From contig JAJZQH010000002.1 in NCBI GenBank assembly GCA_021810905.1, positions 62,001-126,000 on the forward strand: a stretch of 64,000 nt of DNA. The letters run 5' to 3'. The notes beneath the pieces were generated by a model. The model did no database searches. It saw only the letters and a program-made list of their open reading frames with translations, and had not been told where the DNA came from. The position numbers were made by a program, and so were the translations under genes. The DNA is from a bacterium. GTDB taxonomy: Bacteria > UBA10199 > 2-02-FULL-44-16 > JAAZCA01. Shown here in pieces: positions 1-64,000 of the stretch (the first letter of the stretch is position 1; each line of letters starts with the position of its first letter).

Positions 1-1581
1 TCCGCATCCGGTATCTGCGATTGAAACGACGACGGAACGGGCATCGCCCGCCTGCTCCGTGGAGGTTCGAATTGAAAGACTGCCGCCGCTCCCCATTGCC
101 TGAATCGCATTGTTGACGAGATTGGACAACGCGCGCGTCATGGAAAATTTATCGGCGTAGATCTTGATTTCGTCTGATGCATACTGCTTTCTGATTTCAA
201 CTCCCTGCTTCTGCGCGTCCATAGAAAACGTCTCGACGACCTCGTCGAGAAGGGGATGAAGCCCAAGCTCTATGGGATGATATGGGATATCGTGCGACAG
301 CGTCTTTAAATTATCCAGGAAGACGTTGACCTTTGAAAACTCACGATCGACCACGCGCCTGAACGTGGCCCTGAATTCCGCGTCCGCGTACTTCTGATCC
401 ATGAGGCGGCTTGCGTTTTCTATGCTGCGTATCGGGTGACGCAGATCGTGCGCGAGGCCGGATGCGATGCGGCCGAAGAAGGCCATGCGCTCTTGTTTGC
501 GTATGTTCTCCTGCATGAGCGAAAGTTCGCCGGCCATCTTGTTGAACGATGTTGCCAGTTCGCCAAGCTCGTCGCTCGAGGAGATGGCGACCCTGCAATC
601 GAGATCGCCCCCGGCTATGCGGCGCGTTCCACCTATAAGCCCAAGGACGGGATTGATGATCTGCCATCTGGCGCCGAAAAATCCCAGCATGCACATGGCC
701 GCCGCGAAGACGGCCACGAGTCCGGTCAATATCAAGGTCAGATTTCTCGCCAGCGCAAATGCCTCGGCGGTCGGCTGCTCCATCACAACGACCCACGAAA
801 ACGGCTTTGGAAGCGAGGCAGCGGCGACGAGCAGTGTATTCCTTCCGTCTCTTCGCTCGGCGATCGAAACGCCTTTTGATTCATCCGTCGTGAGGTGCGC
901 GAGCAGCGCGACGTCCGGGTAGTCTTTCTCCTGAAAGACAAGCCTCTTCATCTCGCCCGAGCCGCTTGCGATGAGCCTGCCGCTCGGAGCCACGACGCTC
1001 AGGTAGCCTTGCCTGCCGATGCGTATGTGGTCGGCCAGACGCCACATGTTGAGCAGATCAACTTCGGCAATCGCTGCACCGGTCACGTCGCCGAGCGTCT
1101 GTACGGGAAGCGCGACTATCATCGCTGGCACGAATTCGTCCGTTATGAATACCTGCGAGTAATATTCGTTGCCAGCCAGCGACGATGCGATCGCATCAGC
1201 AGCGTATGGAGATGACATCGCCCCCGATTCTCCCACGCCCGAATCCGCTTCCATGCTGCCCGAGGCGTCGACCAGCACGATCTCGCTGAACTCGTTGAAC
1301 TCAAGCGCCATGTTGCGTATCACGCGCTCGCGCTGCCACGGCTTGAGATCCACCCGGCTTACGTTCTCCGCCGTGGAGCGGAGTATTGCGATGGAATTAT
1401 TGATGTATTGATAGATCTGATCTGCGGCCCTCTCGGCCACGCGCATGTTGCCCTGCAGCACGACCTCCCTTGCGGTCTTCCTCGCCTGCCACACGGAGAT
1501 AGCGCCGAACATGGTCAGCGGCAGGAGGGCCGCCAGGACAAGAAGCGCTACGAGCTTCCAGGCTATTGATTTGAAGAACAT
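1..1581 (-). CDS. Membrane sensor histidine kinase (3' end outside window)
   Basis: Two-component sensor kinase; 527 codons are visible and the gene runs off the left edge. Residues about 5-30 form a first membrane helix, followed by a Cache-like extracytoplasmic sensor (about 35-265), a second helix (about 279-303), a HAMP linker (about 304-358), a HisKA dimerisation helix with phospho-acceptor His378 in GLAHDLRHPIRS, and the start of the ATPase domain (N box NLVNNAIQAM near 488-497, G1 box DTGCG at the edge). I chose the ATG at 1581 because GGGGGA lies five bases upstream; an in-frame ATG at 1587 is possible. The radical SAM gene at 24315 has the same start layout. No cognate regulator is adjacent. 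The NtrC-type regulator at 24660 is a candidate partner by inference only. Confidence 0.85.
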   Translation of the reverse strand, partial: MFFKSIAWKLVALLVLAALLPLTMFGAISVWQARKTAREVVLQGNMRVAERAADQIYQYINNSIAILRSTAENVSRVDLKPWQRERVIRNMALEFNEFSEIVLVDASGSMEADSGVGESGAMSSPYAADAIASSLAGNEYYSQVFITDEFVPAMIVALPVQTLGDVTGAAIAEVDLLNMWRLADHIRIGRQGYLSVVAPSGRLIASGSGEMKRLVFQEKDYPDVALLAHLTTDESKGVSIAERRDGRNTLLVAAASLPKPFSWVVVMEQPTAEAFALARNLTLILTGLVAVFAAAMCMLGFFGARWQIINPVLGLIGGTRRIAGGDLDCRVAISSSDELGELATSFNKMAGELSLMQENIRKQERMAFFGRIASGLAHDLRHPIRSIENASRLMDQKYADAEFRATFRRVVDREFSKVNVFLDNLKTLSHDIPYHPIELGLHPLLDEVVETFSMDAQKQGVEIRKQYASDEIKIYADKFSMTRALSNLVNNAIQAMGSGGSLSIRTSTEQAGDARSVVVSIADTGCG

Positions 1582-1682
1582 CGACATCCCCCAGACTGTC
1601 AGCAATATCCCGATGATCCCTTGAGATCACAAGTGAAATTTTCGCAGGGATGTTTATTATGAAGAAGATATCTGCTGGATAT

Positions 1683-1705
1683 CAATTGTGCAGTAAGCAC
1701 AATTG
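1683..1705. repeat. Perfect 9-bp inverted repeat
   Basis: CAATTGTGC, a 5-base spacer, then GCACAATTG. It lies between the stop of the minus-strand transglutaminase-like gene (1728) and the start of the minus-strand sensor kinase. There is no T-tract, so it may be a regulator-binding site rather than a terminator. Confidence 0.5.
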
Positions 1706-1727
1706 GGATCGATGACGATCATTGTGA

Positions 1728-4244
1728 TCACATAGCTGCTCTGGATGAAACCGCCGTACTTTCATTGAACTTGCGGAACGATTCAGCAAGTTCACGCGCG
1801 CCTCGCGCGGCGGCCGAATCTGAGGATGAATTCAACAGACTTGCCGCATAATCGCAGCATAAAGCCGCGGCCTGAGTGTGGGACGCATCAAGTGAGGCGC
1901 GCTCTTCCCAAAGCACTCGTAGAGCAGCAAGGGATCGCAAAGCTTCCTTTTGTTTCTCGGCATAGGGCGCAGCATCCGTAACGCGTATTCTGCAGACTTC
2001 TTCGTAAAACCTTGCAGTGCCATCCGATCCCGTAGCGAGCGTCACGTGATGAAGGGACTCTCGGGCCACGTCCTCGCGTCCAAGCTCTATGCCCTTGTCC
2101 GCAAAGACTCGATAGGCATCAAGAAGAACCGAGCTGTCCTGCGGGGCCAGCAAACGCTCGACCGCCTCAACTGAACGAAGACCGCTCTCGATGCTGGAGC
2201 GATTGAATTGCGAGTGTCGCATCATCGGAACGACAAAAGCGCCTGCAACGAATTTGCTCGCCTGGAGCACGTGCGCAGCGCGCGGATCTCTGATACATTT
2301 GAGCAAATCCCTGGATGCATCAGGATGACCGCCGCTCAGGGATAAGGCGATAACCGCGTGCCTTGCGGCAATTTCCTCCGCCTTCTCCTTCGGAAGCCCG
2401 TTCCGCACTAGTTCGTCAAGGAGGACGGCAATTCTAGAAGCGCGAGCAGCGACCGCGCCCGATTGAAGCCTCGTCCTTCCTCCGGCACGGTAATAAAGAT
2501 GCCAGGGTTGAGAAAGAATATCCGCCGCCTGCGAAGACCATGAAGCTCCGGATATACGCTTCCATCGGTCGATCGCGCGGCTGGAGAGCTGCCAATCGCC
2601 GGCAATCATGGCGGCCGTAAAGACGTCGGAACACGCGGATGCGGCAAATGGATGGAGGTCTTGCAGCGAATCGAACGATCTGCGGGCATGCTGCAAGGCC
2701 TCCTGAGGTTTCAGATTATACATCGCGTATCTGGCGGCAAGCGCTGAGACCATGAAATCGCCGGAAGCGGGAGACGCCATGAGACGGTGCATGACTGAAG
2801 ACCCCTCGTGGAGCAATTCCTCTTCTTCCTTTGCAGAACCGGCATGATTCATCTGCTGCAGCAGCGCTCTTGCCAGGTTCATTTGAATGAAGGGATGATC
2901 CGGATGACGGCCTGCTAGCTCTCGCATCAGCGCAACGGATTCCTCAGGCGTGAGGTAAACATTTACGAGACGTCCGAGCTGATAGAATGCATAGAAGTAA
3001 TTCGTGTCCCAATCGATGGCTTTGACGAGCAGGTTCCGAATCGTCTGAATGGCGCGCGCGTGTTGCATATTGAACGCGCGCAGCTGATCCGGCGCCGTGA
3101 TGCCCTGCATCTGATTATCGAGTCCGTCCAAAAGCATCATGGCATTATCCGTAGCCAGAAAACAGCCTAACGACGGTTCGTTTACAGCAATTCGATCCAT
3201 CAGTTCGAAGAGCTTGTCAGGGGAATACCCTCGGCTCTGAAATGAGGCCAGCCGCGCGCGCATCAACTCCGCCTGATATTGATTTTTATCCGTTGAGCCG
3301 AACCTGGCGAGGATTGCGCTGATGCTGGATTCCAACTCGGGTGGATTCATCCTGTAATAACGTCGATCCAGGGAAAGAAACGAATAGACCGACGTTTCAG
3401 GGGCGATCCGCGCGAGCGTTCCGATGATTGACTCATAGTCCGCGTCAGAGGAAACCTTTCCTTTCTGGGAAAGGAGAAACATTTCCGCGGCCTGCCGGGG
3501 CGTCAGCTGCACGCCGTAGGGTTGCGGTGCATCGAAACGCCTGAGCGCCAGATCCGCTTCGACAACTTTTCCGTGGTCAAGCGGGACCCCGACATAAAGA
3601 TGCGCGGAACCGTATTCGCTGCCCCCCACCAGCACTGTCATTTCGCTGGCCACCGAGGAGCCCCGATTCATGCCGAGAAAAATCGGCTTCAGACCCGCAA
3701 CGCTATATGCGTAATAGAGGAGTGTGCCCATTTCGCCGCAGGCACCGCACTTGTCGTTATAGGCCTTCCAGGCGGGCTCCTCGACGGGGCAGTCTTTATT
3801 CCACGCCGATATTATGGGTATGAGGTCTTCGTAAATACGTTTGGCAAACTCTCTGCGATACGCATCGGAGGACGGAACCATCCCGGGTATTTTCGCCAAT
3901 TCATCTTTCCGTTTACGGACGATATCGCCGACAGCCCGTCGCGCAGGTGTCGTGCGTGAATCCTGATCGTCCATTTCGTACGGCGCCGGGAAACCGTATT
4001 TCTGCAGAAGGCGGAAAAAAACCGGTTGCGAATAAGCGTATTCCACCACCTCGCCGGCTTCGATCGTACCTCGCGTATTCAGATGATTTTGGCGTTCAAA
4101 GATGGGAAGAAATGCGTCAAAACCGCGGTCTGCTTCTTGTTCCAGCACAGCCGGATCGCGCCCCTCACGTCTTGCCTGCGCCAGCAGCTCCGACCACATC
4201 CGACCGATTGGAGAATCCGCGCTAAAATTCGTGGGCAGCGTCAT
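1728..4244 (-). CDS. Transglutaminase-like / helical-repeat protein, paralogue 1
   Basis: Protein of 838 residues. Residues about 150-235 carry a transglutaminase or papain-like arrangement: a Cys block KCGACGEMGTLLYYAY (Cys166/Cys169), a His block SAHLYVGV (His215) and an Asp block VVEADLALRRF (Asp231). This matches the C...H...D order of the transglutaminase-like fold. The remaining 600 residues look like alpha-helical (TPR-like) repeats. There is no signal peptide. The start was placed at the ATG after GGGGGAGGAACC; upstream in-frame sequence is not conserved with the paralogue at 5742-8264, whereas MTLPTNF aligns with MPLPVNF there. It is divergent from the small gene at 4387. The enzymatic role (protease, amidase or crosslinking) is unknown. 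Confidence 0.75.
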   Translation of the reverse strand: MTLPTNFSADSPIGRMWSELLAQARREGRDPAVLEQEADRGFDAFLPIFERQNHLNTRGTIEAGEVVEYAYSQPVFFRLLQKYGFPAPYEMDDQDSRTTPARRAVGDIVRKRKDELAKIPGMVPSSDAYRREFAKRIYEDLIPIISAWNKDCPVEEPAWKAYNDKCGACGEMGTLLYYAYSVAGLKPIFLGMNRGSSVASEMTVLVGGSEYGSAHLYVGVPLDHGKVVEADLALRRFDAPQPYGVQLTPRQAAEMFLLSQKGKVSSDADYESIIGTLARIAPETSVYSFLSLDRRYYRMNPPELESSISAILARFGSTDKNQYQAELMRARLASFQSRGYSPDKLFELMDRIAVNEPSLGCFLATDNAMMLLDGLDNQMQGITAPDQLRAFNMQHARAIQTIRNLLVKAIDWDTNYFYAFYQLGRLVNVYLTPEESVALMRELAGRHPDHPFIQMNLARALLQQMNHAGSAKEEEELLHEGSSVMHRLMASPASGDFMVSALAARYAMYNLKPQEALQHARRSFDSLQDLHPFAASACSDVFTAAMIAGDWQLSSRAIDRWKRISGASWSSQAADILSQPWHLYYRAGGRTRLQSGAVAARASRIAVLLDELVRNGLPKEKAEEIAARHAVIALSLSGGHPDASRDLLKCIRDPRAAHVLQASKFVAGAFVVPMMRHSQFNRSSIESGLRSVEAVERLLAPQDSSVLLDAYRVFADKGIELGREDVARESLHHVTLATGSDGTARFYEEVCRIRVTDAAPYAEKQKEALRSLAALRVLWEERASLDASHTQAAALCCDYAASLLNSSSDSAAARGARELAESFRKFNESTAVSSRAAM

Positions 4245-4327
4245 GGTTCCTCCCCCTTGTGGAGATCCGATAGCTACGCCTTTTGGAGCAAAGGTAAGGC
4301 CTCCAACAAAATTTTCAACAAAAATAG

Positions 4328-4354
4328 CAACTTTTTTCCCGCTCCTGCCGATAA
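4328..4354 (+). promoter_or_regulatory. Sigma-28-like promoter motif
   Basis: CAAC, 15 bases, GCCGATAA, ending 32 bases before the ATG of the small gene at 4387. GCCGATAA equals the E. coli FliA -10 consensus. Related sites stand before five other genes in the window. Confidence 0.55.
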
Positions 4355-4386
4355 TTGTATCGACTGCACCCTCAAAGGAGGATCGC

Positions 4387-4776
4387 ATGGAGACGATCAA
4401 GGTAAAACTGGACGCCACGATAGTGACCGTTGTAGATAACGGCGACGGAAAGTTCGGCGCGGGAGATACCGTGCAGGTTAACAATGGCGCGGTACGCAAG
4501 ATGGACGATCCGGCGCTTGCGGAGGAGATGCGCGCAAAGGGAATTCAACTCACGGCGCTCATAGGCGTAAGCACGAAGGACCTTCAGTCGAAAATAACAG
4601 CCACTGCAGAACCTCTTGTGTTGGGGAATGATTCATTTGTTATTGGCGGATGCGGTCACAGCCGTAGCCTTCAAATTTTGAGGCCGTCTGTCGGCAATGC
4701 GGCCTGTTGCAGCTTTCCCGGTTGGTCGGGGGAGCAAGGCGCCCGATATTACAGCCCCGGCATCAAGTATTATTGA
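4387..4776 (+). CDS. Small Cys-containing protein, divergent partner of transglutaminase-like gene
   Basis: Protein of 129 residues beginning METIKVKLDATIV, chosen because AAAGGAGG lies seven bases upstream. It has no signal peptide and no membrane segment. The first ~85 residues are charged. The C-terminal ~45 carry IGGCGHSR, a CC pair in NAACCSFPGW, and an aromatic tail RYYSPGIKYY. The layout (soluble leader, then a short Gly/Cys/aromatic tail) would fit a processed or modified precursor, but that is inference. A transglutaminase-like gene starts 142 bases away on the other strand; the same pairing recurs at 8264/8403 with an unrelated sequence. I do not recognise a family. Confidence 0.65.
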   Translation: METIKVKLDATIVTVVDNGDGKFGAGDTVQVNNGAVRKMDDPALAEEMRAKGIQLTALIGVSTKDLQSKITATAEPLVLGNDSFVIGGCGHSRSLQILRPSVGNAACCSFPGWSGEQGARYYSPGIKYY

Positions 4777-4832
4777 GCCCTGCTCATCGGGGGTTCACAG
4801 GAACGGCTATTTAGATTTGAATACATGGCCGG

Positions 4833-5591
4833 TTACATCGGATCAAGCGTATCGTCCCGCCTGATGACCGCGCAATCTCTGCCTTCCACGATGATGTCGC
4901 GCGCGTCCGCATCAGCATCTTCATCTATTATAAGCGCGCTTGCGGGAAGAATTGTCGTGAAGATCGCTCCTGAATTTTTTGCACTGTGGACCTCTATTCT
5001 TCCGCCCAGACTTTCAATGATCTGCCTGCATGCGTCAAGGCCGATTCCGGTTCCATTATGATCGCCGTGAGTGAAGCCGCGCTCGAAAATTTTATCCAAG
5101 TGACCCGGTTCAATACCGATGCCGTTGTCGGCAACGTCGAGGTAGATCGTTCCATTGCGGCAGAGGAGTGTAATGAGTATCCAGCCTCCACGCTTTCCAA
5201 GCGCCTGAAGAGAATTTGAGAGCATATTCGTGAGAACGCGCTCGAATAGAAGTTTGTCTACGAGGCCTATGAGTTTTCTCGGACCGGCGTACCGAACCTC
5301 AACTTTGTTTCCATCCGCGATGCGCCTTATCTCCGCAACGCACGCTCTGACGATTTCCGCAACATCGTGCGCCGCGCGGTTGGGATGCGCAACGACAGAG
5401 GAACGTCTCAACGAATCCGCCATTGCCAGCAGCCTGTCCGCCGATCTCCGCGCTGCAGCGCAGAATTCGCGCATATCATTATCAAGCTGTGAGGTATCTA
5501 CCTGTTCAAGAAATCCCGCGATCACGGCCAGCGGCGATCTCATGTCGTGGGCGGTCTGAGACAGGATATCCAGCTCTCTCTTGGTTGCCAT
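4833..5591 (-). CDS. Short soluble histidine kinase, paralogue 1
   Basis: Protein of 252 residues with no sensor or membrane part. A HisKA helix with SQTAHDMRSPLAVIAG (phospho-acceptor His near residue 13) is followed by a HATPase_c domain: N box NMLSNSLQAL, G1 DVADNGIGIEPGHL, G2 GTGIGLDACRQI. The last ~35 residues are an acidic extension ending DDTLDPM. The start ATG follows GGGGGAGCG. A paralogue of equal length lies at 45476-46234; both have a sigma-54 site and a small inverted repeat upstream. Its input must come through partners, because no sensing domain is present. It lies between the two transglutaminase-like genes. Confidence 0.85.
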   Translation of the reverse strand: MATKRELDILSQTAHDMRSPLAVIAGFLEQVDTSQLDNDMREFCAAARRSADRLLAMADSLRRSSVVAHPNRAAHDVAEIVRACVAEIRRIADGNKVEVRYAGPRKLIGLVDKLLFERVLTNMLSNSLQALGKRGGWILITLLCRNGTIYLDVADNGIGIEPGHLDKIFERGFTHGDHNGTGIGLDACRQIIESLGGRIEVHSAKNSGAIFTTILPASALIIDEDADADARDIIVEGRDCAVIRRDDTLDPM

Positions 5592-5624
5592 CGCTCCCCC
5601 TTGGTCACGGTCTGCTGCTAAGAA

Positions 5625-5640
5625 AGCAAGGGGCATGCCA
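5625..5640 (-). promoter_or_regulatory. Sigma-54 promoter of short histidine kinase 1
   Basis: Read on the minus strand: TGGCATGCCCCTTGCT. GG (-24) and GC (-12) are at the correct spacing and the match to TGGCAY-N5-TTGCW is full. The site ends 33 bases before the start codon. Confidence 0.75.
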
Positions 5641-5712
5641 GAGAGTTGAAATCGTTGTTTGGTTTTAACTTGTTTAAATTAAGCAGTATTTATTATGTAG
5701 CGCCGAAAGCTT

Positions 5713-5733
5713 ATGGGGCTTTCTTTCCCCACG
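5713..5733. repeat. Inverted repeat upstream of sigma-54 site
   Basis: On the minus strand CGTGGGG, an A-rich spacer, then CCCCAT. A close match (CGTGGGG, 8 bases, CCCCACG) lies the same distance (~75-90 bases) upstream of the sigma-54 site of the paralogous kinase at 45476. It is a candidate activator site; alternatively it is a terminator of the upstream gene. Confidence 0.4.
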
Positions 5734-5741
5734 ATCGACGC

Positions 5742-8264
5742 CTATCTGGGGCAGATCGTTCTCAAGTGATCGGATCGCTGTATGCAGAACCTTGCCTGTT
5801 CGACATCGCCTAGAGCGTTAAGCTTTTCAGCCAACCGAGCATAAGCTTCATCAAGTCTGTGAACGCCGTCGTCCTGCAGCAATCCGGCATTATTCCATAA
5901 CGGATCAAGCATTGAAATCAGGCCATGAAGGCTCCGTCTCGCGTTTTCTTTGTTGGATGAATCGCCAGTCTCAATCGCCTCAAAGCGCTTATCGAAAGCG
6001 TCATTGAAAAAATCGCCGGCGGCTTTTTCTGGATCTATACGAATCGCTGCTTCGAGTGCTTCGCAACTTACATCTTCTCGTCCGCAGTCAAAGGCCCACG
6101 AGGCGAATTTAAGGTAAGTAGGTATCGCCAGCGTCTTTCGCTCCTGGGTAAGATAGCTCTCTATCAATTTTACCCGGTCCAGACCCATATTCGGGCTGTT
6201 CGCTTCAAACATCCGTCCGTCGACATCGCCTATCTTTTTATCGGCAGCTGCCAAACAGGCCTCAAATTTCTTCTGCATCTCCTCTGATGACTTGTTTTCG
6301 ATTTCATCAAAAAAAGTTTTTGCGGTGTCAACGGGCGCTCCAAAAGCCAGCGCAAGGGCACCACCCTGCCGCCACCGCATGAAATCCATCGAGGGCGAGG
6401 ATTCTCCCGCTTCCGCAAGCGCCATCATAACCTTTCGCACGAGATTGATGCGGAGATCGAGCTCGGACCTTGGAAGCGGTCGGCCATCCGCGGAGGTGTA
6501 ATATCCGCCCCATTCATTTCCGATGATTTCACGCAGACGTTGCGAACTCTCCCCGGGCCAATCTTTCTGTAATTTCTGCAGCACGAGATTGAGAAAATCA
6601 GAGTCGCCACTGTGTATCCCCACGAGTACAAGATAGCCGAGAAACGACGGTCCAGCGATCCATTCGTCACCGCTTAATTCAAGCCCCCTCTTGCCCGCTG
6701 TCAGCGCCGTGGCGTCATCCCTCGTGTAGAGCGCCAATCTGCTCAGCTGATAATGCAACGGCGGTTGATCCGGCTCGGATTTGATAAGCGCCTTCAGATG
6801 CCGCAGTGTTTCATCGCGAATCGAATCGATATTACCGCCGTCCTGGCGCTGAGTGACTGCGGCACTGATGAAATTTGTGCACTCATTAGCAAAAAGATAC
6901 CGAAAGATATTATTTTGGGGATATGATCTTATGAGATCCCTATATAACTCGATGCGCTCCTCCGGAGTATGTCTCTCCATCTCGACTTGCTCCAGCAGGT
7001 TTGTCATTGGCAAAAAGTTGGGATTGCCCCTGACCGAACTCTCCACGATATCACCCAGAATCCGCTTAGCTTTGGCTATGTTAGCATCGATTTTATTACG
7101 CTCGTCATCCGTGGCGGCATTAGCCTTCGTATTTTCCAGATTTCCCAACGAACCAGCGACCAGCAGATGCGCATCAACGCAGCTTCCCCTTGGATCTGCC
7201 TTCACGAACTCCCTGATCGCATTAAGAATATCCGGCGATGACTGTTGCTTCTGCGCAAGAGCGTAAAGATACTGCATCTCCGTGACGTGGTAATCCCTGC
7301 GCGGCGAGGCATTGAAAAGGTCCAGGAACCAGCTGATGCGTGAGACCAGTTGAATCGGCGTCATTGTCTTCACTTCAGATGCTACTACGCCCAGGGCGGA
7401 TCGCTGATCGTCCGGAAGAATGTCGAAAATTGCTCCGCTGATATTGGAACCACCTCGGCCAGCAGTAATATCTGCTTCAAGGTTGATTAAATAAGCGCCC
7501 GCAAATCTTCGTTCGCTTATTCTTCTGGCGAAGGAATTATGTCCGCCAAAGCGTCTCCTTCCGATATCGGCTTCAATCACATCGTTTTCGCTGAGCAACG
7601 TCCCTACGAATACGTGCCCGCCGGCATAACGTGGAAAACTGCCATAATCCATGTAGTTTTTGAGAAGAGGCTCGCTCTCAAACGATTCCAGGAAGACCGG
7701 CTTGAGGTCGGCATAGCGATATGCAAAATAGAGGATTGAGCTGGCCTCAGAGCAGAAGCCGCACTTATTCTCCAGCGCATCCCAGTCAACCCTCTCGGGT
7801 TTGCAATCCTTGATATTCCTTGGGAAAAAACTCAGAACGTAATCGTATATGCGTTTTGCCAGTTCGCGTTTGAAATCATTATCGCCATCCTGCATCACAC
7901 CTTCGTCACGCAGCTGCTTGCGAATTTCATCAACCTTTACCGTGATCTGATCGTGCCATTTTTTGTCTACATTTGTTCCATCATTAAAATCATTCATGGC
8001 AAACGAGACAGGATAGCCGTGTTTTGCTAGCAGCCTGTAATACGCAGGATCGCTGTATGCGAATTCCAGCACCTCGGTTGATTCGATTTTTGTCGGGTCG
8101 TTGGCGTGGCGAACCGGTTCGGGATAATAGCCCGTAATATAGCCCCGATTTACCGACTTCTCCAACGATTCAGCGGATTGTCCGCGGGCCGCCGCAACGT
8201 CCATCAGCTCCCGCCATAGAAGACCAACTCTTGATTCAGGATCAAAATTCACAGGAAGCGGCAT
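5742..8264 (-). CDS. Transglutaminase-like / helical-repeat protein, paralogue 2
   Basis: Protein of 840 residues, homologous over its length to the 838-residue protein at 1728-4244. The transglutaminase-like core is KCGFCSEASSILYFAY (Cys168/Cys171), a His block GGHVFVGTL (His217) and VIEADIGRRRF (Asp233). The first ~60 residues align with the paralogue (LWRELMDVAAARG versus MWSELLAQARREG). The rest is predicted helical repeat, ending LRTICPR. The start is the ATG after GGAAGG with five spacing bases. There is no signal peptide. It is divergent from the small Cys-containing gene at 8403. Substrate and reaction are not known. Confidence 0.75.
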   Translation of the reverse strand: MPLPVNFDPESRVGLLWRELMDVAAARGQSAESLEKSVNRGYITGYYPEPVRHANDPTKIESTEVLEFAYSDPAYYRLLAKHGYPVSFAMNDFNDGTNVDKKWHDQITVKVDEIRKQLRDEGVMQDGDNDFKRELAKRIYDYVLSFFPRNIKDCKPERVDWDALENKCGFCSEASSILYFAYRYADLKPVFLESFESEPLLKNYMDYGSFPRYAGGHVFVGTLLSENDVIEADIGRRRFGGHNSFARRISERRFAGAYLINLEADITAGRGGSNISGAIFDILPDDQRSALGVVASEVKTMTPIQLVSRISWFLDLFNASPRRDYHVTEMQYLYALAQKQQSSPDILNAIREFVKADPRGSCVDAHLLVAGSLGNLENTKANAATDDERNKIDANIAKAKRILGDIVESSVRGNPNFLPMTNLLEQVEMERHTPEERIELYRDLIRSYPQNNIFRYLFANECTNFISAAVTQRQDGGNIDSIRDETLRHLKALIKSEPDQPPLHYQLSRLALYTRDDATALTAGKRGLELSGDEWIAGPSFLGYLVLVGIHSGDSDFLNLVLQKLQKDWPGESSQRLREIIGNEWGGYYTSADGRPLPRSELDLRINLVRKVMMALAEAGESSPSMDFMRWRQGGALALAFGAPVDTAKTFFDEIENKSSEEMQKKFEACLAAADKKIGDVDGRMFEANSPNMGLDRVKLIESYLTQERKTLAIPTYLKFASWAFDCGREDVSCEALEAAIRIDPEKAAGDFFNDAFDKRFEAIETGDSSNKENARRSLHGLISMLDPLWNNAGLLQDDGVHRLDEAYARLAEKLNALGDVEQARFCIQRSDHLRTICPR

Positions 8265-8334
8265 GCACACCTTCCAGCTGACCCTAAAATTATCCGGATC
8301 TAAGGCATGTTCTCTCAAAAAATGAAAAAGTTAG

Positions 8335-8360
8335 CAACATCCGCGAGAACGAGCCGATAA
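8335..8360 (+). promoter_or_regulatory. Sigma-28-like promoter motif
   Basis: CAAC, 14 bases, GCCGATAA, placed 42 bases before the ATG at 8403. It corresponds to the site before the small gene at 4387, although the surrounding sequence differs. Confidence 0.55.
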
Positions 8361-8402
8361 TTCATGCAAGGGAGCGAGCCATCAAATCGACAGGAGGTGC
8401 GT

Positions 8403-8846
8403 ATGTGCAATATTTGCGATGCATATCACGGTTCCAAGCTGGTCGGCGAATATGCCTTACGCGCCCCATCTGAAGGGAATGTCAAAACTACCTCCTGCGA
8501 ACCTGGCTATGCCTGCAATGCTGCAGAAAACTCAGATGCACCTGATTTGAATACAGGTGATAGATATTCAGGAGAGGATATTCCTATTAGCCCATACCTG
8601 ATGATGCCATACGGAGCCCTGCCCAGGTCCGTCTCCTCAGGTTCCACGTCCTCCGGTTCTGATGTTGAGATAACGACTTGTGAACCTGGTTATTATTGCC
8701 CGGCACCAATTACTACTCAGAATCCTCAGGCGGCGCATGCACCGTCGCTTCACCCTGTTCAAATTACTACACGCATGGAAGATAAAGGTCTGTTCGATCG
8801 AATAATCAATCTCTGTAGCAAAACCATATCAGCTATTTTTGGATGA
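8403..8846 (+). CDS. Small protein with two CEPGY-x-C motifs
   Basis: Protein of 147 residues starting MCNICDAYHG after AGGAGG. It contains two near-repeats, TTSCEPGYACNA (about residues 33-44) and TTCEPGYYCPAP (about 90-101). They are separated by a Ser/Gly/Pro-rich linker and followed by a short C-terminal amphipathic segment. There is no Sec signal peptide. The paired motif is reminiscent of repeated core peptides or small disulfide motifs. It is divergent from the transglutaminase-like gene at 8264, 138 bases apart, as seen at 4387. The family is not recognised; a role as substrate of the neighbouring enzyme is inference. Confidence 0.65.
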   Translation: MCNICDAYHGSKLVGEYALRAPSEGNVKTTSCEPGYACNAAENSDAPDLNTGDRYSGEDIPISPYLMMPYGALPRSVSSGSTSSGSDVEITTCEPGYYCPAPITTQNPQAAHAPSLHPVQITTRMEDKGLFDRIINLCSKTISAIFG

Positions 8847-8848
8847 TT

Positions 8849-8899
8849 GCGGCGTCGGACTTGAAGTCGTCCGCAGTGCGCCCGTAGAGGCGATGGACC
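8849..8899 (-). pseudogene. Remnant of the Ser/Thr kinase-ATPase gene (N-lobe)
   Basis: The minus strand reads VHRLYGRTADDFKSDA, matching IHRLYERNVDDFKSEY of the kinase at 15382-18861 (residues 72-87), and the DNA aligns almost base for base. Frame is lost on both sides. Similar kinase fragments lie upstream of the other two RHS genes. Confidence 0.6.
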
Positions 8900-8918
8900 A
8901 TGTAATGTCCTGATTCTC

Positions 8919-8930
8919 GAACAGCTGCTC
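8919..8930. promoter_or_regulatory. Candidate upstream activator site of RHS gene 1
   Basis: GAACAGCTGCTC, a near-palindrome about 88 bases before the sigma-54 site. Related sequences GGACAACTGTCC and GGAACATCTGTCC occur at about the same distance before the two other RHS promoters. Confidence 0.4.
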
Positions 8931-8985
8931 AAGAGAGTGTATAAAGTTACAAACAGATTTCTTGCTTCCAAGCGCGTTTTGTCAC

Positions 8986-9017
8986 GCAACTTACTGTAAA
9001 TCAATGCATTCTGTTTT
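8986..9017 (+). promoter_or_regulatory. Conserved block next to sigma-54 promoter (possible IHF site)
   Basis: GCAACTTACTGTAAATCAAT followed by GCATTCTGTTTT, conserved before all three RHS promoters. AATCAA-N4-TT resembles the IHF consensus WATCAANNNNTTR. IHF bending between enhancer and sigma-54 promoter is usual in this promoter class. Confidence 0.4.
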
Positions 9018-9033
9018 TGGCACGTCTATTGCT
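9018..9033 (+). promoter_or_regulatory. Sigma-54 promoter of RHS gene 1
   Basis: TGGCACGTCTATTGCT, a full consensus match. Transcription should start near 9043, only about seven bases before the ATG at 9050. Confidence 0.75.
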
Positions 9034-9049
9034 GTATCTACGGCGTATT

Positions 9050-10183
9050 ATGCGCCGCAAAAAACGAAGAAAACGTCGAGCAAAGATACGCCGTCTATCA
9101 AGGACCGCGCGCAGAATTTGCAGGGCAACCGCTGTGCTGGTCATGCTTGCCTGTTCGCTGGCTTGCGGCGTCTGTTGGCTGGGCAGCAGCGCGGGCTGTG
9201 GGAGTTCTGCATCAAACAGCGTTGCCTCATCCAATGACCCACAGCAGGGAGTTGTCTATTACATCGACGATCATCTCGGGAGTACAACGCTCGTCACGGA
9301 CTCGCAGGGCAATGTTCTTCGCGAGGAGAGTCGATATCCGTACGGCCTCGACAGGAAGGTCGATAATCCAGGCTCCGTAGACGCCGACTATGTTTACACC
9401 GGCAAGGAATACGATGAAGAAACCGGCCTCGTATATTTCGGCGGCCGCTATTATGCGCCAGAGATGGGGAGGTGGGCGAGTCCGGACAATCATTTCATTG
9501 AAAATCCGAGGGTGAATATCGAGCAGATGGCCCCTTTAAATCTTTATGCATTTGTCAGAAACAATCCTGTGACGTATATTGATCCCGACGGCAGAATCGA
9601 AAATTCAGCTTTCGAACAGAACAAAAGAGATTATGCCGAACAGTACAGAATGAATATCGTAGGAGGTCCGAAGAGCAGAGAAGAAGCGGTATTTCAAAAA
9701 ATTGTGGGAACCGGCGTAATCGGTATAGCCGCAGCTCCCGTCATTGTACCAACAATCGAAGCCATAGCGCCGTATGCTGCAAGCGCGGAACTGGCAGCGG
9801 GACGTGCGGCATACACAGCAACGCGCGTGCTCGCCGAAAAAGCTTCTGTCGAGGCCGGCTATGCAGCCGGTTTTGGAAGATCGGCGGTGGCTGCCGCGCG
9901 TACCGTTGCAGACGGAATGGGTGAGTCAGGATTCGAAGCTTCGATAAGAGGGATCGAGCTTGTGTCGAAAGTCGTTTCCGCACCGGCAATCATCAACGGG
10001 ATCGAAGCATCTAGAGATTTGACTTCGGGATATTACATGCCTGATGCACCAAAGAACAGTTGGGAATTTGCAGGAGCTGCTGTAAATACGGCAAAGGACC
10101 TCTATGATAGAGGCTATTTCGAAAATTCCAGCTCAATCGAGCCCGCATGTACCCTTTCAGGCGACGACAAACTCTCGGAATGA
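9050..10183 (+). CDS. Mini-RHS core lipoprotein with variable C-terminal tail, copy 1
   Basis: Protein of 377 residues. A very basic N-terminus (RRKKRRKRRAK) precedes a hydrophobic segment and a possible lipobox SSAGC near residue 50. A single RHS-associated core follows (YYIDDHLGSTTLVTD, RYPYGLDRK, YVYTGKEYDEETGLVYFGGR, YYAPEMGRW, LYAFVRNNPVTYIDPDG). After the DPDG junction comes a 210-residue Ala-rich tail shared with copy 2 but not copy 3. Such tails in RHS proteins are usually toxins or adaptors. The ATG at 9050 was chosen because an upstream TTG lies inside the sigma-54 promoter and would not be transcribed; the leader would be only a few bases. A small membrane protein follows after 3 bases. 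Confidence 0.8.
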   Translation: MRRKKRRKRRAKIRRLSRTARRICRATAVLVMLACSLACGVCWLGSSAGCGSSASNSVASSNDPQQGVVYYIDDHLGSTTLVTDSQGNVLREESRYPYGLDRKVDNPGSVDADYVYTGKEYDEETGLVYFGGRYYAPEMGRWASPDNHFIENPRVNIEQMAPLNLYAFVRNNPVTYIDPDGRIENSAFEQNKRDYAEQYRMNIVGGPKSREEAVFQKIVGTGVIGIAAAPVIVPTIEAIAPYAASAELAAGRAAYTATRVLAEKASVEAGYAAGFGRSAVAAARTVADGMGESGFEASIRGIELVSKVVSAPAIINGIEASRDLTSGYYMPDAPKNSWEFAGAAVNTAKDLYDRGYFENSSSIEPACTLSGDDKLSE

Positions 10184-10186
10184 ATT

Positions 10187-10468
10187 ATGCGTAAATTAAT
10201 ATTCTCGAACTTGAATATTTTTGTCATCTGCGGATTAGTGTTATTTATTTGGTTCTTAATTGAATCTGCTATTGGATATGGATGGTCCCGAGCCTGGGGA
10301 GTGCATAAAATTTATTGTCCCAGACGACATATTCTAGATGGTTTAACATTAGCGGTTCCATTTTTTATTATGGGAATAATCTATTCGATAACTCATAAAT
10401 ACCTTTCGAATCGGGCATCAAGTAAAGAAGCGAAAGCTCGGGATCGAGCGCGCCGCGAAGAAGCTTGA
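10187..10468 (+). CDS. Small two-helix membrane protein, partner of RHS 1
   Basis: Protein of 93 residues with two membrane helices (about 8-27 and 51-68) and a basic/acidic C-terminal tail (KEAKARDRARREEA). It starts three bases after the RHS stop, so the two are translated together. The other RHS genes also have a small membrane protein directly downstream (38413-38688 and 43733-43984). By analogy with RHS toxin-immunity pairs it may protect against the tail of its partner; no experimental link can be seen. Confidence 0.65.
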   Translation: MRKLIFSNLNIFVICGLVLFIWFLIESAIGYGWSRAWGVHKIYCPRRHILDGLTLAVPFFIMGIIYSITHKYLSNRASSKEAKARDRARREEA

Positions 10469-10594
10469 ACAATAAATCAAACCCCTCAACCCGATAACCA
10501 CAATACGAAAACAACCTCCTCAAAGCCATCAGCGCGGTTCTAGACGCGCCGCACGCCTCTGTTTCCCCCTCCACCCCATTACGAAAAAACCGCG

Positions 10595-10620
10595 AAACTT
10601 TTTGAGATTATTGACGAAAA
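10595..10620 (+). promoter_or_regulatory. Promoter motif of S8 protease 1
   Basis: AAAC, 14 bases, GACGAAAA, within the sequence AAACTTTTTGAGATTATTGA. Nearly the same element stands before the protease copies at 33739 and (minus strand) 43454. It is related to the GCCGATAA sites. Confidence 0.55.
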
Positions 10621-10713
10621 CAAGATATGGCCGCGGGGCGAAATAGACCTTGCGTGTGCGGGTGTGCGGTGCTAAAAATTGATCGAACTCCTCAAGAAAT
10701 AAGGGAGTTTCTT

Positions 10714-13674
10714 ATGCGGAAGAGATTGCCAAAGAATTCGGTCGGGACGAAGCTGGTACTTGTGGGCGCGTGCGTCATGGCAGCGCTCTTTTTGTTTGTT
10801 GGCTGCGGCGGGCAGGGTGCAGATGATGGCGTTGATCTTACACCTGCTGGCGATGCATCAGTACAGGGCGGCCCCGAAGCCCTGATCCTCTCAGAGAACT
10901 ACGCAGGTTATCTGGTCGTACACCTCGATGAATCGCTGGGCGCGCGGCTTGATTCCACGAAGGCGTTATACAGCGTTGATGAAAGAAATGGCGATACGAT
11001 CTCGTCGCTGCAGGCGGTCATTGACGCACACCCAGGAGTAACTCTGCAGCGAAGCGTGACGATCGATGCGGACAAGCTCGACAAGCTCCGTGCAAGGCTG
11101 GAAGCCAAGTCTGGCATGAAGCTGGCTGATTTCAATTCCATCTACATGATTGAGGCAAAGGATCCGGATACAGCGCTTGCGCTCTACAACGAACTCAAAG
11201 TGCAGCCAGGAGTAGAGAAGATATATCCCACGCCGAAGAATTCCTATCCGGGTATAGCATCAGTGCCAACGCTCACCGGATTGCAGGGGTATCTGTATCC
11301 CGATTCCACGAATGGAGGTCTCAACGCGCAGGCTGCTTGGGCAGCGGGGATCAGGGGTGAAAATGTGCAAGTTGTGGATATGGAGGGTGGATGGAACTAC
11401 CTGCACGAAGACCTTTCGATCAGCCAAACGAACAATGTATTTATGATCGAATGTGATTTGACGTCCACGGATTCGAGTTGTCCTCCTGCAATCGCCCATG
11501 GCACTTCGGTTCTCGGAATCATCGCATCACAAGACAATGGACATGGCACTACGGGATTTTCACCAGATGCGAAGGTTGGCCTTGCTGGTATTCCGCATCC
11601 TGCGACTGTGAGCGGTACTCTCTTGAACCTTCTTGCCGGAGATTCATCCAATGGCGGAATGGATCCGGGATCGGTGTTTCTTATCGAAGTCGGCGTGGCT
11701 GGCGCTCTCGGAACTTGCACGAATTCAAATCAATACGGCTGTGTGCCAACGACCGCGTTTCCAGCCAATTACGATGCCGTTAAATATGCCATCGCAGCTG
11801 GTGTTACTGTCGTAGAGGGCGCTGCCAATGGCTCGGTGAATCTGGACGATCCTGCGACGTACGATCCTACAGAGGTAAACATCTCCGCCAATGACGTCGG
11901 TTCGATCATCGTGGGCTCCAGCATGGGAACAAATCACCAGAAGCGCGTCGATACGAATTACGGCAATCGCGTGAACGTGTACGCTTGGGGAGATCGAGTA
12001 GTGACAACCGGCTACCCGTACACCGGCAGTCCGTACATCTGGCAGGACACGGGCGGCGTGAATCCTCCAAATACCGAGGCCAACGCATATTACACCAACA
12101 TGTTCGGCGGCACGTCCGCCGCGGCAGCGATGATCGCAGGCGCGGCGGCCCTTGTGCAGAGCTACGCAAAGCAGGGGCTCGGGCACCCGGCCACGCGCTA
12201 CATCATGCCTCTCAAGATGCGCGAGATCCTGGTGAACTCCGGAGTCCCGCAGCAGGGTGGCGGGGGCAACATTGGCAAGCAGCCGCGCATCGACGTGGCG
12301 ATGAACCTCGTGGATCAATTCCTGGCCACGGTCCATTCTCAATACCCGCAGCTTGCCTCGGACGAACAGCTCACCGATGCGGAGACTATCGCCCTGCGCC
12401 AGCTTGGAGTGGGCATAATATGCGGGATAAAAGACACACAAAACCACATCATCGTGGGAGCCAACGACCCGAGTTGCTCGGATCAGGAACTCTGGCCCGA
12501 GGGCAACTACATCGCCAAGACCTACGACTTCGACGGCGACGGACGGGCAGACTTGGTGAAATTCGAGAATGGCACGTGGTCAGTGGATCTTTCAAGTAAG
12601 GGGAGCGGTGGAGACAACTACGGCGCATGGGATTTATTGCTCAATTTCACGCCGATCAATGGCAAGTGGGTCTGGCCGTACGTGGAGGACATGAATTCCG
12701 ACGGTCGCGCGGATTTTGTTGCTTACGACAAAGAGCACGGTACGTTCAACGTGGCGCTCACTGATACGGAGCTCATCAACAAGGGAGTGTGGCACGGGTG
12801 GGATTGGGTATTGGATTATTCAAGCCAGTGGCACGATGATCTCAAGATGAATCCGGATGAATCGAATTACAGCAGGGTAGCGATAGGGGATTATGATGGA
12901 AATGGATTCAATGATATCGGTATCATGTGTTCCGATGGCGATGTACGTGTGGACTACAGCGATGGCACGGAGTCTACACTTGGGCATTACGAATGGATTG
13001 CGCAATTGATACCGGATGAGTTGCTGGCGCAAGCGCCGGGGTGGGCGTATGTGATTACAACTGCCGATTATAATAAAGCTGGCTCTCTACAGATTTCTTT
13101 TAAGGTGCCGGACGGTCTTCCTGATGAAGGCCGGATGTACATGATCCCCAATGATGGGACCAAATTTTATCCTTCCATGGATTGGACAGCGAATGCGCCT
13201 CATGTTTTTGGTGGAAACGATGTTATACCATTGGCGGGCACATTCGTCGGCGGTTCACCAATGCTTGGTCTCAAAGATGAAAGCGGTACATGGAGAATAA
13301 ATACGGTTGGATCATATTCAATTTTTGAAGCGCCGCCACCAGCGACTGTTTATGGTGGTGCGGATTGTCATCCTGTTGTTGGTGATTTTGATGGCGATGA
13401 TAATTACCTCATAGACGATCGTGCGGTAATGTGCCCCGACGAATGGCGCATCGCTTATTCAAGCGACAAATTTGCTTCGCAGGAGGATGCCCAAGGCGTG
13501 CGGCATATCCTTCTGACCTACGACAAGAATAAGTATTCACTCCCTGGCCGCACTTACTCCGGCGGCATCAGCTACGCGCTCACGAAACAGCTCATCCAGA
13601 AACATCAGCAGATGTATCCCAGCACACCCCCGCCAATACTGGTCGACATGGTGACAGAGACCAGCATTCCGTGA
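10714..13674 (+). CDS. S8 (subtilisin-like) protease lipoprotein with FG-GAP repeats, copy 1
   Basis: Protein of 986 residues. Lipoprotein signal with Cys31 (LFLFVGC); propeptide-like region about 55-185; S8 catalytic domain about 195-510 with Asp222 (VQVVDMEGG), His262 (AHGTSVLGI) and Ser468 (GGTSAAAAMIAG). A C-terminal region of FG-GAP/VCBS calcium-binding repeats follows (YDFDGDGRADLV, DMNSDGRADFV, GDYDGNGFNDI). It is likely exported and lipid-anchored. The start ATG follows AAGGGAG with six spacing bases; 29 upstream in-frame codons are probably untranslated. The beta-helix gene follows, as it does for copy 2. Blocks of the C-terminal half are almost identical in DNA to copy 2, suggesting gene conversion. 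Confidence 0.9.
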   Translation: MRKRLPKNSVGTKLVLVGACVMAALFLFVGCGGQGADDGVDLTPAGDASVQGGPEALILSENYAGYLVVHLDESLGARLDSTKALYSVDERNGDTISSLQAVIDAHPGVTLQRSVTIDADKLDKLRARLEAKSGMKLADFNSIYMIEAKDPDTALALYNELKVQPGVEKIYPTPKNSYPGIASVPTLTGLQGYLYPDSTNGGLNAQAAWAAGIRGENVQVVDMEGGWNYLHEDLSISQTNNVFMIECDLTSTDSSCPPAIAHGTSVLGIIASQDNGHGTTGFSPDAKVGLAGIPHPATVSGTLLNLLAGDSSNGGMDPGSVFLIEVGVAGALGTCTNSNQYGCVPTTAFPANYDAVKYAIAAGVTVVEGAANGSVNLDDPATYDPTEVNISANDVGSIIVGSSMGTNHQKRVDTNYGNRVNVYAWGDRVVTTGYPYTGSPYIWQDTGGVNPPNTEANAYYTNMFGGTSAAAAMIAGAAALVQSYAKQGLGHPATRYIMPLKMREILVNSGVPQQGGGGNIGKQPRIDVAMNLVDQFLATVHSQYPQLASDEQLTDAETIALRQLGVGIICGIKDTQNHIIVGANDPSCSDQELWPEGNYIAKTYDFDGDGRADLVKFENGTWSVDLSSKGSGGDNYGAWDLLLNFTPINGKWVWPYVEDMNSDGRADFVAYDKEHGTFNVALTDTELINKGVWHGWDWVLDYSSQWHDDLKMNPDESNYSRVAIGDYDGNGFNDIGIMCSDGDVRVDYSDGTESTLGHYEWIAQLIPDELLAQAPGWAYVITTADYNKAGSLQISFKVPDGLPDEGRMYMIPNDGTKFYPSMDWTANAPHVFGGNDVIPLAGTFVGGSPMLGLKDESGTWRINTVGSYSIFEAPPPATVYGGADCHPVVGDFDGDDNYLIDDRAVMCPDEWRIAYSSDKFASQEDAQGVRHILLTYDKNKYSLPGRTYSGGISYALTKQLIQKHQQMYPSTPPPILVDMVTETSIP

Positions 13675-13803
13675 TTTTTGCCTGTTTCCCGTTTTTATCT
13701 TTTTGAAAATTCTCGTCCTCGAAAAGTATAAAAATACCCACCAAGCCATTTATCGTGACAGCCTAATATATTGAATTATAATGATTATATCGCTGGCGTC
13801 TTT

Positions 13804-13819
13804 TGGCACACCCCTTGCT
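13804..13819 (+). promoter_or_regulatory. Sigma-54 promoter of beta-helix gene 1
   Basis: TGGCACACCCCTTGCT, a full consensus match, 46 bases before the ATG. A block containing TTTTTATCTTTTTGAAAA and AAAAATACCCAC lies 70-115 bases upstream and is conserved at the second copy (36664-36735). Confidence 0.75.
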
Positions 13820-13865
13820 TATCTCTATGGGCGATGACGTACAAGTGTCCTCTGGGGAGGGCAGG

Positions 13866-15467
13866 ATGAAAAAGACATTTCTCTTTACGACATTGATGAC
13901 GGTTCTTTTATTGCCTGCCGCTGGAATTGCAGTACAGCATCCTCTTCAGCAGGGCGCGATTCCGCCACAACAGGTCAAAATACCCATTCCACAACTGCCT
14001 GCACAGCAGCAGAGTTGCAAAAATCCAATCGAAATCATTCCAACAGCAGTCAACAAACCAACTATTATCGGAGACATCCAGAGTAAATTGGACGACTACC
14101 AGAGTTATGCTGCTAATGGGTATTACGAAATATGCTTTAAAATGACGGATCCATTGGTAATCAACGATCTCTTCAATTTTACAAAGCCACTTACTATTAC
14201 GGTCAAGGCAGGTGAGACTAAGGATATCCACATAATTGGCCTCAAGATCAAACGTGACGATAATCTTTCTTATTCAGGAGAACTCCTGCACGTAACCAAC
14301 GATATCCCAGCAGTTACCGTCCATCTCTACGGCCTCCAGCTCTCGAACGTGATCGACGGTATCTCCCTCGATGGCACTGGCAAGATCGTCGTGGGCACGT
14401 ACGCTGGCTCGCAGGCCATTCCCAAAACACAGACAATAATCACCGGAGATGCAAACAAATCCGGGGCATGTCTCCACGTGAAGTCCACCGGAGCGGTGAT
14501 CCAGGGCGCCGATATCTCCAGTTGCGGCGAGGGAGTTCTGATCGAAGCGGATGATGCCCTGATCGGTGCGGCGGACAAGGATCACGTCGTGGCAGACATG
14601 AACGACATCCACGACAACGCCATCGGCATCCACGACATAAGCGGAAAAAGGAATAAGTTCGCGTACAATCTTGTGCATGACAACAAGCAGCAGCAGGCGG
14701 CAAGAGGCGAAGCGAAGGACGCGATACTGATCGAACAGGGCGCCAATGAAGATCTTGCTGCGCTGGTCCTTGAGCTCTTCGATAACGGTGATGGAACCAA
14801 ATATGCGCTTCAGTGCACGAAGGACAAGGATGGAAATGTAATACAACGGCAAATACAGTTTCAGGCGCCACAGCAAAGTGGTGTCGTTAGCCTCTACTCA
14901 ACTGACGAAAATTATCATCAAGCAAACAAATATCTCACGGCCTGTGATCTGGATGCCCAGGGGTTATGTATTCTTAAAGATCTCCCCCCGGACGTCATGT
15001 CTTTGATTCAACCCGGCGACTGCGGAATAAAAAATTATTACATGACTGCTCTTTTCACGGGAACGTCTTCGACCGAATTCCTTGCCAGTTCGTTTGAATT
15101 CAATACTCACATATCATCTGTGGTTGCTAACCCAGTTGAAGTCCCCGGAAGCGTGGCCGGGGCTGTACCGCCGAGTAGTGCAAGCGATATCGTCGATGAA
15201 GCCGATGACTCGGGATCGTCGTCCAGCACCGTTGTTGCCAACATGGGTGATTCTGGAGGAGGGATGAACGCGGCCGCTAGTGGTATCTCAAAATGCAGCT
15301 TGATCGAAGGCGCTGGGTATCGGCCGGCGGCAACATCCGATGTCATTTGCATTGTCGCAGGATTGGCGGGTCTGCTGCTTCTCAAGAGGAAACGGCTGCG
15401 GAAAGCCTTGATTCCAATTCGTCGCACTCCTCGATCTTCTTCGAATCGCTCCCAGCCAAGGGCCTGA
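13866..15467 (+). CDS. Secreted parallel beta-helix protein with C-terminal anchor, copy 1
   Basis: Protein of 533 residues. It has an N-terminal signal peptide (KKTFLFTTLMTVLLLPAAGIA) and then repeats of right-handed beta-helix type (VHLYGLQLSNVIDGISLDG, GACLHVKSTGAVIQGADISS, GEGVLIEADDALIGAADKDH, NDIHDNAIGIHD). An acidic Ser/Gly linker is followed by a terminal hydrophobic segment plus KRKRLRK, the layout of a C-terminal cell-envelope anchor. The start ATG follows GGGGAGGGCAGG. An apparent longer ORF starts inside the sigma-54 site and is rejected. The last 86 bases overlap the 3' end of the kinase gene on the other strand. Paralogue at 36855. Confidence 0.8.
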   Translation: MKKTFLFTTLMTVLLLPAAGIAVQHPLQQGAIPPQQVKIPIPQLPAQQQSCKNPIEIIPTAVNKPTIIGDIQSKLDDYQSYAANGYYEICFKMTDPLVINDLFNFTKPLTITVKAGETKDIHIIGLKIKRDDNLSYSGELLHVTNDIPAVTVHLYGLQLSNVIDGISLDGTGKIVVGTYAGSQAIPKTQTIITGDANKSGACLHVKSTGAVIQGADISSCGEGVLIEADDALIGAADKDHVVADMNDIHDNAIGIHDISGKRNKFAYNLVHDNKQQQAARGEAKDAILIEQGANEDLAALVLELFDNGDGTKYALQCTKDKDGNVIQRQIQFQAPQQSGVVSLYSTDENYHQANKYLTACDLDAQGLCILKDLPPDVMSLIQPGDCGIKNYYMTALFTGTSSTEFLASSFEFNTHISSVVANPVEVPGSVAGAVPPSSASDIVDEADDSGSSSSTVVANMGDSGGGMNAAASGISKCSLIEGAGYRPAATSDVICIVAGLAGLLLLKRKRLRKALIPIRRTPRSSSNRSQPRA

Positions 15468-18400
15468 GTTCGCCGGCGATGCGCCGCGCCAATTCAAATT
15501 CCTTCTTCATGAGGTGCGTTTCGCTCCTGAGCTTCAATATGCGAAACCTGTAAGAATTCGCAAAGGCGTTGCTCGGCATGCTGCTGAGAAGCGCCTCTGC
15601 GCGGTCGAAATAGGTGTTCTCAAGCTCGTAGTCTCCCTTATAATAAAAGACCTCGCCGAGTCCTTCATACGCACACATTTTCAGGATATTGTCGTTTCCA
15701 GCGCCGGCGCTGGCATCGAAATAGACGATCGCCTTGTCCCAAGCCTTCAGCTCCTTGTAGCAATGCCCCATGTGGTTCCAGATATGGGCGGATAGTCGTC
15801 TGTACTCATCATTGCCCGCAAAACTCGCACTGGCGGCGATTCTCTTGTTGCACGCCTCAATGGATTTCTCGAACTCGTCCATATCATGGTAGACGTTAGC
15901 AAGTACGCCATAAGCCAAATAAATGTACAGTCCGGAATTCAAGACGGTGGCAAGAGAATGCACTTTCAAGGCGTATTCCAACGACCTCTCGTGCTGTCCC
16001 GCAAGCCTGTGGATTTCCGCTAAGTCAAGATACGCGTTCGCAAGATCGATAACGTTGAGTTTCTTTCGATTGATGACTTGTTCGGCCTTAGTGGCTGCAC
16101 CGTAATAATCGGCGAGGGCGCGCAAAACACGATACAAGTAGTTGTTGCTGATGCGGTCAGTGATTTCCGCACGAAGGGTCTGCTCAATCCGTTCACTTTC
16201 CTCGAAGATTTCCTTCGCTTTGTTCAAGGGATTCACCGAGCGATCTCCGTCTGACAGCGACGTTTCCAGATAATAACGCGCCTCATAATTCAGGAGCATG
16301 GGATAGGCCGCCGTGTTATTTCGGGTCATGCCCTTGAGCTCTTCGATAACGCCCTTGGCCTTGTCTAGTTCGCGATAGTTGAGAAGATAGGCGATCTCTC
16401 TCAGTCTGAAAATCACTTCCAAGGAAGGGAATGCTCCTTCGACGAGTTTCAAACCGTCATTGTTGATTTGTAATGTTTCCTCGCGACGATTGGAATAGTG
16501 ATATGCCTCAGCGAGCAGGAGGTCGATATAGGCCAATAAACTCTTCTTTGGGGTTTCAGCAAGTTTCTTTGCCTCTTTCAGGAGTTCAATCGCGGTCCTG
16601 CATTTTCCCTCGCGGTAAAGCATCTCCCTTCCCAACACGATACAATAGCGCATGGCCATGGTCCTGTCGGCGCCGAAGGCACGATGAAGCATGATCGCAT
16701 GACGCTGGTTCTCGTCCCTGGTCGTGAAGTTGCCGAGATAATCGGCAATATCTGTATGTATTGTCGCTCTGAATCGATGATCCATTTCTTCGTGGATCAA
16801 TTCAGGCATGTAGTCTTTATCGACAAACGAATATGTCTTGGCCGCAGGATCGTGGTGTACAACGCCTCTCTGCACGAGGTTATTGAGCGCCTGCGGATTG
16901 GTATAACAATGCAGGAACTCTTTGACGTCTTTCTCGCGCAAAGACGGGAGGATGGGCTTACAGCACCAACACGCCATGATCTCGGCAACCTCCTGATCGG
17001 GTCGGGGGAGGAAGCGATATTCCGCAAGCAGGCGTTCGCGCGTGGATGCGGGGGCTTGCTGTGCCGAACGCGCGATCTCAGGGATCTCCGCCAGCACCAG
17101 TTCCCCGCTGGCATCGAACAGCACTCCCTTGCTGTCCAATTCCTGAAGCGTGTCCACCAATTCACGCGGAATGCCTGCTGTACGGCGCAACAGGGCCTCG
17201 GCGCGGTCGTGGTCTATCGGCTTACTCTTAAACGCAGGAGTGGACGCGAGGTATTCTCCGATATCGGTCACCGTGAAGGGCTTGAGCTCGATCGTGGTGA
17301 TGAGGTCAGGATCTACCTCTCCCAACCTCTCCTTACAAAGGAGAGGGGTACCAGAGGTTTCCGTAAACACCAGCATCGCCTCTTGAATGTCGCTGTAGGT
17401 GGTCTCGGTGCGCTTGTGTTCGGCGATGAGCCGGGAAAGGCCGGAGATTGCTGAAACTGCAGCGTCGATATACCCCCTTCCTTTGTAAGGAGGGGAAGGG
17501 GGAAGCAGGTCGTGGTCGCTTTCGCGATCTACCCCCTCCGACTCCCCCTTACAAAGGGGGAGAGAACCTTGTAGTTCCTCAAGATTATCCACGAGCACGA
17601 GCAAAGGTTTGGCGTTTTCCGAGAGGTCCCTCGTGAGGTTCGCGATCTTGCTTTCCAATGCCTCTTGAGTCGCGGGCAACGTGATCGCGTGGATCGAGAG
17701 TTTCTCCACGTGCCGCTCCGCGGTTTCACGGATGCGATTCAGAAAATGCGTTTTCCCGAGCCCCCTGGCGCCCGCAATCCGAAAGATCGGTGCCACGGGC
17801 GATTTGCCCTCGATAAGAGCGCGTATATTGAACTCAACAGCCTCCACGTCCTGATCCCGGCCGATATATCGGTTCATTTCGGGCCTGAGATAAGATCCGA
17901 GTGTATCCGGAGTGTCCTTGAACGCATCGGGCAGGTGGGTGGCCAGGGCGTTGATCACCGCGCGCGCGTTGCCGTAGAACCGATCTGAGGGATTGCGCTC
18001 AAGGAGGTGCATGACGATGGTATCGAGATACTCTGGAACAAATCCTTCGTGGCGGCGATGCGCCGATGACGGCGGACTGATCTTCAGGTTTGGCTCACGC
18101 TCTTCTATGAACCTCCGAACGGCTTCGCGATCCCCTGTTACAGGCCTCGGGAATGGAAACCTTATTCCCCACGTGATGCAATAATACATCACCGCTGCCA
18201 TCGAGAAGAGATCGGCCCTTGCATCTACGAGATCTTTCTGACCAAGCGCGACTTCCGGCGCCATGGTGGCGGATGTGCCGCGAAAATCCCCGCCGTATTC
18301 CTCAGGAGTTATCGCAAGCCCGAAATCTATGATCTTGACGATCGGTTTTCCTTCGTCCTCCTGCACGAGGATATTGCCCGGCTTGATGTCCAAGTGAATG

Positions 18401-18861
18401 ATTCCGTTCCTATGGATGTAATCCAGCCCGCTCAAAGCCTGGACGAATAGAGGAACCATATCAACGGGCTTCCATCCTCGTACGTGCTCCGCCAGGGACT
18501 TACCCTCTATGAACTCATACACGATATAGTAATGCCCGTAGTGGAAGCCGGTCTCGTAAACCTTGGCAATGTTTGGATGATTAAGGCCAGTGAGCCACTG
18601 ATATTCTGACTTGAAGTCGTCGACGTTTCGCTCGTAGAGCCGATGGATTTCTTTGGCAAGTTCTTTAGGATTGCGCTCAACTCCAGGCCTTCTCTTCTTT
18701 ACGACCTCCGAGATCTTTTTTTCGACCGATTCCTTGTTTAGCACTTTGATGGCCACGCGCACGCCATCCGGCGAGAGGGCGTCATGTACGACGCCTGCGG
18801 CGCCGCTGGCGATATTGGCCTTCGTTATTGTGTAGCCGTCAAATGAAGACGCGCTGTTCAT
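15382..18861 (-). CDS. Ser/Thr protein kinase - ATPase - TPR protein, copy 1
   Basis: Protein of 1159 residues. The kinase domain spans about 8-290 and has all key residues: VAIK Lys39, HLDIKPGN with Asp158 and Asn163, DFG Asp179, and APE. Next is a P-loop ATPase like those of STAND/AAA proteins (AGARGLGKT, 363-371; Walker B PLLVLVDNLEEL), then a helical/TPR C-terminal half (about 700-1159). The architecture resembles PknK-type kinases with an ATPase sensor. It overlaps the upstream pseudokinase by ATGA, so the two are translationally coupled. Three palindromic repeat elements are inserted in frame at 17313, 17473 and 17531. It probably phosphorylates targets in response to a ligand sensed by the TPR part; the PP2C gene would reverse this. 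Confidence 0.9.
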   Translation of the reverse strand: MNSASSFDGYTITKANIASGAAGVVHDALSPDGVRVAIKVLNKESVEKKISEVVKKRRPGVERNPKELAKEIHRLYERNVDDFKSEYQWLTGLNHPNIAKVYETGFHYGHYYIVYEFIEGKSLAEHVRGWKPVDMVPLFVQALSGLDYIHRNGIIHLDIKPGNILVQEDEGKPIVKIIDFGLAITPEEYGGDFRGTSATMAPEVALGQKDLVDARADLFSMAAVMYYCITWGIRFPFPRPVTGDREAVRRFIEEREPNLKISPPSSAHRRHEGFVPEYLDTIVMHLLERNPSDRFYGNARAVINALATHLPDAFKDTPDTLGSYLRPEMNRYIGRDQDVEAVEFNIRALIEGKSPVAPIFRIAGARGLGKTHFLNRIRETAERHVEKLSIHAITLPATQEALESKIANLTRDLSENAKPLLVLVDNLEELQGSLPLCKGESEGVDRESDHDLLPPSPPYKGRGYIDAAVSAISGLSRLIAEHKRTETTYSDIQEAMLVFTETSGTPLLCKERLGEVDPDLITTIELKPFTVTDIGEYLASTPAFKSKPIDHDRAEALLRRTAGIPRELVDTLQELDSKGVLFDASGELVLAEIPEIARSAQQAPASTRERLLAEYRFLPRPDQEVAEIMACWCCKPILPSLREKDVKEFLHCYTNPQALNNLVQRGVVHHDPAAKTYSFVDKDYMPELIHEEMDHRFRATIHTDIADYLGNFTTRDENQRHAIMLHRAFGADRTMAMRYCIVLGREMLYREGKCRTAIELLKEAKKLAETPKKSLLAYIDLLLAEAYHYSNRREETLQINNDGLKLVEGAFPSLEVIFRLREIAYLLNYRELDKAKGVIEELKGMTRNNTAAYPMLLNYEARYYLETSLSDGDRSVNPLNKAKEIFEESERIEQTLRAEITDRISNNYLYRVLRALADYYGAATKAEQVINRKKLNVIDLANAYLDLAEIHRLAGQHERSLEYALKVHSLATVLNSGLYIYLAYGVLANVYHDMDEFEKSIEACNKRIAASASFAGNDEYRRLSAHIWNHMGHCYKELKAWDKAIVYFDASAGAGNDNILKMCAYEGLGEVFYYKGDYELENTYFDRAEALLSSMPSNAFANSYRFRILKLRSETHLMKKEFELARRIAGELRPLAGSDSKKIEECDELESRLSAAVSS
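17313..17352. repeat. Palindromic interspersed repeat, in frame inside kinase 1
   Basis: Core CTCTCCTTACAAAGGAGAG. Translated as TPLLCKERLGEVD just before the conserved PDLITTIELKPF. In the paralogue at 30098 the same position holds a different repeat (31543-31593). Confidence 0.7.
17473..17502. repeat. Palindromic interspersed repeat, in frame inside kinase 1
   Basis: CCCCCTTCC-TTTGTAAGGAGGGG-AAGGGGG type element; translated as PPSPPYKGRGY. It sits with the next element directly after the Walker B segment. Confidence 0.7.
17531..17564. repeat. Palindromic interspersed repeat, in frame inside kinase 1
   Basis: Core CTCCCCCTTACAAAGGGGGAG, translated as SLPLCKGESEGVD directly after LVDNLEELQG. 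The paralogue has a G-rich repeat at the equivalent position (31391-31431). Confidence 0.7.
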
Positions 18862-19859
18862 ACGCTGAAGGAGGAAAGGTTGCTCGTGCCTTCGGGTGAC
18901 ATCTCCAGAGTTTCGTTCGGCCAGTATTCCCTGAAGGCGTTCGCGAGATCGTCCGCATTGTCATACGTCCGCTTCTCCGGATCTTTGCGCAATAGCCCCA
19001 GGATTATTTCGTTCAGCTCGGCGGGGATGGCCCTGTTATAGTGAGCCGGAGGCGTTGTGACGTCGTGCTCTTCGTTCACTATCTGGGCAAGCCGCGGCTT
19101 GTCCGAGCGGGCATCCACGCGGTGTTCAAGCGGCTGCCTGCCAGTGAGCGCGTTGTACATAGTAACGCCCAAGGAATATAGGTCCGCCCTGGCGCCTATG
19201 CGGTCACTTTGGTTGAGGATTACTTCGGGCGCCATATAAAGTGCGGTGCCCGCATATTCACCCTTGTTACCCGTCATCGGAACCGCAAGGCCGAAATCGG
19301 TGAGCTTTGCGGACGGAGTATCCGCCTCGAAGTCGATATGGATGCGCGTAGGCTTCACGTTCAAATGCAGAAAACCATTCTGGTGAATGTAGGTAAGCCC
19401 GTCCAATACCTGCGTAAATATATAGATGAGCTGCTTCGGATTCAACTTTTGCGCTGCATAAGCGAGGTCAACTCCCGGCGCATATTCTGATACTATGACG
19501 AGCTGATTCCGTTCCTTGTCGTGGCTCCATCCGTGCGTAGCCGCTACATGGGCATTGCCAAGGCCCCTAATTCGTTCAACGGAATCGATGAGGTTTTTTT
19601 CGTATTCTTCAACGTATCGAGCCGCCTCGGCCTGCGCGGTCTCGATAGCAGTGCCATTCTGGAACGCAATGATCTGATAGTGCTCGACGATTCGCTCCCT
19701 GTCTATGTATGTAAGCGTGACCTTCGCTCCCGACTTGTCTCTTGCGAGATACGAGGTCCACTTGAGGCTCGATCTGATCGGTCTGACGATATTGTAACTC
19801 TGCATGATCTCGCCGTGCTGTATCGCCCACTCGCTCGTGTTCTTTTTTGGATCATCCAT
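18858..19859 (-). CDS. Pseudokinase of the Ser/Thr kinase family, copy 1
   Basis: Protein of 333 residues with a protein-kinase fold but missing catalytic residues. The VAIK lysine is Thr50 (KVTLTYID). HRDLKPxN reads HLNVKPTR, so catalytic Asp is Asn167 and the metal-binding Asn is Arg172. DFG (Asp188) and APE are kept. An insert around residues 60-100 (AFQNGTAIETAQAEAARYVE) is shared with the copy at 29104. It is encoded directly before the active kinase with an ATGA overlap, which suggests an allosteric partner or scaffold of that kinase. Divergent from the PP2C gene at 19942. The same substitutions in both copies argue for selection rather than decay. Confidence 0.85.
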   Translation of the reverse strand: MDDPKKNTSEWAIQHGEIMQSYNIVRPIRSSLKWTSYLARDKSGAKVTLTYIDRERIVEHYQIIAFQNGTAIETAQAEAARYVEEYEKNLIDSVERIRGLGNAHVAATHGWSHDKERNQLVIVSEYAPGVDLAYAAQKLNPKQLIYIFTQVLDGLTYIHQNGFLHLNVKPTRIHIDFEADTPSAKLTDFGLAVPMTGNKGEYAGTALYMAPEVILNQSDRIGARADLYSLGVTMYNALTGRQPLEHRVDARSDKPRLAQIVNEEHDVTTPPAHYNRAIPAELNEIILGLLRKDPEKRTYDNADDLANAFREYWPNETLEMSPEGTSNLSSFSV

Positions 19860-19941
19860 GAGGCCTCCTCTATGATCGAGAAACTTATTAAAGATAGCAA
19901 AAACATTGAAAAAAGGCCACTGTTTAGGTTATAGTTTTGAA

Positions 19942-20832
19942 ATGAACGCACAAAAGAGCCTCGTATTCAAAGCAGCCGCGGCCTCTGACATAGGCGGGCG
20001 GAGGAACAACGAAGACGCGTTTATCGTCAACGAGGACGCGGGCCTTTTCATCGTTGCCGATGGCATGGGCGGGCATGACAAGGGCGAGGTGGCCAGTTGG
20101 TTCACCTCTGAAAATCTTGAGAGGATCATCAAGGAAGCAACGTCATCAGCTGATAACAACCTGACGCTCGATCCGATATTGCCCGGCGGGCCGCGGGCGC
20201 CTGATTACGACCAGCTGATGGAATATGCGGTTCTTGTCATTAATCAAAAACTCTTTAATCTTAATGAAAAGCTCCTTGAAAAAGAATTCCCTGTCCACAA
20301 TACAGAGGATGCAGCCCTCATCGAATCCATGAAAAAACGCCGGCGCATGGGAACCACCCTTGTATCTCTCCTGCTGCGCGGTGGACGCGCCTATATCACG
20401 CACGTGGGAGACTCTCGCGCATATCGCATTGCGAACAATGAAATCTTGCAGCTGACTCACGATCACTCTTGGGTTGAAGAACGCGTGCGCGACGGCACGC
20501 TTACGCCTGAGCAGGCAAAGACGCATGAGAAGCGCAACGTGATCACTCGTTCCGTGGGCTTCAATCCTGAGCTAAAGGCAGACATAGACGCGTTGACCCT
20601 CTATCCACCCGAGCGTTTCCTGCTCTGCAGCGATGGATTGAGCGGCGTAGTGGATGAAGAAGATATGCTGAAAATTGCTCAACATAAGGACCTTGGAGCC
20701 ACCTGCAATAAATTGATCGAAGAAGCAATAGATCATGGCGCAAGGGACAATGTCACGGCAGTGCTCGTGGACATATCCACATCCGTCGGTGAAGAGCAGG
20801 GATACAAACCGCGCACGGATTGGACAGAGTAG
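19942..20832 (+). CDS. PP2C-family Ser/Thr protein phosphatase, copy 1
   Basis: Protein of 296 residues, a soluble PPM/PP2C phosphatase. Metal-binding motifs are present: SDIGGRRNNEDAF, VADGMGGHDKGEVAS, HVGDSRAYRI, LLCSDGLSGVVDEED and ARDNVTAVLVDIS. It is divergent from the pseudokinase-kinase pair and is the likely antagonist of that kinase. The start MNAQKSLVFKAA was chosen by alignment with the copy at 28099-28995; no strong ribosome-binding site precedes it. The two phosphatase genes are near-identical over long blocks, unlike the more diverged kinases. Confidence 0.9.
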   Translation: MNAQKSLVFKAAAASDIGGRRNNEDAFIVNEDAGLFIVADGMGGHDKGEVASWFTSENLERIIKEATSSADNNLTLDPILPGGPRAPDYDQLMEYAVLVINQKLFNLNEKLLEKEFPVHNTEDAALIESMKKRRRMGTTLVSLLLRGGRAYITHVGDSRAYRIANNEILQLTHDHSWVEERVRDGTLTPEQAKTHEKRNVITRSVGFNPELKADIDALTLYPPERFLLCSDGLSGVVDEEDMLKIAQHKDLGATCNKLIEEAIDHGARDNVTAVLVDISTSVGEEQGYKPRTDWTE

Positions 20833-20849
20833 CAGGAAATCGTTGAAAA

Positions 20850-20975
20850 CTAGACAACTATTTTTAAGTTACTATTTTTTAGTGGTTTGGCTGTAGCGGA
20901 AGCCGAATCAGAAACCGAAGCACCCATGTCTAAATCGGGCATGACTTCTTTAGAGATCGGTCGGATGGCATTCAT
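20850..20975 (-). CDS. 41-codon ORF coupled to the binding-protein gene
   Basis: It starts at an ATG overlapping the stop of the upstream gene (ATGA) and encodes 41 residues, beginning MNAIRPISKEVMPDLDMG and ending NSNLKIVV. There is no membrane segment. Position at the end of the maturase-peptide-binding protein operon and the coupling support translation. It could be a second small peptide of this operon or a chance ORF. Confidence 0.35.
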   Translation of the reverse strand: MNAIRPISKEVMPDLDMGASVSDSASATAKPLKNSNLKIVV

Positions 20976-22639
20976 TGCCGCTCTTTGATCTGCAGATCCT
21001 TCGGCACCCAGACGTTGCGGAGGCCGGAGAAGAAATTGTTGGAGTCGGTGCTGAATCCCCTGAACCTGTCCTGCACGAGGATCTTTGTCTTCTTGATAAA
21101 GAGAGGAATGCCGGGCGGGTCGTCCATCATCGCCTTGACGAGTTCAACCTGCGCCTGCTTTCTTATAGGCTCGTCCCTGTTGTAACGGACTTCATCGAGA
21201 AGCCGATCGACATCGGGATTTGAATATGATGCAAAATTAGTCTGCCTTTGATTCGAGTGCCACAATAAATATTGCATCCTGATTGAATCGTGTATGGCAA
21301 TTGGTATCATCGCCGCGTCATATTGTTTGTCATATAGCTTTTTAAACATATCTGCCATATCGCACTCTTCAATTTTTATTATAACTCCAATATTTTCAAA
21401 TGCTGATTTGACCAAGTTGAGGATTCGCGTTGTCAACGCAGAGCCCTTTACGGTTGATACGCTAATCACCATGTCTTTCCCGCGATTATTTAGAATATGA
21501 TCCTTATCGTTGTCCGTGTAGCCGGCCTTTTCGAATAATTCCTGGGCAAGCCTTGGCTCAAACGTATAATGAACTGAGCTTCCCTCCTTACCCCAAAACG
21601 AATTCAACGACATATCTATGATATCGCCTTCGGATTGCCTGATATATTTTGCCACATAATTCCGATCCAGGCCGTAATTGAGCGCTCTTCGAACGTTCCT
21701 GTCTCTGAGCTCCGGATCTTTCTGGTTCAATATCAGAAGATATATCAGACCCATTCCGGTATCTATGTTATCGATGCCTGGAACCCCAAGGATGGATTGT
21801 ATATCCGCAGAGTCATCAACAAACACCAAGTCCAGCCGACCAGCTATCAGGCTTGATATGCACGCCCTTTGTGATTGCAGGATATCAACTTCAATTTTGT
21901 CCAGATTGGGACGCCCTCGAAAGTGTCTTTCAAATGACCTGAGTTCAATCCTGTCTTTTGAAAATTCCACGAGTTCATAAGGTCCCGTGCCAATTGTCTT
22001 TGCACCTTCAAGACCTGAGGCGAGCAGTTCTTCCGGAAGTATTCGAATGAGAAAATAAAAATGAGGAAGGAAGGAGTCGTATCGGTTGAAAAAGAACTGA
22101 ATGGTCGAGTCGTCAATGACCTTGAGTTCCTTCAGATTCGACAGCCCGAACGAAAAAAACCCGTTCGATGGCGATCTTATTGCATTGTATGTGGCGGCAA
22201 CATCTCGCGCGGTCAGCTTCTTGCCGTTGTGAAAGAAAACGTCATCTCTGAGAAAGAATGTCCACGTCTTGCCGTCTTCGGATATCTCCCATCTGTTGGC
22301 CAGCGAAGGAATCATCTCGCCAGAATCCGTATATTCTATCAGGGAATCGAATATGAGCTGGCTCATATTTCCTGATATTGTGGATGCATTCGTAAGCGGA
22401 TTTATCTCCGTGGGTTCGACGCTGTCGCAAATTTTGAGGTCGTCGCCACGATCGGCGGCAAAGATCGGCGATGCAACGGAGACGATCAACAGGGCGGCAG
22501 AAAATGCGATCAACAACCGCGACCATGCAGAGCTCGCGATCGCCGCACGATCTACCTCCCCCACCCCCTCCTTACAAAGGAGGGGAGAAAGAAATGCTGC
22601 CGGAATGCATTCGGTCATGATCGGACGTCGCAATGACAT
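20972..22639 (-). CDS. Oligopeptide/dipeptide ABC-type substrate-binding protein
   Basis: Protein of up to 555 residues, SBP_bac_5 (DppA/OppA) family. Family segments are SLANRWEISEDGKTWTFFLRDDVFFHNGKKLTARDV (about 110-145), a GPYELV block, and VRRALNYGLDRNYVA. The Sec signal is SRLLIAFSAALLIVSVASPIFA, but it is preceded by ~40 extra residues that include a translated palindromic repeat (LSPLLCKEGVGEVD). The true start is therefore uncertain. No permease or ATPase gene is in the window, so it may act as a sensor or chaperone for a peptide, or use a transporter encoded elsewhere. It follows the 25-codon peptide gene across a hairpin. Confidence 0.85.
   Translation of the reverse strand: MSLRRPIMTECIPAAFLSPLLCKEGVGEVDRAAIASSAWSRLLIAFSAALLIVSVASPIFAADRGDDLKICDSVEPTEINPLTNASTISGNMSQLIFDSLIEYTDSGEMIPSLANRWEISEDGKTWTFFLRDDVFFHNGKKLTARDVAATYNAIRSPSNGFFSFGLSNLKELKVIDDSTIQFFFNRYDSFLPHFYFLIRILPEELLASGLEGAKTIGTGPYELVEFSKDRIELRSFERHFRGRPNLDKIEVDILQSQRACISSLIAGRLDLVFVDDSADIQSILGVPGIDNIDTGMGLIYLLILNQKDPELRDRNVRRALNYGLDRNYVAKYIRQSEGDIIDMSLNSFWGKEGSSVHYTFEPRLAQELFEKAGYTDNDKDHILNNRGKDMVISVSTVKGSALTTRILNLVKSAFENIGVIIKIEECDMADMFKKLYDKQYDAAMIPIAIHDSIRMQYLLWHSNQRQTNFASYSNPDVDRLLDEVRYNRDEPIRKQAQVELVKAMMDDPPGIPLFIKKTKILVQDRFRGFSTDSNNFFSGLRNVWVPKDLQIKERQ
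22551..22591. repeat. Palindromic interspersed repeat in signal-peptide region
   Basis: Core CCCCTCCTTACAAAGGAGGGG, the same family as inside kinase 1. It lies in frame in the N-terminal extension of the binding protein. Confidence 0.65.
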
Positions 22640-22658
22640 CTTCGTGCGGATAAATCAA

Positions 22659-22688
22659 GGCCGGCTGCAAAATGCTCTGCAGCCGGCC
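22659..22688 (-). terminator. Hairpin between peptide gene and binding-protein gene
   Basis: Perfect 11-bp stem GGCCGGCTGCA / TGCAGCCGGCC with an 8-base loop, followed on the minus strand by TTGATTTAT. A partial terminator or processing site here would let the short peptide mRNA accumulate over the downstream gene, a usual arrangement in peptide-precursor operons. Confidence 0.55.
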
Positions 22689-22722
22689 AGAGATTTCAAA
22701 CATGGTTGTGCTGACGGTAAGA

Positions 22723-22800
22723 TTAATGCCAGAATGGCCAGCAGTACGTTGGCGCCGGATTCGTTCCCTTTGTGCCGTCCTTAACTATCGTGATCTTCAT
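22723..22800 (-). CDS. Candidate RiPP precursor peptide (25 residues)
   Basis: Short ORF with ribosome-binding site AAGGGGGAAG just before its ATG. The leader starts MKITIVKDGTKG, the linker is TNPAP, and the C-terminal core is TYCWPFWH, with four aromatics, one Cys and a terminal His. It lies 144 bases downstream of a radical SAM/SPASM gene on the same strand and is followed by a hairpin. Radical SAM/SPASM enzymes next to very short genes typically modify aromatic or Cys side chains of the peptide. The reading is direct; the precursor function is inferred from context. The ORF is too short for standard gene calling. Confidence 0.6.
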   Translation of the reverse strand: MKITIVKDGTKGTNPAPTYCWPFWH

Positions 22801-22892
22801 ACTTCCCCCTTTTCCCCTGCCGTGGTGTGTACGGCTGTTAGGTGTTTAACCGGCGGTCACACCAGTCCGCCAGTGCGCGCCAGTGAACGCTT

Positions 22893-22936
22893 CTCTACCC
22901 CACCCCAACCCTCCCCTTACAAAGGGGAGGGAGGTC
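22893..22936. repeat. Palindromic interspersed repeat between maturase and peptide genes
   Basis: Core CCCTCCCCTTACAAAGGGGAG with the CTACCCCACCCC flank typical of the family. It lies in the intercistronic region and could affect mRNA stability. Confidence 0.65.
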
Positions 22937-22944
22937 TCAAGTTT

Positions 22945-24315
22945 TCAGGCAAAGATGCCGGATGGTTCGGCCTCGGCGTTGTCCTGGTTTGCGCGGGCCG
23001 AAAGCATGTACGGAACTATCTTCTCATAAAAATCCTTATCGCATACGGTCGCATCGACGTTTCGCCCCGAAAGATACGCGGGCAGCCTGCAACCGCCGGC
23101 GCAAACCGGCAGGTATGAGCATTCTTTACAATTGTCGCACCACGATCGCAGCGTCTTGAGCTGTTCTCCAAACTCGGTCGGTTCGTCCATGCGAATCGAT
23201 CCGATCTCGAAGTCCGAAATTCCCACGAATCCGGAACACGGATATATCTCCCCGCCAACGCCGATCGTCATGATGTTGTTCCTGTAGAAATCGCATGGAC
23301 CAACGTTCGGGTCGTTTATGGTTGGCAACCCTGTGCGGTTTATCTTCTCGCGCATATCGAGCATCATCCGCACCTGCTCCTGTGTGAACGCACCGTGGTC
23401 GCAGCTCCTGTTGGCTGCCGTCCTGCCTCCTATTCCAGGTTTCATTATCGGTTTGAACCTCACATCGGCGATCGCATGCCGCCACGGCGCAACGGCCAAT
23501 TTTTCGAGCAGCGAATCAAACGCACACATATCTCCATCTGGAAAATTTCCTCCGATGCACAATCTGAGATCTTTCGCAGCGTATCCGAGATTTTCCCAGA
23601 TCGTATCAAACGTTCCTCCGCCCTTTGCGAAGACCCTCATCCTGTCGTGATGCCGCTTGTCGCCATCGAGCGTCACCTTGATCCATGACAATCCAGCTTT
23701 CGCGAGGATGCTGGATACCTCCCGAGTCAGGAGCGTTCCGTTCGTGATGGCGCCGGCCTTGAATGCAACGCCCTCTTCTTTGCAGAACTCCTTGATATCG
23801 CCCGATATCGTTTCTATGGCCGGAACGTTCATGAGCGGCTCGCCCCCGAAGAAGAAGAGGCTCAGCTTCTTGGCGTTGCGGCGAACTATCTGTCGCTTGA
23901 GCCACGCCGCAGCAGCCATTGCCGTCTCGTGATCCATAAAGCTGGATTGGTTTAGTTGAGCGTGTTCCATGCAATAGCGGCAACGCATGTTGCAGGCCAT
24001 TGTAGTGGTGATGTGCGCCACCATGGACTCGCTTTGACCCTGCAGCACGTTGTGATACCAGCTTTCGAATGCGCCGATTTCGTCAGCATCCGCGCTCACA
24101 AGGACTCCCATCTGTGCGAGCGTTGCAGCCGCCTGATTTTCGGTCTCGGAAAGCGCAGCGCCACATTCTATTTTTTTCATAAACGCATCGACCGTCTCTT
24201 CAGGACTTTGATCCACCACGAGATGGTGATCGTATAGGGTATGATAGATATGAACGCGGCTTGAACGTTCGTCGGCAGGAGTCACAACCGCAAATCTGGA
24301 CCTGCGAAATCCCAT
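22945..24315 (-). CDS. Radical SAM/SPASM peptide maturase
   Basis: Protein of 456 residues. Residues 1-95 are an N-terminal domain that may bind a leader peptide. The radical SAM core begins with CNMRCRYC (Cys108, 112, 115), followed by FFFGGEPLMN and AITNGTLL. The C-terminal SPASM region has Cys341, Cys360 (EIYPCSGF), Cys393/396/399 (CDNCKEC), Cys405, Cys409 and Cys425, enough for two auxiliary 4Fe-4S clusters. The start ATG was chosen because GGGGGA precedes it by five bases; an in-frame ATG lies six bases upstream. A sigma-54 type site lies 41 bases upstream. The 25-codon peptide gene downstream is the likely substrate. Alternative: an anaerobic sulfatase-maturase-like enzyme, but no sulfatase is present. 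Confidence 0.88.
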   Translation of the reverse strand: MGFRRSRFAVVTPADERSSRVHIYHTLYDHHLVVDQSPEETVDAFMKKIECGAALSETENQAAATLAQMGVLVSADADEIGAFESWYHNVLQGQSESMVAHITTTMACNMRCRYCMEHAQLNQSSFMDHETAMAAAAWLKRQIVRRNAKKLSLFFFGGEPLMNVPAIETISGDIKEFCKEEGVAFKAGAITNGTLLTREVSSILAKAGLSWIKVTLDGDKRHHDRMRVFAKGGGTFDTIWENLGYAAKDLRLCIGGNFPDGDMCAFDSLLEKLAVAPWRHAIADVRFKPIMKPGIGGRTAANRSCDHGAFTQEQVRMMLDMREKINRTGLPTINDPNVGPCDFYRNNIMTIGVGGEIYPCSGFVGISDFEIGSIRMDEPTEFGEQLKTLRSWCDNCKECSYLPVCAGGCRLPAYLSGRNVDATVCDKDFYEKIVPYMLSARANQDNAEAEPSGIFA

Positions 24316-24355
24316 CGGCATCCCCCATGCGTAAAGAATTTCTTTGCGTAGAATA

Positions 24356-24371
24356 AGCAAGAAGCATGCCG
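24356..24371 (-). promoter_or_regulatory. Sigma-54 promoter of the maturase operon
   Basis: Minus strand CGGCATGCTTCTTGCT; GG and GC are at proper spacing, with one mismatch (C for the first T of TGGCA). It is divergent from the NtrC-type activator gene, a classical arrangement. Confidence 0.6.
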
Positions 24372-24429
24372 GTTGAAATCTGCGCCGCGCCTCCATCGTC
24401 GCATCGTTAATTATATTGAGAAAAATTCG

Positions 24430-24444
24430 ACAACGTCTCGTTGT
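24430..24444. promoter_or_regulatory. Palindrome upstream of the maturase promoter
   Basis: ACAACG-TCT-CGTTGT, perfect 6-bp arms, about 60-75 bases upstream of the sigma-54 site. It is a candidate binding site for the divergent activator. The rest of the 24322-24659 intergenic region shows nothing else beyond AT-rich sequence. Confidence 0.4.
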
Positions 24445-24659
24445 GAAGGGTGCGCTGCATTTAAACGATGGTAAAAAATCACTCCATAAAAAAAACTCCT
24501 TTCCCGGGAATCGCTGGTCAGTGTTCATCCAGAAAATTTCTTATCCGTTATGGATAAAAATCGCTCCACTGTGAAATGCGCGTTCAAATAATTTATTATA
24601 TCTATAAAGAAGTTGCTTTACGTCAGAACTCCATATTATAAGTCAACGATTTCAATCAT

Positions 24660-26099
24660 ATGGGCGACTCAACCATGATCGCAACGGAACAAGAATCCAT
24701 AAGCCGCTCGGAATTTTCTAACATTTCCATACTCGTCGTCGACGACGACGATTCAATGCGTGACATCCTTACGTACATCCTCCAGTCGAGCTATAACCTG
24801 AGCGCGGTCTCCTGCGGCACCGATGCGCTCAAGGCGCTCAAAGAAAAACACGTCGATATCGTGCTGCTCGATCTGTGCCTGCCTGACATGAGCGGTCTTG
24901 ACGTTCTGCGCGAAATCAAGAGCAACCGGCCGGACATCGTCGTTATTATGATTACCGTAGTTAAAGAAATCAAAAGCGCAGTGACGGCGATCCAGCTTGG
25001 CGCCTTTGATTACATCAACAAGGAATTCGACTACGATGAATTGCGCGCGCTGATAGGGCGCGCCGTTGAACAGCTGAAATCGCATCGCGAGATATCATAC
25101 CTGCGCGAAGAGGTGGAACAGCGCGTCCCCCAGGAGTTCGTGATCGGCAAGACCGAAGAGATGCAAAAGACGTGCGAGCTGATGCGAAAAGCCGCTGCGG
25201 TTCCTTCTACGGTTCTCATCACCGGGGAGTCCGGCACGGGCAAAGAGATGGTAGCGCGACAGATACACAAGTGGAGCGATCGCGCATCCGCTCCGTTTGT
25301 AGCGATCAATCTTGCGTCCATCCCTTCCGAACTCATCGAGTCGATCCTCTTCGGACACGAAAAGGGGAGTTTCACGGGCGCGCATTGTCAGCGCAGCGGA
25401 AAGTTCGAGCTCGCAAGCAGCGGCTCGCTCTTTCTCGACGAGATCAGCGAGCTCAGGGTGGACCTGCAGGCAAAGCTGTTGCGCGCCATACAGGAGGGCG
25501 AGGTGGAACGGGTGGGCGCTGCGCATCCCGTACCCATAGACGTGCGCCTGATCGCCGCCACCAATATAGATCTGCAGGCAGCTGTCAGGAACGGCGGCTT
25601 CCGCGAGGACCTCTTCTATCGCATCAATGTTCTTCCGATTCATCTCCCGCCTCTCCGCGAACGAAGATCGGATGTTCCAGAACTGATAGATCTCTTCCTC
25701 AATCGCTACAGCAAACGTTTTCACAGAAATATACGCGGCATGACAGATGAAGCTCGCGATATACTGTGTGCGTACAACTGGCCTGGCAACATCAGGGAAC
25801 TTGAAAATCTGCTCGAACGAATGGTGGCGCTTGCCGACGGCGATATGCTTACGATATATGACGTCCCGGTAGAGTACAGGGTCTTCCCCTTCCCGTTTGC
25901 AAAGGGGACGTACAAAATGACTGACGCCCTCAAGATGGCTGTTGAAGCCTTTGAGAGAGCATTTATACTCCAGGCCCTGAAGGAGGAGAATTGGCATCAA
26001 AGTCGCACCGCAGAGCGATTGGGGGTCCATCGCAAGACGCTCGAGTACAAAATCAAGAGATTCAAAATCCAGAAAGATCCGTCATCGTCAGAGGAATAA
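24660..26099 (+). CDS. NtrC-family sigma-54 response regulator
   Basis: Protein of 479 residues. A receiver domain (about 22-140) has acidic pocket DDDD and phospho-acceptor Asp71 in LLDLCLPDMSG. The sigma-54 AAA+ domain (about 160-390) has Walker A GESGTGKE, the sigma-54 contact loop GSFTGA, SLFLDEI and an R-finger region FREDLFYRINVLP. A Fis-type helix-turn-helix lies at the C-terminus (SRTAERLGVHRKTLEYKIKR). It is divergent from the maturase operon and eight bases upstream of the TonB receptor gene. It is the only sigma-54 activator in the window and the best candidate to drive the sigma-54 promoters here. Its phosphodonor could be one of the three histidine kinases. Confidence 0.93.
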   Translation: MGDSTMIATEQESISRSEFSNISILVVDDDDSMRDILTYILQSSYNLSAVSCGTDALKALKEKHVDIVLLDLCLPDMSGLDVLREIKSNRPDIVVIMITVVKEIKSAVTAIQLGAFDYINKEFDYDELRALIGRAVEQLKSHREISYLREEVEQRVPQEFVIGKTEEMQKTCELMRKAAAVPSTVLITGESGTGKEMVARQIHKWSDRASAPFVAINLASIPSELIESILFGHEKGSFTGAHCQRSGKFELASSGSLFLDEISELRVDLQAKLLRAIQEGEVERVGAAHPVPIDVRLIAATNIDLQAAVRNGGFREDLFYRINVLPIHLPPLRERRSDVPELIDLFLNRYSKRFHRNIRGMTDEARDILCAYNWPGNIRELENLLERMVALADGDMLTIYDVPVEYRVFPFPFAKGTYKMTDALKMAVEAFERAFILQALKEENWHQSRTAERLGVHRKTLEYKIKRFKIQKDPSSSEE

Positions 26100-26107
26100 A
26101 AGTTCCG

Positions 26108-28084
26108 ATGCCGAAAATAATACAACTGTGCGCAGCTCTCTGCCTGCTGCTCGCATCACCGGCTTTTGCCGAAGACATCTCCAGCCAGGACAAGGATTCG
26201 GAGCCGACGGTGGCTGCGGAGCTTCCGCCCGTAGTCATCACGGCCAACAGGCGCATAGAACCCGTTGACGAAGTCACTTATCCCGTCACGGTCATAAGCA
26301 ACGACGAGATCAAGGACAAAGGCGCCCAGTCCGCGGCGGATGCGCTGCGTACCGTCCCCGGAATAAACATCAATTCAGCTGGAAGCCCTGCCGACGATAA
26401 CGACATACGCATCATGGGCAGCGACCGGGATGAAGTGCTCGTACTCATAGACGGCGTCCCGATCAATACGGTAGTGGATAATCGCCCGAACCTCATCGGC
26501 ACGATCCCCACTGAAAACATCGAGCGCATCGAAGTGCTGGAGGGCGCGCACAGCGGCATGTATGGGAGCAGGGCGGTGGGCGGCGTAATCAACATAATTA
26601 CGAAGGAAGGCGAGGAGGGCTTCTCGTCCGACGTGAACTTCAGGGCCGGAAATCTCGGGCGCTTCATCGAAGATGCGGCGATAAGCTTCGGCCGCGGCAA
26701 TCACCGCCTGCGCGTGAGCTACGAACGGTGGGATGAAGCGGGAAGATTTGCCAACGATCGGCTGGGGCAAAACACCGCGGCGCTAAACTGGCGCTACAAT
26801 TTTTCAGACGAGCTTACTATCCAGCTGAGCCCACAGGTCTTCAACACGAACCAGGATCTTGCGTTCGATTCCATCACCGAAGGAAACGTAGTTTATTATC
26901 CGCGCGACTTCAACCGCCACCTCACGCAGGATACGGTCCTCATTCCGCTCTCCCTCACACTCAACATGAAGAAGTGGTGGGAGGCGATCTTCGAGTACAG
27001 CTATTATTATCAGTTCATGCGGCTGACCAATCCGCCGACCGGGGATACCACACCGGGAACCGTGATCGGCGATCAGTACGCGAGGAGCAACGAGGACCGG
27101 CACAGGTTCAGCCTGCGCAATACATTCACACCTCTGGATCAAGACGGATTCAAGGACCTCTTCACAGTCGGATTCGATATCGACGCAGAGCACCTCTCCT
27201 TCGTGAACGGGCCGTTCGCGGGGCCTCATCAGGAATTTCCGCTGCCGGATCAGAAGTTCGACCGCCAGAATTACGCCGTCTTCCTGCAGAATATTTTACG
27301 CTACAAGGAATACGTCTCTTTCGTTGCGGGGTTCAGATACGACGACAACACCATGTTCGGAAAAGAGCCGACTTTCCGTGGAAGCGTTGCCGCGCGCATA
27401 CCGCAATCGAAAACCACGTTCAAGCTCGCGTACTCGGACACGTTCAACGCGCCGCTGATCACTCTATTCGTCTTCGATATCCAGCCTCAGAAAGAGACCG
27501 CGCGTAACTATTCGGCCGGCGTAGAACAGGAATTGTGGGGAAAGGGCAAACTATCATCTTTCTTCTTCTACAAGGACTACGGCAGCATCTTTTTCGATCT
27601 GGATGATATCGTGGGAACCCATGACGCTTTCGCAATGGGCGTTGAGACGTCTCTTGAACTCACGCCATTGCCGTGGTTGGCCTTCTTCGGATCGTACACG
27701 TGGACGAAGGCTCGCGACAGGGAGCGAGACGTGCCGCTCCCGGAGAGGCCCGCTCACGTCTGGAAGGCATCGCTCACGGTGGAACCCGTGGAGAGGCTCA
27801 TCCTGAGAGGAGATCTCTCCGTGACCGGCGAGCAGTACTGGGGCACAAACACCGGGTTCATCTTTGTGGATTCTCAGGGCCGCGTGAGCAACGGAGTGCT
27901 GCCGGGCTTTGTGAAACTCGATTTGAGCGGCAGATATACGTTTCAGTTCAAGAACAAATATATACCTGAGCTTGCGCTGACGACGACCGTGGAGAATGTG
28001 TTGAACCGCAGTTACGAAGAGCAGTTCGGTCGACCGGCGCCTGGAATCAACTTCCTCTCCGGAATTTCGGCGAAATTGTTTTAG
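26108..28084 (+). CDS. TonB-dependent outer-membrane receptor
   Basis: Protein of 658 residues. The signal peptide ends SPAFA, a TonB-box-like ELPPVVITA follows, then a plug domain (DALRTVPGININSAG, IRIMGSDRDEVLVLIDGVPI, IERIEVLEGAHSGMYGSRAVGGVINIITK). A 22-strand type barrel ends in a C-terminal aromatic (SGISAKLF). It is most like BtuB or siderophore/peptide receptors. It lies eight bases behind the activator gene and near the peptide/maturase operon, so uptake or sensing of the modified peptide (or a metal-peptide complex) is possible but unproven. The start ATG is preceded by GAGGAATAA at a rather long distance. Confidence 0.92.
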   Translation: MPKIIQLCAALCLLLASPAFAEDISSQDKDSEPTVAAELPPVVITANRRIEPVDEVTYPVTVISNDEIKDKGAQSAADALRTVPGININSAGSPADDNDIRIMGSDRDEVLVLIDGVPINTVVDNRPNLIGTIPTENIERIEVLEGAHSGMYGSRAVGGVINIITKEGEEGFSSDVNFRAGNLGRFIEDAAISFGRGNHRLRVSYERWDEAGRFANDRLGQNTAALNWRYNFSDELTIQLSPQVFNTNQDLAFDSITEGNVVYYPRDFNRHLTQDTVLIPLSLTLNMKKWWEAIFEYSYYYQFMRLTNPPTGDTTPGTVIGDQYARSNEDRHRFSLRNTFTPLDQDGFKDLFTVGFDIDAEHLSFVNGPFAGPHQEFPLPDQKFDRQNYAVFLQNILRYKEYVSFVAGFRYDDNTMFGKEPTFRGSVAARIPQSKTTFKLAYSDTFNAPLITLFVFDIQPQKETARNYSAGVEQELWGKGKLSSFFFYKDYGSIFFDLDDIVGTHDAFAMGVETSLELTPLPWLAFFGSYTWTKARDRERDVPLPERPAHVWKASLTVEPVERLILRGDLSVTGEQYWGTNTGFIFVDSQGRVSNGVLPGFVKLDLSGRYTFQFKNKYIPELALTTTVENVLNRSYEEQFGRPAPGINFLSGISAKLF

Positions 28085-28098
28085 CAGGTTGCAGCCTG

Positions 28099-28995
28099 TT
28101 ATGGGGTATCCGTCCAGTCTCCTTGCGATGGATGCTTCTCTCCCTCGTCGCGCGGTTTAGATATATCCACGAGCACTACCGTGACGTTATCCGTGGCGCC
28201 CCGATCTATTGCTGCCTCAACCATTTGCGCGCATGCGGTCCGGAGATCGTGCATCTGTCCGAGCTTCAGCAATTCATCTTCATCCACGACACCGCTCAAT
28301 CCGTCGCTGCAGAGCAGGAAACGCTCCGGCGGATAGAGGGTCAAAGCGTCGATATCAGCCTGTAACTCAGGATTGAAGCCCACGGAGCGCGTAATAACGT
28401 TTCGCTTCTCGTGCGTCTTTGCCTGCTCGGGCGTAAGCGTGCCGTCGCGAACGCGTTCTTCAACCCAGGAATGGTCGTGAGTCAATTGACTGATTTCATT
28501 GTTGGCAATGCGATATGCGCGAGAGTCTCCCACGTGCGTAATATAGGCGCGTCCGCCGCGCAGCAGGAGAGATACAAGGGTGGTGCCCATGCGGCGGCGC
28601 TTCTTTAAAGTTTCCATGAGCGCGGCATCGCCAGCGTTTAGGGTCGGATAATCCTTTTCGAGAAGTTTTTCATTTAGCTCGAAGAGCTTCCGGTTAATGA
28701 CGAGAACCGCATATTCCATCAAGTGATCGTAATCAGGAGCCCGCGATTCGCCGGGCAATATCGGATCGAGCGTCAGGTTGTTATCAGCCAATGGCGTTGC
28801 TTCCTTGATGATCCTCTCAAGATTTTCAGAGGTGAACCAGCTGGCCACTTCACCCTTGTCATGTCCGCCCATGCCGTCGGCCACGATGAAAAGGCCGGCG
28901 TCCTCATTGACGATGAACGCGTCTTCATTGTTCTTGCGGCCGCCCACGTCGGAGACTGCCGCAGCCTTGAACGTCACTTTTTTCGAGCCCTTCAT
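28099..28995 (-). CDS. PP2C-family Ser/Thr protein phosphatase, copy 2
   Basis: Protein of 298 residues, very close to the copy at 19942. All PP2C motifs are kept (SDVGGRKNNEDAF, VADGMGGHDKGE, HVGDSRAYRI, LLCSDGLSGVVDEDE, ATDNVTVVLVDIS). It is divergent from the pseudokinase gene at 29104. With that gene and kinase 2 it forms a second phosphatase-pseudokinase-kinase module in mirror orientation to the first. The stop lies 14 bases from the TonB receptor stop (convergent). Confidence 0.92.
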   Translation of the reverse strand: MKGSKKVTFKAAAVSDVGGRKNNEDAFIVNEDAGLFIVADGMGGHDKGEVASWFTSENLERIIKEATPLADNNLTLDPILPGESRAPDYDHLMEYAVLVINRKLFELNEKLLEKDYPTLNAGDAALMETLKKRRRMGTTLVSLLLRGGRAYITHVGDSRAYRIANNEISQLTHDHSWVEERVRDGTLTPEQAKTHEKRNVITRSVGFNPELQADIDALTLYPPERFLLCSDGLSGVVDEDELLKLGQMHDLRTACAQMVEAAIDRGATDNVTVVLVDISKPRDEGEKHPSQGDWTDTP

Positions 28996-29103
28996 TACGT
29001 TCTATATATCCCTTCATCCAGCGTGTTTCAACAGCGCTTATTGATTCTGGCGATATTTCGGCAATTCTGGTATCCTCCGCCAAAATAATCTCGGAGGGAA
29101 TCC

Positions 29104-30105
29104 ATGGACGATCCCAAGAAGACCAACACGAACGAGTGGGCGATACAGCATGGAGAAAATATAGCGAGCTACAACATCGTCCGGCCTGTCCGATCAAGCC
29201 TCAAGTGGACTGCATATCTTGCAAGGGACAATGATGGGAAACGTGTGACACTGACGTTTATCGATAAACAGAGGATCATGGAGAATTATCAGATCATCGC
29301 CTTTCAGAACGGCACGCCGATCGAAACCGCGAAGGCCGAGGCCGCCAGGCATGTCGAGGAATATGAAAAAGACCGCATCGATGCGATCCAGCGAATAAAG
29401 GGCCTTGGAAATGCGCGGGTAGCAAAAACGACCGGTTGGAGCTATGACAAGGAGCGGGATCAGCTCGTGATTATCTCGGAATACACGCCTGGCTACGACC
29501 TGGCGTACGCAGCGGAGAAGCTGAATCCAAAACAACTGATCTATATATTCGTTCAGGTTCTCGACGGACTTAAATTCATTCACCAGAACGGCTTCCTTCA
29601 TCTGAACCTCAAACCGCCGCGCATATACATTGATTTTGAACCGGACTCTCCGGCGGTAAAGATAACGGATTTCGGATTCGCGATCCCCATGAAGGGATAT
29701 ACAAAGGAATGCGGCGGCACGGCGCTTTACATGGCGCCGGAGGTGATACTGAACCGGAGCGATCAGATCGATGCCAGAGCGGATCTCTACTCCTTCGGCG
29801 TGACGATGTATTGCGCGCTCACGGGAAGAAATCCGCACGAACACCGCATCGACGCCAGGGGAGACAAGGCTCGCATGGCTGAAGCGGTAAAGAGCGAAAC
29901 GGGCGTCAACACGCCGCCATCTCATTATAACAGGGAAATACCGAAGGAACTGGACCGTATCATTCTCGAGCTCCTGCAGAAAGAGCCTGAGAATCGGAAA
30001 TATACTGACGCGGACGATCTCTCGGCGGAGTTCACGGAGCTCTGGCCCGCTGAATGCAAAGATATGTCGCGTGCCGGCACCACCACCCTTTCAACCTATG
30101 ACTGA
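29104..30105 (+). CDS. Pseudokinase of the Ser/Thr kinase family, copy 2
   Basis: Protein of 333 residues, the same length as the copy at 18858. The beta-3 Lys is replaced (RVTLTFID). The catalytic loop is HLNLKPPR, so Asp is Asn and the metal-binding Asn is Arg. DFG (ITDFGFA) and APE remain. Strong ribosome-binding site GGAGGGAATCC. It overlaps the active kinase start by eight bases. Identical loss of the same residues in two diverged copies indicates a maintained non-catalytic role. Confidence 0.85.
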   Translation: MDDPKKTNTNEWAIQHGENIASYNIVRPVRSSLKWTAYLARDNDGKRVTLTFIDKQRIMENYQIIAFQNGTPIETAKAEAARHVEEYEKDRIDAIQRIKGLGNARVAKTTGWSYDKERDQLVIISEYTPGYDLAYAAEKLNPKQLIYIFVQVLDGLKFIHQNGFLHLNLKPPRIYIDFEPDSPAVKITDFGFAIPMKGYTKECGGTALYMAPEVILNRSDQIDARADLYSFGVTMYCALTGRNPHEHRIDARGDKARMAEAVKSETGVNTPPSHYNREIPKELDRIILELLQKEPENRKYTDADDLSAEFTELWPAECKDMSRAGTTTLSTYD

Positions 30106-33100
30106 TTCCGCCGTATTTGACGTCTATACGATAAAGAAGGCCAACATCGCCAGCGGCGGTGCCGGCGTCGTACACGACGCAGTCTCCCCTGACGGCCGCC
30201 GTGTTGCCATCAAGGTGCTCAACAGGGAATCAGTCGAAAAAAAACTCGCTGAGATTATAAAGAAGAAAAAACCGGGCATTGAGAAGAATTCCGACGAATT
30301 TGCAACGGAGCTTCGCCGCCTGTACGAACTCAACGTCGATGAATTCAAGTCGGAATATCAGTGGCTCGCGCGCCTCAACCACCCCCACGTCGCCAAGGTG
30401 TACGGAACCGGCTTTCATGAAGGTCGTTTCTATATCGTTTATGAATTTATCGACGGGAAACCGCTGGCTTCTCATGTGCATGGATGGAAACCCGTCGAGA
30501 TGATCCCGCTCTTCATCCAGGCGCTCTCCGGTCTGGATTACATCCACAGAAACGGCATCATTCACCTCGACATCAAATCGGAAAATATTTTGGTGCAGAT
30601 TGTTGAGGGAAGGCCCGTCGTCAAAATAATCGACTTCGGCGTTGCCGTAATGCCTGAAGAATACAAAGGAGGGGTACGCGGTACGATTGAAACGATGGCG
30701 CCCGAGGTAGCGCTCGGGCAAAAGGAACTCGTGGATGCGCGGGCAGACCTCTTCTCCTTTGCCGCCGTGATGTATCACTGTATTACGTGGGGAGTCAGAT
30801 TCCCCTTTCCCAGGCCAACCACCAGCGACATGGATTTTCTCCGCCACTACATACAGGAGCGTGAGCCTGCGCTTGAAGTCAAACCGCCGTGCCATGTCCA
30901 TCGCCGCCGCGAGGGGTTTGCCGTACCGTTTCTGGACACGGTAGTCATGCGGTTATTGGCGCATGATCCAAAGGATCGATTTTACGGAAACGCGCGCGCG
31001 GTCATCAACGCGCTTGCCACTCACCTGCCGGATTCGTTTCAGGATAGTTCTGACGCGCTTGGCTCGTATCTGCGGCCGGAGATGAACAGGTATATCGGCA
31101 GGGATAAAGAGGTGGAAGCAGTGGAATCCAACGTGCGAGCTCTCATTGAAGGCAAATCGCCAGTCGCGCCGATCTTTCGGATTGCGGGCGCGAAGGGGCT
31201 CGGCAAGACGCATTTCCTCAATCACATCCGCGAGACCGCAGAGCGGCACGTCGACAAAATCTCGATTCATACGATCACGCTGCCCACGACTCAAGAGGCG
31301 TTGGAAAGTAAGATCGCGATTCTCACACGGGAGTTATCGGAAAACACCAGACCCGTGCTCGTACTCGTGGATAATCTGGAGGAACTGGACGCCCCCCTCT
31401 CCCCCGGAGGGAGAGGGTCGGGGAGAGGGGGATCCGAAGCTATCTCTGCAATCTCCGGCCTCGCACGTCTCATCGCCGAACACAAGCGCTCCGAGACGAC
31501 CTACAGCGACATTCAAGAGGCGATGCTGGTGTTTACAACGGATGTCATCCTGAGACCCCGGGAAACGAGTTGTTTGCCGAAGGATCCCGTGGATACCCTG
31601 GCTGACACTTTACCGCCCGACCTCATCACCACGATCGAGCTCAAACCCTTCACCGCGGTCGATATCGAGGCATATCTCCAAGCCACTCCAGCCTTGAAGG
31701 GTAAACCAATAGACCATGCCCGCGCCGAGGCGCTCCATCGCCGCACGGCAGGCATCCCGCGCGAACTCGTGGACACGCTTCAGGACTTGGACAGCAGGGG
31801 GGTGCTGTTCGATGCGAGCGGGGAACTGGTGCTAGCTGATCTGCCAGCAATGGAGGTTGGGGCACGGAGCGCGCCGCAATCCACGCGCGAGCGCCTGCTC
31901 AATCAATACCGCGAATTTTCGCCACCCGAGCGATGCGCCGCAGACGTACTCGCATGCTGGTGCGCAAGGCCGTTTTTGCCGCTGCCGCGTGAGGAGGATA
32001 TCTCGGGCTTTGTGCAACAATACGCACCGATGCAGGCAATTCACACGCTCGTGCAGAAAGAGGTCATAAGGCACGATGACGATAGAGGTACATACGCATT
32101 CGCGGAGAACGACTACCTGCCAAGCCTGATTCATGATGAGATGGATGAGGCAACAAGAGACGCGATACACAGCGCGATAGCAAATTATCTCTCAACACCC
32201 CCTCTCCCTCGACGGGAGAGGGGTGGGGAGAGGGTGGTAATGTTCCACCTCGCCTTTGGCTCCGATCCACGCGCTGCCATCCGCAACTGCGTCATCCTCG
32301 GCAGAAATTTATTGTACAAGCAAGGCAAATGCTCGACAGCGATAGAGCTCTTTGAGCGCGCCCTTCAGTGTGTCATTGCGAGCGAAGCGCGGCAATCTCC
32401 CAAAGCTGTTCCGCCGGGCAACTGGAAACTCAAGGCGTATGTGTATTCGCTGTTGGCTGAGGCATATTACTATTATGAACGCCCCGCCGAAGTAGCACAG
32501 GCCATCAGCGATGGCCTTGCAATTTGTCAGTCTATTCCGTGGCGGATATCTCTGAAATTAAGATTGGCCGCATATTGCTTAAATTGGCGACGGCTCGATA
32601 AGGCAAGAGAGACAATCGATGAGCTGAAAGACGCACTTGCTCACAGAAAAAAAACCATCGCATATCCTCTGATGCTCAATAATGAGGCCAGGTATTATTA
32701 TGAATTATCGTTATCCATCGAAGAAAAACAGGCAGACCAGATTCATAGAGCAAAAGAGCTGTTTCAAGAGGGTGAGCTCATTGAAAAAATATTCAGCTCT
32801 GATTCCATAAAGCGAATCAACAATAATTCGTTATACGTAGTGCTTCGCTCACTCGGAGACTATTCGCTGGCTGCTGAAAAGGCGAAAAAACGTATTAAAG
32901 ACCGTGAAATGAATATTTTTACTCTCATGGTCTCTTCAGGCGAATTGGCAGAAATCTATCGCTTCGCTCATAAATACGATCAAGCACTGAACTATGCCCA
33001 GAAGGCGCTTTTTTTAGCAAAGGAAGCCGCGCTTGGCCGTTATATCAATTATTCCTATGGGGTGCTGGCTAATATCTACCACGACATGGACGATTTTGAG

Positions 33101-33604
33101 AGTTCAATAGATGCATGTAACCACAGACTCGCAGCGGGCGCATGCATCACTGGTGGCGATGAGTACAAAAGGCTCTCAGCCCATATATGGAATCAGATCG
33201 GGCATTGCTACAAGGAGCTCAAAAATTGGAACAAGGCAGTAGTCTATTTTGATGCTGTTATCGGAGATGTTGTGGATGATTATTTGAAGATGTCAGCGCA
33301 CGAAGGATTGATGAGGGTTTATTTCGAGAAGGCGGATTACGCTCAGGCGCTTAAGAATTTTGTCGAGGCAAAACGTTTGCTCGAACGCCTGCCTCACAAT
33401 TCATATTTTGACTCACATCGGTTTCGCATACTAATGCTCAAGGCAGAGACGCATCTGGCCGACAACGACCATGACAAGGCGCTCAGTTTCATGACAGAGC
33501 TCAGGCAACTTGCAGGCAGTGACCCCAAAAAACTTGAAGAATGCGATTTTCTGGAGAAAAAAATTGCGGAATTCCCACCACAAAAAACCGCGCAACCTTT
33601 GTAA
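30098..33604 (+). CDS. Ser/Thr protein kinase - ATPase - TPR protein, copy 2
   Basis: Protein of 1168 residues with the same architecture as kinase 1: active kinase domain (VAIK, HLDIKSEN, DFG, APE), P-loop GAKGLGKT, Walker B PVLVLVDNLEEL, TPR-like C-terminal half. The start ATG overlaps the end of the pseudokinase gene; the longer frame upstream only reads through that gene. Four repeat elements are inserted in frame (31391, 31543, 32195, 32371), two of them at the positions used in kinase 1 but of other sequence. The 3' end carries the promoter motif of the following protease gene. Divergence from kinase 1 is greatest in the TPR part, where ligand recognition is expected. Confidence 0.9.
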   Translation: MTDSAVFDVYTIKKANIASGGAGVVHDAVSPDGRRVAIKVLNRESVEKKLAEIIKKKKPGIEKNSDEFATELRRLYELNVDEFKSEYQWLARLNHPHVAKVYGTGFHEGRFYIVYEFIDGKPLASHVHGWKPVEMIPLFIQALSGLDYIHRNGIIHLDIKSENILVQIVEGRPVVKIIDFGVAVMPEEYKGGVRGTIETMAPEVALGQKELVDARADLFSFAAVMYHCITWGVRFPFPRPTTSDMDFLRHYIQEREPALEVKPPCHVHRRREGFAVPFLDTVVMRLLAHDPKDRFYGNARAVINALATHLPDSFQDSSDALGSYLRPEMNRYIGRDKEVEAVESNVRALIEGKSPVAPIFRIAGAKGLGKTHFLNHIRETAERHVDKISIHTITLPTTQEALESKIAILTRELSENTRPVLVLVDNLEELDAPLSPGGRGSGRGGSEAISAISGLARLIAEHKRSETTYSDIQEAMLVFTTDVILRPRETSCLPKDPVDTLADTLPPDLITTIELKPFTAVDIEAYLQATPALKGKPIDHARAEALHRRTAGIPRELVDTLQDLDSRGVLFDASGELVLADLPAMEVGARSAPQSTRERLLNQYREFSPPERCAADVLACWCARPFLPLPREEDISGFVQQYAPMQAIHTLVQKEVIRHDDDRGTYAFAENDYLPSLIHDEMDEATRDAIHSAIANYLSTPPLPRRERGGERVVMFHLAFGSDPRAAIRNCVILGRNLLYKQGKCSTAIELFERALQCVIASEARQSPKAVPPGNWKLKAYVYSLLAEAYYYYERPAEVAQAISDGLAICQSIPWRISLKLRLAAYCLNWRRLDKARETIDELKDALAHRKKTIAYPLMLNNEARYYYELSLSIEEKQADQIHRAKELFQEGELIEKIFSSDSIKRINNNSLYVVLRSLGDYSLAAEKAKKRIKDREMNIFTLMVSSGELAEIYRFAHKYDQALNYAQKALFLAKEAALGRYINYSYGVLANIYHDMDDFESSIDACNHRLAAGACITGGDEYKRLSAHIWNQIGHCYKELKNWNKAVVYFDAVIGDVVDDYLKMSAHEGLMRVYFEKADYAQALKNFVEAKRLLERLPHNSYFDSHRFRILMLKAETHLADNDHDKALSFMTELRQLAGSDPKKLEECDFLEKKIAEFPPQKTAQPL
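31391..31431. repeat. G-rich palindromic repeat, in frame inside kinase 2
   Basis: CCCCCTCTCCCCCGGAGGGAG followed by a GGGGAGAGGGGG arm; translated as APLSPGGRGSGRGG after the Walker B segment. Kinase 1 has a different repeat family at this site. Confidence 0.65.
31543..31593. repeat. GTCATCCTGAG-type repeat, in frame inside kinase 2
   Basis: Begins GATGTCATCCTGAGACC and ends CCGAAGGATCCCG, a common dispersed-repeat type. Translated as DVILRPRETSCLPKDP before the conserved PDLITTIELKPF. Kinase 1 has a TTACAAAG-type repeat here. Confidence 0.65.
32195..32237. repeat. G-rich palindromic repeat, in frame inside kinase 2
   Basis: CCCCCTCTCCCTCGACGGGAG then AGGGGTGGGGAGAGGGTGG; translated as TPPLPRRERGGERVV. 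The paralogue has NFTTRDENQRHA at this place. Confidence 0.65.
32371..32402. repeat. TGTCATTGCGAG-type repeat, in frame inside kinase 2
   Basis: TGTCATTGCGAGCGAAGCGC followed by GGCAATCTCC; translated as VIASEARQSP. A longer member of this type lies at 60217. Confidence 0.65.
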
Positions 33605-33618
33605 ATTATTGACGAAAA
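33593..33618 (+). promoter_or_regulatory. Promoter motif of S8 protease 2
   Basis: CAAC, 14 bases, GACGAAAA, followed by TTAAGATATA. It overlaps the last codons of kinase 2. It matches the sites before protease copies 1 and 3. Confidence 0.55.
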
Positions 33619-33738
33619 TTAAGATATACGAGGCTTAGGATATTTCCCTTGTAGATGCTTGCCTGCGGTGGTAGAAACTACGTAACCCCTTGATCGTAAA
33701 AGTGTATTGGTTCAAGTGGCAGTGAGGAAGGGAGCGGA

Positions 33739-36663
33739 ATGCTGGCCTCACGCTTCATCATATATGCTGCAAGCCTCTTGTTCTGCGCCGCAATATCTCT
33801 GTTCGGCTGCGGCGGGCAGGAGACTGATAGCACTGACCTCGCCCCCGCCGGTGATACCGCAACGGGGAGCGGCCCTGAGGCCCTGATCCTCTCAGAGAAT
33901 TACGCAGGTTATCTGGTCGTGCACCTCGATGAGACGCTCGGAGCGCGGCTCAGTTCTACCAAGGCGTTGTACAGCGTTGATGAGAGAAATGTCGATATGC
34001 TTTCGTCGCTGCAGGCGGTCATCGATGCCCATCCAGGAGTAACGCTCCAACGCAGCGTCACGATAGAACCGGACAGACTCGATAAACTTCGCGCAAGGCT
34101 CGAAGCCAGGTCCGACAAGAAGCTCGCAGATTTCAATTCCATCTACATGATCGAGGCAAAGGACCCAGCGCAGGCCTTGGCGCTCTACAATGAGCTCAAG
34201 ATCCAGCAGGGAGTGGATAAAGTCTATCCCGCGCCGAAGAATTCATTTCCAGGAATAACTTCAGTACCAGCGCTTACGGGATTGCAGGGGTATCTGTATC
34301 CCGATTCCACGCATGGCGGGCTGAATGCCCAGGCGGCATGGGCTGCGGGGATCAGGGGTAAAAATGTGCAAGTTGTGGATATGGAGGCTGGGTGGAATTA
34401 TGAACATGAAGATTTATTTATAGATCAAAATGGTTTATTTAAACCACAATGTACATTGACTTCGAGCGACCCTATCTGTCCTTCCGCAATCGCACATGGT
34501 ACTTCAGTAGCTGGTATAATTCAGTCACTTGACAATGGTCATGGCACAACGGGTTTTGCATTTGAGGTTGATTTTGGAATTGCCGGAATTCCGCACCCCG
34601 CGACCATTGGCGGTTCTCTTCTTGATCTCATAGACGGCGATCCGTCCGATGGAGAAATGAATCCAGGCGCAATATTTCTTATAGAAGTACAGGTTGCGGG
34701 CGCTGTCGGAACTTGCGGTTCAAACCAAAATGGATGTGTTCCCGCTACAGTCTTTCCAGCCAATTACGACGCAGTCGAATACGCCATAGCAGCAGGGATC
34801 ACGGTTATTGAAGGCGCTGCAAATGGATCGATAAGTCTCGACGATCCAGCTTCATACGGATCTACTGATGTAAATATATCTCAGAACGACGTAGGTTCGA
34901 TCATCGTAGGCGCGAGCATGGGCGCTGATCACACGAGGGCGCCGTTTTCGAACTGGGGCAACAGAGTCAATGTTTACGGCTGGGGCGCAGGGGTAGTGAC
35001 CACCGGCTCCCCCTACTCGGGCAGCCCATACATCTGGCAGGACACCGGCGGCGTGAATCCGCCCAACACGGAAACTAACTCCTATTACACCAACATGTTC
35101 GGCGGCACGTCGGCAGCAGCTGCGATGATCGCGGGCAGCGCGGCCTTGGTGCAGAGCTACGCAAAACAGCAGCTCGGACACCCAACCACGCGTTACATCA
35201 TGCCTCTCAAGATGCGCGAGATCCTGGTGAGCTCCGGAGTCCCGCAGCAGGGTGGCGGGGGCAACATTGGCAAGCAACCGCGCATCGACGTGGCGATGAA
35301 CCTGGTGGATCAATTCCTGGCCACGGTCCATTCTCAATACCCGCAGCTCGCCTCTGACGAGCAGCTTACCGAAGTCGAGACAATAGCCTTGCGCCAGCTT
35401 GGAGTGGGCATAATATGCGGGATAAAAGACACACAAGACCACATCATCGTGGGAGCCAACGACCCGAGTTGCTCGGATCAGGAACTCTGGCCCGAGGGCA
35501 ACTACATCGCCAAGACCTACGACTTCGACGGCGACGGACGGGCAGACTTGGTGAAATTCGAGAATGGCACGTGGTCAGTGGATCTTTCAAGTAAGGGGAG
35601 CGGTGGAGACAACTACGGCGCATGGGATTTATTGCTCAATTTCACGCCGATCAATGGCAAGTGGGTCTGGCCGTACGTGGAGGACATGAACTCGGACGGA
35701 CGAGCGGATTTCGTGGCATACGACAAAGAGCACGGCACGTTCTACGTGGCGCTCACGAACACGGAGCTGATCAACAAGGGAATCTGGCACGGGTGGGATT
35801 GGGTATTGGATTACTCAAGCCAGTGGCACGATGACCTGCAGATGAATCCGGATGAGTCGAATTACAGCAGGCCAGTGCTGGGCAACTACAACGGCGACGA
35901 ATACAACGATATCGCCATTGTCTGTTCCGATGGGAATGTGCGCGTGGACTACGGTGCAGGCACCGAGGCATCGCTTGGGCAGTACGAGTGGATTGCGCAG
36001 ATGATACCTGATTCGTTGCTGGCTCAGGCGCCCGGGTGGGCGTATGTGATTGCTGAAGCGGATTTTACAATGGACGGCAGTGCACAGATAGCATTCAAAG
36101 TACCAGACGGATTGCCTGATGAAGGAAGGGTGTATTTAATCATCAACGACGGAACAAAATTCTATCCAGCATCCGATTGGTTTGCCGGAGTTCCTCACAT
36201 GTTCGGCGGAAATGATGCTGTGCCAATTGGAGGAAGTCTTAAAGGTGGCCATCCGATGATGACGATCAAGGATGCTGCAGGATTGTGGCAGACGACAAAG
36301 GATGCTTCTTATATGTCGCTGGAGGCATTGGCTCCTTCCGATGTTTATGGCGATCAATCTTGTCATCCCGTAGTTGCTGATTTCGATGGCGACAAAAAAG
36401 AAGATCGTGCAGTCATGTGCCCAGAAGAATGGAGGATTGCATATTCGAGCGCAGATCAATTTCTCAATCAGCGCGACGCCCAAGGCGTACGTCATATACC
36501 GCTCACCTACGACGAAAATAATTATGCTCTGCCTGGCCGCAGTTATTCCGGTGGTATCAGCTACGCATTTACGAAGCAGCTCATCCAGAAGCATCAACAG
36601 ATGTATCCCTCTACACCTCCACCGATCCTCGTGGACATGGTGACGGAAACCAGCATTCCATAA
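33739..36663 (+). CDS. S8 (subtilisin-like) protease lipoprotein with FG-GAP repeats, copy 2
   Basis: Protein of 974 residues. Lipoprotein signal ending SLFGC near residue 22, propeptide-like region, and an S8 domain with the triad intact (VQVVDMEAGW, AHGTSVAGI, GGTSAAAAMIAG). FG-GAP repeats form the C-terminal part. The ATG follows GGAAGGGAGCGG. It lies directly downstream of kinase 2 and upstream of beta-helix gene 2. About 300 bases near 35391-35690 match copy 1 (12411-12700) almost perfectly while flanking parts are clearly diverged. Confidence 0.9.
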   Translation: MLASRFIIYAASLLFCAAISLFGCGGQETDSTDLAPAGDTATGSGPEALILSENYAGYLVVHLDETLGARLSSTKALYSVDERNVDMLSSLQAVIDAHPGVTLQRSVTIEPDRLDKLRARLEARSDKKLADFNSIYMIEAKDPAQALALYNELKIQQGVDKVYPAPKNSFPGITSVPALTGLQGYLYPDSTHGGLNAQAAWAAGIRGKNVQVVDMEAGWNYEHEDLFIDQNGLFKPQCTLTSSDPICPSAIAHGTSVAGIIQSLDNGHGTTGFAFEVDFGIAGIPHPATIGGSLLDLIDGDPSDGEMNPGAIFLIEVQVAGAVGTCGSNQNGCVPATVFPANYDAVEYAIAAGITVIEGAANGSISLDDPASYGSTDVNISQNDVGSIIVGASMGADHTRAPFSNWGNRVNVYGWGAGVVTTGSPYSGSPYIWQDTGGVNPPNTETNSYYTNMFGGTSAAAAMIAGSAALVQSYAKQQLGHPTTRYIMPLKMREILVSSGVPQQGGGGNIGKQPRIDVAMNLVDQFLATVHSQYPQLASDEQLTEVETIALRQLGVGIICGIKDTQDHIIVGANDPSCSDQELWPEGNYIAKTYDFDGDGRADLVKFENGTWSVDLSSKGSGGDNYGAWDLLLNFTPINGKWVWPYVEDMNSDGRADFVAYDKEHGTFYVALTNTELINKGIWHGWDWVLDYSSQWHDDLQMNPDESNYSRPVLGNYNGDEYNDIAIVCSDGNVRVDYGAGTEASLGQYEWIAQMIPDSLLAQAPGWAYVIAEADFTMDGSAQIAFKVPDGLPDEGRVYLIINDGTKFYPASDWFAGVPHMFGGNDAVPIGGSLKGGHPMMTIKDAAGLWQTTKDASYMSLEALAPSDVYGDQSCHPVVADFDGDKKEDRAVMCPEEWRIAYSSADQFLNQRDAQGVRHIPLTYDENNYALPGRSYSGGISYAFTKQLIQKHQQMYPSTPPPILVDMVTETSIP

Positions 36664-36792
36664 TTTTCCGAGAACTTCGGTTTTTATCTTTTTGAAAAAA
36701 ACCCCTCAGAAGAAGTACAAAAATACCCACGGGACGTTCCACTGCACGGCTCTAACACATTGATTTCTAATGTTTCATTTGTCTGATTTGTT

Positions 36793-36808
36793 TGGCACAG
36801 TCATTGCT
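36793..36808 (+). promoter_or_regulatory. Sigma-54 promoter of beta-helix gene 2
   Basis: TGGCACAGTCATTGCT, a full consensus match, 46 bases before the ATG, the same distance as for copy 1. The upstream block with TTTTTATCTTTTTGAAAA and AAAAATACCCAC is conserved. Confidence 0.75.
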
Positions 36809-36854
36809 TATCTCTATGAGTGCGGGATTATATCGAGTCCTTGGGGAGGACGCC

Positions 36855-38441
36855 ATGCGCACGAAATTATCTTTGCTGCTGACAATAATGGTCCTGATGA
36901 TGCCAGCGCTTGGCTCTGCCAAACAGTTTGTTCCGATACCGCAGAAAATCAAACCGCCGCAGCAACAGAGTACACAAACGCAAAGCTGCGCGAATACTGT
37001 GGACGTCACGAAGCTCTCGGGAAACGATTCACAGCGAATTAACAAAATTAAAGCCAATCTGGCACAGTATCAAAGCACTATCGTTGACGGTCATTATGAA
37101 GTTTGTTTCCAAATGGATGAATTGATCATTACAGATGCGTTGCAACCCGATTTCACCGAACCCTTTACCATCAACATAGCGGCGAGCGAAACCAGAGATG
37201 TCCACATTATCGGCCTGAACATCAAACGCGATGGCACGTGGCAAGATCCCATCAACCTCCTCCACGTCACCAACGCCAGCCCCACTGCCACCGTCTATCT
37301 CGACGGCATTCAACTCTCGAACGTAATTGACGGTATTTCCCTCGAAGGCACAGGTGAGGTCGTGATCGATACGTATGCGGGATCGCAGGCGGTTCCAAAG
37401 ACACAGACCAAGCTCACCGGCGACGCGAACAAGTCCGGCACATGCCTCCACTTGAAGTCAAATAGCGCGGTGATCAAGGGCGCGGATATCTCCAGTTGCG
37501 CCGAGGGCGTGCTGATCGAGGCAAACGACGCCCTGCTCGGCGCGGCGGACAAGGACCACATAGCCACGGATATGAATACCATCCACGACAATGTCCTAGG
37601 CATTCATGCGGGAAGCGGAGATAGGAATAAGTTTGGGTATAACCTTGTATACGACAACAAACAACAACAGACCCTGAAGGGCACAGCAAAAGATGCAATT
37701 ACGATAGAGGCTGGCACAAATGAGAACCTCGTTCCGTTGGAGGTAGAGTTGTTCGATAACCAAGGTGAAAAATACGCACTGAAATGCACGCGAGACCAGG
37801 CAAACAACGTAATTCAGAGGGAAATACGATTCAATGCGCCACAGCCAAACGGCATTGCGACTCTTTATGCGGCTGATAAAGATGTCTCGCAGCCCACGAA
37901 ATATCTCACGACGTGCTCATTGGATGCTAACGGAACGTGTATCATCAAAGATTTGCCGCCGGATGTCATGACTTTGATCCAACCCGGCGACTGCGGCATT
38001 AAGAATTATTATGTCACATCCTTGTTCACCGGCACATCATCGACAGAATTACTTGCCAGTTCGTTTGAATTCAAAGGCATCGCAGAGATAGTTGCAGTCC
38101 CAGTTGAATTCCCTGCCCCAACAACGGGCGTCACCGAATCCGGCGTGAACACCGGAGCCATGAGCGAACTCGACGATGACGATACGACCACGACAACTGC
38201 AGCCATGACCGACGACGGCAGCGTCCCGAGCGGCGCGGGCATGGGTACCACGGCGATGAAATGCAGTCTTACTCAGGATGCGAGGTGTGATTTGAATTCG
38301 ATAACAAGCATCGCGCTGGCGCTGTTTGTTATAACGGCGCTGCTTTTATTCAGATACCAATCGGTCACTCCGCTTAAACGCAGGACAACCTCTCCTGCTG
38401 CGAAATTTTGCTTCAAATTTTTTCATCGGGGCCATTCGTAA
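36855..38441 (+). CDS. Secreted parallel beta-helix protein with C-terminal anchor, copy 2
   Basis: Protein of 528 residues. Signal peptide RTKLSLLLTIMVLMMPALGSA, beta-helix repeats (VYLDGIQLSNVIDGISLEG, GTCLHLKSNSAVIKGADISS, EGVLIEANDALLGAADKDH), an Asp/Thr-rich linker, then hydrophobic SIALALFVITALLLF and a basic tail. The ATG follows TTGGGGAGGACGCC. The last 29 bases overlap the small membrane-protein gene on the minus strand. The paralogue at 13866 is similar throughout except in the linker and tail. Confidence 0.8.
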   Translation: MRTKLSLLLTIMVLMMPALGSAKQFVPIPQKIKPPQQQSTQTQSCANTVDVTKLSGNDSQRINKIKANLAQYQSTIVDGHYEVCFQMDELIITDALQPDFTEPFTINIAASETRDVHIIGLNIKRDGTWQDPINLLHVTNASPTATVYLDGIQLSNVIDGISLEGTGEVVIDTYAGSQAVPKTQTKLTGDANKSGTCLHLKSNSAVIKGADISSCAEGVLIEANDALLGAADKDHIATDMNTIHDNVLGIHAGSGDRNKFGYNLVYDNKQQQTLKGTAKDAITIEAGTNENLVPLEVELFDNQGEKYALKCTRDQANNVIQREIRFNAPQPNGIATLYAADKDVSQPTKYLTTCSLDANGTCIIKDLPPDVMTLIQPGDCGIKNYYVTSLFTGTSSTELLASSFEFKGIAEIVAVPVEFPAPTTGVTESGVNTGAMSELDDDDTTTTTAAMTDDGSVPSGAGMGTTAMKCSLTQDARCDLNSITSIALALFVITALLLFRYQSVTPLKRRTTSPAAKFCFKFFHRGHS

Positions 38442-38688
38442 TGTCGCGCCTTGCATTATTTTTATTTCCGATGTGGCGTTTGAGTTGTACGTAGATCACA
38501 TCGAGGAGTGCCCACAAGAGTGCAAATCCGAGGTTGTAGAGGGCAAAGCCAACGCGGTCGTTAACTGTGAATACGCCGAACGCCTTGCTATAGGAGATAC
38601 CGGTAAGCACGCCAACAATTCCCGCAAGAAGAAACAGGATACATCCAAACAAAAAAATATTGATGTAATCTCGATATTTTATTGGCAT
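38413..38688 (-). CDS. Small membrane protein, partner of RHS 2
   Basis: Protein of 91 residues with two membrane helices (about 9-30 and 48-66) and a polar C-terminal tail (NKNNARRDITNGPDEKI). Its ATG overlaps the end of the RHS 2 reading frame by ten bases. Placement and topology match the protein downstream of RHS 1, to which it shows faint similarity (YSKAFGVFTV versus GWSRAWGVHKI). It seems intact although RHS 2 is broken, as expected if it were an immunity protein, but that is inference. Confidence 0.6.
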   Translation of the reverse strand: MPIKYRDYINIFLFGCILFLLAGIVGVLTGISYSKAFGVFTVNDRVGFALYNLGFALLWALLDVIYVQLKRHIGNKNNARRDITNGPDEKI

Positions 38689-39797
38689 TGGTTTGGTGGA
38701 GTCGCGCTATGATCGTCAGGCTCGTCCGCGAAGGAGGATTTATACAAATCGCGTCCGAACATAAATGCGTTTCCTGTAAATTCAGTCCAATTTTTTGGAG
38801 CATCTGGCATATATGCGCCGTTAACAAAATCTTGCGATGTTTCGATACCCTTGATGACTGCCTGAGCTGAAGCGACTTTCGACGCAAACTCTATACCCTT
38901 TATCGATGCCTCGAAACCCGTTTCGCCGATTCCTTGTTTTACAATATTTGCAGCAGCACCTGCCGATCTTCCAAAGCCGGCCACATATCCAGCTTCGACA
39001 GCCGATTTTTCAGCCATTACTCGCGCCGCCGTATATGCCGCGCGTCCAGCCGCAAGTTCCGCGCTCGCAACATACGGCGCTGCTGCAACTCCGGCGTGAA
39101 GCACTGCGGGACCAACTACGAGACCCGCCAATCCAACGCCTATTGAAGTTTCCAAGGTTCTTTCCGCGGGACTGCGCGGACCTTGCCTGAGATTATCACG
39201 ATATTGTTCACCGTAAGCAATCCTGTTCTCGTGAAACGCCGAATTGTCGATCCTTCCGTCCGGGTCCACGCGCGTTGTGGGATTGTTTCGCACATAAGCA
39301 TAAAGATTTGAAGAGAGCGAGTTGTCAATATTCACAACTGGATTATCGACGAAATGATTGTCTGGGCTCGTCCATCTGCCCATCTCCGGCGCGTAATAGC
39401 GACCGCCGAAGTAGACGAGGCCAGTCTCTTCATCCAGCTCTTTGCCCGTGTAAACATAGTTGGCGTCCAAGGAGCCGGGATTGTCGGTCTTGCGATCCAG
39501 GCCATAGGGATAACGGTATTCCTCGCGCAGCACGTTACCGTTGGAGTCCGTGACCAGCGCCGTACTCCCTAGATGATCATCGATGTAATAGACCACACCC
39601 TGCTACGGCGCATTCGACGAGGCAACGCCGTTTGATGCAGAACTCCCACAACCCGCGCTGCTGCCCAGCCAACAGACGCCGCAGACCAGCGAACAGGCAA
39701 GCATGACCAGCACAGCGGTTGCCCTACAAACTCTGCGCGCGGTCCTTGATAGACGGCGTATCTTTACTCGACGCTTTCTTCGTTTTTTGCGGCGCAG
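38679..39797 (-). pseudogene. Mini-RHS copy 2, interrupted by an in-frame TAG and lacking ATG
   Basis: Homologous to RHS 1 along its whole length, including the basic N-terminus (RRKKRRKRRVK), RHS core and the Ala-rich tail. Codon CAG in the conserved APQQGVVYY of the other copies is TAG at 39603-39605. The start codon ATG of copies 1 and 3 (before CGCCGC or CGACAC) is CTG here. The downstream part is an open frame of 305 codons and could restart from GTG at 39596. The sigma-54 promoter remains. Most likely a recent pseudogene; TAG readthrough cannot be excluded. Confidence 0.75.
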
Positions 39798-39813
39798 AAC
39801 ATGCGCTAAATAT

Positions 39814-39829
39814 AGCAATCCCCATGCCA
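39814..39829 (-). promoter_or_regulatory. Sigma-54 promoter of RHS copy 2
   Basis: Minus strand TGGCATGGGGATTGCT; -24 and -12 elements are intact. The conserved upstream block (GCAACTCGCTGTAAATCAAT) follows at 39842-39861. Confidence 0.7.
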
Positions 39830-39917
39830 AAAACAGATTTCATTGATTTACAGCGAGTTGCACAACAAGGCGCGATCGGTTGCACGGAAATGTGTATGAG
39901 ATTTTGGACACTTCTTT

Positions 39918-39929
39918 GGACAACTGTCC
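39918..39929. promoter_or_regulatory. Candidate upstream activator site of RHS copy 2
   Basis: GGACAACTGTCC, near-perfect palindrome, 89 bases from the sigma-54 site; counterparts lie before RHS 1 and RHS 3. Confidence 0.45.
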
Positions 39930-39949
39930 ATTATCCAGGACGCTGCCAG

Positions 39950-40040
39950 AGGTTTCTCTGGCTCTGTGAGCGCCAAAGGCTTGGCAAGACGCAGTTCGTG
40001 AATCGCATCCGCAAGGCAGCCGAAGGTCTGGAGGTTGGCG
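39950..40040 (+). pseudogene. Remnant of the Ser/Thr kinase-ATPase gene (P-loop region)
   Basis: The plus strand contains RLGKTQFVNRIRKAAEG, matching GLGKTHFLNRIRETAER of the kinases. One base is missing relative to them just before the P-loop, so the frame is broken. It is divergent from RHS copy 2. Confidence 0.65.
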
Positions 40041-40043
40041 CGC

Positions 40044-40409
40044 TTACAAGCGCACTGTTGATTCAAGGGAGGTAATTCTTGTTTCGTGGTTGTTGACGCG
40101 GACTGCGATCTTGTCGATCTTATCGGACAGGTGCGTTTCCATCGAACCCATCTTTGTCTCAAGATCTTCTTTTGTAGCCTTCAAGGCCTGTTGCGTAAAT
40201 GTGATATCAACCTTTAGCTCAGTTCTGAAATCCCGAATCTCATTACGCAAGACTGTCTCCGTGCCCTTTGCCGTAGATTTTATCAGCTCTTTGATCTCTT
40301 CAAAAAATGGAACGAGTTTTTGAGTTGTAATGATTTCCTTCTTGCGATCGATGCGTCCAACGCGAGGCAGTTTATTAGGCTGTTGCATTCTTGATGATTT
40401 TTTCTTCAT
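40044..40409 (-). CDS. Small coiled-coil protein
   Basis: Protein of 121 residues, highly charged, with heptad-like helix from about residue 30 to the end (FFEEIKELIKSTAKGTE, KATKEDLETKMGSMETHL, NNHETRITSLEST). No signal or membrane segment. No strong ribosome-binding site. It lies on the same strand 66 bases beyond protease copy 3. A related C-terminal fragment lies at 43655-43701. Function unknown; such coiled-coil proteins are common near mobile or phage-like genes. Confidence 0.55.
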   Translation of the reverse strand: MKKKSSRMQQPNKLPRVGRIDRKKEIITTQKLVPFFEEIKELIKSTAKGTETVLRNEIRDFRTELKVDITFTQQALKATKEDLETKMGSMETHLSDKIDKIAVRVNNHETRITSLESTVRL

Positions 40410-40475
40410 AGCTTCACTGCTAGCAGTAGAGCCGTTTGCATGTCAATCTAGTTATTTTGACCTTCAAGTGCGCGT

Positions 40476-43454
40476 TTATTCCGCCGCGTTCTCAGAAATG
40501 CCTATCTCTGTCACCATATCGACCAGTATTGGCGGGGGTATTCCGGGATACATCTGCTGATATTTCTGGATGAGCTGTTTGGTGAGCGCGTAGCTGATGC
40601 CACCGGAATAGGTGCGGCCAGGCAGGGAGTAATTGTTTTTGTCGTACGTCAACGCGATGTGACGCACGCCTTGGGCATCGCGCAGATTGAGGAACTGATC
40701 CGAGCTTGAATATGCGATGCGCCATTCATCGGGGCACATCACTGCGCGATCCAGCAGGTTGTCTCCATCGAAGTCCGCTGTAACAGGATGACACTCCATT
40801 CCACCGTAAATGCTCGATGGCGGGAGATCCACGAGCGTTGTCCAGGCCTCATTGGTCAATGGCCAGTCGCCGCTAGTATCCTTCAACGCAAAGACTGGAT
40901 AGGTATTTAATTGATATACACCAGCTAGCGACACGATATCATTTCCTCCGAACATTTTAGGCGAGTCATCCATCCAATCGATGTTCGTGAGGAAAGTGCC
41001 GTTGAACGGAAAGAGATACATCCTGCCAGCATCCGGCAAGGTATCTGGCACTTTGAATGCGATATACACGCTTTCATCTCCGTTAAAATCTCCAGGCACA
41101 GGCAAATATGCCCAGCCAGGCGCCTGTGCAAGCAGTGCGTCTGAAATCAACTGAGGAGCGCTTTCAAAATATCCAAACGAGCTTTCCGTGCCTTCGCCGT
41201 AATCAATGCGCACCTTGCCATCTGAACACACAATCGCGATATCCATCCATTTATCCACATTATTACCATTGCGGTGGTAATTCCCAAGCATCGGCCTGCT
41301 GTAATTCGACTCATCCGGATTCATCTTGAGGTCATCGTGCCACTGGCTGGAGTAATCCAATACCCAATCCCACCCGTGCCATGTGCCCTTGTTAATGAGC
41401 TCCGTGTTCGTGAGCGCTACGTAGAACGTGCCGTGTTCCTTGTCGTACGCAACAAAGTCCGCGCGGCCGTCGGAATTCATATCCTCCACGTACGGCCAGA
41501 CCCACTTGCCGCTGATCGGGGGAAAATTGAGAACCAGATCCCATGCGCCGTAGTTGTCTCCACCGGAGCCCTTGCTGGAGAGATCGACATACCATTTACC
41601 ATTCTCGAATTTCACAAGGTCTGCGCGTCCATCGCCGTCAAAGTCATATGTCTTGGCGATGTAGTTGCCTTCGGGCCAGAGCTCTTGCTCTGAACAACTC
41701 GGATCATTCGCGCCAACGATCACATGGTTCTCTGTATCCGCCACTCCGCATATGATGCCGACCCCAAGTTGGCGCAGGGTTATTGTCTCGGCCTCGGTGA
41801 GCTGCTCGTCGGAGGCGAGCTGCGGGTATTGTGCATGCACCGTTGCCAGGAACTGATCCACGAGCCCCATTGCCACGTCGATGCGCGGCTGTTTGCCGAT
41901 GTTGCCGCCTCCGCCCTGCTGCGGGACTCCGGAGTTTACCAGGATCTCGCGCATCTTTAAGGGCATGAGATAGCGCGTGGCTGGGTGCCCCAACTGCTGC
42001 TTTGCATAGCTCTGCACTAGAGCCGATGCGCCCGCGATCATCGCTGCCGCGGCGGACGTGCCGCCGAACATGTTCGTGTAGTATGCGTTGGTTTCGGTGT
42101 TGGGGGGATTGGTGCCGCCCGTGTCCTGCCAGATGTACGGGCTGCCGGTGTAGGGGTAGCCAGTGGTGACTATTCGATCGCCCCAGGCATAGACGTTCAC
42201 GCGATTGCCGAAATTCGTATCGATGCGCTTCTGGTGGTTTGCTCCCATGCTGGAACCAACGATGATCGAGCCCACGTCGTTTTGGGAGAGATTCACTTCA
42301 ACTGAATCATAGACTGAAGGATCGTCCAGATTTACCGAACCGTTTCCCCCACCTTCAACAACCGTAATCCCCGCGGCAATGGCGTATTCCACTGCATTGT
42401 AATTAACTGGATAAGCAGTTGTAGGAACGCATCCGTATTGATTTGAATCGCTGCAGTTTCCCAGTCCACCGGGTACACCGGTTTCTATGAGGAATATTGC
42501 TCCGGGGTTCATTTCTCCGTCGCCCAGGTCTCCGTCGATAAGATCGAGAAGTGAGCCACCAAGAGTGGCAGGATGCGGAATTCCGGCAATTCCAAAATTC
42601 ACATTGGGTGCGAATCCTGTTGTTCCATGACCATTGTCAAGCGAGGCTATTATACCGGCAACTGAAGTACCATGTGCAATCGCCGATGGGCAGGCCGGAT
42701 CACTAGAATTCAAAGTGCATTGCGGCTTAAATACAAATCCGTTCTGATCTATCGACAAGTCTTCATGATCATAGTTCCAGCCTGCTTCCATATCCACAAC
42801 CTGTACATTTTCACCCCTGATCCCCGCTGCCCAAGCGGCCTGTGCGTTGAGGCCTCCGCTCGTGGAATCGGGATACAGATACCCCTGCAGTCCGGTGAGC
42901 GCTGGCACTGAAGTTATTCCTGGATAGGAATTCTTCGGCGCGGGATAGATCTTCTTTACTCCTGGCTGCACTTTGAGTTCGTTGTAGAGCGCAAGCGCTG
43001 TATCCGGATCCTTTGCCTCGATCATGTAGATGGAATTGAAGTCAGCCAGCTTCATGCCTGATCTTGCCTCAAGCCTTGCACGGAGCTTGTCGAGCTTGTC
43101 CGCATCGATCGTCACGCTTCGCTGCAGCGTGACTTCTGGGTGTGCGTCAATGACCTCCTGCAGAGACGAGATAATCTCGCCATTTCTTTCATCAACGCTG
43201 TATAACGCCTTCGTGGTATTGAGTCGCGCGCCCAGCTATTCATCGAGGTGTATGACCAGATAACCTGCGTAGTTCTCTGAGAGGATCAGGGCCTCGGGAC
43301 CGCTCTGCACGGCGGTATCACCGGCAGGAGTGAGGTCGGTGCCATCGGCGCCCTGCCCGCCGCAGCCGGCAAACAAAAAGAGCGCTGCCATGACGCATGC
43401 GCCCACAAGTATCAGTTTCTTCCCGACCGAATTCTTTGGCAACTTCTTCCGCAT
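40476..43454 (-). pseudogene. S8 protease copy 3, interrupted by an in-frame TAG
   Basis: Homologous to copies 1 and 2 with lipoprotein signal (LFLFAGC), intact triad motifs (VQVVDMEAGW, AHGTSVAGI, GGTSAAAAMIAG) and FG-GAP region. The Ser codon in HLDESLGARL of copy 1 is TAG at 43236-43238, about 73 codons after the ATG. Everything after it is open for 920 codons, ending GISENAAE. No other lesion was seen, so inactivation is recent, or the stop is read through. Internal restart at the ATC/ATG-poor region would give a protein lacking a signal peptide. Confidence 0.75.
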
Positions 43455-43570
43455 AAGAAACTCCCTTATTTCTTGAGGAGTTCTGATATTTTCTACACCC
43501 CGTCGGCGCGAGGGGCAAGGAAATTTTAAGCCCAAATCTAATGCCCTCCGCCACAGGAGCTATACCTCAA

Positions 43571-43596
43571 TTTTCGTCAAGAATCTCAAAAAGTTG
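43571..43596 (-). promoter_or_regulatory. Promoter motif of S8 protease copy 3
   Basis: Minus strand CAAC, 14 bases, GACGAAAA, in the same context (AACTTTTTGAGATTCTTGAC) as copy 1. Confidence 0.55.
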
Positions 43597-43654
43597 TGCG
43601 GTTTTTGGGAAACGGGCTGGAGCGGGAAATATAAGAGGTCGGCGCGCCGACAAC

Positions 43655-43701
43655 CGCGCCGATTGCTCAAGGGAGGTGATGCGGGTTTCGTGGCTACCGA
43701 G
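43655..43701 (-). pseudogene. C-terminal remnant of the coiled-coil protein
   Basis: Minus strand reads SHETRITSLEQSARL, matching NHETRITSLESTVRL at the end of the protein at 40044-40409. No start or upstream homology is visible. Confidence 0.45.
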
Positions 43702-43732
43702 AGGAATCAATCATGCGATAACGTACCGCAAA

Positions 43733-43984
43733 TCACTGGCCGAAGATCTTTTTGATGAGATCGAAATTATTCAACAGCAACATTATTATAGATCCCAAAA
43801 GAAAAGCACCGCCTAAGATACGATAATATTGGACTGCTGCGCGAAGCCCTGACTTCCGATAAAAATAACCGCCGGTTCGAACGTCAATTTGTGCAACTTG
43901 CTCAAGGCGCCATTTAGGTGCACACATAAGCACAAGTCCAATGGTCGTGAAGAAGAGTGGCAACAATCTTCCAAGTAAACTCAT
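43733..43984 (-). CDS. Small membrane protein, partner of RHS 3
   Basis: Protein of 83 residues with two membrane helices (about 4-22 and 56-72) separated by a basic loop (RKSGLRAAVQYYR). The ATG at 43984 follows AAGGAACGG; an earlier TTG is less likely. It begins shortly after the RHS 3 stop. It is unlike the partners of RHS 1 and 2, just as the RHS 3 tail is unlike theirs, which fits cognate toxin-immunity pairing. Confidence 0.6.
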   Translation of the reverse strand: MSLLGRLLPLFFTTIGLVLMCAPKWRLEQVAQIDVRTGGYFYRKSGLRAAVQYYRILGGAFLLGSIIMLLLNNFDLIKKIFGQ

Positions 43985-44005
43985 ACGCCGTTCCTTATTC
44001 AAAGG

Positions 44006-45046
44006 TTACTGAATATATTGAGCAGGCCAATCTCCTCCACCCTGATGAATAGGTTCGGAGCTCGGCTTTGGCTCAAAGGCCTCCTTAAAATAATTCCTAA
44101 CGGTGTCTTTGTAGGTATCAAAAATTTCCTCGGTCTTCTCCGTCGGATTAATGGAGAAAATCAATTTGTTTTCTTCGACAACACCATGTGTCTCAAGAGG
44201 TGCAGGAGAAGGAATATTTAAACCTGCACCGACTTCGATTCCAGATATCTTTCCTTCAGCAGAAATCATTTCCGCGCCACCGCCTATTATTTCTCCAGCT
44301 GAAAAACCAGTGGAAAGAGTTTTGCCCTCCAAGTCGAATATCGTTTTTTCTTTCGTAATTTGCAAACCACCCTGAATTCCGCCACCGATTCCGCCATAAC
44401 CTCCACCACCCCAATGCGAAAGAATACCGATGTTGCCTTTATCATCGTGCACATAAGCAAGTCCACCTCTTGCGCCACCTGCCATTCCCCCGGTGAAATC
44501 GACATTGTAACCGACTGTCCATAGTCCTTCCTTGTCAATATTGTTCACGGGATTATTTTGAACATAGGCATAAATATTTTCTTCCTGATAATTATCCATG
44601 AGCTTCGATGGTGTATCTACTAACAGAGGATCGGGACTAATCCACCTCCCCATCTCCGGTGCATAGTAGCGACCGCCGAAGTAGACGAGGCCAGTCTCTT
44701 CATCCAGCTCTTTGCCCGTGTAAACATAGTGGGCATCAACGGAGCCAGGATTGTCAATCTTCCGGTCGAGGCCATACGGATAACGTGCTTCTTCACGGAG
44801 AACATTACCGTTGGAGTCCGTGACCAGCGTCGTACTCCCTAGATGATCGTCGATGTAATAGACCACACCTTGCTGCGGCGCATTCGACGAGGCGCCGTTG
44901 TTGGATGCCGAACCGCCACAGCCGCCTGTCCAACTGATGGCGCAGGTCATCCAACAGAAAAACGCGACGAGCAATACCCAACCCCTGCAACGGTTGTTTA
45001 TTTCTCGAGATTGACGGCGTCTCTTTCTCTGTTTTTTGTGTCGCAT
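44006..45046 (-). CDS. Mini-RHS core lipoprotein with a different tail, copy 3
   Basis: Protein of 346 residues. It has a basic N-terminus (RHKKQRKRRRQ), a hydrophobic segment with Cys (TGGCGG), and an RHS core almost identical to copies 1 and 2 (YYIDDHLGSTTLVTD, RYPYGLDRK, TGKELDEETGLVYFGGR, YYAPEMGRW). The tail after NNIDKEG is Gly-rich (GGGGYGGIGGGIQGG) and about 190 residues long, a distinct type. The ATG at 45046 was chosen by alignment with copy 1; the sigma-54 site would give a leader of only about seven bases. Followed by a small membrane-protein gene. Confidence 0.8.
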   Translation of the reverse strand: MRHKKQRKRRRQSREINNRCRGWVLLVAFFCWMTCAISWTGGCGGSASNNGASSNAPQQGVVYYIDDHLGSTTLVTDSNGNVLREEARYPYGLDRKIDNPGSVDAHYVYTGKELDEETGLVYFGGRYYAPEMGRWISPDPLLVDTPSKLMDNYQEENIYAYVQNNPVNNIDKEGLWTVGYNVDFTGGMAGGARGGLAYVHDDKGNIGILSHWGGGGYGGIGGGIQGGLQITKEKTIFDLEGKTLSTGFSAGEIIGGGAEMISAEGKISGIEVGAGLNIPSPAPLETHGVVEENKLIFSINPTEKTEEIFDTYKDTVRNYFKEAFEPKPSSEPIHQGGGDWPAQYIQ

Positions 45047-45062
45047 AATACGCCGTAGATGT

Positions 45063-45078
45063 AGCAATTGATGTGCCA
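45063..45078 (-). promoter_or_regulatory. Sigma-54 promoter of RHS 3
   Basis: Minus strand TGGCACATCAATTGCT, a full consensus match. The conserved block (GCAACTCGCTGTAAATCAAC) lies at 45091-45110. Confidence 0.75.
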
Positions 45079-45167
45079 AAAATCGAATGCGTTGATTTAC
45101 AGCGAGTTGCGTGATGAAGCGTTCCTAATTTTTGGAAATATGTTTTAAGTTTCGGACGCTTCATCGG

Positions 45168-45180
45168 AACATCTGTCCAA
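45168..45180. promoter_or_regulatory. Candidate upstream activator site of RHS 3
   Basis: GGAACATCTGTCC, 90 bases from the sigma-54 site, counterpart of the palindromes before RHS 1 and RHS 2. Confidence 0.4.
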
Positions 45181-45202
45181 TAATCAAGACACTGCCAGGT
45201 GT

Positions 45203-45318
45203 GGGTAGCATGGATGGAAACCCGCCGAGATGATCCCGCTCTTCATCCAGGCGCTCTCGGGTCTGGATTACATCCACAGAAACGGCATCATCCACCTCGA
45301 CATCAAATCGGAAAACAT
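45203..45318 (+). pseudogene. Remnant of the Ser/Thr kinase gene (catalytic loop)
   Basis: The plus strand reads HGWKPAEMIPLFIQALSG then LDYIHRNGIIHLDIKSEN, nearly identical to kinase 2 (residues ~128-165) at protein and DNA level, and stops abruptly. It is divergent from RHS 3. The high identity suggests a recent partial copy or a recombination scar. Confidence 0.8.
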
Positions 45319-45334
45319 GACAACCCGCCTCAAC

Positions 45335-45356
45335 CGTGGGGAAATAAAACCCCACG
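45335..45356. repeat. Inverted repeat upstream of short histidine kinase 2
   Basis: CGTGGGG, 8 bases, CCCCACG; counterpart at 5713-5733 before the paralogous kinase. Candidate activator site or terminator. Confidence 0.4.
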
Positions 45357-45426
45357 CCATTTTTACTCCCAAGATAAATATTACGTAATTTCATAAAGTT
45401 AATTCCGGCAAAATCCTTGAATTTCA

Positions 45427-45442
45427 TGGCACGTCTCTTGCT
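45427..45442 (+). promoter_or_regulatory. Sigma-54 promoter of short histidine kinase 2
   Basis: TGGCACGTCTCTTGCT, a full consensus match, ending 33 bases before the ATG, the same spacing as for the paralogue. Confidence 0.75.
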
Positions 45443-45475
45443 TTCTTATCAGCAGACCGTGACCAAGGGGGAGTT

Positions 45476-46234
45476 ATGGCATCCAAGAGAGAGCTGGATA
45501 TCCTGTCTCAGACCGCACACGACATGAAATCGCCGCTGGCCGTGATCGCGGGATTTCTGCAGCAGCTGGACACCGCGCAGCTTGATAATGATATGCGCGA
45601 ATTCTGCGCTGCGGCTCGGAGATCAGCGCAAAGGCTGCTCGCAATGGCGGAATCCTTAAACAGTTCCATCGCGGCGGGCAATCCAAAACGCATGGCGCAT
45701 GACGTGGCAGAGATCACCAGATTGTGCGTAAGTGAGATAAGGAGTCTGGCAGACGGGCTGGGGGTCGAAGTCCGTTACGCTGGGCCAAGAAAGCTCATGG
45801 GAGTGATAGACAAGGTTCCGTTCGAGCGAGTGCTCACGAACATGCTCTCCAATTCGCTTCAGGCGCTTCGTAAAAAAGGCGGGTGGATACTCGTGACGCT
45901 CCTCGGCCGCAATGGAACGATTTTTCTCGACGTTGCGGACAATGGAGAGGGCATCGAACCTGGTCATCTGAACAAAATTTTTGAACGCGGTTTCACGCAC
46001 GGCGATCATAAAGGAACCGGCATCGGTCTCGACACGTGCAGGCAGATCATTGAGAGCCACGGCGGAAAAATAGAAGTTCACAGCGTAAAGAATGGCGGCA
46101 CGGTCTTTACGATAACCCTCCAGAAGGCCGCATTATTCGCTGGTGAAGACGCAAGCGCGGTGCCGTCTGATATAGTCGTGGAGGGCAGAGATTCGGCGAT
46201 TATCTGTCGCGACGATACGCTTGATGCGATATAG
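45476..46234 (+). CDS. Short soluble histidine kinase, paralogue 2
   Basis: Protein of 252 residues, the same length as the paralogue at 4833-5591 and similar throughout. Phospho-acceptor His in SQTAHDMKSPLAVIAG, N box NMLSNSLQAL, G1 DVADNGEGIEPGHL, G2 GTGIGLDTCRQI, C-terminal acidic extension ending DDTLDAI. No sensor domain or membrane segment. The ATG follows GGGGGAGTT. The sigma-54 promoter suggests its synthesis is under the same activator that it may phosphorylate, giving positive feedback (inference). Confidence 0.88.
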   Translation: MASKRELDILSQTAHDMKSPLAVIAGFLQQLDTAQLDNDMREFCAAARRSAQRLLAMAESLNSSIAAGNPKRMAHDVAEITRLCVSEIRSLADGLGVEVRYAGPRKLMGVIDKVPFERVLTNMLSNSLQALRKKGGWILVTLLGRNGTIFLDVADNGEGIEPGHLNKIFERGFTHGDHKGTGIGLDTCRQIIESHGGKIEVHSVKNGGTVFTITLQKAALFAGEDASAVPSDIVVEGRDSAIICRDDTLDAI

Positions 46235-46283
46235 CTTGAACTCCCCTACGCTGAAAAATTTGCGTGCTATCGCCACTCTCATT

Positions 46284-47552
46284 TCATTCGCCCACTATGA
46301 CACGCAGGCCCTTTTCGCGCGCCTTCAGGAGTATCCAGCCGCTGGCCATTACGCAGAGCACGCCGCTGACGGCTACCGTAGCCTGCGCCCCTATAGCTCG
46401 TGCGACGAAGCCGGCGGTGACATAACCTATGGGGCCAATTCCGACATACGCCATCGTGTAGAGGCTCATCATCCGCCCGCGCATATTCTCCGGCGCCTCG
46501 ATCTGCATGAGCGTTCCCATAGATGAGAATGAGACCGTGAAGCAAAAACCCATGACGGCCAGGAGGCAGATCGCCGGATAGATGCTGGGTGAGATTCCGA
46601 ACGAGATGAGCGCCGCTGAAAAGACAACTGCGCATTTCGCTGCGAGGGCCAGGAGCCGCTCGGAGTTACGCCTCGCAGCCAGCCACAGGGCGCCGCATAG
46701 AGATCCCGCTGACGATGCGGCCATGAGCCAGCCGAGTTGCACGATTCCGCCGCCAAATACCTCGTCGGCGAACATCGGCATCAGCGTTGTGAACTGCATG
46801 CCGATTCCAGCCAAAACCGCTATCAGCGCTATCGAAAGCCTCGCGTCGCGAATCATGCGCAGCTGCTGCAGTCCTTCCCTGATGCACTCCACTATCGGCT
46901 CGACCCTTTCGCGCGCAGCAGCTATAGAGCCGCGATCCAGCAGAGACAGCGCAAGAATGAAGGCGAGAAATGCGGCCGCGTTGAGCAGAAAACACGCCGC
47001 TTCGCCCTTCCATGCCACGACAATGCCGGCCACGACAGGCCCCAGGACGCGGCTCGCGTGCGTCATTCCGTTCACGAGCGACGTCGCGTTCAGCAGTTCT
47101 TCCTTACCTACGAGGTCCGCGAGAAACGCCTGGCGCATCGGCATCTCAAATGCGTAGATCGTCCCAAGTGCAGCGCAGAGGAGCATCACCTGCCACAGCG
47201 CGATCGAATGCGTCAGCGCGAGCCAGGCAAGGGCCAGGGCCTGCAGCATCGCGAGAAACTGTGCGACCCTGAGCGCGCCCAGCCGATCGTATCTGTCGGC
47301 TATCGCTCCGCCTGCCAGGCCAAGGATGAGCGTCGGCAACTGCATTGCGAACCCGGTGACGCCGAGCCATATAGGGGAGCCGGTGAGCCTCCACACGAGC
47401 CACGATACCGCGAGCATCTGCGACCACGTGCCGATCATCGATACGAGCTGTCCGGCAAAGTAGATAGAAAAATTGCGGCTCCTGAACGCGCGCAGGGCGC
47501 TCCATCCGGATTCCGCCGTAGCGACATTCGTTTCATGTGATTCGGCGCACAT
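46284..47552 (-). CDS. MFS transporter of the EntS-like group
   Basis: Protein of 422 residues with about twelve membrane helices, for example FSIYFAGQLVSMIGTWSQML (helix 1) and ITLLLAVMG-like segments. The MFS signature loop between helices 2 and 3 reads GGAIADRYDRLGALR. Family MFS_3/EntS contains exporters of siderophores and other small molecules. The start was taken at ATG 47552; GTG at 47561 is possible. Divergent from the methyltransferase gene. It could export any of several small molecules; nothing ties it to the peptide cassette except proximity. Confidence 0.8.
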   Translation of the reverse strand: MCAESHETNVATAESGWSALRAFRSRNFSIYFAGQLVSMIGTWSQMLAVSWLVWRLTGSPIWLGVTGFAMQLPTLILGLAGGAIADRYDRLGALRVAQFLAMLQALALAWLALTHSIALWQVMLLCAALGTIYAFEMPMRQAFLADLVGKEELLNATSLVNGMTHASRVLGPVVAGIVVAWKGEAACFLLNAAAFLAFILALSLLDRGSIAAARERVEPIVECIREGLQQLRMIRDARLSIALIAVLAGIGMQFTTLMPMFADEVFGGGIVQLGWLMAASSAGSLCGALWLAARRNSERLLALAAKCAVVFSAALISFGISPSIYPAICLLAVMGFCFTVSFSSMGTLMQIEAPENMRGRMMSLYTMAYVGIGPIGYVTAGFVARAIGAQATVAVSGVLCVMASGWILLKAREKGLRVIVGE

Positions 47553-47642
47553 GGGATTCACGTATCAGCTTTGTTCCTGCTAGTCAGCATCTTCCTGATC
47601 TGGCGTGTTGCCTTCGTGCAGCGGGCGTGGCAGAGCTTGTTC

Positions 47643-48776
47643 ATGTTCAATGCGGTTATATCCACGATAGAGCGGGCGATCGTGGCTGAACTCAATCCGG
47701 ACCTCAAAAGAGTGGCGAAGCGCGCCAAGGAGCTGTCGCTCGCATTTACGAGCGGGAGAAGCGAACTGCCCAGTGATTACATCGACGATCACGATTCGCT
47801 GGCTGCTTATGCGGCCGCATTCCTGTTGCCAAACGCGGCCAAGGTCGTGCATGCAATACGACAGCTTCACGAACTCGGCGGTATCGTGCAAAAGCAACGG
47901 CTTGAGATACTTGACCTTGGCGCAGGCCCCGGGACCGCAACGCTCGCCTCTGCGCTGGCGCTCAAGGCCCTCTCTCCCCGCGCAGAGCTGCGGTTTACCG
48001 CAGTGGACAGGAGCGGCACGGCGCTTGGTCTCGCACAGCGTCTCTTCAGTCGAATATGCGCCAATAACCATTCGCTCGTCACCTCAACTGGTTTTCTTTC
48101 ACACAAGGGACTGTCGTGGGATGGTGGTGAAAAGAAATTCGATCTCATTTTCGCCGCCAACGTAATCAACGAATTTGCTACGGTTGATATCGCATATGCG
48201 GCAATACTGTCGCTCCTTACCAATAATCTCTGTGAAAATGGAACGCTCGTTCTCATCGATCCAGCACTTCGCAATACCGCGAGGCCGCTCATGGCGCTGC
48301 GAAACCGGCTCGTCGCTGAAGGCGCCGCCTGCATCGAAGCGCCGTGCCTGCACCATGGTCCATGCCCCATGCTTGCCGCAAACGACAGAGACTGGTGCCA
48401 CTTTTATATCGACTGGAATCGTCCCAGGCTCATCGAGGAGATCGATTTGCTGGCAAACATGGACCGCCGACATCTCAAGATGTCGTATCTTGTGCTGCGA
48501 AAACTCGACGTAGTCCGCTGTACGAATCACGAGTCACGAATCACGAATCACGGTTGTTGTTGGCGCGTGGTCTCAAGCCCGCTCGATTCAAAGGGCAAGC
48601 GCGAGATCTGGCTCTGCGGCGCCAATGGCAAGCTCCTGCGCGTGCGCAGAACAAACCGCGACGCCTCTGAATTGAACGCTGACTTTGATTCGGTGGTCAG
48701 GGGAGACGTCGTACGTTGCGCGGAGGTGGATCGCATACGCAAAGACGGCGAGTTTACAATCGAGCGAAGGTGGTAA
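47643..48776 (+). CDS. Rsm22-like SAM-dependent methyltransferase
   Basis: Protein of 377 residues. SAM-binding motif LEILDLGAGPGTATLA, then FDLIFAANVINEF, and a C-terminal Cys-rich block APCLHHGPCPMLA plus DWCHFYIDW. These are typical of the Rsm22 family (mitochondrial small-subunit rRNA methyltransferase relatives), where the cysteines may bind an Fe-S cluster. The start is uncertain: MFNAVISTIERA was chosen over an upstream TTG. A short tandem repeat (TCACGAATCACGAATCACG) is translated as NHESRITNHG near residue 295, in a weakly conserved linker. Confidence 0.75.
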   Translation: MFNAVISTIERAIVAELNPDLKRVAKRAKELSLAFTSGRSELPSDYIDDHDSLAAYAAAFLLPNAAKVVHAIRQLHELGGIVQKQRLEILDLGAGPGTATLASALALKALSPRAELRFTAVDRSGTALGLAQRLFSRICANNHSLVTSTGFLSHKGLSWDGGEKKFDLIFAANVINEFATVDIAYAAILSLLTNNLCENGTLVLIDPALRNTARPLMALRNRLVAEGAACIEAPCLHHGPCPMLAANDRDWCHFYIDWNRPRLIEEIDLLANMDRRHLKMSYLVLRKLDVVRCTNHESRITNHGCCWRVVSSPLDSKGKREIWLCGANGKLLRVRRTNRDASELNADFDSVVRGDVVRCAEVDRIRKDGEFTIERRW

Positions 48777-48781
48777 ATAGA

Positions 48782-48853
48782 GCAAGCAACGCGAGAAAAG
48801 CTTGTCCGGTTTTAACGTTGCTTGCCTAGTTAACGTTGCTTGCGTTTCTCGCG
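48782..48853. terminator. Bidirectional hairpin between convergent genes
   Basis: Arms GCAAGCAACGCGAGAAA and CGTTGCTTGCGTTTCTCGCG, with an inner second copy of TAACGTTGCTTGC. It lies between the stops of the methyltransferase and pseudouridine synthase genes. A related element is at 54305-54383. Confidence 0.55.
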
Positions 48854-48857
48854 TAGT

Positions 48858-49991
48858 TTATCCCGTGCGCAGCGCGTCCACCAGATCCTTCATATCTTCA
48901 GGCAGATGCGAGCGGAAATGCATCTTCTTTCCGTTCGTCGGGTGGCGGAATCCTATTGAGGCGGCATGCAGTGCGTGGCGGCGGAAGCCCATGTGCTTGT
49001 CGACCTCATCCATCACCGCTTCATGCCCTGCCTTCTCGTTTTCTGCATATAGCGCGTCGCCCAAAATCGGATGCCCTTCCCCGGCAAGGTGGACACGGAT
49101 CTGGTGCGTACGTCCGGTTCGAACCGAGACGTCGAGAAGGCTGGCGTCCTTGTACCGCTCTTTCACCCGATACTCAGTGACGGCGCGTTTTCCTTCCTCG
49201 CCCTCAGACTCGCGCACCTTCTTGCCGCCGCCGAACTCGCCCTTCTCCAGCGCTCTATCTATTACGCCGTTCTCTTTTTCGACTGCACCTATCACCAGCG
49301 CCTCGTACGAACGCTGGATCGAGTGATTCTTGAACTGCTGCGTGAGCTGCTGGCCCGCCTTTGACAGCGCAAAGATCATTATGCCGCTCGTCTCCGCATC
49401 GAGCCTGTGGAGAGGTCCCACAAAAGAGTGTTTTGCCTTTGGATATCGCCTGCGAAGATAGGCGCGTACGTGCCCAAGCAGGGTTCCCTTGTCGTCGCCG
49501 CCTTCCCTCGGTACGGAGAGCATGCCGCCTGGTTTTTCGACCACGATAATATCGCGATCTTCGTAGTATATCTTGAGCCTGAGAGGGGCCTCCGCCTGCT
49601 GGCCTTTGCCGCTTTCGCGGCGAGGTCGCGCACGTTCGCCGCGCCTGCGCTCCAGATATCGATCTATCGACGCGCTGACGACGACCCTCTTGCCGTGGTG
49701 TGCAGAGGACCTCGGATGCTCGGGGCGCCTGTGTGAGGGTTGAGTTGATTGTGCGCCTGCATCGCCTTCGGACGTGCGCCGCTCGAAGTTGGGAGGAATT
49801 TTTACCGAGACTTCGTCATCCTGTTCGAGCTCCCATCCAGCGATCACAACGCGCCTTCCGTTGACGAGCACGCAACCTGCGTCCAGCAGCGATTTAATCT
49901 GCTTCCTGGAGAGCGCCGGCATTTTCTGACAAAGCAGGGAATCGAGGCGCTGGCCTGTCTCCCTGGGACCCGCTGTATATCTATGCTCCAT
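48858..49991 (-). CDS. RluA/RluD-family pseudouridine synthase
   Basis: Protein of 377 residues. An N-terminal S4 RNA-binding domain (RLDSLLCQKMPALSRKQIKSLL) is followed by a basic Arg-rich linker of ~80 residues (ERRRGERARPRRES) longer than usual. The catalytic domain has HRLDAETSGI (catalytic Asp), VRTGRTHQIRVHL and a C-terminal RHALHAASIGFRHP. It modifies uridines in 23S rRNA or tRNA; the exact target cannot be told. The start ATG is at 49991, six codons inside the longest frame, preceded by GGAGG at some distance. Confidence 0.88.
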   Translation of the reverse strand: MEHRYTAGPRETGQRLDSLLCQKMPALSRKQIKSLLDAGCVLVNGRRVVIAGWELEQDDEVSVKIPPNFERRTSEGDAGAQSTQPSHRRPEHPRSSAHHGKRVVVSASIDRYLERRRGERARPRRESGKGQQAEAPLRLKIYYEDRDIIVVEKPGGMLSVPREGGDDKGTLLGHVRAYLRRRYPKAKHSFVGPLHRLDAETSGIMIFALSKAGQQLTQQFKNHSIQRSYEALVIGAVEKENGVIDRALEKGEFGGGKKVRESEGEEGKRAVTEYRVKERYKDASLLDVSVRTGRTHQIRVHLAGEGHPILGDALYAENEKAGHEAVMDEVDKHMGFRRHALHAASIGFRHPTNGKKMHFRSHLPEDMKDLVDALRTG

Positions 49992-50066
49992 AGCTCTCTC
50001 ATCCTCCAATTCGCTTGCCGAAGCGTCACTTGCGTGCTATTCGATGGGACCTAGCAAGGAGGCCCT

Positions 50067-50552
50067 ATGCCACGAATCGAGCTCGCTGAAGTCTCCGCGG
50101 AGACCCCCGAAGATTGGAACGTACAAGGAATGCTCACGCTCACGTTGCCCTCTCCGGACCCCAACGTCAAGCCGAACGTCATTTTAACCAAGGAGTACCT
50201 CCCTGGTGAAGTCGATCTTACGATGTACTTCGGTCGCATCCGCGATTCCATCCTGCAGCGCGGGATCAAAGACCTCAAGATTTCCGACGAGCGCGATATA
50301 GCCATCTCCGGCGTACGCGGCAAGATGATGATCTGCAGCTGGGACGTGTCCGCGATGGCGGAGATGCTAAAACAGCAGCAGCCAGACAGGCCGGCTCCAA
50401 ACGTTCAGAAGGGTCAGATCGTAAAGCAGGTGCAAGTCACGCTCCTGAAGGGCAACCTCGCAATCAACATGACCGCGAGCTTCCCGGACGAGAAGTTCAA
50501 TGACTACTACAAGCCGTTCCAGCTGTTTTTGAAGAATTTAAAGATCGGGTAA
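50067..50552 (+). CDS. DcrB/DUF1795-like small protein
   Basis: Protein of 161 residues with no signal peptide. Ribosome-binding site CAAGGAGGCCCT. Pattern fits the DcrB/DUF1795 (PsbP-like) fold: NVQGMLTLTLP start, DLTMYFGRIRDSILQ, KDLKISDERDIAISG, and an end FNDYYKPFQLFLKNLKIG. In Proteobacteria DUF1795 includes Eag chaperones of type VI RHS effectors; here no type VI genes are seen and the nearest RHS gene is 5 kb away, so a link is speculative. It is convergent with gyrB. Confidence 0.6.
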   Translation: MPRIELAEVSAETPEDWNVQGMLTLTLPSPDPNVKPNVILTKEYLPGEVDLTMYFGRIRDSILQRGIKDLKISDERDIAISGVRGKMMICSWDVSAMAEMLKQQQPDRPAPNVQKGQIVKQVQVTLLKGNLAINMTASFPDEKFNDYYKPFQLFLKNLKIG

Positions 50553-50579
50553 TCGAAAGATTCAAATGATGCTTCGTTT

Positions 50580-54295
<3,716 letters not shown>

Positions 54296-54304
54296 TGAGA
54301 ACCC

Positions 54305-54383
54305 GCAAGCAACGCTAGAAACGCACGCAAAGCCAGCAACGCGGTATCAACAAGGATTGATTTTCGTTGCTTGCGTTTCTCGC
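54305..54383. repeat. GCAAGCAACG hairpin element between dnaN and recF
   Basis: Arms GCAAGCAACG and CGTTGCTTGCGTTTCTCGC, sharing the right arm with the element at 48782-48853. A dispersed repeat used as intercistronic or terminator structure. Confidence 0.5.
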
Positions 54384-54397
54384 CTTGCTGACTTTTT

Positions 54398-55510
54398 TTA
54401 TAACCTCATCGGCATGATCACGTGTGTGAATCCGCGGTCGAATTCGCTGTAGATCACGCATGGCGCAGTATCGTCGCCGAGCTGCATCACCGCCTGCTCG
54501 TCGTCAATGGAGGAAAGGGCGTCTATGAAGTATCTGGCGTTGAAGCCGATCTCAAAGGCGTCTCCCTTGTACGTAGCAGCAAGCTCTTCGCGCGCCTCTC
54601 CGATGTCGGGATTGGAGGCCGTTATATCGAGATTGTTGGGAGATATTGAAAATTTTACACCCCTTGAACGGTCTGTGGAGAGAACCGATACGCGCTTTAA
54701 CGCGTGTATGAACTCGTTTCTGCCCAGCGATACTACTCGCTTCGCCTTCTTCGGTATGACCTGCTCATACGGCGGGAACTGTCCGTCTATGAGCCTGATT
54801 ACGAGAGTTGTATTTCCTCTGTATACGATCAGGTGTTTCGTATCCGCCCATATGTCGACGGGATCGTCTCCTGACTCGGCGAGCTTCTTGAGTTCCATCA
54901 CGCCTTTTCTCGGGACTATTATGCCCTTCGGCAGACTCCATCCGGAACCAGCCTCTCTTTTCATAACGGAAAGCCTGTGGCCGTCCGTCGCAACCATCAC
55001 AATCGTCTTTCCATCTTCGCCGCCGGAAAGATCGGCGTAGATTCCGTTTAGATTATATCTGGTCTCATCGCTGGACATCGCAAATGCCGTGCGATCTATC
55101 ATTTCCTTGAGAAGTGTGGCGTCGATTCGCTGCGTTTGTCCGTTGCCCCTTGTTGGCAGCGCCGGAAATTCCTCGGGCGAGAGCCCGACTATCTTGAAGT
55201 TGGACTTTCCGCATTTTATCTCGACCCAATTTCCGTCCTTTACCTTAAGATAGATTGTATCATCGGGAAGCTCCCTCACGATATCGTAGAGGCTCCTGGC
55301 GTGGAGTGTTATCTTTCCCTCTGAGAGGACGTCTGCGGCATAGCTTCCATTTATTCCAACTTCCAGATCGGTAGCCGTGATGGACAGAGCCTTCTTCTCG
55401 ACCGAGAGCAAAACGTTTGCGAGAATGGGCATCGTCGTCTTGCGTTCAACGATCCCTTGTACCAGACCAAGTCCTTTTTGAAGTTCAGACCTCGCGATTT
55501 TGATCTCCAT
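54398..55510 (-). CDS. dnaN: DNA polymerase III sliding clamp (beta subunit)
   Basis: Protein of 370 residues, usual length. Three clamp domains starting MEIKIARSELQKGLGLVQGIVERKTTMPILANVLL, with LTMDGHRLSV-like motif VATDGHRLSVMKRE and C-terminal DDTAPCVIYS then HVIMPMRL, the typical carboxyl end. Located downstream of dnaA with an unusually long 451-base gap that holds origin-like and hairpin sequences. Confidence 0.97.
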   Translation of the reverse strand: MEIKIARSELQKGLGLVQGIVERKTTMPILANVLLSVEKKALSITATDLEVGINGSYAADVLSEGKITLHARSLYDIVRELPDDTIYLKVKDGNWVEIKCGKSNFKIVGLSPEEFPALPTRGNGQTQRIDATLLKEMIDRTAFAMSSDETRYNLNGIYADLSGGEDGKTIVMVATDGHRLSVMKREAGSGWSLPKGIIVPRKGVMELKKLAESGDDPVDIWADTKHLIVYRGNTTLVIRLIDGQFPPYEQVIPKKAKRVVSLGRNEFIHALKRVSVLSTDRSRGVKFSISPNNLDITASNPDIGEAREELAATYKGDAFEIGFNARYFIDALSSIDDEQAVMQLGDDTAPCVIYSEFDRGFTHVIMPMRL

Positions 55511-55534
55511 GTGCGCCTCGCCTTTTTGTTGTTA

Positions 55535-55570
55535 TCTAAATAAATATATATTCAGTAGTAGTAGTAGTGG
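55535..55570. promoter_or_regulatory. AT-rich tract with TAG trinucleotide repeats (possible origin-unwinding element)
   Basis: AT-rich AAATAAATATATATTC (from 55538) is followed by CAG and four TAG triplets (55556-55567) and TGG. Short tandem TAG triplets beside AT-rich DNA resemble the DnaA-trio elements described at bacterial origins. Imperfect DnaA boxes TGTGGAAAA (55645) and CAATCCACA (55723) lie to the right. The function is inferred. Confidence 0.4.
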
Positions 55571-55766
55571 GTGTGAATATGTTCATAACGAGAAGAGCGC
55601 GTTGAAATGTATGCGCATTGCCTGAATCCGCCATGTTGGAAAAATGTGGAAAACGCATTGATATGCACGGCAGACGCATGAGTAATCCAGCGGCTGCTAA
55701 TCTGTCAACAGACAATTGGCGGCAATCCACAGGAAATCAACACTCTGCAGTGGATTCACATTTTAC

Positions 55767-55948
55767 GCACGCATACAAGAATTCGTTTCAAAACCCTTGC
55801 GCTCGGTACGGGTCGTCTTTCTGGACGCAACTTCGGAGTCGGAGGGGGAAACCCCCTCCCCGCGCCTCTCGGCGCGGTTCCCCTCCCCAGCGTCCAGAAA
55901 GACAACCCTCACCTCGCAGGGTTTTGAAACGAATTCTTGTATGCGTGC
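55767..55948. repeat. Long inverted repeat between dnaN and dnaA
   Basis: Left arm 55767-55828 and right arm 55890-55948. The outer 31 bases of each arm (from GCACGCATACAAGAATTCGT) are perfectly complementary, and so is the inner TCTTTCTGGACGC. The 61-base loop holds GGAGGGGG-AAA-CCCCCTCC and further GC-rich palindromes. It could be a non-autonomous mobile element or a structure linked to replication control. No ORF of note. Confidence 0.75.
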
Positions 55949-55961
55949 TATACAAATATTT

Positions 55962-57296
55962 TCACTGCAGGATGGTGCGTTCAAGGTGGGCGATGTCGCT
56001 CTGGATCCGGTTGTCTGTTTCCAGGAGTTTCTCGATCTTGCGGCATGCGTGCATTACGGTGGTGTGATCCTTGCCGCCGAACTTTCCGCCGATTTCAGGG
56101 AAAGAGGAGCGAACGTGCTTCTTGCAGAGATACATGGCGACCTGTCTCGGATATGCAAGCGCCCTTACGCGGCGAGGGGACTTTAGATCCGAGATGTTGA
56201 GGTTGTAATATTCCGCAACCGTTTTCTGTATGGATTCTATAGAACATGACTGATCCCTGTCGCGGATACTGCTGCCCAGCACTTCCCTGGCGAGTTCAAC
56301 TGTGACCGACGCGCCGGTGAGAGAGGCAAAGGCGTTGATCCTGATGAGCGAACCCTCCAGCTCCCTTACGTTCGTTTTTATGGCGCTCGCCAGATACATA
56401 GCCACGGAATCGGGGCATTTGAGGTTCTGAGCCTCGGCCTTCTTTTTGAGTATCGCGATGCGCGTCTCAAGATCCGGCGCCTGTATGTCCGCGATGAGGC
56501 CCCACTCGAATCTGGAGCGCAACCTCGCTTCTATGCCCTGGATGTCTTTTGGCAGCTTGTCGCTCGTAAGCACGATCTGTTTTTGAGCTTCATGGAGCGC
56601 GTTGAAGGTGTGGAAGAATTCTTCCTGGGTGCATTCCTTGCCGCCCAGAAACTGTACGTCGTCTATGAGGAGCACATCGCACCTGTCACGGTACTTCTTT
56701 CTGAAATCCGGCATCTTCTCGTAGCGAAGCGCGTTGATCATCTCGTTCATGAATTTTTCGGCGCTCACGTAGATGATCTGTATCTGCGGGTGCCTGTTTG
56801 AGACCTCAAGGCCGATGGCGTGCAGCAGGTGGGTCTTGCCAAGCCCAACGCCGCCGTACAGGAAGAGCGGATTATAATGCCCTCCGGGCAGATCGGACAC
56901 GGCCTTGCAAGCCGCATGCGCAAACTGATTTGCGCTGCCCACCACGAATCTATCAAACGTATATTTCTGATTGAGCGAATCCACCGTCCTGGCGCGAGGA
57001 ACCGGAGGCGGCTGCGGGATCGGCGTTTCAGCTGAGGTGCGCGCCTCACCCCCTGTTTCGTCCTGGATATGAAACGAAAGCCTGCAGTTCTGCTCAGTGA
57101 TGCGGAAGAGCTCCTGAACGAGCAGCTCGCTGTAGTAATCGTTGATCCAGTCTGCAACGAACTTGTTGGGTACGGTGAGCGTGAAGGTGTTGTCGGAGAG
57201 CGAGGCCCCAGCGATCGGCTTAAACCACGTGCCGAAATTCAGCTCGCTTATTTTACCGCGAATATTCTCTTTGAGCTGATCGAGGATCGTATTCAT
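55962..57296 (-). CDS. dnaA: Chromosomal replication initiator protein DnaA
   Basis: Protein of 444 residues. Domain I starts MNTILDQLKENIRGKIS; AAA+ domain III has Walker A GGVGLGKTHLLHAIG and Walker B VLLIDDVQFLGG; domain IV has the DnaA signature GGKFGGKDHTTVMHACRK. Start ATG is at 57296 without an obvious Shine-Dalgarno sequence. DnaA boxes 20 bases upstream overlap its probable promoter, which suggests autoregulation. Transcribed away from rpmH. Confidence 0.97.
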   Translation of the reverse strand: MNTILDQLKENIRGKISELNFGTWFKPIAGASLSDNTFTLTVPNKFVADWINDYYSELLVQELFRITEQNCRLSFHIQDETGGEARTSAETPIPQPPPVPRARTVDSLNQKYTFDRFVVGSANQFAHAACKAVSDLPGGHYNPLFLYGGVGLGKTHLLHAIGLEVSNRHPQIQIIYVSAEKFMNEMINALRYEKMPDFRKKYRDRCDVLLIDDVQFLGGKECTQEEFFHTFNALHEAQKQIVLTSDKLPKDIQGIEARLRSRFEWGLIADIQAPDLETRIAILKKKAEAQNLKCPDSVAMYLASAIKTNVRELEGSLIRINAFASLTGASVTVELAREVLGSSIRDRDQSCSIESIQKTVAEYYNLNISDLKSPRRVRALAYPRQVAMYLCKKHVRSSFPEIGGKFGGKDHTTVMHACRKIEKLLETDNRIQSDIAHLERTILQ

Positions 57297-57316
57297 AAGG
57301 AGAATAATTCACAATG

Positions 57317-57336
57317 TTATCCACATCTGTGGATAA
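57317..57336. promoter_or_regulatory. Inverted pair of perfect DnaA boxes
   Basis: TTATCCACA (57317-57325), two bases, TGTGGATAA (57328-57336). Both match the DnaA-box consensus TTATNCACA. Between dnaA and rpmH, as at many bacterial origins. The rest of 57337-57680 has an AT-rich run (57541-57600) and a palindrome ACGTGA-CGA-TCACGT at 57504-57518; no further perfect box was seen. Confidence 0.85.
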
Positions 57337-57681
57337 CTCGGAAACGCCTGCCTTTCTCAGCTTTGAACTATCCAACCGGTATTCGACGATCCGACGTAGA
57401 GGTGGAGGTTAAGAACAATGTGCGAGACTTCTGAAAGAGGGGATCGATAGTCGGTTGTTGAAGTCATGTTCAAAAAGTATTCCCGCGAAAAATTTCAGTG
57501 ACTACGTGACGATCACGTCTAGTGTGAAGGCATTCTTGTTTGCAAGAAAAAAGATCGAAAAAATTTTTCAGCGCCAACCCATCATCAACCAAGGAAATTT
57601 CGCCTTGACTCCCAATCTTAAAAATGGCTGTATCGCGGCGCTTTCAGAATGTGCGCGACGTTAAGAAGGAACTGTTTATGA

Positions 57682-57706
57682 TGACGGCAATTAGCCGTCA
57701 TTTTTT
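57682..57706 (+). terminator. Rho-independent terminator upstream of rpmH
   Basis: TGACGGC, 5-base loop, GCCGTCA, then TTTTTT. No gene ends just before it, so it would stop a transcript arising in the origin region (small RNA or attenuated rpmH leader). Confidence 0.75.
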
Positions 57707-57757
57707 GACTCAAGGTTAAACGCGTAGTGGTATCGCCTTGTTGTTGAAGGAGAAGGT

Positions 57758-57898
57758 ATGAAGAGAACGTTTCAGCCCAGCAAACGCAAACGCAAGAACG
57801 TCCACGGATTCAGGCAGCGGATGAAGACCAAGGGCGGAAGAAAGGTGCTTGCGAGTCGTCGCAGCAAGGGCCGCAAGCGCGTTGGCGTAGAGGCCTAA
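57758..57898 (+). CDS. rpmH: Ribosomal protein bL34
   Basis: Protein of 46 residues, [18 protein letters not shown] and [15 protein letters not shown], the full family pattern. Ribosome-binding site GAAGGAGAAGGT. First gene of rpmH-rnpA-yidD-yidC, transcribed away from dnaA. Too short for many ORF callers. Confidence 0.97.
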
Positions 57899-57907
57899 AA
57901 CAAACCA

Positions 57908-58267
57908 ATGCAGCGGTTCGGCAAGGCGGCCAGGCTAAAGACACCGGAGGAGTTCGGCGAGGTGCGACGGCGGGGGACTGCCGCGCGCGCCGGTGTAATT
58001 GCCGTGGCCGTGCTTCCATCCGCGCAGCAGAGGCTAGGAATCGCGATCTCGCGGCGGGTGGGGAACGCCGTCGAGCGAAACCGCATCAAGAGAGTCGTGC
58101 GCGATTTTTTCAGGCGGCACAGGGGGCTCTTTCCCGAGGGCGATTGCGTGGTAATACCGGCTGCGGGCGCAGGCGGGCGCAGCAACGACGATATTCGCGC
58201 CGGGATCGAGAAGGCGCTGAATCTTCTAGCAAAAAAACTTGAACATAACCGACGCCAACCAGGATGA
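57908..58267 (+). CDS. rnpA: Ribonuclease P protein component
   Basis: Protein of 119 residues, RNase P protein: RLGIAISRRVGNAVERNRIKRVVRDFFR is the RNR-type signature. Begins nine bases after rpmH; its stop overlaps the yidD start (ATGA). It pairs with the RNase P RNA, which is not in this window, to mature tRNA 5' ends. Confidence 0.96.
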   Translation: MQRFGKAARLKTPEEFGEVRRRGTAARAGVIAVAVLPSAQQRLGIAISRRVGNAVERNRIKRVVRDFFRRHRGLFPEGDCVVIPAAGAGGRSNDDIRAGIEKALNLLAKKLEHNRRQPG

Positions 58268-58494
58268 GAGCAATCCTAATAGCAATCTTTAAGGCCTATC
58301 GCTACGTGGGCTCACCGGCCTTCTGGGCGCTTGGAGCCAGGTGCCGTTTTCACCCTTCGTGTTCGCAATATGCAATAATGGCGCTCTCCCAGCACAAGCT
58401 CGTGAAGGCCTCCAGCCTCATCGCCAGAAGGCTGCTTCGGTGCGGGCCATGGAGCGAAGGCGGAGTGGATCCGGTGCCGGGCGATCACGCATGA
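58264..58494 (+). CDS. yidD: Membrane protein insertion efficiency factor YidD
   Basis: Protein of 76 residues. Signature CRFHPSCSQYAIMAL and RLLRCGPWSEGGVDPVP with conserved cysteines. Starts by ATGA overlap with rnpA. Small, membrane-associated by an amphipathic helix; helps YidC-dependent insertion. Confidence 0.95.
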   Translation: MRAILIAIFKAYRYVGSPAFWALGARCRFHPSCSQYAIMALSQHKLVKASSLIARRLLRCGPWSEGGVDPVPGDHA

Positions 58495-58505
58495 AAGGAT
58501 AGAAG

Positions 58506-60206
58506 ATGAAATCAGAATATCGCGCAATGCTTGCTGTAGGGCTCTCGGCGGTCTTCTTTCTCCTGTGGTACACGGTGATAAACCCGGCGAAGAAGGATGC
58601 AAACCCCCCGGCCGCACCTGCGGCCCAGGCGGTTGAGGCAACGAAATCGATTGAGGCCGCAGCTCCGGCTGTGACAGAGAGTTCCGCAGGCAAAGAGGCA
58701 TCTGCGGCCTTGGCCGATCCGCAGGCAAGGATTCCGTTTGTGACGTCTATGCTCAAGAACAGCCTCGTTGAGGCGGATGTTACAAATGATGGCGGTGTGG
58801 TCACGAGCTGGCGGGTGCTCGACTACAGGCAGACCACTGACCCGAAAAGCCCGCCGATCGACTTGGCATTGAGCGAGCAAGGCATTCCCGCCCCGCTCTC
58901 GCTTTCGCTCGACAGCGCCTCGCTCGGCATTCCGGAGAGGCCGCGTTTTGAGGTCGTGGAATCGAGCGACTCAAAGGTTGTGCTGCGCTGGCGTTCGCAA
59001 AAGATCGAACTCACGAAGACGATCTCACTCAAGCCGGATAGCTATTCAGCAGATGTCTCGATAGACGTGCAGAACCGTTCGTCCGAGCCGATAACCATCA
59101 GGCCCACGCTCGATTGGAGCGGCGTAAATCTCCCGCAGAAAAAGAAGGGCGGGCCCTTCAGTTTTCTCACCGGACAGCAGGTAGACATCAGGCAGCCGGT
59201 ATTTTTCGTGGACGGCAAGGCCCATCGCCCGAAGGACGTACAGAAGCTTACAAAGCCGCAATCTTCCACGGGCGCGGTCTACTGGGCCGGCATAGAGAGC
59301 CGCTATTTCCTCAGTGCAATAATACCCAGGGTGCAGGGTGATGGGCTTGCGGCTGAGTACGGCAACGCAGGGCAGCCCGCTGATGCGCAGGCTGCGCAGG
59401 GGCTATGGGCCGGCGTGTCGCTTCCGCCGACCGCGGTGCCGCCCGGAGGCGGCTACAAATCCGGGTTCTCTGTGTACGCGGGGCCAAAGGAGATGAACCT
59501 GCTCAAGGCTATGGGCGTGCGTCTCGAGGAGGCGATCGATTACGGCTGGTTCACTGTGATCGCGATACCGATCCTCTATCTGCTCCAGTTCTTCTACGGC
59601 GTTGTCCGCAACTACGGCATCGCCATCATACTGCTCACGATATTCGTTAAACTACTGCTCCATCCGGTCAACGTGCGCTCTCTCAAATCCATGAAGGCGA
59701 TGCAGCAGTTGCAGCCGCGCCTCAAGGAGCTCCAGAAAAAATACAAGGACGACAAACAGCGCCTTAACGCGGAGACCATGCAGCTCTTCCGCGCACACAA
59801 GGTGAACCCGATGGGGGGGTGCCTGCCAATGCTCCTGCAGCTGCCCATCTACATCGCGCTGTACAAAGTGCTGTGGAGCTCAATTGAGCTCTATCACGCG
59901 CCGTTCTTCTGGTTCTATCAAGACCTCTCCGCTCCCGACCCGTATCTCATCACGCCGATCCTGCTCGGCATCTTCATGGTGGCGCAGCAGTTGCTCACCC
60001 CATCCGCGTCAGCCGATCCGGCGCAGAAGAAGATGATGATGTTCATGCCGATCATGTTTACCGGCTTCATGCTCTTCCTCCCCGTGGGACTGGTGATCTA
60101 CATCCTGGTCAACACCGGCATGAGCGTGACGCAGCAATGGATGTACAACAAGGGGATCGGTTTCATGGACCTCATCCGAGGTCGCCTGGGCGCAAAGCCA
60201 GCATAG
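58506..60206 (+). CDS. yidC: Membrane protein insertase YidC
   Basis: Protein of 566 residues, the long Gram-negative form. N-terminal membrane helix (AVGLSAVFFLLWYTVI), large periplasmic domain (about 30-340), then the conserved five-helix core with the NYGIAIILLTIFVKLLLHPVN, GGCLPMLLQLPIYIALYKVL and FMPIMFTGFMLFLPVGLVIYILVN segments. Last gene of the rpmH group. Confidence 0.97.
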   Translation: MKSEYRAMLAVGLSAVFFLLWYTVINPAKKDANPPAAPAAQAVEATKSIEAAAPAVTESSAGKEASAALADPQARIPFVTSMLKNSLVEADVTNDGGVVTSWRVLDYRQTTDPKSPPIDLALSEQGIPAPLSLSLDSASLGIPERPRFEVVESSDSKVVLRWRSQKIELTKTISLKPDSYSADVSIDVQNRSSEPITIRPTLDWSGVNLPQKKKGGPFSFLTGQQVDIRQPVFFVDGKAHRPKDVQKLTKPQSSTGAVYWAGIESRYFLSAIIPRVQGDGLAAEYGNAGQPADAQAAQGLWAGVSLPPTAVPPGGGYKSGFSVYAGPKEMNLLKAMGVRLEEAIDYGWFTVIAIPILYLLQFFYGVVRNYGIAIILLTIFVKLLLHPVNVRSLKSMKAMQQLQPRLKELQKKYKDDKQRLNAETMQLFRAHKVNPMGGCLPMLLQLPIYIALYKVLWSSIELYHAPFFWFYQDLSAPDPYLITPILLGIFMVAQQLLTPSASADPAQKKMMMFMPIMFTGFMLFLPVGLVIYILVNTGMSVTQQWMYNKGIGFMDLIRGRLGAKPA

Positions 60207-60216
60207 ATCCTCGAGT

Positions 60217-60275
60217 GTCATTGCGGGCCCGAAGGGCGAAGCCTGCCCGCCGGCAGGCAATCTCCCGTGGCCGGA
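60217..60275. repeat. TGTCATTGCG-type dispersed repeat
   Basis: TGTCATTGCGGGCCCGAAGG ... GCCCGCCGGCAGGC ... AATCTCCCGTGG, a long member of the same type that is inserted in frame in kinase 2 (32371). Here it lies between genes. Confidence 0.65.
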
Positions 60276-60290
60276 CGTGAAAAAACCACG

Positions 60291-60315
60291 CAACTTTTTC
60301 CCGTATCGCCGATAA
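60291..60315 (+). promoter_or_regulatory. Sigma-28-like promoter motif
   Basis: CAAC, 13 bases, GCCGATAA, 55 bases before the ATG at 60371. Same class as the sites at 4328 and 8335, with spacing shorter by one or two bases. Confidence 0.5.
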
Positions 60316-60370
60316 CAGATAAAGATCGACAGTTTTTTCAGGCCGGCCCTGTTGGCTATGGGAGAGGATT

Positions 60371-62497
60371 ATGACCGTTACGGCATTTCCAGCGGGGATG
60401 TGTTCACCGCTTCAGATCGAGAGCGCTTCGCTTGAGGCGCTTGCGCCGGACGTTGCCGGCTATATCGAAAATGAAGACGCGCAAAATCTGCAGGGCCTGT
60501 TAGATTTTTACGACATCCCCCCGGACCTGCAGCCCGAGGCTGTGAGACAACTCGCGTTTGGATATGGGCTCAGCGATCCTCCGAACTGGAGATACGACTC
60601 TGCAAAGGTGGAGCGCGTTGCAGACCAGCTCGTGCGCCGCACGCCGGATCAACAGGCGGCGCGGGAGGAAATTCTGGCGCAGTTCAGTCTGTTGAATGGA
60701 GCGCGGCCTGCGGATGCGTTCGACGAGGCGAATTTGCATGCCATCCTCCCGCGACTCGCGCCGGACGATCAACGGAGGGCCGTGCTCGCCATCTCCAATG
60801 TCATGGTGCATGAAGAAGATGACAGAGTGCTCAGTCGTGCGCTGGACGCACTTGAGCGGAATGCCAGGTATTTGAAACCGCGGGATTATATGGACGTGGT
60901 ACAAAATATTCTCGGAATTTTTGCGCTAAGCCACACAGATAATATCAGGTTGGTCAGCCTCATGGCGGCCAACGTGCTCACGGCCTTTTTCGATCACCTT
61001 TTAACGAAACTTGAGTCCGCGGAGCTGTTGGAACTGGCTCATGTTGCGCAAAGGATTGCGGAGCGGATCGATCGGTATTCTGTGGAATTCGACTGTCTCT
61101 GTTCGGCGAGCGGGATGCTTACGGCGATAGTTTCAGGTCGTGATGAAGGGGTAACGAGATTAAGACAGGAGCAGTGCGATCGCCTCAAAGTGATGGAGAG
61201 GGCGATTAAGGCGATGACATCGAACAGGGCTGCCTGCACTCCGGTAGAGACCGGGTCGATTGCCCTCAAAAAAGCCAATCTTGAGTTCGCGGGATTTAGA
61301 CAGCTTGGAGGCTCGCGATATTTCGAGCGCAACGGATTTCTCGTTCACGTTGGAGAGGACGGTCAAACGGAGGTCTTCACGAGCGGTCCTCATAACTTGC
61401 GACTTCATAAAGCCGAGGGTTTCAGGAGCGACAAAGACGAACTCAAAATTCTCTATCGCGCTGGGAAAAAGATCGATGGCGGGCGGCGCTGGATACCGGT
61501 TCACGAAATCGGCTCAATACGAGCAATACGCGATGAACGAACAGGTCCAGAACGAGAGCTTTCGTTTGATTTTGTGAAGTACGCGAGAGCGATTCCGATC
61601 GAGAGGCAGCTCCTTGATTCAGGGTTTCAGGAGGATCCTGGAACAAATGGGATCTTCCGCGGGAAGTTCGGTACGGACGAGGCGATTGTCTGTGTGTACG
61701 GTGGAGAGGTGTGGTTTGTCGGGCTTTCGCTGGACATCAGACACAGGCGCTATCAGTCCGTTGATACGGAATTTGCTGCAGATCTGGGTGATGGATTTAA
61801 AATGCGCAGGGGCTCCGCGGAAGTCAGCGTTGGAAGGCTGGGCGTTGAGGGAATCAGGTTGATCGGTCCGATAGAGGATGTGCCCGGAGATATCGTCGGG
61901 CAGGCGGAGGAGGCGTTCGACGATCCTTCTACGGGCTTTATGTATGGAGGCGTCAATCCTACGGAGAGAATTCGATCGCTTCGGACCCTGAACGGCTATC
62001 CGATCGCTACGATCGAAGAAGCGATGCCCGAAGGAAGCGGACCGCTGATCGAAGTCATGGCCAACAATAACGACTGGGTACTGAGCCACGGCCTGACGCA
62101 TCAGCAGTTAGCGCAAGATCTGAATTACGCACGCTGGGTTAGCGCCAACACGGAGGCCGTGGAGGATTCTAATCCTGAGCGCTATTTTCAGAGGCGAGGG
62201 GCCGGCGATTTTTATGATCAGGAGATCGCGAATACAGAGTTTGGAAATTTAGGGGACGTGCATGAGTTTGTCCTGTACGGACAACGCTTCATAACAATTA
62301 CTTCAGATCGGCATGTTGCTCAGGGCTCGCCTTTCCGCGACGGCCTTCGAGGGAGTCGTAAGATCATGGTCGTAAATATGGACGCCAGGAAGCTGGTCGT
62401 CTTTGACGAAATCCTTTCGGACTTGATCGGCAGATACGGAGTCTATAACGAAATTCCCCCTCAGCAGATCGCCGAGGTATTCGGGCTTATTCCTTGA
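60371..62497 (+). CDS. Large protein of unknown function
   Basis: Protein of 708 residues, ATG after GGGAGAGGATT. I recognise no family. Residues 1-290 look alpha-helical, HEAT- or TPR-like; 300-560 look beta-rich with two similar-looking blocks (LGGSRYFERNGFLVHVGEDGQ and NGIFRGKFGTDEAIVCVYGG). The C-terminal part is mixed (YGQRFITITSDRHVAQG). No signal peptide or membrane helix. It shares the promoter class of the transglutaminase-associated and protease genes, suggesting it belongs to the same regulon despite lying beyond the origin. Its 3' end overlaps the gatE stop on the other strand by 11 bases. Confidence 0.7.
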   Translation: MTVTAFPAGMCSPLQIESASLEALAPDVAGYIENEDAQNLQGLLDFYDIPPDLQPEAVRQLAFGYGLSDPPNWRYDSAKVERVADQLVRRTPDQQAAREEILAQFSLLNGARPADAFDEANLHAILPRLAPDDQRRAVLAISNVMVHEEDDRVLSRALDALERNARYLKPRDYMDVVQNILGIFALSHTDNIRLVSLMAANVLTAFFDHLLTKLESAELLELAHVAQRIAERIDRYSVEFDCLCSASGMLTAIVSGRDEGVTRLRQEQCDRLKVMERAIKAMTSNRAACTPVETGSIALKKANLEFAGFRQLGGSRYFERNGFLVHVGEDGQTEVFTSGPHNLRLHKAEGFRSDKDELKILYRAGKKIDGGRRWIPVHEIGSIRAIRDERTGPERELSFDFVKYARAIPIERQLLDSGFQEDPGTNGIFRGKFGTDEAIVCVYGGEVWFVGLSLDIRHRRYQSVDTEFAADLGDGFKMRRGSAEVSVGRLGVEGIRLIGPIEDVPGDIVGQAEEAFDDPSTGFMYGGVNPTERIRSLRTLNGYPIATIEEAMPEGSGPLIEVMANNNDWVLSHGLTHQQLAQDLNYARWVSANTEAVEDSNPERYFQRRGAGDFYDQEIANTEFGNLGDVHEFVLYGQRFITITSDRHVAQGSPFRDGLRGSRKIMVVNMDARKLVVFDEILSDLIGRYGVYNEIPPQQIAEVFGLIP

Positions 62498-64000
62498 TGG
62501 AAGAGATGAGCGAGGAGATTTCCAGCGCCGGATCGGCGGTGATTGCCTTGAGGACGGGTTCGTAATTTTTCTGTGGGACTTTTTCCGATAAGAGCTTCGT
62601 CGCCAGCTCGATCCAGGTGCGGTCGTCGATTTTATCCACCGAAATTCCCTGCCTGCCCAGGCTGCGTACCGCTTGCCCCATGAGCCTGCCAACGAGCTTC
62701 ATGTCGATTTTCTGCCTTGCGAGTTCGTCTACGAGCTTGATGCGCGGCGAGAGCGCAAGATCGGCGATCGCGTCCTCAGGAATCCCGTATGAGCGGAAGC
62801 GCTCCTCAATTTTGTACGTCGGTTCCGGCAGCGCATTGCGTATCCGTTCGACCCTTTCTGCTGCGATGCGGACCGGTGGATGATCCGTGTCCGGATACAT
62901 GCGATCCGCACCCGGGAGTATGCGCTCGAAGTCGGTGAGCCCGTCGCGCAGGTGCTGCCGCGTTTCGCATGGCACGCCGTCGCACGCCTCGACGATGCGG
63001 TTTTTGATCTCCGCGGTTGCGGTGATCGTATCTCCCTCCGGCCCCCATACGATCACTCCGACGTCCTGCGGCCCGAGCTTGAGCGCCAGACGAATTGCGC
63101 GGCTGTCGATGTGGTTGCGCGTATATTCCGGGTAGTTGTCCGTATGAAAAAGATTGGGAATTTCATCGAGGCATGCGATCACGCGCACCCTGCCCGCAAG
63201 TTCCGAAGAAAACATCCTGCCAGGCTGCGTGGGCGTATTGAGTATGCCCGAAAGTCCAACGAGCTTGATCGCGCGTATGCGATGCCCTTTTGCGATCGCG
63301 TCTGAGAGAATGGGCGATCGCGAATTGCGCAGCACGTCGGTGATGTCTTCTTCAACCGCCTTGAGCGAATCCTGCGTGATCTTCCTGCGTTTGAGCTCGT
63401 CGCGAATCTCCAGCAGCGCTTTCTGCCTCAAGGCCTCGATTCGCGTGAGCGCCGGTATCAGCTGATAGCGCGGCACGCCCTTGATCTCCACGCGCCTGCC
63501 GCCCTCGATCGATACGTTTACGTCCTGCCTTACAGCGCCTATCCCGCGCCGCACTTTTCCTGATGCGCGCAAAAGCCTGCCGATGTGGCGCACGCCGCGC
63601 GCAGCCTCTTCGGGTGACTTGAAGCAGGCCTCGGTCACCACCTCGATGAGCGGCATGCCAAGGCGATCGGTTCTGAAATGTATGAAGTGGCCGGAGTCCT
63701 CGACCTCGCGGCACGCGTCTTCTTCTATGGAAAAATGCGAGACGCCGATTTTTTTTCCCTCGAACGGAATCGAGCCGTTGATGCCTACGATTCCGGTGCG
63801 CTGAAAACCCGTAGGAATAGAGCCGTCGAGGTACTGCTTGCGCGCGATGTGCATCTCATCGACGACCCCGCAACCGCAGAGGAGCGCGAGCTCTATGGCG
63901 ATTTCCAACGCCTGCTCGTTGATCGGGAACGGAGGAGTGTCGTCCATATCGTAAGTGCAGACGGACTCCTTGTTCAGGAGATAGACGATCTCCTTCTTTG
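62487..64000 (-). CDS. gatE: Glu-tRNA(Gln) amidotransferase subunit E-like protein (5' end outside window)
   Basis: At least 504 codons; the frame continues past the right edge (KEIVYLLNKESVCTYDMDD precedes the first internal ATG). GatB/GatE kinase domain parts: VVDEMHIARKQYLDGSIPTG, GFQRTGIVGINGS, RTDRLGMPLIEVVTE, VRQDVNVSI. A GAD-domain-like insert (about FSSELAGRVRVIACLDEI to WGPEGDTITATAEIKNR) and PGADRMYPDTDHPPVRI mark it as GatE rather than GatB. A helical Yqey-like tail ends ALEISSLISSIKE. GatE with GatD amidates Glu-tRNA(Gln). GatDE is known mainly from archaea; a bacterial copy beside oriC is unusual. gatD is not in the window. Confidence 0.88.
   Translation of the reverse strand, partial: KKEIVYLLNKESVCTYDMDDTPPFPINEQALEIAIELALLCGCGVVDEMHIARKQYLDGSIPTGFQRTGIVGINGSIPFEGKKIGVSHFSIEEDACREVEDSGHFIHFRTDRLGMPLIEVVTEACFKSPEEAARGVRHIGRLLRASGKVRRGIGAVRQDVNVSIEGGRRVEIKGVPRYQLIPALTRIEALRQKALLEIRDELKRRKITQDSLKAVEEDITDVLRNSRSPILSDAIAKGHRIRAIKLVGLSGILNTPTQPGRMFSSELAGRVRVIACLDEIPNLFHTDNYPEYTRNHIDSRAIRLALKLGPQDVGVIVWGPEGDTITATAEIKNRIVEACDGVPCETRQHLRDGLTDFERILPGADRMYPDTDHPPVRIAAERVERIRNALPEPTYKIEERFRSYGIPEDAIADLALSPRIKLVDELARQKIDMKLVGRLMGQAVRSLGRQGISVDKIDDRTWIELATKLLSEKVPQKNYEPVLKAITADPALEISSLISSIKE

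Follow-up and report, generated by a model that had tools for sequence, protein, structure and literature searches.

A radical SAM/SPASM maturase gene and the 25-codon gene of its precursor peptide lie, in the stretch of bacterial DNA analyzed here (64,000 nucleotides, hereafter the window, with positions counted from its first letter), within a conserved gene set that also encodes an NtrC-type regulator, a TonB-dependent receptor, a periplasmic binding protein, and a dCache-HAMP histidine kinase. We consider it rather probable that the product is a radical-SAM-modified hexapeptide signal that is imported, sensed, and switches on its own synthesis. An earlier note on this DNA made no mention of two of these genes, those for the TonB receptor and the dCache histidine kinase; with them, what had looked like an ordinary RiPP cluster becomes a likely circuit for sensing. 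The features on which the argument rests are the following.

1–1605, minus strand: dCache-HAMP histidine kinase, with its 3′ end left of the window (G000:C9:61803-63605)
20972–22639, minus strand: periplasmic solute-binding protein, SBP_bac_5 family, start codon uncertain
22659–22688, minus strand: terminator-like hairpin, perfect over 11 bp, between the peptide and binding-protein genes
22723–22800, minus strand: precursor peptide gene, 25 aa, with leader MKITIVKDGTKGTNPAPTY and core CWPFWH
22909–22931, strand unassigned: palindromic repeat of ~21 bp, CCTCCCCTTACAAAGGGGAGG, a perfect copy in the gap between maturase and peptide genes
22945–24315, minus strand: radical SAM/SPASM maturase, 456 aa, start set by comparison with relatives
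24357–24371, minus strand: sigma-54 −24/−12 element CGGCATGCTTCTTGC, GG-N10-GC, matching 8 of 10 consensus letters and lying 56 nt upstream of the maturase start
24551–24568, minus strand: putative, weak activator (UAS) site TGGAGCGATTTTTATCCA, p 0.03 for a motif derived from these same regions
24660–26099, plus strand: NtrC-type response regulator and sigma-54 activator, divergent from the maturase, with a GSFTGA motif
26108–28084, plus strand: TonB-dependent outer-membrane receptor (Plug and barrel)

The 25-codon ORF is real. It starts 144 nt past the maturase stop codon, ends 83 nt ahead of the SBP_bac_5 gene, and is translated as MKITIVKDGTKGTNPAPTYCWPFWH followed by a stop; its position and spacing, the perfect hairpin behind it, and the binding-protein gene that comes next are all as the earlier note had described them. 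The ribosome-binding site had been called good: a Shine-Dalgarno sequence is indeed in place (AAGGGGGAAGT-ATG), but its strength is only moderate. The precursor has no signal peptide, and none of the NCBIfam models matches it. When a profile of its relatives was built with the window peptide left out, this peptide nevertheless ranked first among the 2,358 ORFs of the window (E 3.4e-4), and in the same leave-one-out test 8 of 11 other peptides ranked first in their own loci, the exceptions being those of L028, L035, and L037. A loose pattern set after the peptides had been seen (20–26 aa, Shine-Dalgarno sequence, C-x4/5-end, basic leader) was matched by 15 of the 417 Shine-Dalgarno-led ORFs of 20–26 aa in 564 kb of DNA, and 14 of these matches (12 distinct genes) adjoin a maturase. 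The peptide genes of the close pair G060/G193 differ by six synonymous codon changes and one non-synonymous change. A filter for ORFs with W-rich tails was also tried and missed relatives; the recognizable signal is the Cys together with the C-terminal residue, not CW. Within the gap between the maturase and peptide genes, the CCTCCCCTTACAAAGGGGAGG palindrome is a separate curiosity: diverged copies occur inside coding sequence at 22565 (N-terminus of the binding protein) and at 17326 and 17542 (a 1159-aa kinase ORF), where they read as PLLCKEG-like residues.

Loss of the short ORF beside maturase orthologues had been named as grounds for abandoning the RiPP reading; 14 relatives of the window peptide, distributed over several phyla, adjoin such orthologues. 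The phylum sample comprised 46 genomes, all of one class, and a maturase was found in 10 of them, the window's own genome included. The other nine are 32–38% identical to the window maturase; one of their contigs (L026) stops just behind the maturase gene, and each of the other eight loci has an adjoining ORF of 22–25 aa. More distant maturases with a short peptide were found in other phyla (L035, L036, L037, L088, L092, and L117), whereas no precursor was found at L089. The searches in the phyla of G059, G060, G224, and G234 covered few genomes, and a single-protein contig search returned one distant locus only. Every one of the 15 peptides has exactly one Cys, followed by five residues in 11 peptides, four in two, and six in two, and in 13 of the 15 the C-terminal residue is F, Y, W, H, or M, usually a bulky aromatic. 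The leaders are Lys-rich in all 15, mostly of the form MK-x-x-V-I-K-K-G. A conserved CWPFW core had been expected, with a Cys-Trp or Trp-Phe crosslink; instead, the relatives end in CLAYFF, CRPVVW, CKPVVY, CAWFKY, CRGHLF, and other tails, conservation in the core is limited to the Cys and the C-terminal residue, and such crosslinks are therefore not indicated, the one constant candidate being the Cys. Across the 15 precursors, a ribosomal precursor, a conserved leader, a variable core, and an adjoining modifying enzyme, as expected of RiPPs, are found together, and we class the peptides, inside the known range of radical SAM biology, as a new family of RiPPs.

The enzyme has the cysteine pattern of a SPASM radical SAM maturase, and the radical SAM and SPASM cysteines (CX3CX2C; CX9-15GX4C, CX2CX5CX3C, C) are invariant in all 13 sequences compared. 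In the AlphaFold2 model (pLDDT 81), a strand-helix region at the N-terminus precedes the barrel, in the form expected of a leader-binding domain; the nearest solved structures are CteB (5why), which is the closest, TigE (8vpo), and ChlB with its precursor. The window maturase reaches the cut-off of none of the NCBIfam models. It matches TIGR04280, the geopeptide family, best, scoring 231 bits where 400 are required, and the scores for TIGR03974 (104 against 425) and for the PapB model (134 against 340) fall further below. The relatives of the window maturase score 140–283 bits against TIGR04280, and true members 474–636 bits. In the tree, all 17 maturases of the gene set stand apart from the three that exceed the TIGR04280 cut-off, with 100/100 support between the two groups when the other rows are left out; the fork between the 17 and all other rows has only 81/63 support and includes several long rows. 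A single maturase group carries this gene set.

As far as contigs reach, the order of genes in relatives is NtrC-type regulator, TonB receptor, maturase, peptide, binding protein, and dCache-HAMP histidine kinase, although in the window and in L034 its two halves, one with the maturase and one with the receptor, are divergent. No receptor was seen on the L029 contig, where a second, partly seen copy of the binding protein stands in tandem (4469–6554). Outside the class, response regulators vary, and a TonB receptor-like gene is present in L037 and L092, with none at the locus in L035/L088 or L036. In the window, the kinase is in operon orientation, separated from the binding-protein gene by ~19 kb; it is complete in L096 and has HDLRHP and DTGCGI motifs. 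When the genome was searched with the L033 kinase, which adjoins the binding protein in its own locus, the window kinase was the single orthologue, 46% identical at E 1e-155, with the runner-up at 1e-28; we take it to be the cognate kinase of the gene set. The intervening ~19 kb consist of duplicated kinase, PP2C, and other modules found on both sides of the locus and, because of the gene order in relatives, would represent an insertion. These duplicated modules (4833–20832 and 28099–46234 of the window) are 72–80% identical, several of them inverted, and encode PP2C-like phosphatases and, in ORFs of 1159/1177 aa and 333 aa, eukaryotic-like Ser/Thr kinases; long repeat ORFs are present in three copies (10.8–13.8k, 33.8–36.8k, and 40.5–43.7k). 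Directly behind the sensor kinase, a minus-strand gene (G000:C9:61082-61648; L096 6082–6648), preceded by a TGGATATCTTTTTATCCA palindrome, encodes a protein of 188 aa, part of which is kinase-ATPase-like. The linkage of a histidine kinase and a response regulator to a peptide gene is the genetic arrangement of peptide quorum-sensing two-component systems. No description of this gene set was found in the open-access literature, and the sensing arrangement is probably new.

The control of the locus is conserved as well. The sigma-54 promoter and divergent NtrC-type activator reported earlier are both present, and a sigma-54-like site precedes the maturase in all 10 class loci, at 31–67 nt in nine and at 292 nt in one. 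A strong hairpin lies 3′ of the peptide gene in 11 of 11 loci, every one of them with p ≤ 0.02 when compared with shuffles; several of these hairpins end in T-runs and resemble ordinary intrinsic terminators. The palindrome TGGATAA-N4-TTATCCA, a tentative candidate for the sigma-54 activator site, shows enrichment in front of some maturases (p < 0.05 for 6 of 12) and is present in several genomes; its remaining copies mark no sensible regulon, and some lie just past the kinase gene, a position that would also suit a terminator.

Taken together, the observed genes, their order, the promoter and terminator, and the conserved precursor suggest the following circuit. Sigma-54 RNA polymerase, activated by the NtrC-type regulator, would transcribe maturase and precursor; because of the terminator past the precursor, the binding-protein and kinase genes further downstream should be transcribed less. 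The N-terminal region of the maturase would bind the leader, and the C-terminal hexapeptide would receive a radical crosslink. The likeliest product is a thioether that joins the single Cys to a residue downstream of it, since this Cys is near-fixed in its distance from the C-terminus and no other core residue is constant. The leader would then be cleaved off and the product would exit the cell by a route encoded outside the locus, which contains no protease or exporter gene. Two sets of exporter candidates, a FetAB-like pair (UPF0014) by L034 and ABC ATPases near L027 and L030, were set aside as not conserved in the operon; the L034 transporter (4318–5711) overlaps the kinase gene and may be an exporter or a link to metals. 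The dedicated TonB receptor would carry external product into the periplasm, where the family-5 binding protein would take it up and present it to, or share it with, the dCache histidine kinase; phosphorylation of the NtrC-type regulator by this kinase would close a positive feedback loop. Sensing is the best reading of a permease-less binding protein that is encoded beside an NtrC-type regulator and a kinase whose dCache domain is periplasmic, and the modified peptide is the sole candidate ligand that the locus offers. Weighing against this circuit are the two lineages with no TonB receptor at the locus (L035/L088 and L036), the L089 locus in which no precursor was found, the precursor's lack of a signal peptide, and the lack of protease and exporter genes.

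The principal rival, less likely in our judgment but deserving weight, is that the modified Cys/aromatic peptide is a metallophore or serves cofactor acquisition: it would bind metal outside the cell, re-enter by way of the TonB receptor, and reach the binding protein, with the kinase and NtrC-type regulator matching synthesis to supply by feedback and a housekeeping Opp/Nik-type permease finishing uptake. Some of the locus fits such a role, as the TonB receptor is nearest by sequence to BtuB and siderophore receptors, and some cores contain His, Cys, and Lys. The model of the binding protein is equally near peptide binders (AppA, DppA, and OppA with a Phr-derived peptide), nickel-chelate binders (NikZ, NikA, and CntA), and AapF with a signaling molecule bound, so that the fold alone cannot choose between signal and metallophore. 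Against acquisition, no ABC permease adjoins the binding protein in any locus examined, and the pairing of receptor and inner-membrane transporter expected of an uptake locus is thus absent; the absence is not decisive, since Opp-type permeases (OppC) are encoded elsewhere in most of these genomes, G000 included, and the binding protein could still feed transport. In addition, metal-binding residues are not conserved save for the one Cys, and a dedicated dCache kinase with an NtrC-type partner fits sensing at least as well. It strikes us as improbable that the peptide is a secreted antimicrobial RiPP and that receptor and kinase serve to detect what the cell itself or a competitor releases: many density-controlled radical SAM RiPPs are inhibitory (PMC13361665), but no immunity gene or dedicated exporter was found in any locus, and each locus encodes one peptide, with a tiny core of conserved length.

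Nor do we expect the locus to prove a true geopeptide system, an option that we rate marginally lower still. TIGR04280 is the best NCBIfam match, and the sister group of maturases in the tree likewise comes with a short precursor and, nearby, a TonB receptor and a periplasmic binding protein. The loci whose maturases exceed the TIGR04280 cut-off (L090, L091, and L095) nonetheless differ in both partners: their precursors are of CC-x-G type, ending in MCCWGPFYRYR, TCCTGSVTRS, and ACCSGTGKAKTA, as opposed to a single Cys with a C-x5 tail, and the binding protein of L090 and L091, which accompanies a TonB receptor, belongs to PF04392 and is unrelated to SBP_bac_5. L095 has a receptor match, and in L090 a large kinase-matching ORF follows the binding protein. 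Membership in the geopeptide family fails on the score of 231 bits, below the cut-off of 400, and the set described here may instead work like a geopeptide system. In the open-access literature searched, neither a use of the geopeptide name nor a description of loci of the L090/L091/L095 type was found. Finally, the moderate ribosome-binding site might suggest that the short ORF is a chance frame and that the maturase acts on another substrate, but the leave-one-out profile, the conserved position, the silent substitutions, the terminators, and the strong enrichment beside maturases make this exceedingly unlikely.

The self-sensed hexapeptide that we favor resembles several known systems in part. 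CteB/SCIFF and PapB ranthipeptide maturases share the SPASM cysteine pattern and Cys-containing substrates, and CteB the closest solved fold, but SCIFF precursors, as the family name states, have six Cys, against one Cys in a six-residue tail here; with this precursor and a maturase below the family cut-offs, the system falls outside the ranthipeptide/SCIFF families as so defined, although the predicted thioether, from Cys to a C-alpha or other carbon, would be of ranthipeptide or sactipeptide chemistry. In the staphylococcal agr system, the AIP is a short, Cys-containing C-terminal peptide with a hydrophobic end that is read by a histidine kinase. The likeness is one of operation only, as the AIP is a thiolactone made by AgrB and sensed in the membrane by AgrC, and the agr system involves neither a TonB receptor nor a binding protein nor a radical SAM enzyme. 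Among the neighboring genes identified here, a dCache-HAMP kinase and a radical SAM enzyme were seen instead. In streptococci, radical SAM RiPPs are likewise tied to a peptide-signal regulator under Rgg/SHP control (PMC13361665); there the pheromone is a separate short peptide (SHP) that reaches a cytoplasmic regulator through Opp, whereas in the proposed circuit the signal would be the modified product, sensed across an outer membrane. The combination of a periplasmic binding protein with a kinase, or a dCache domain, in reception of an autoinducer has precedent in LuxP-LuxQ and in dCache receptors of AI-2 (PMC7584622), whose ligand is a small molecule and which have no dedicated peptide, maturase, or importer.

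It is tempting to speculate, with somewhat less than even confidence, that these loci represent a multi-phylum class of modified hexapeptide pheromones in outer-membrane bacteria, with TonB-dependent re-import, readout by a binding protein and a dCache kinase, and a core that varies from lineage to lineage in the manner of signal types; geopeptide systems would be the same circuit with another binding protein and core. Peptide pheromones are the standard signaling language of Gram-positive bacteria, and to our knowledge almost none are known in outer-membrane bacteria, where the signal must cross that membrane. As the precursors are so short that most gene callers would miss them, more such peptides are likely hidden. 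If the proposed circuit is correct, outer-membrane bacteria would possess a peptide signal with its own importer, binding protein, and kinase, a function would be suggested for the uncharacterized geopeptide group, and the question of how such a signal operates would be reducible to six genes.
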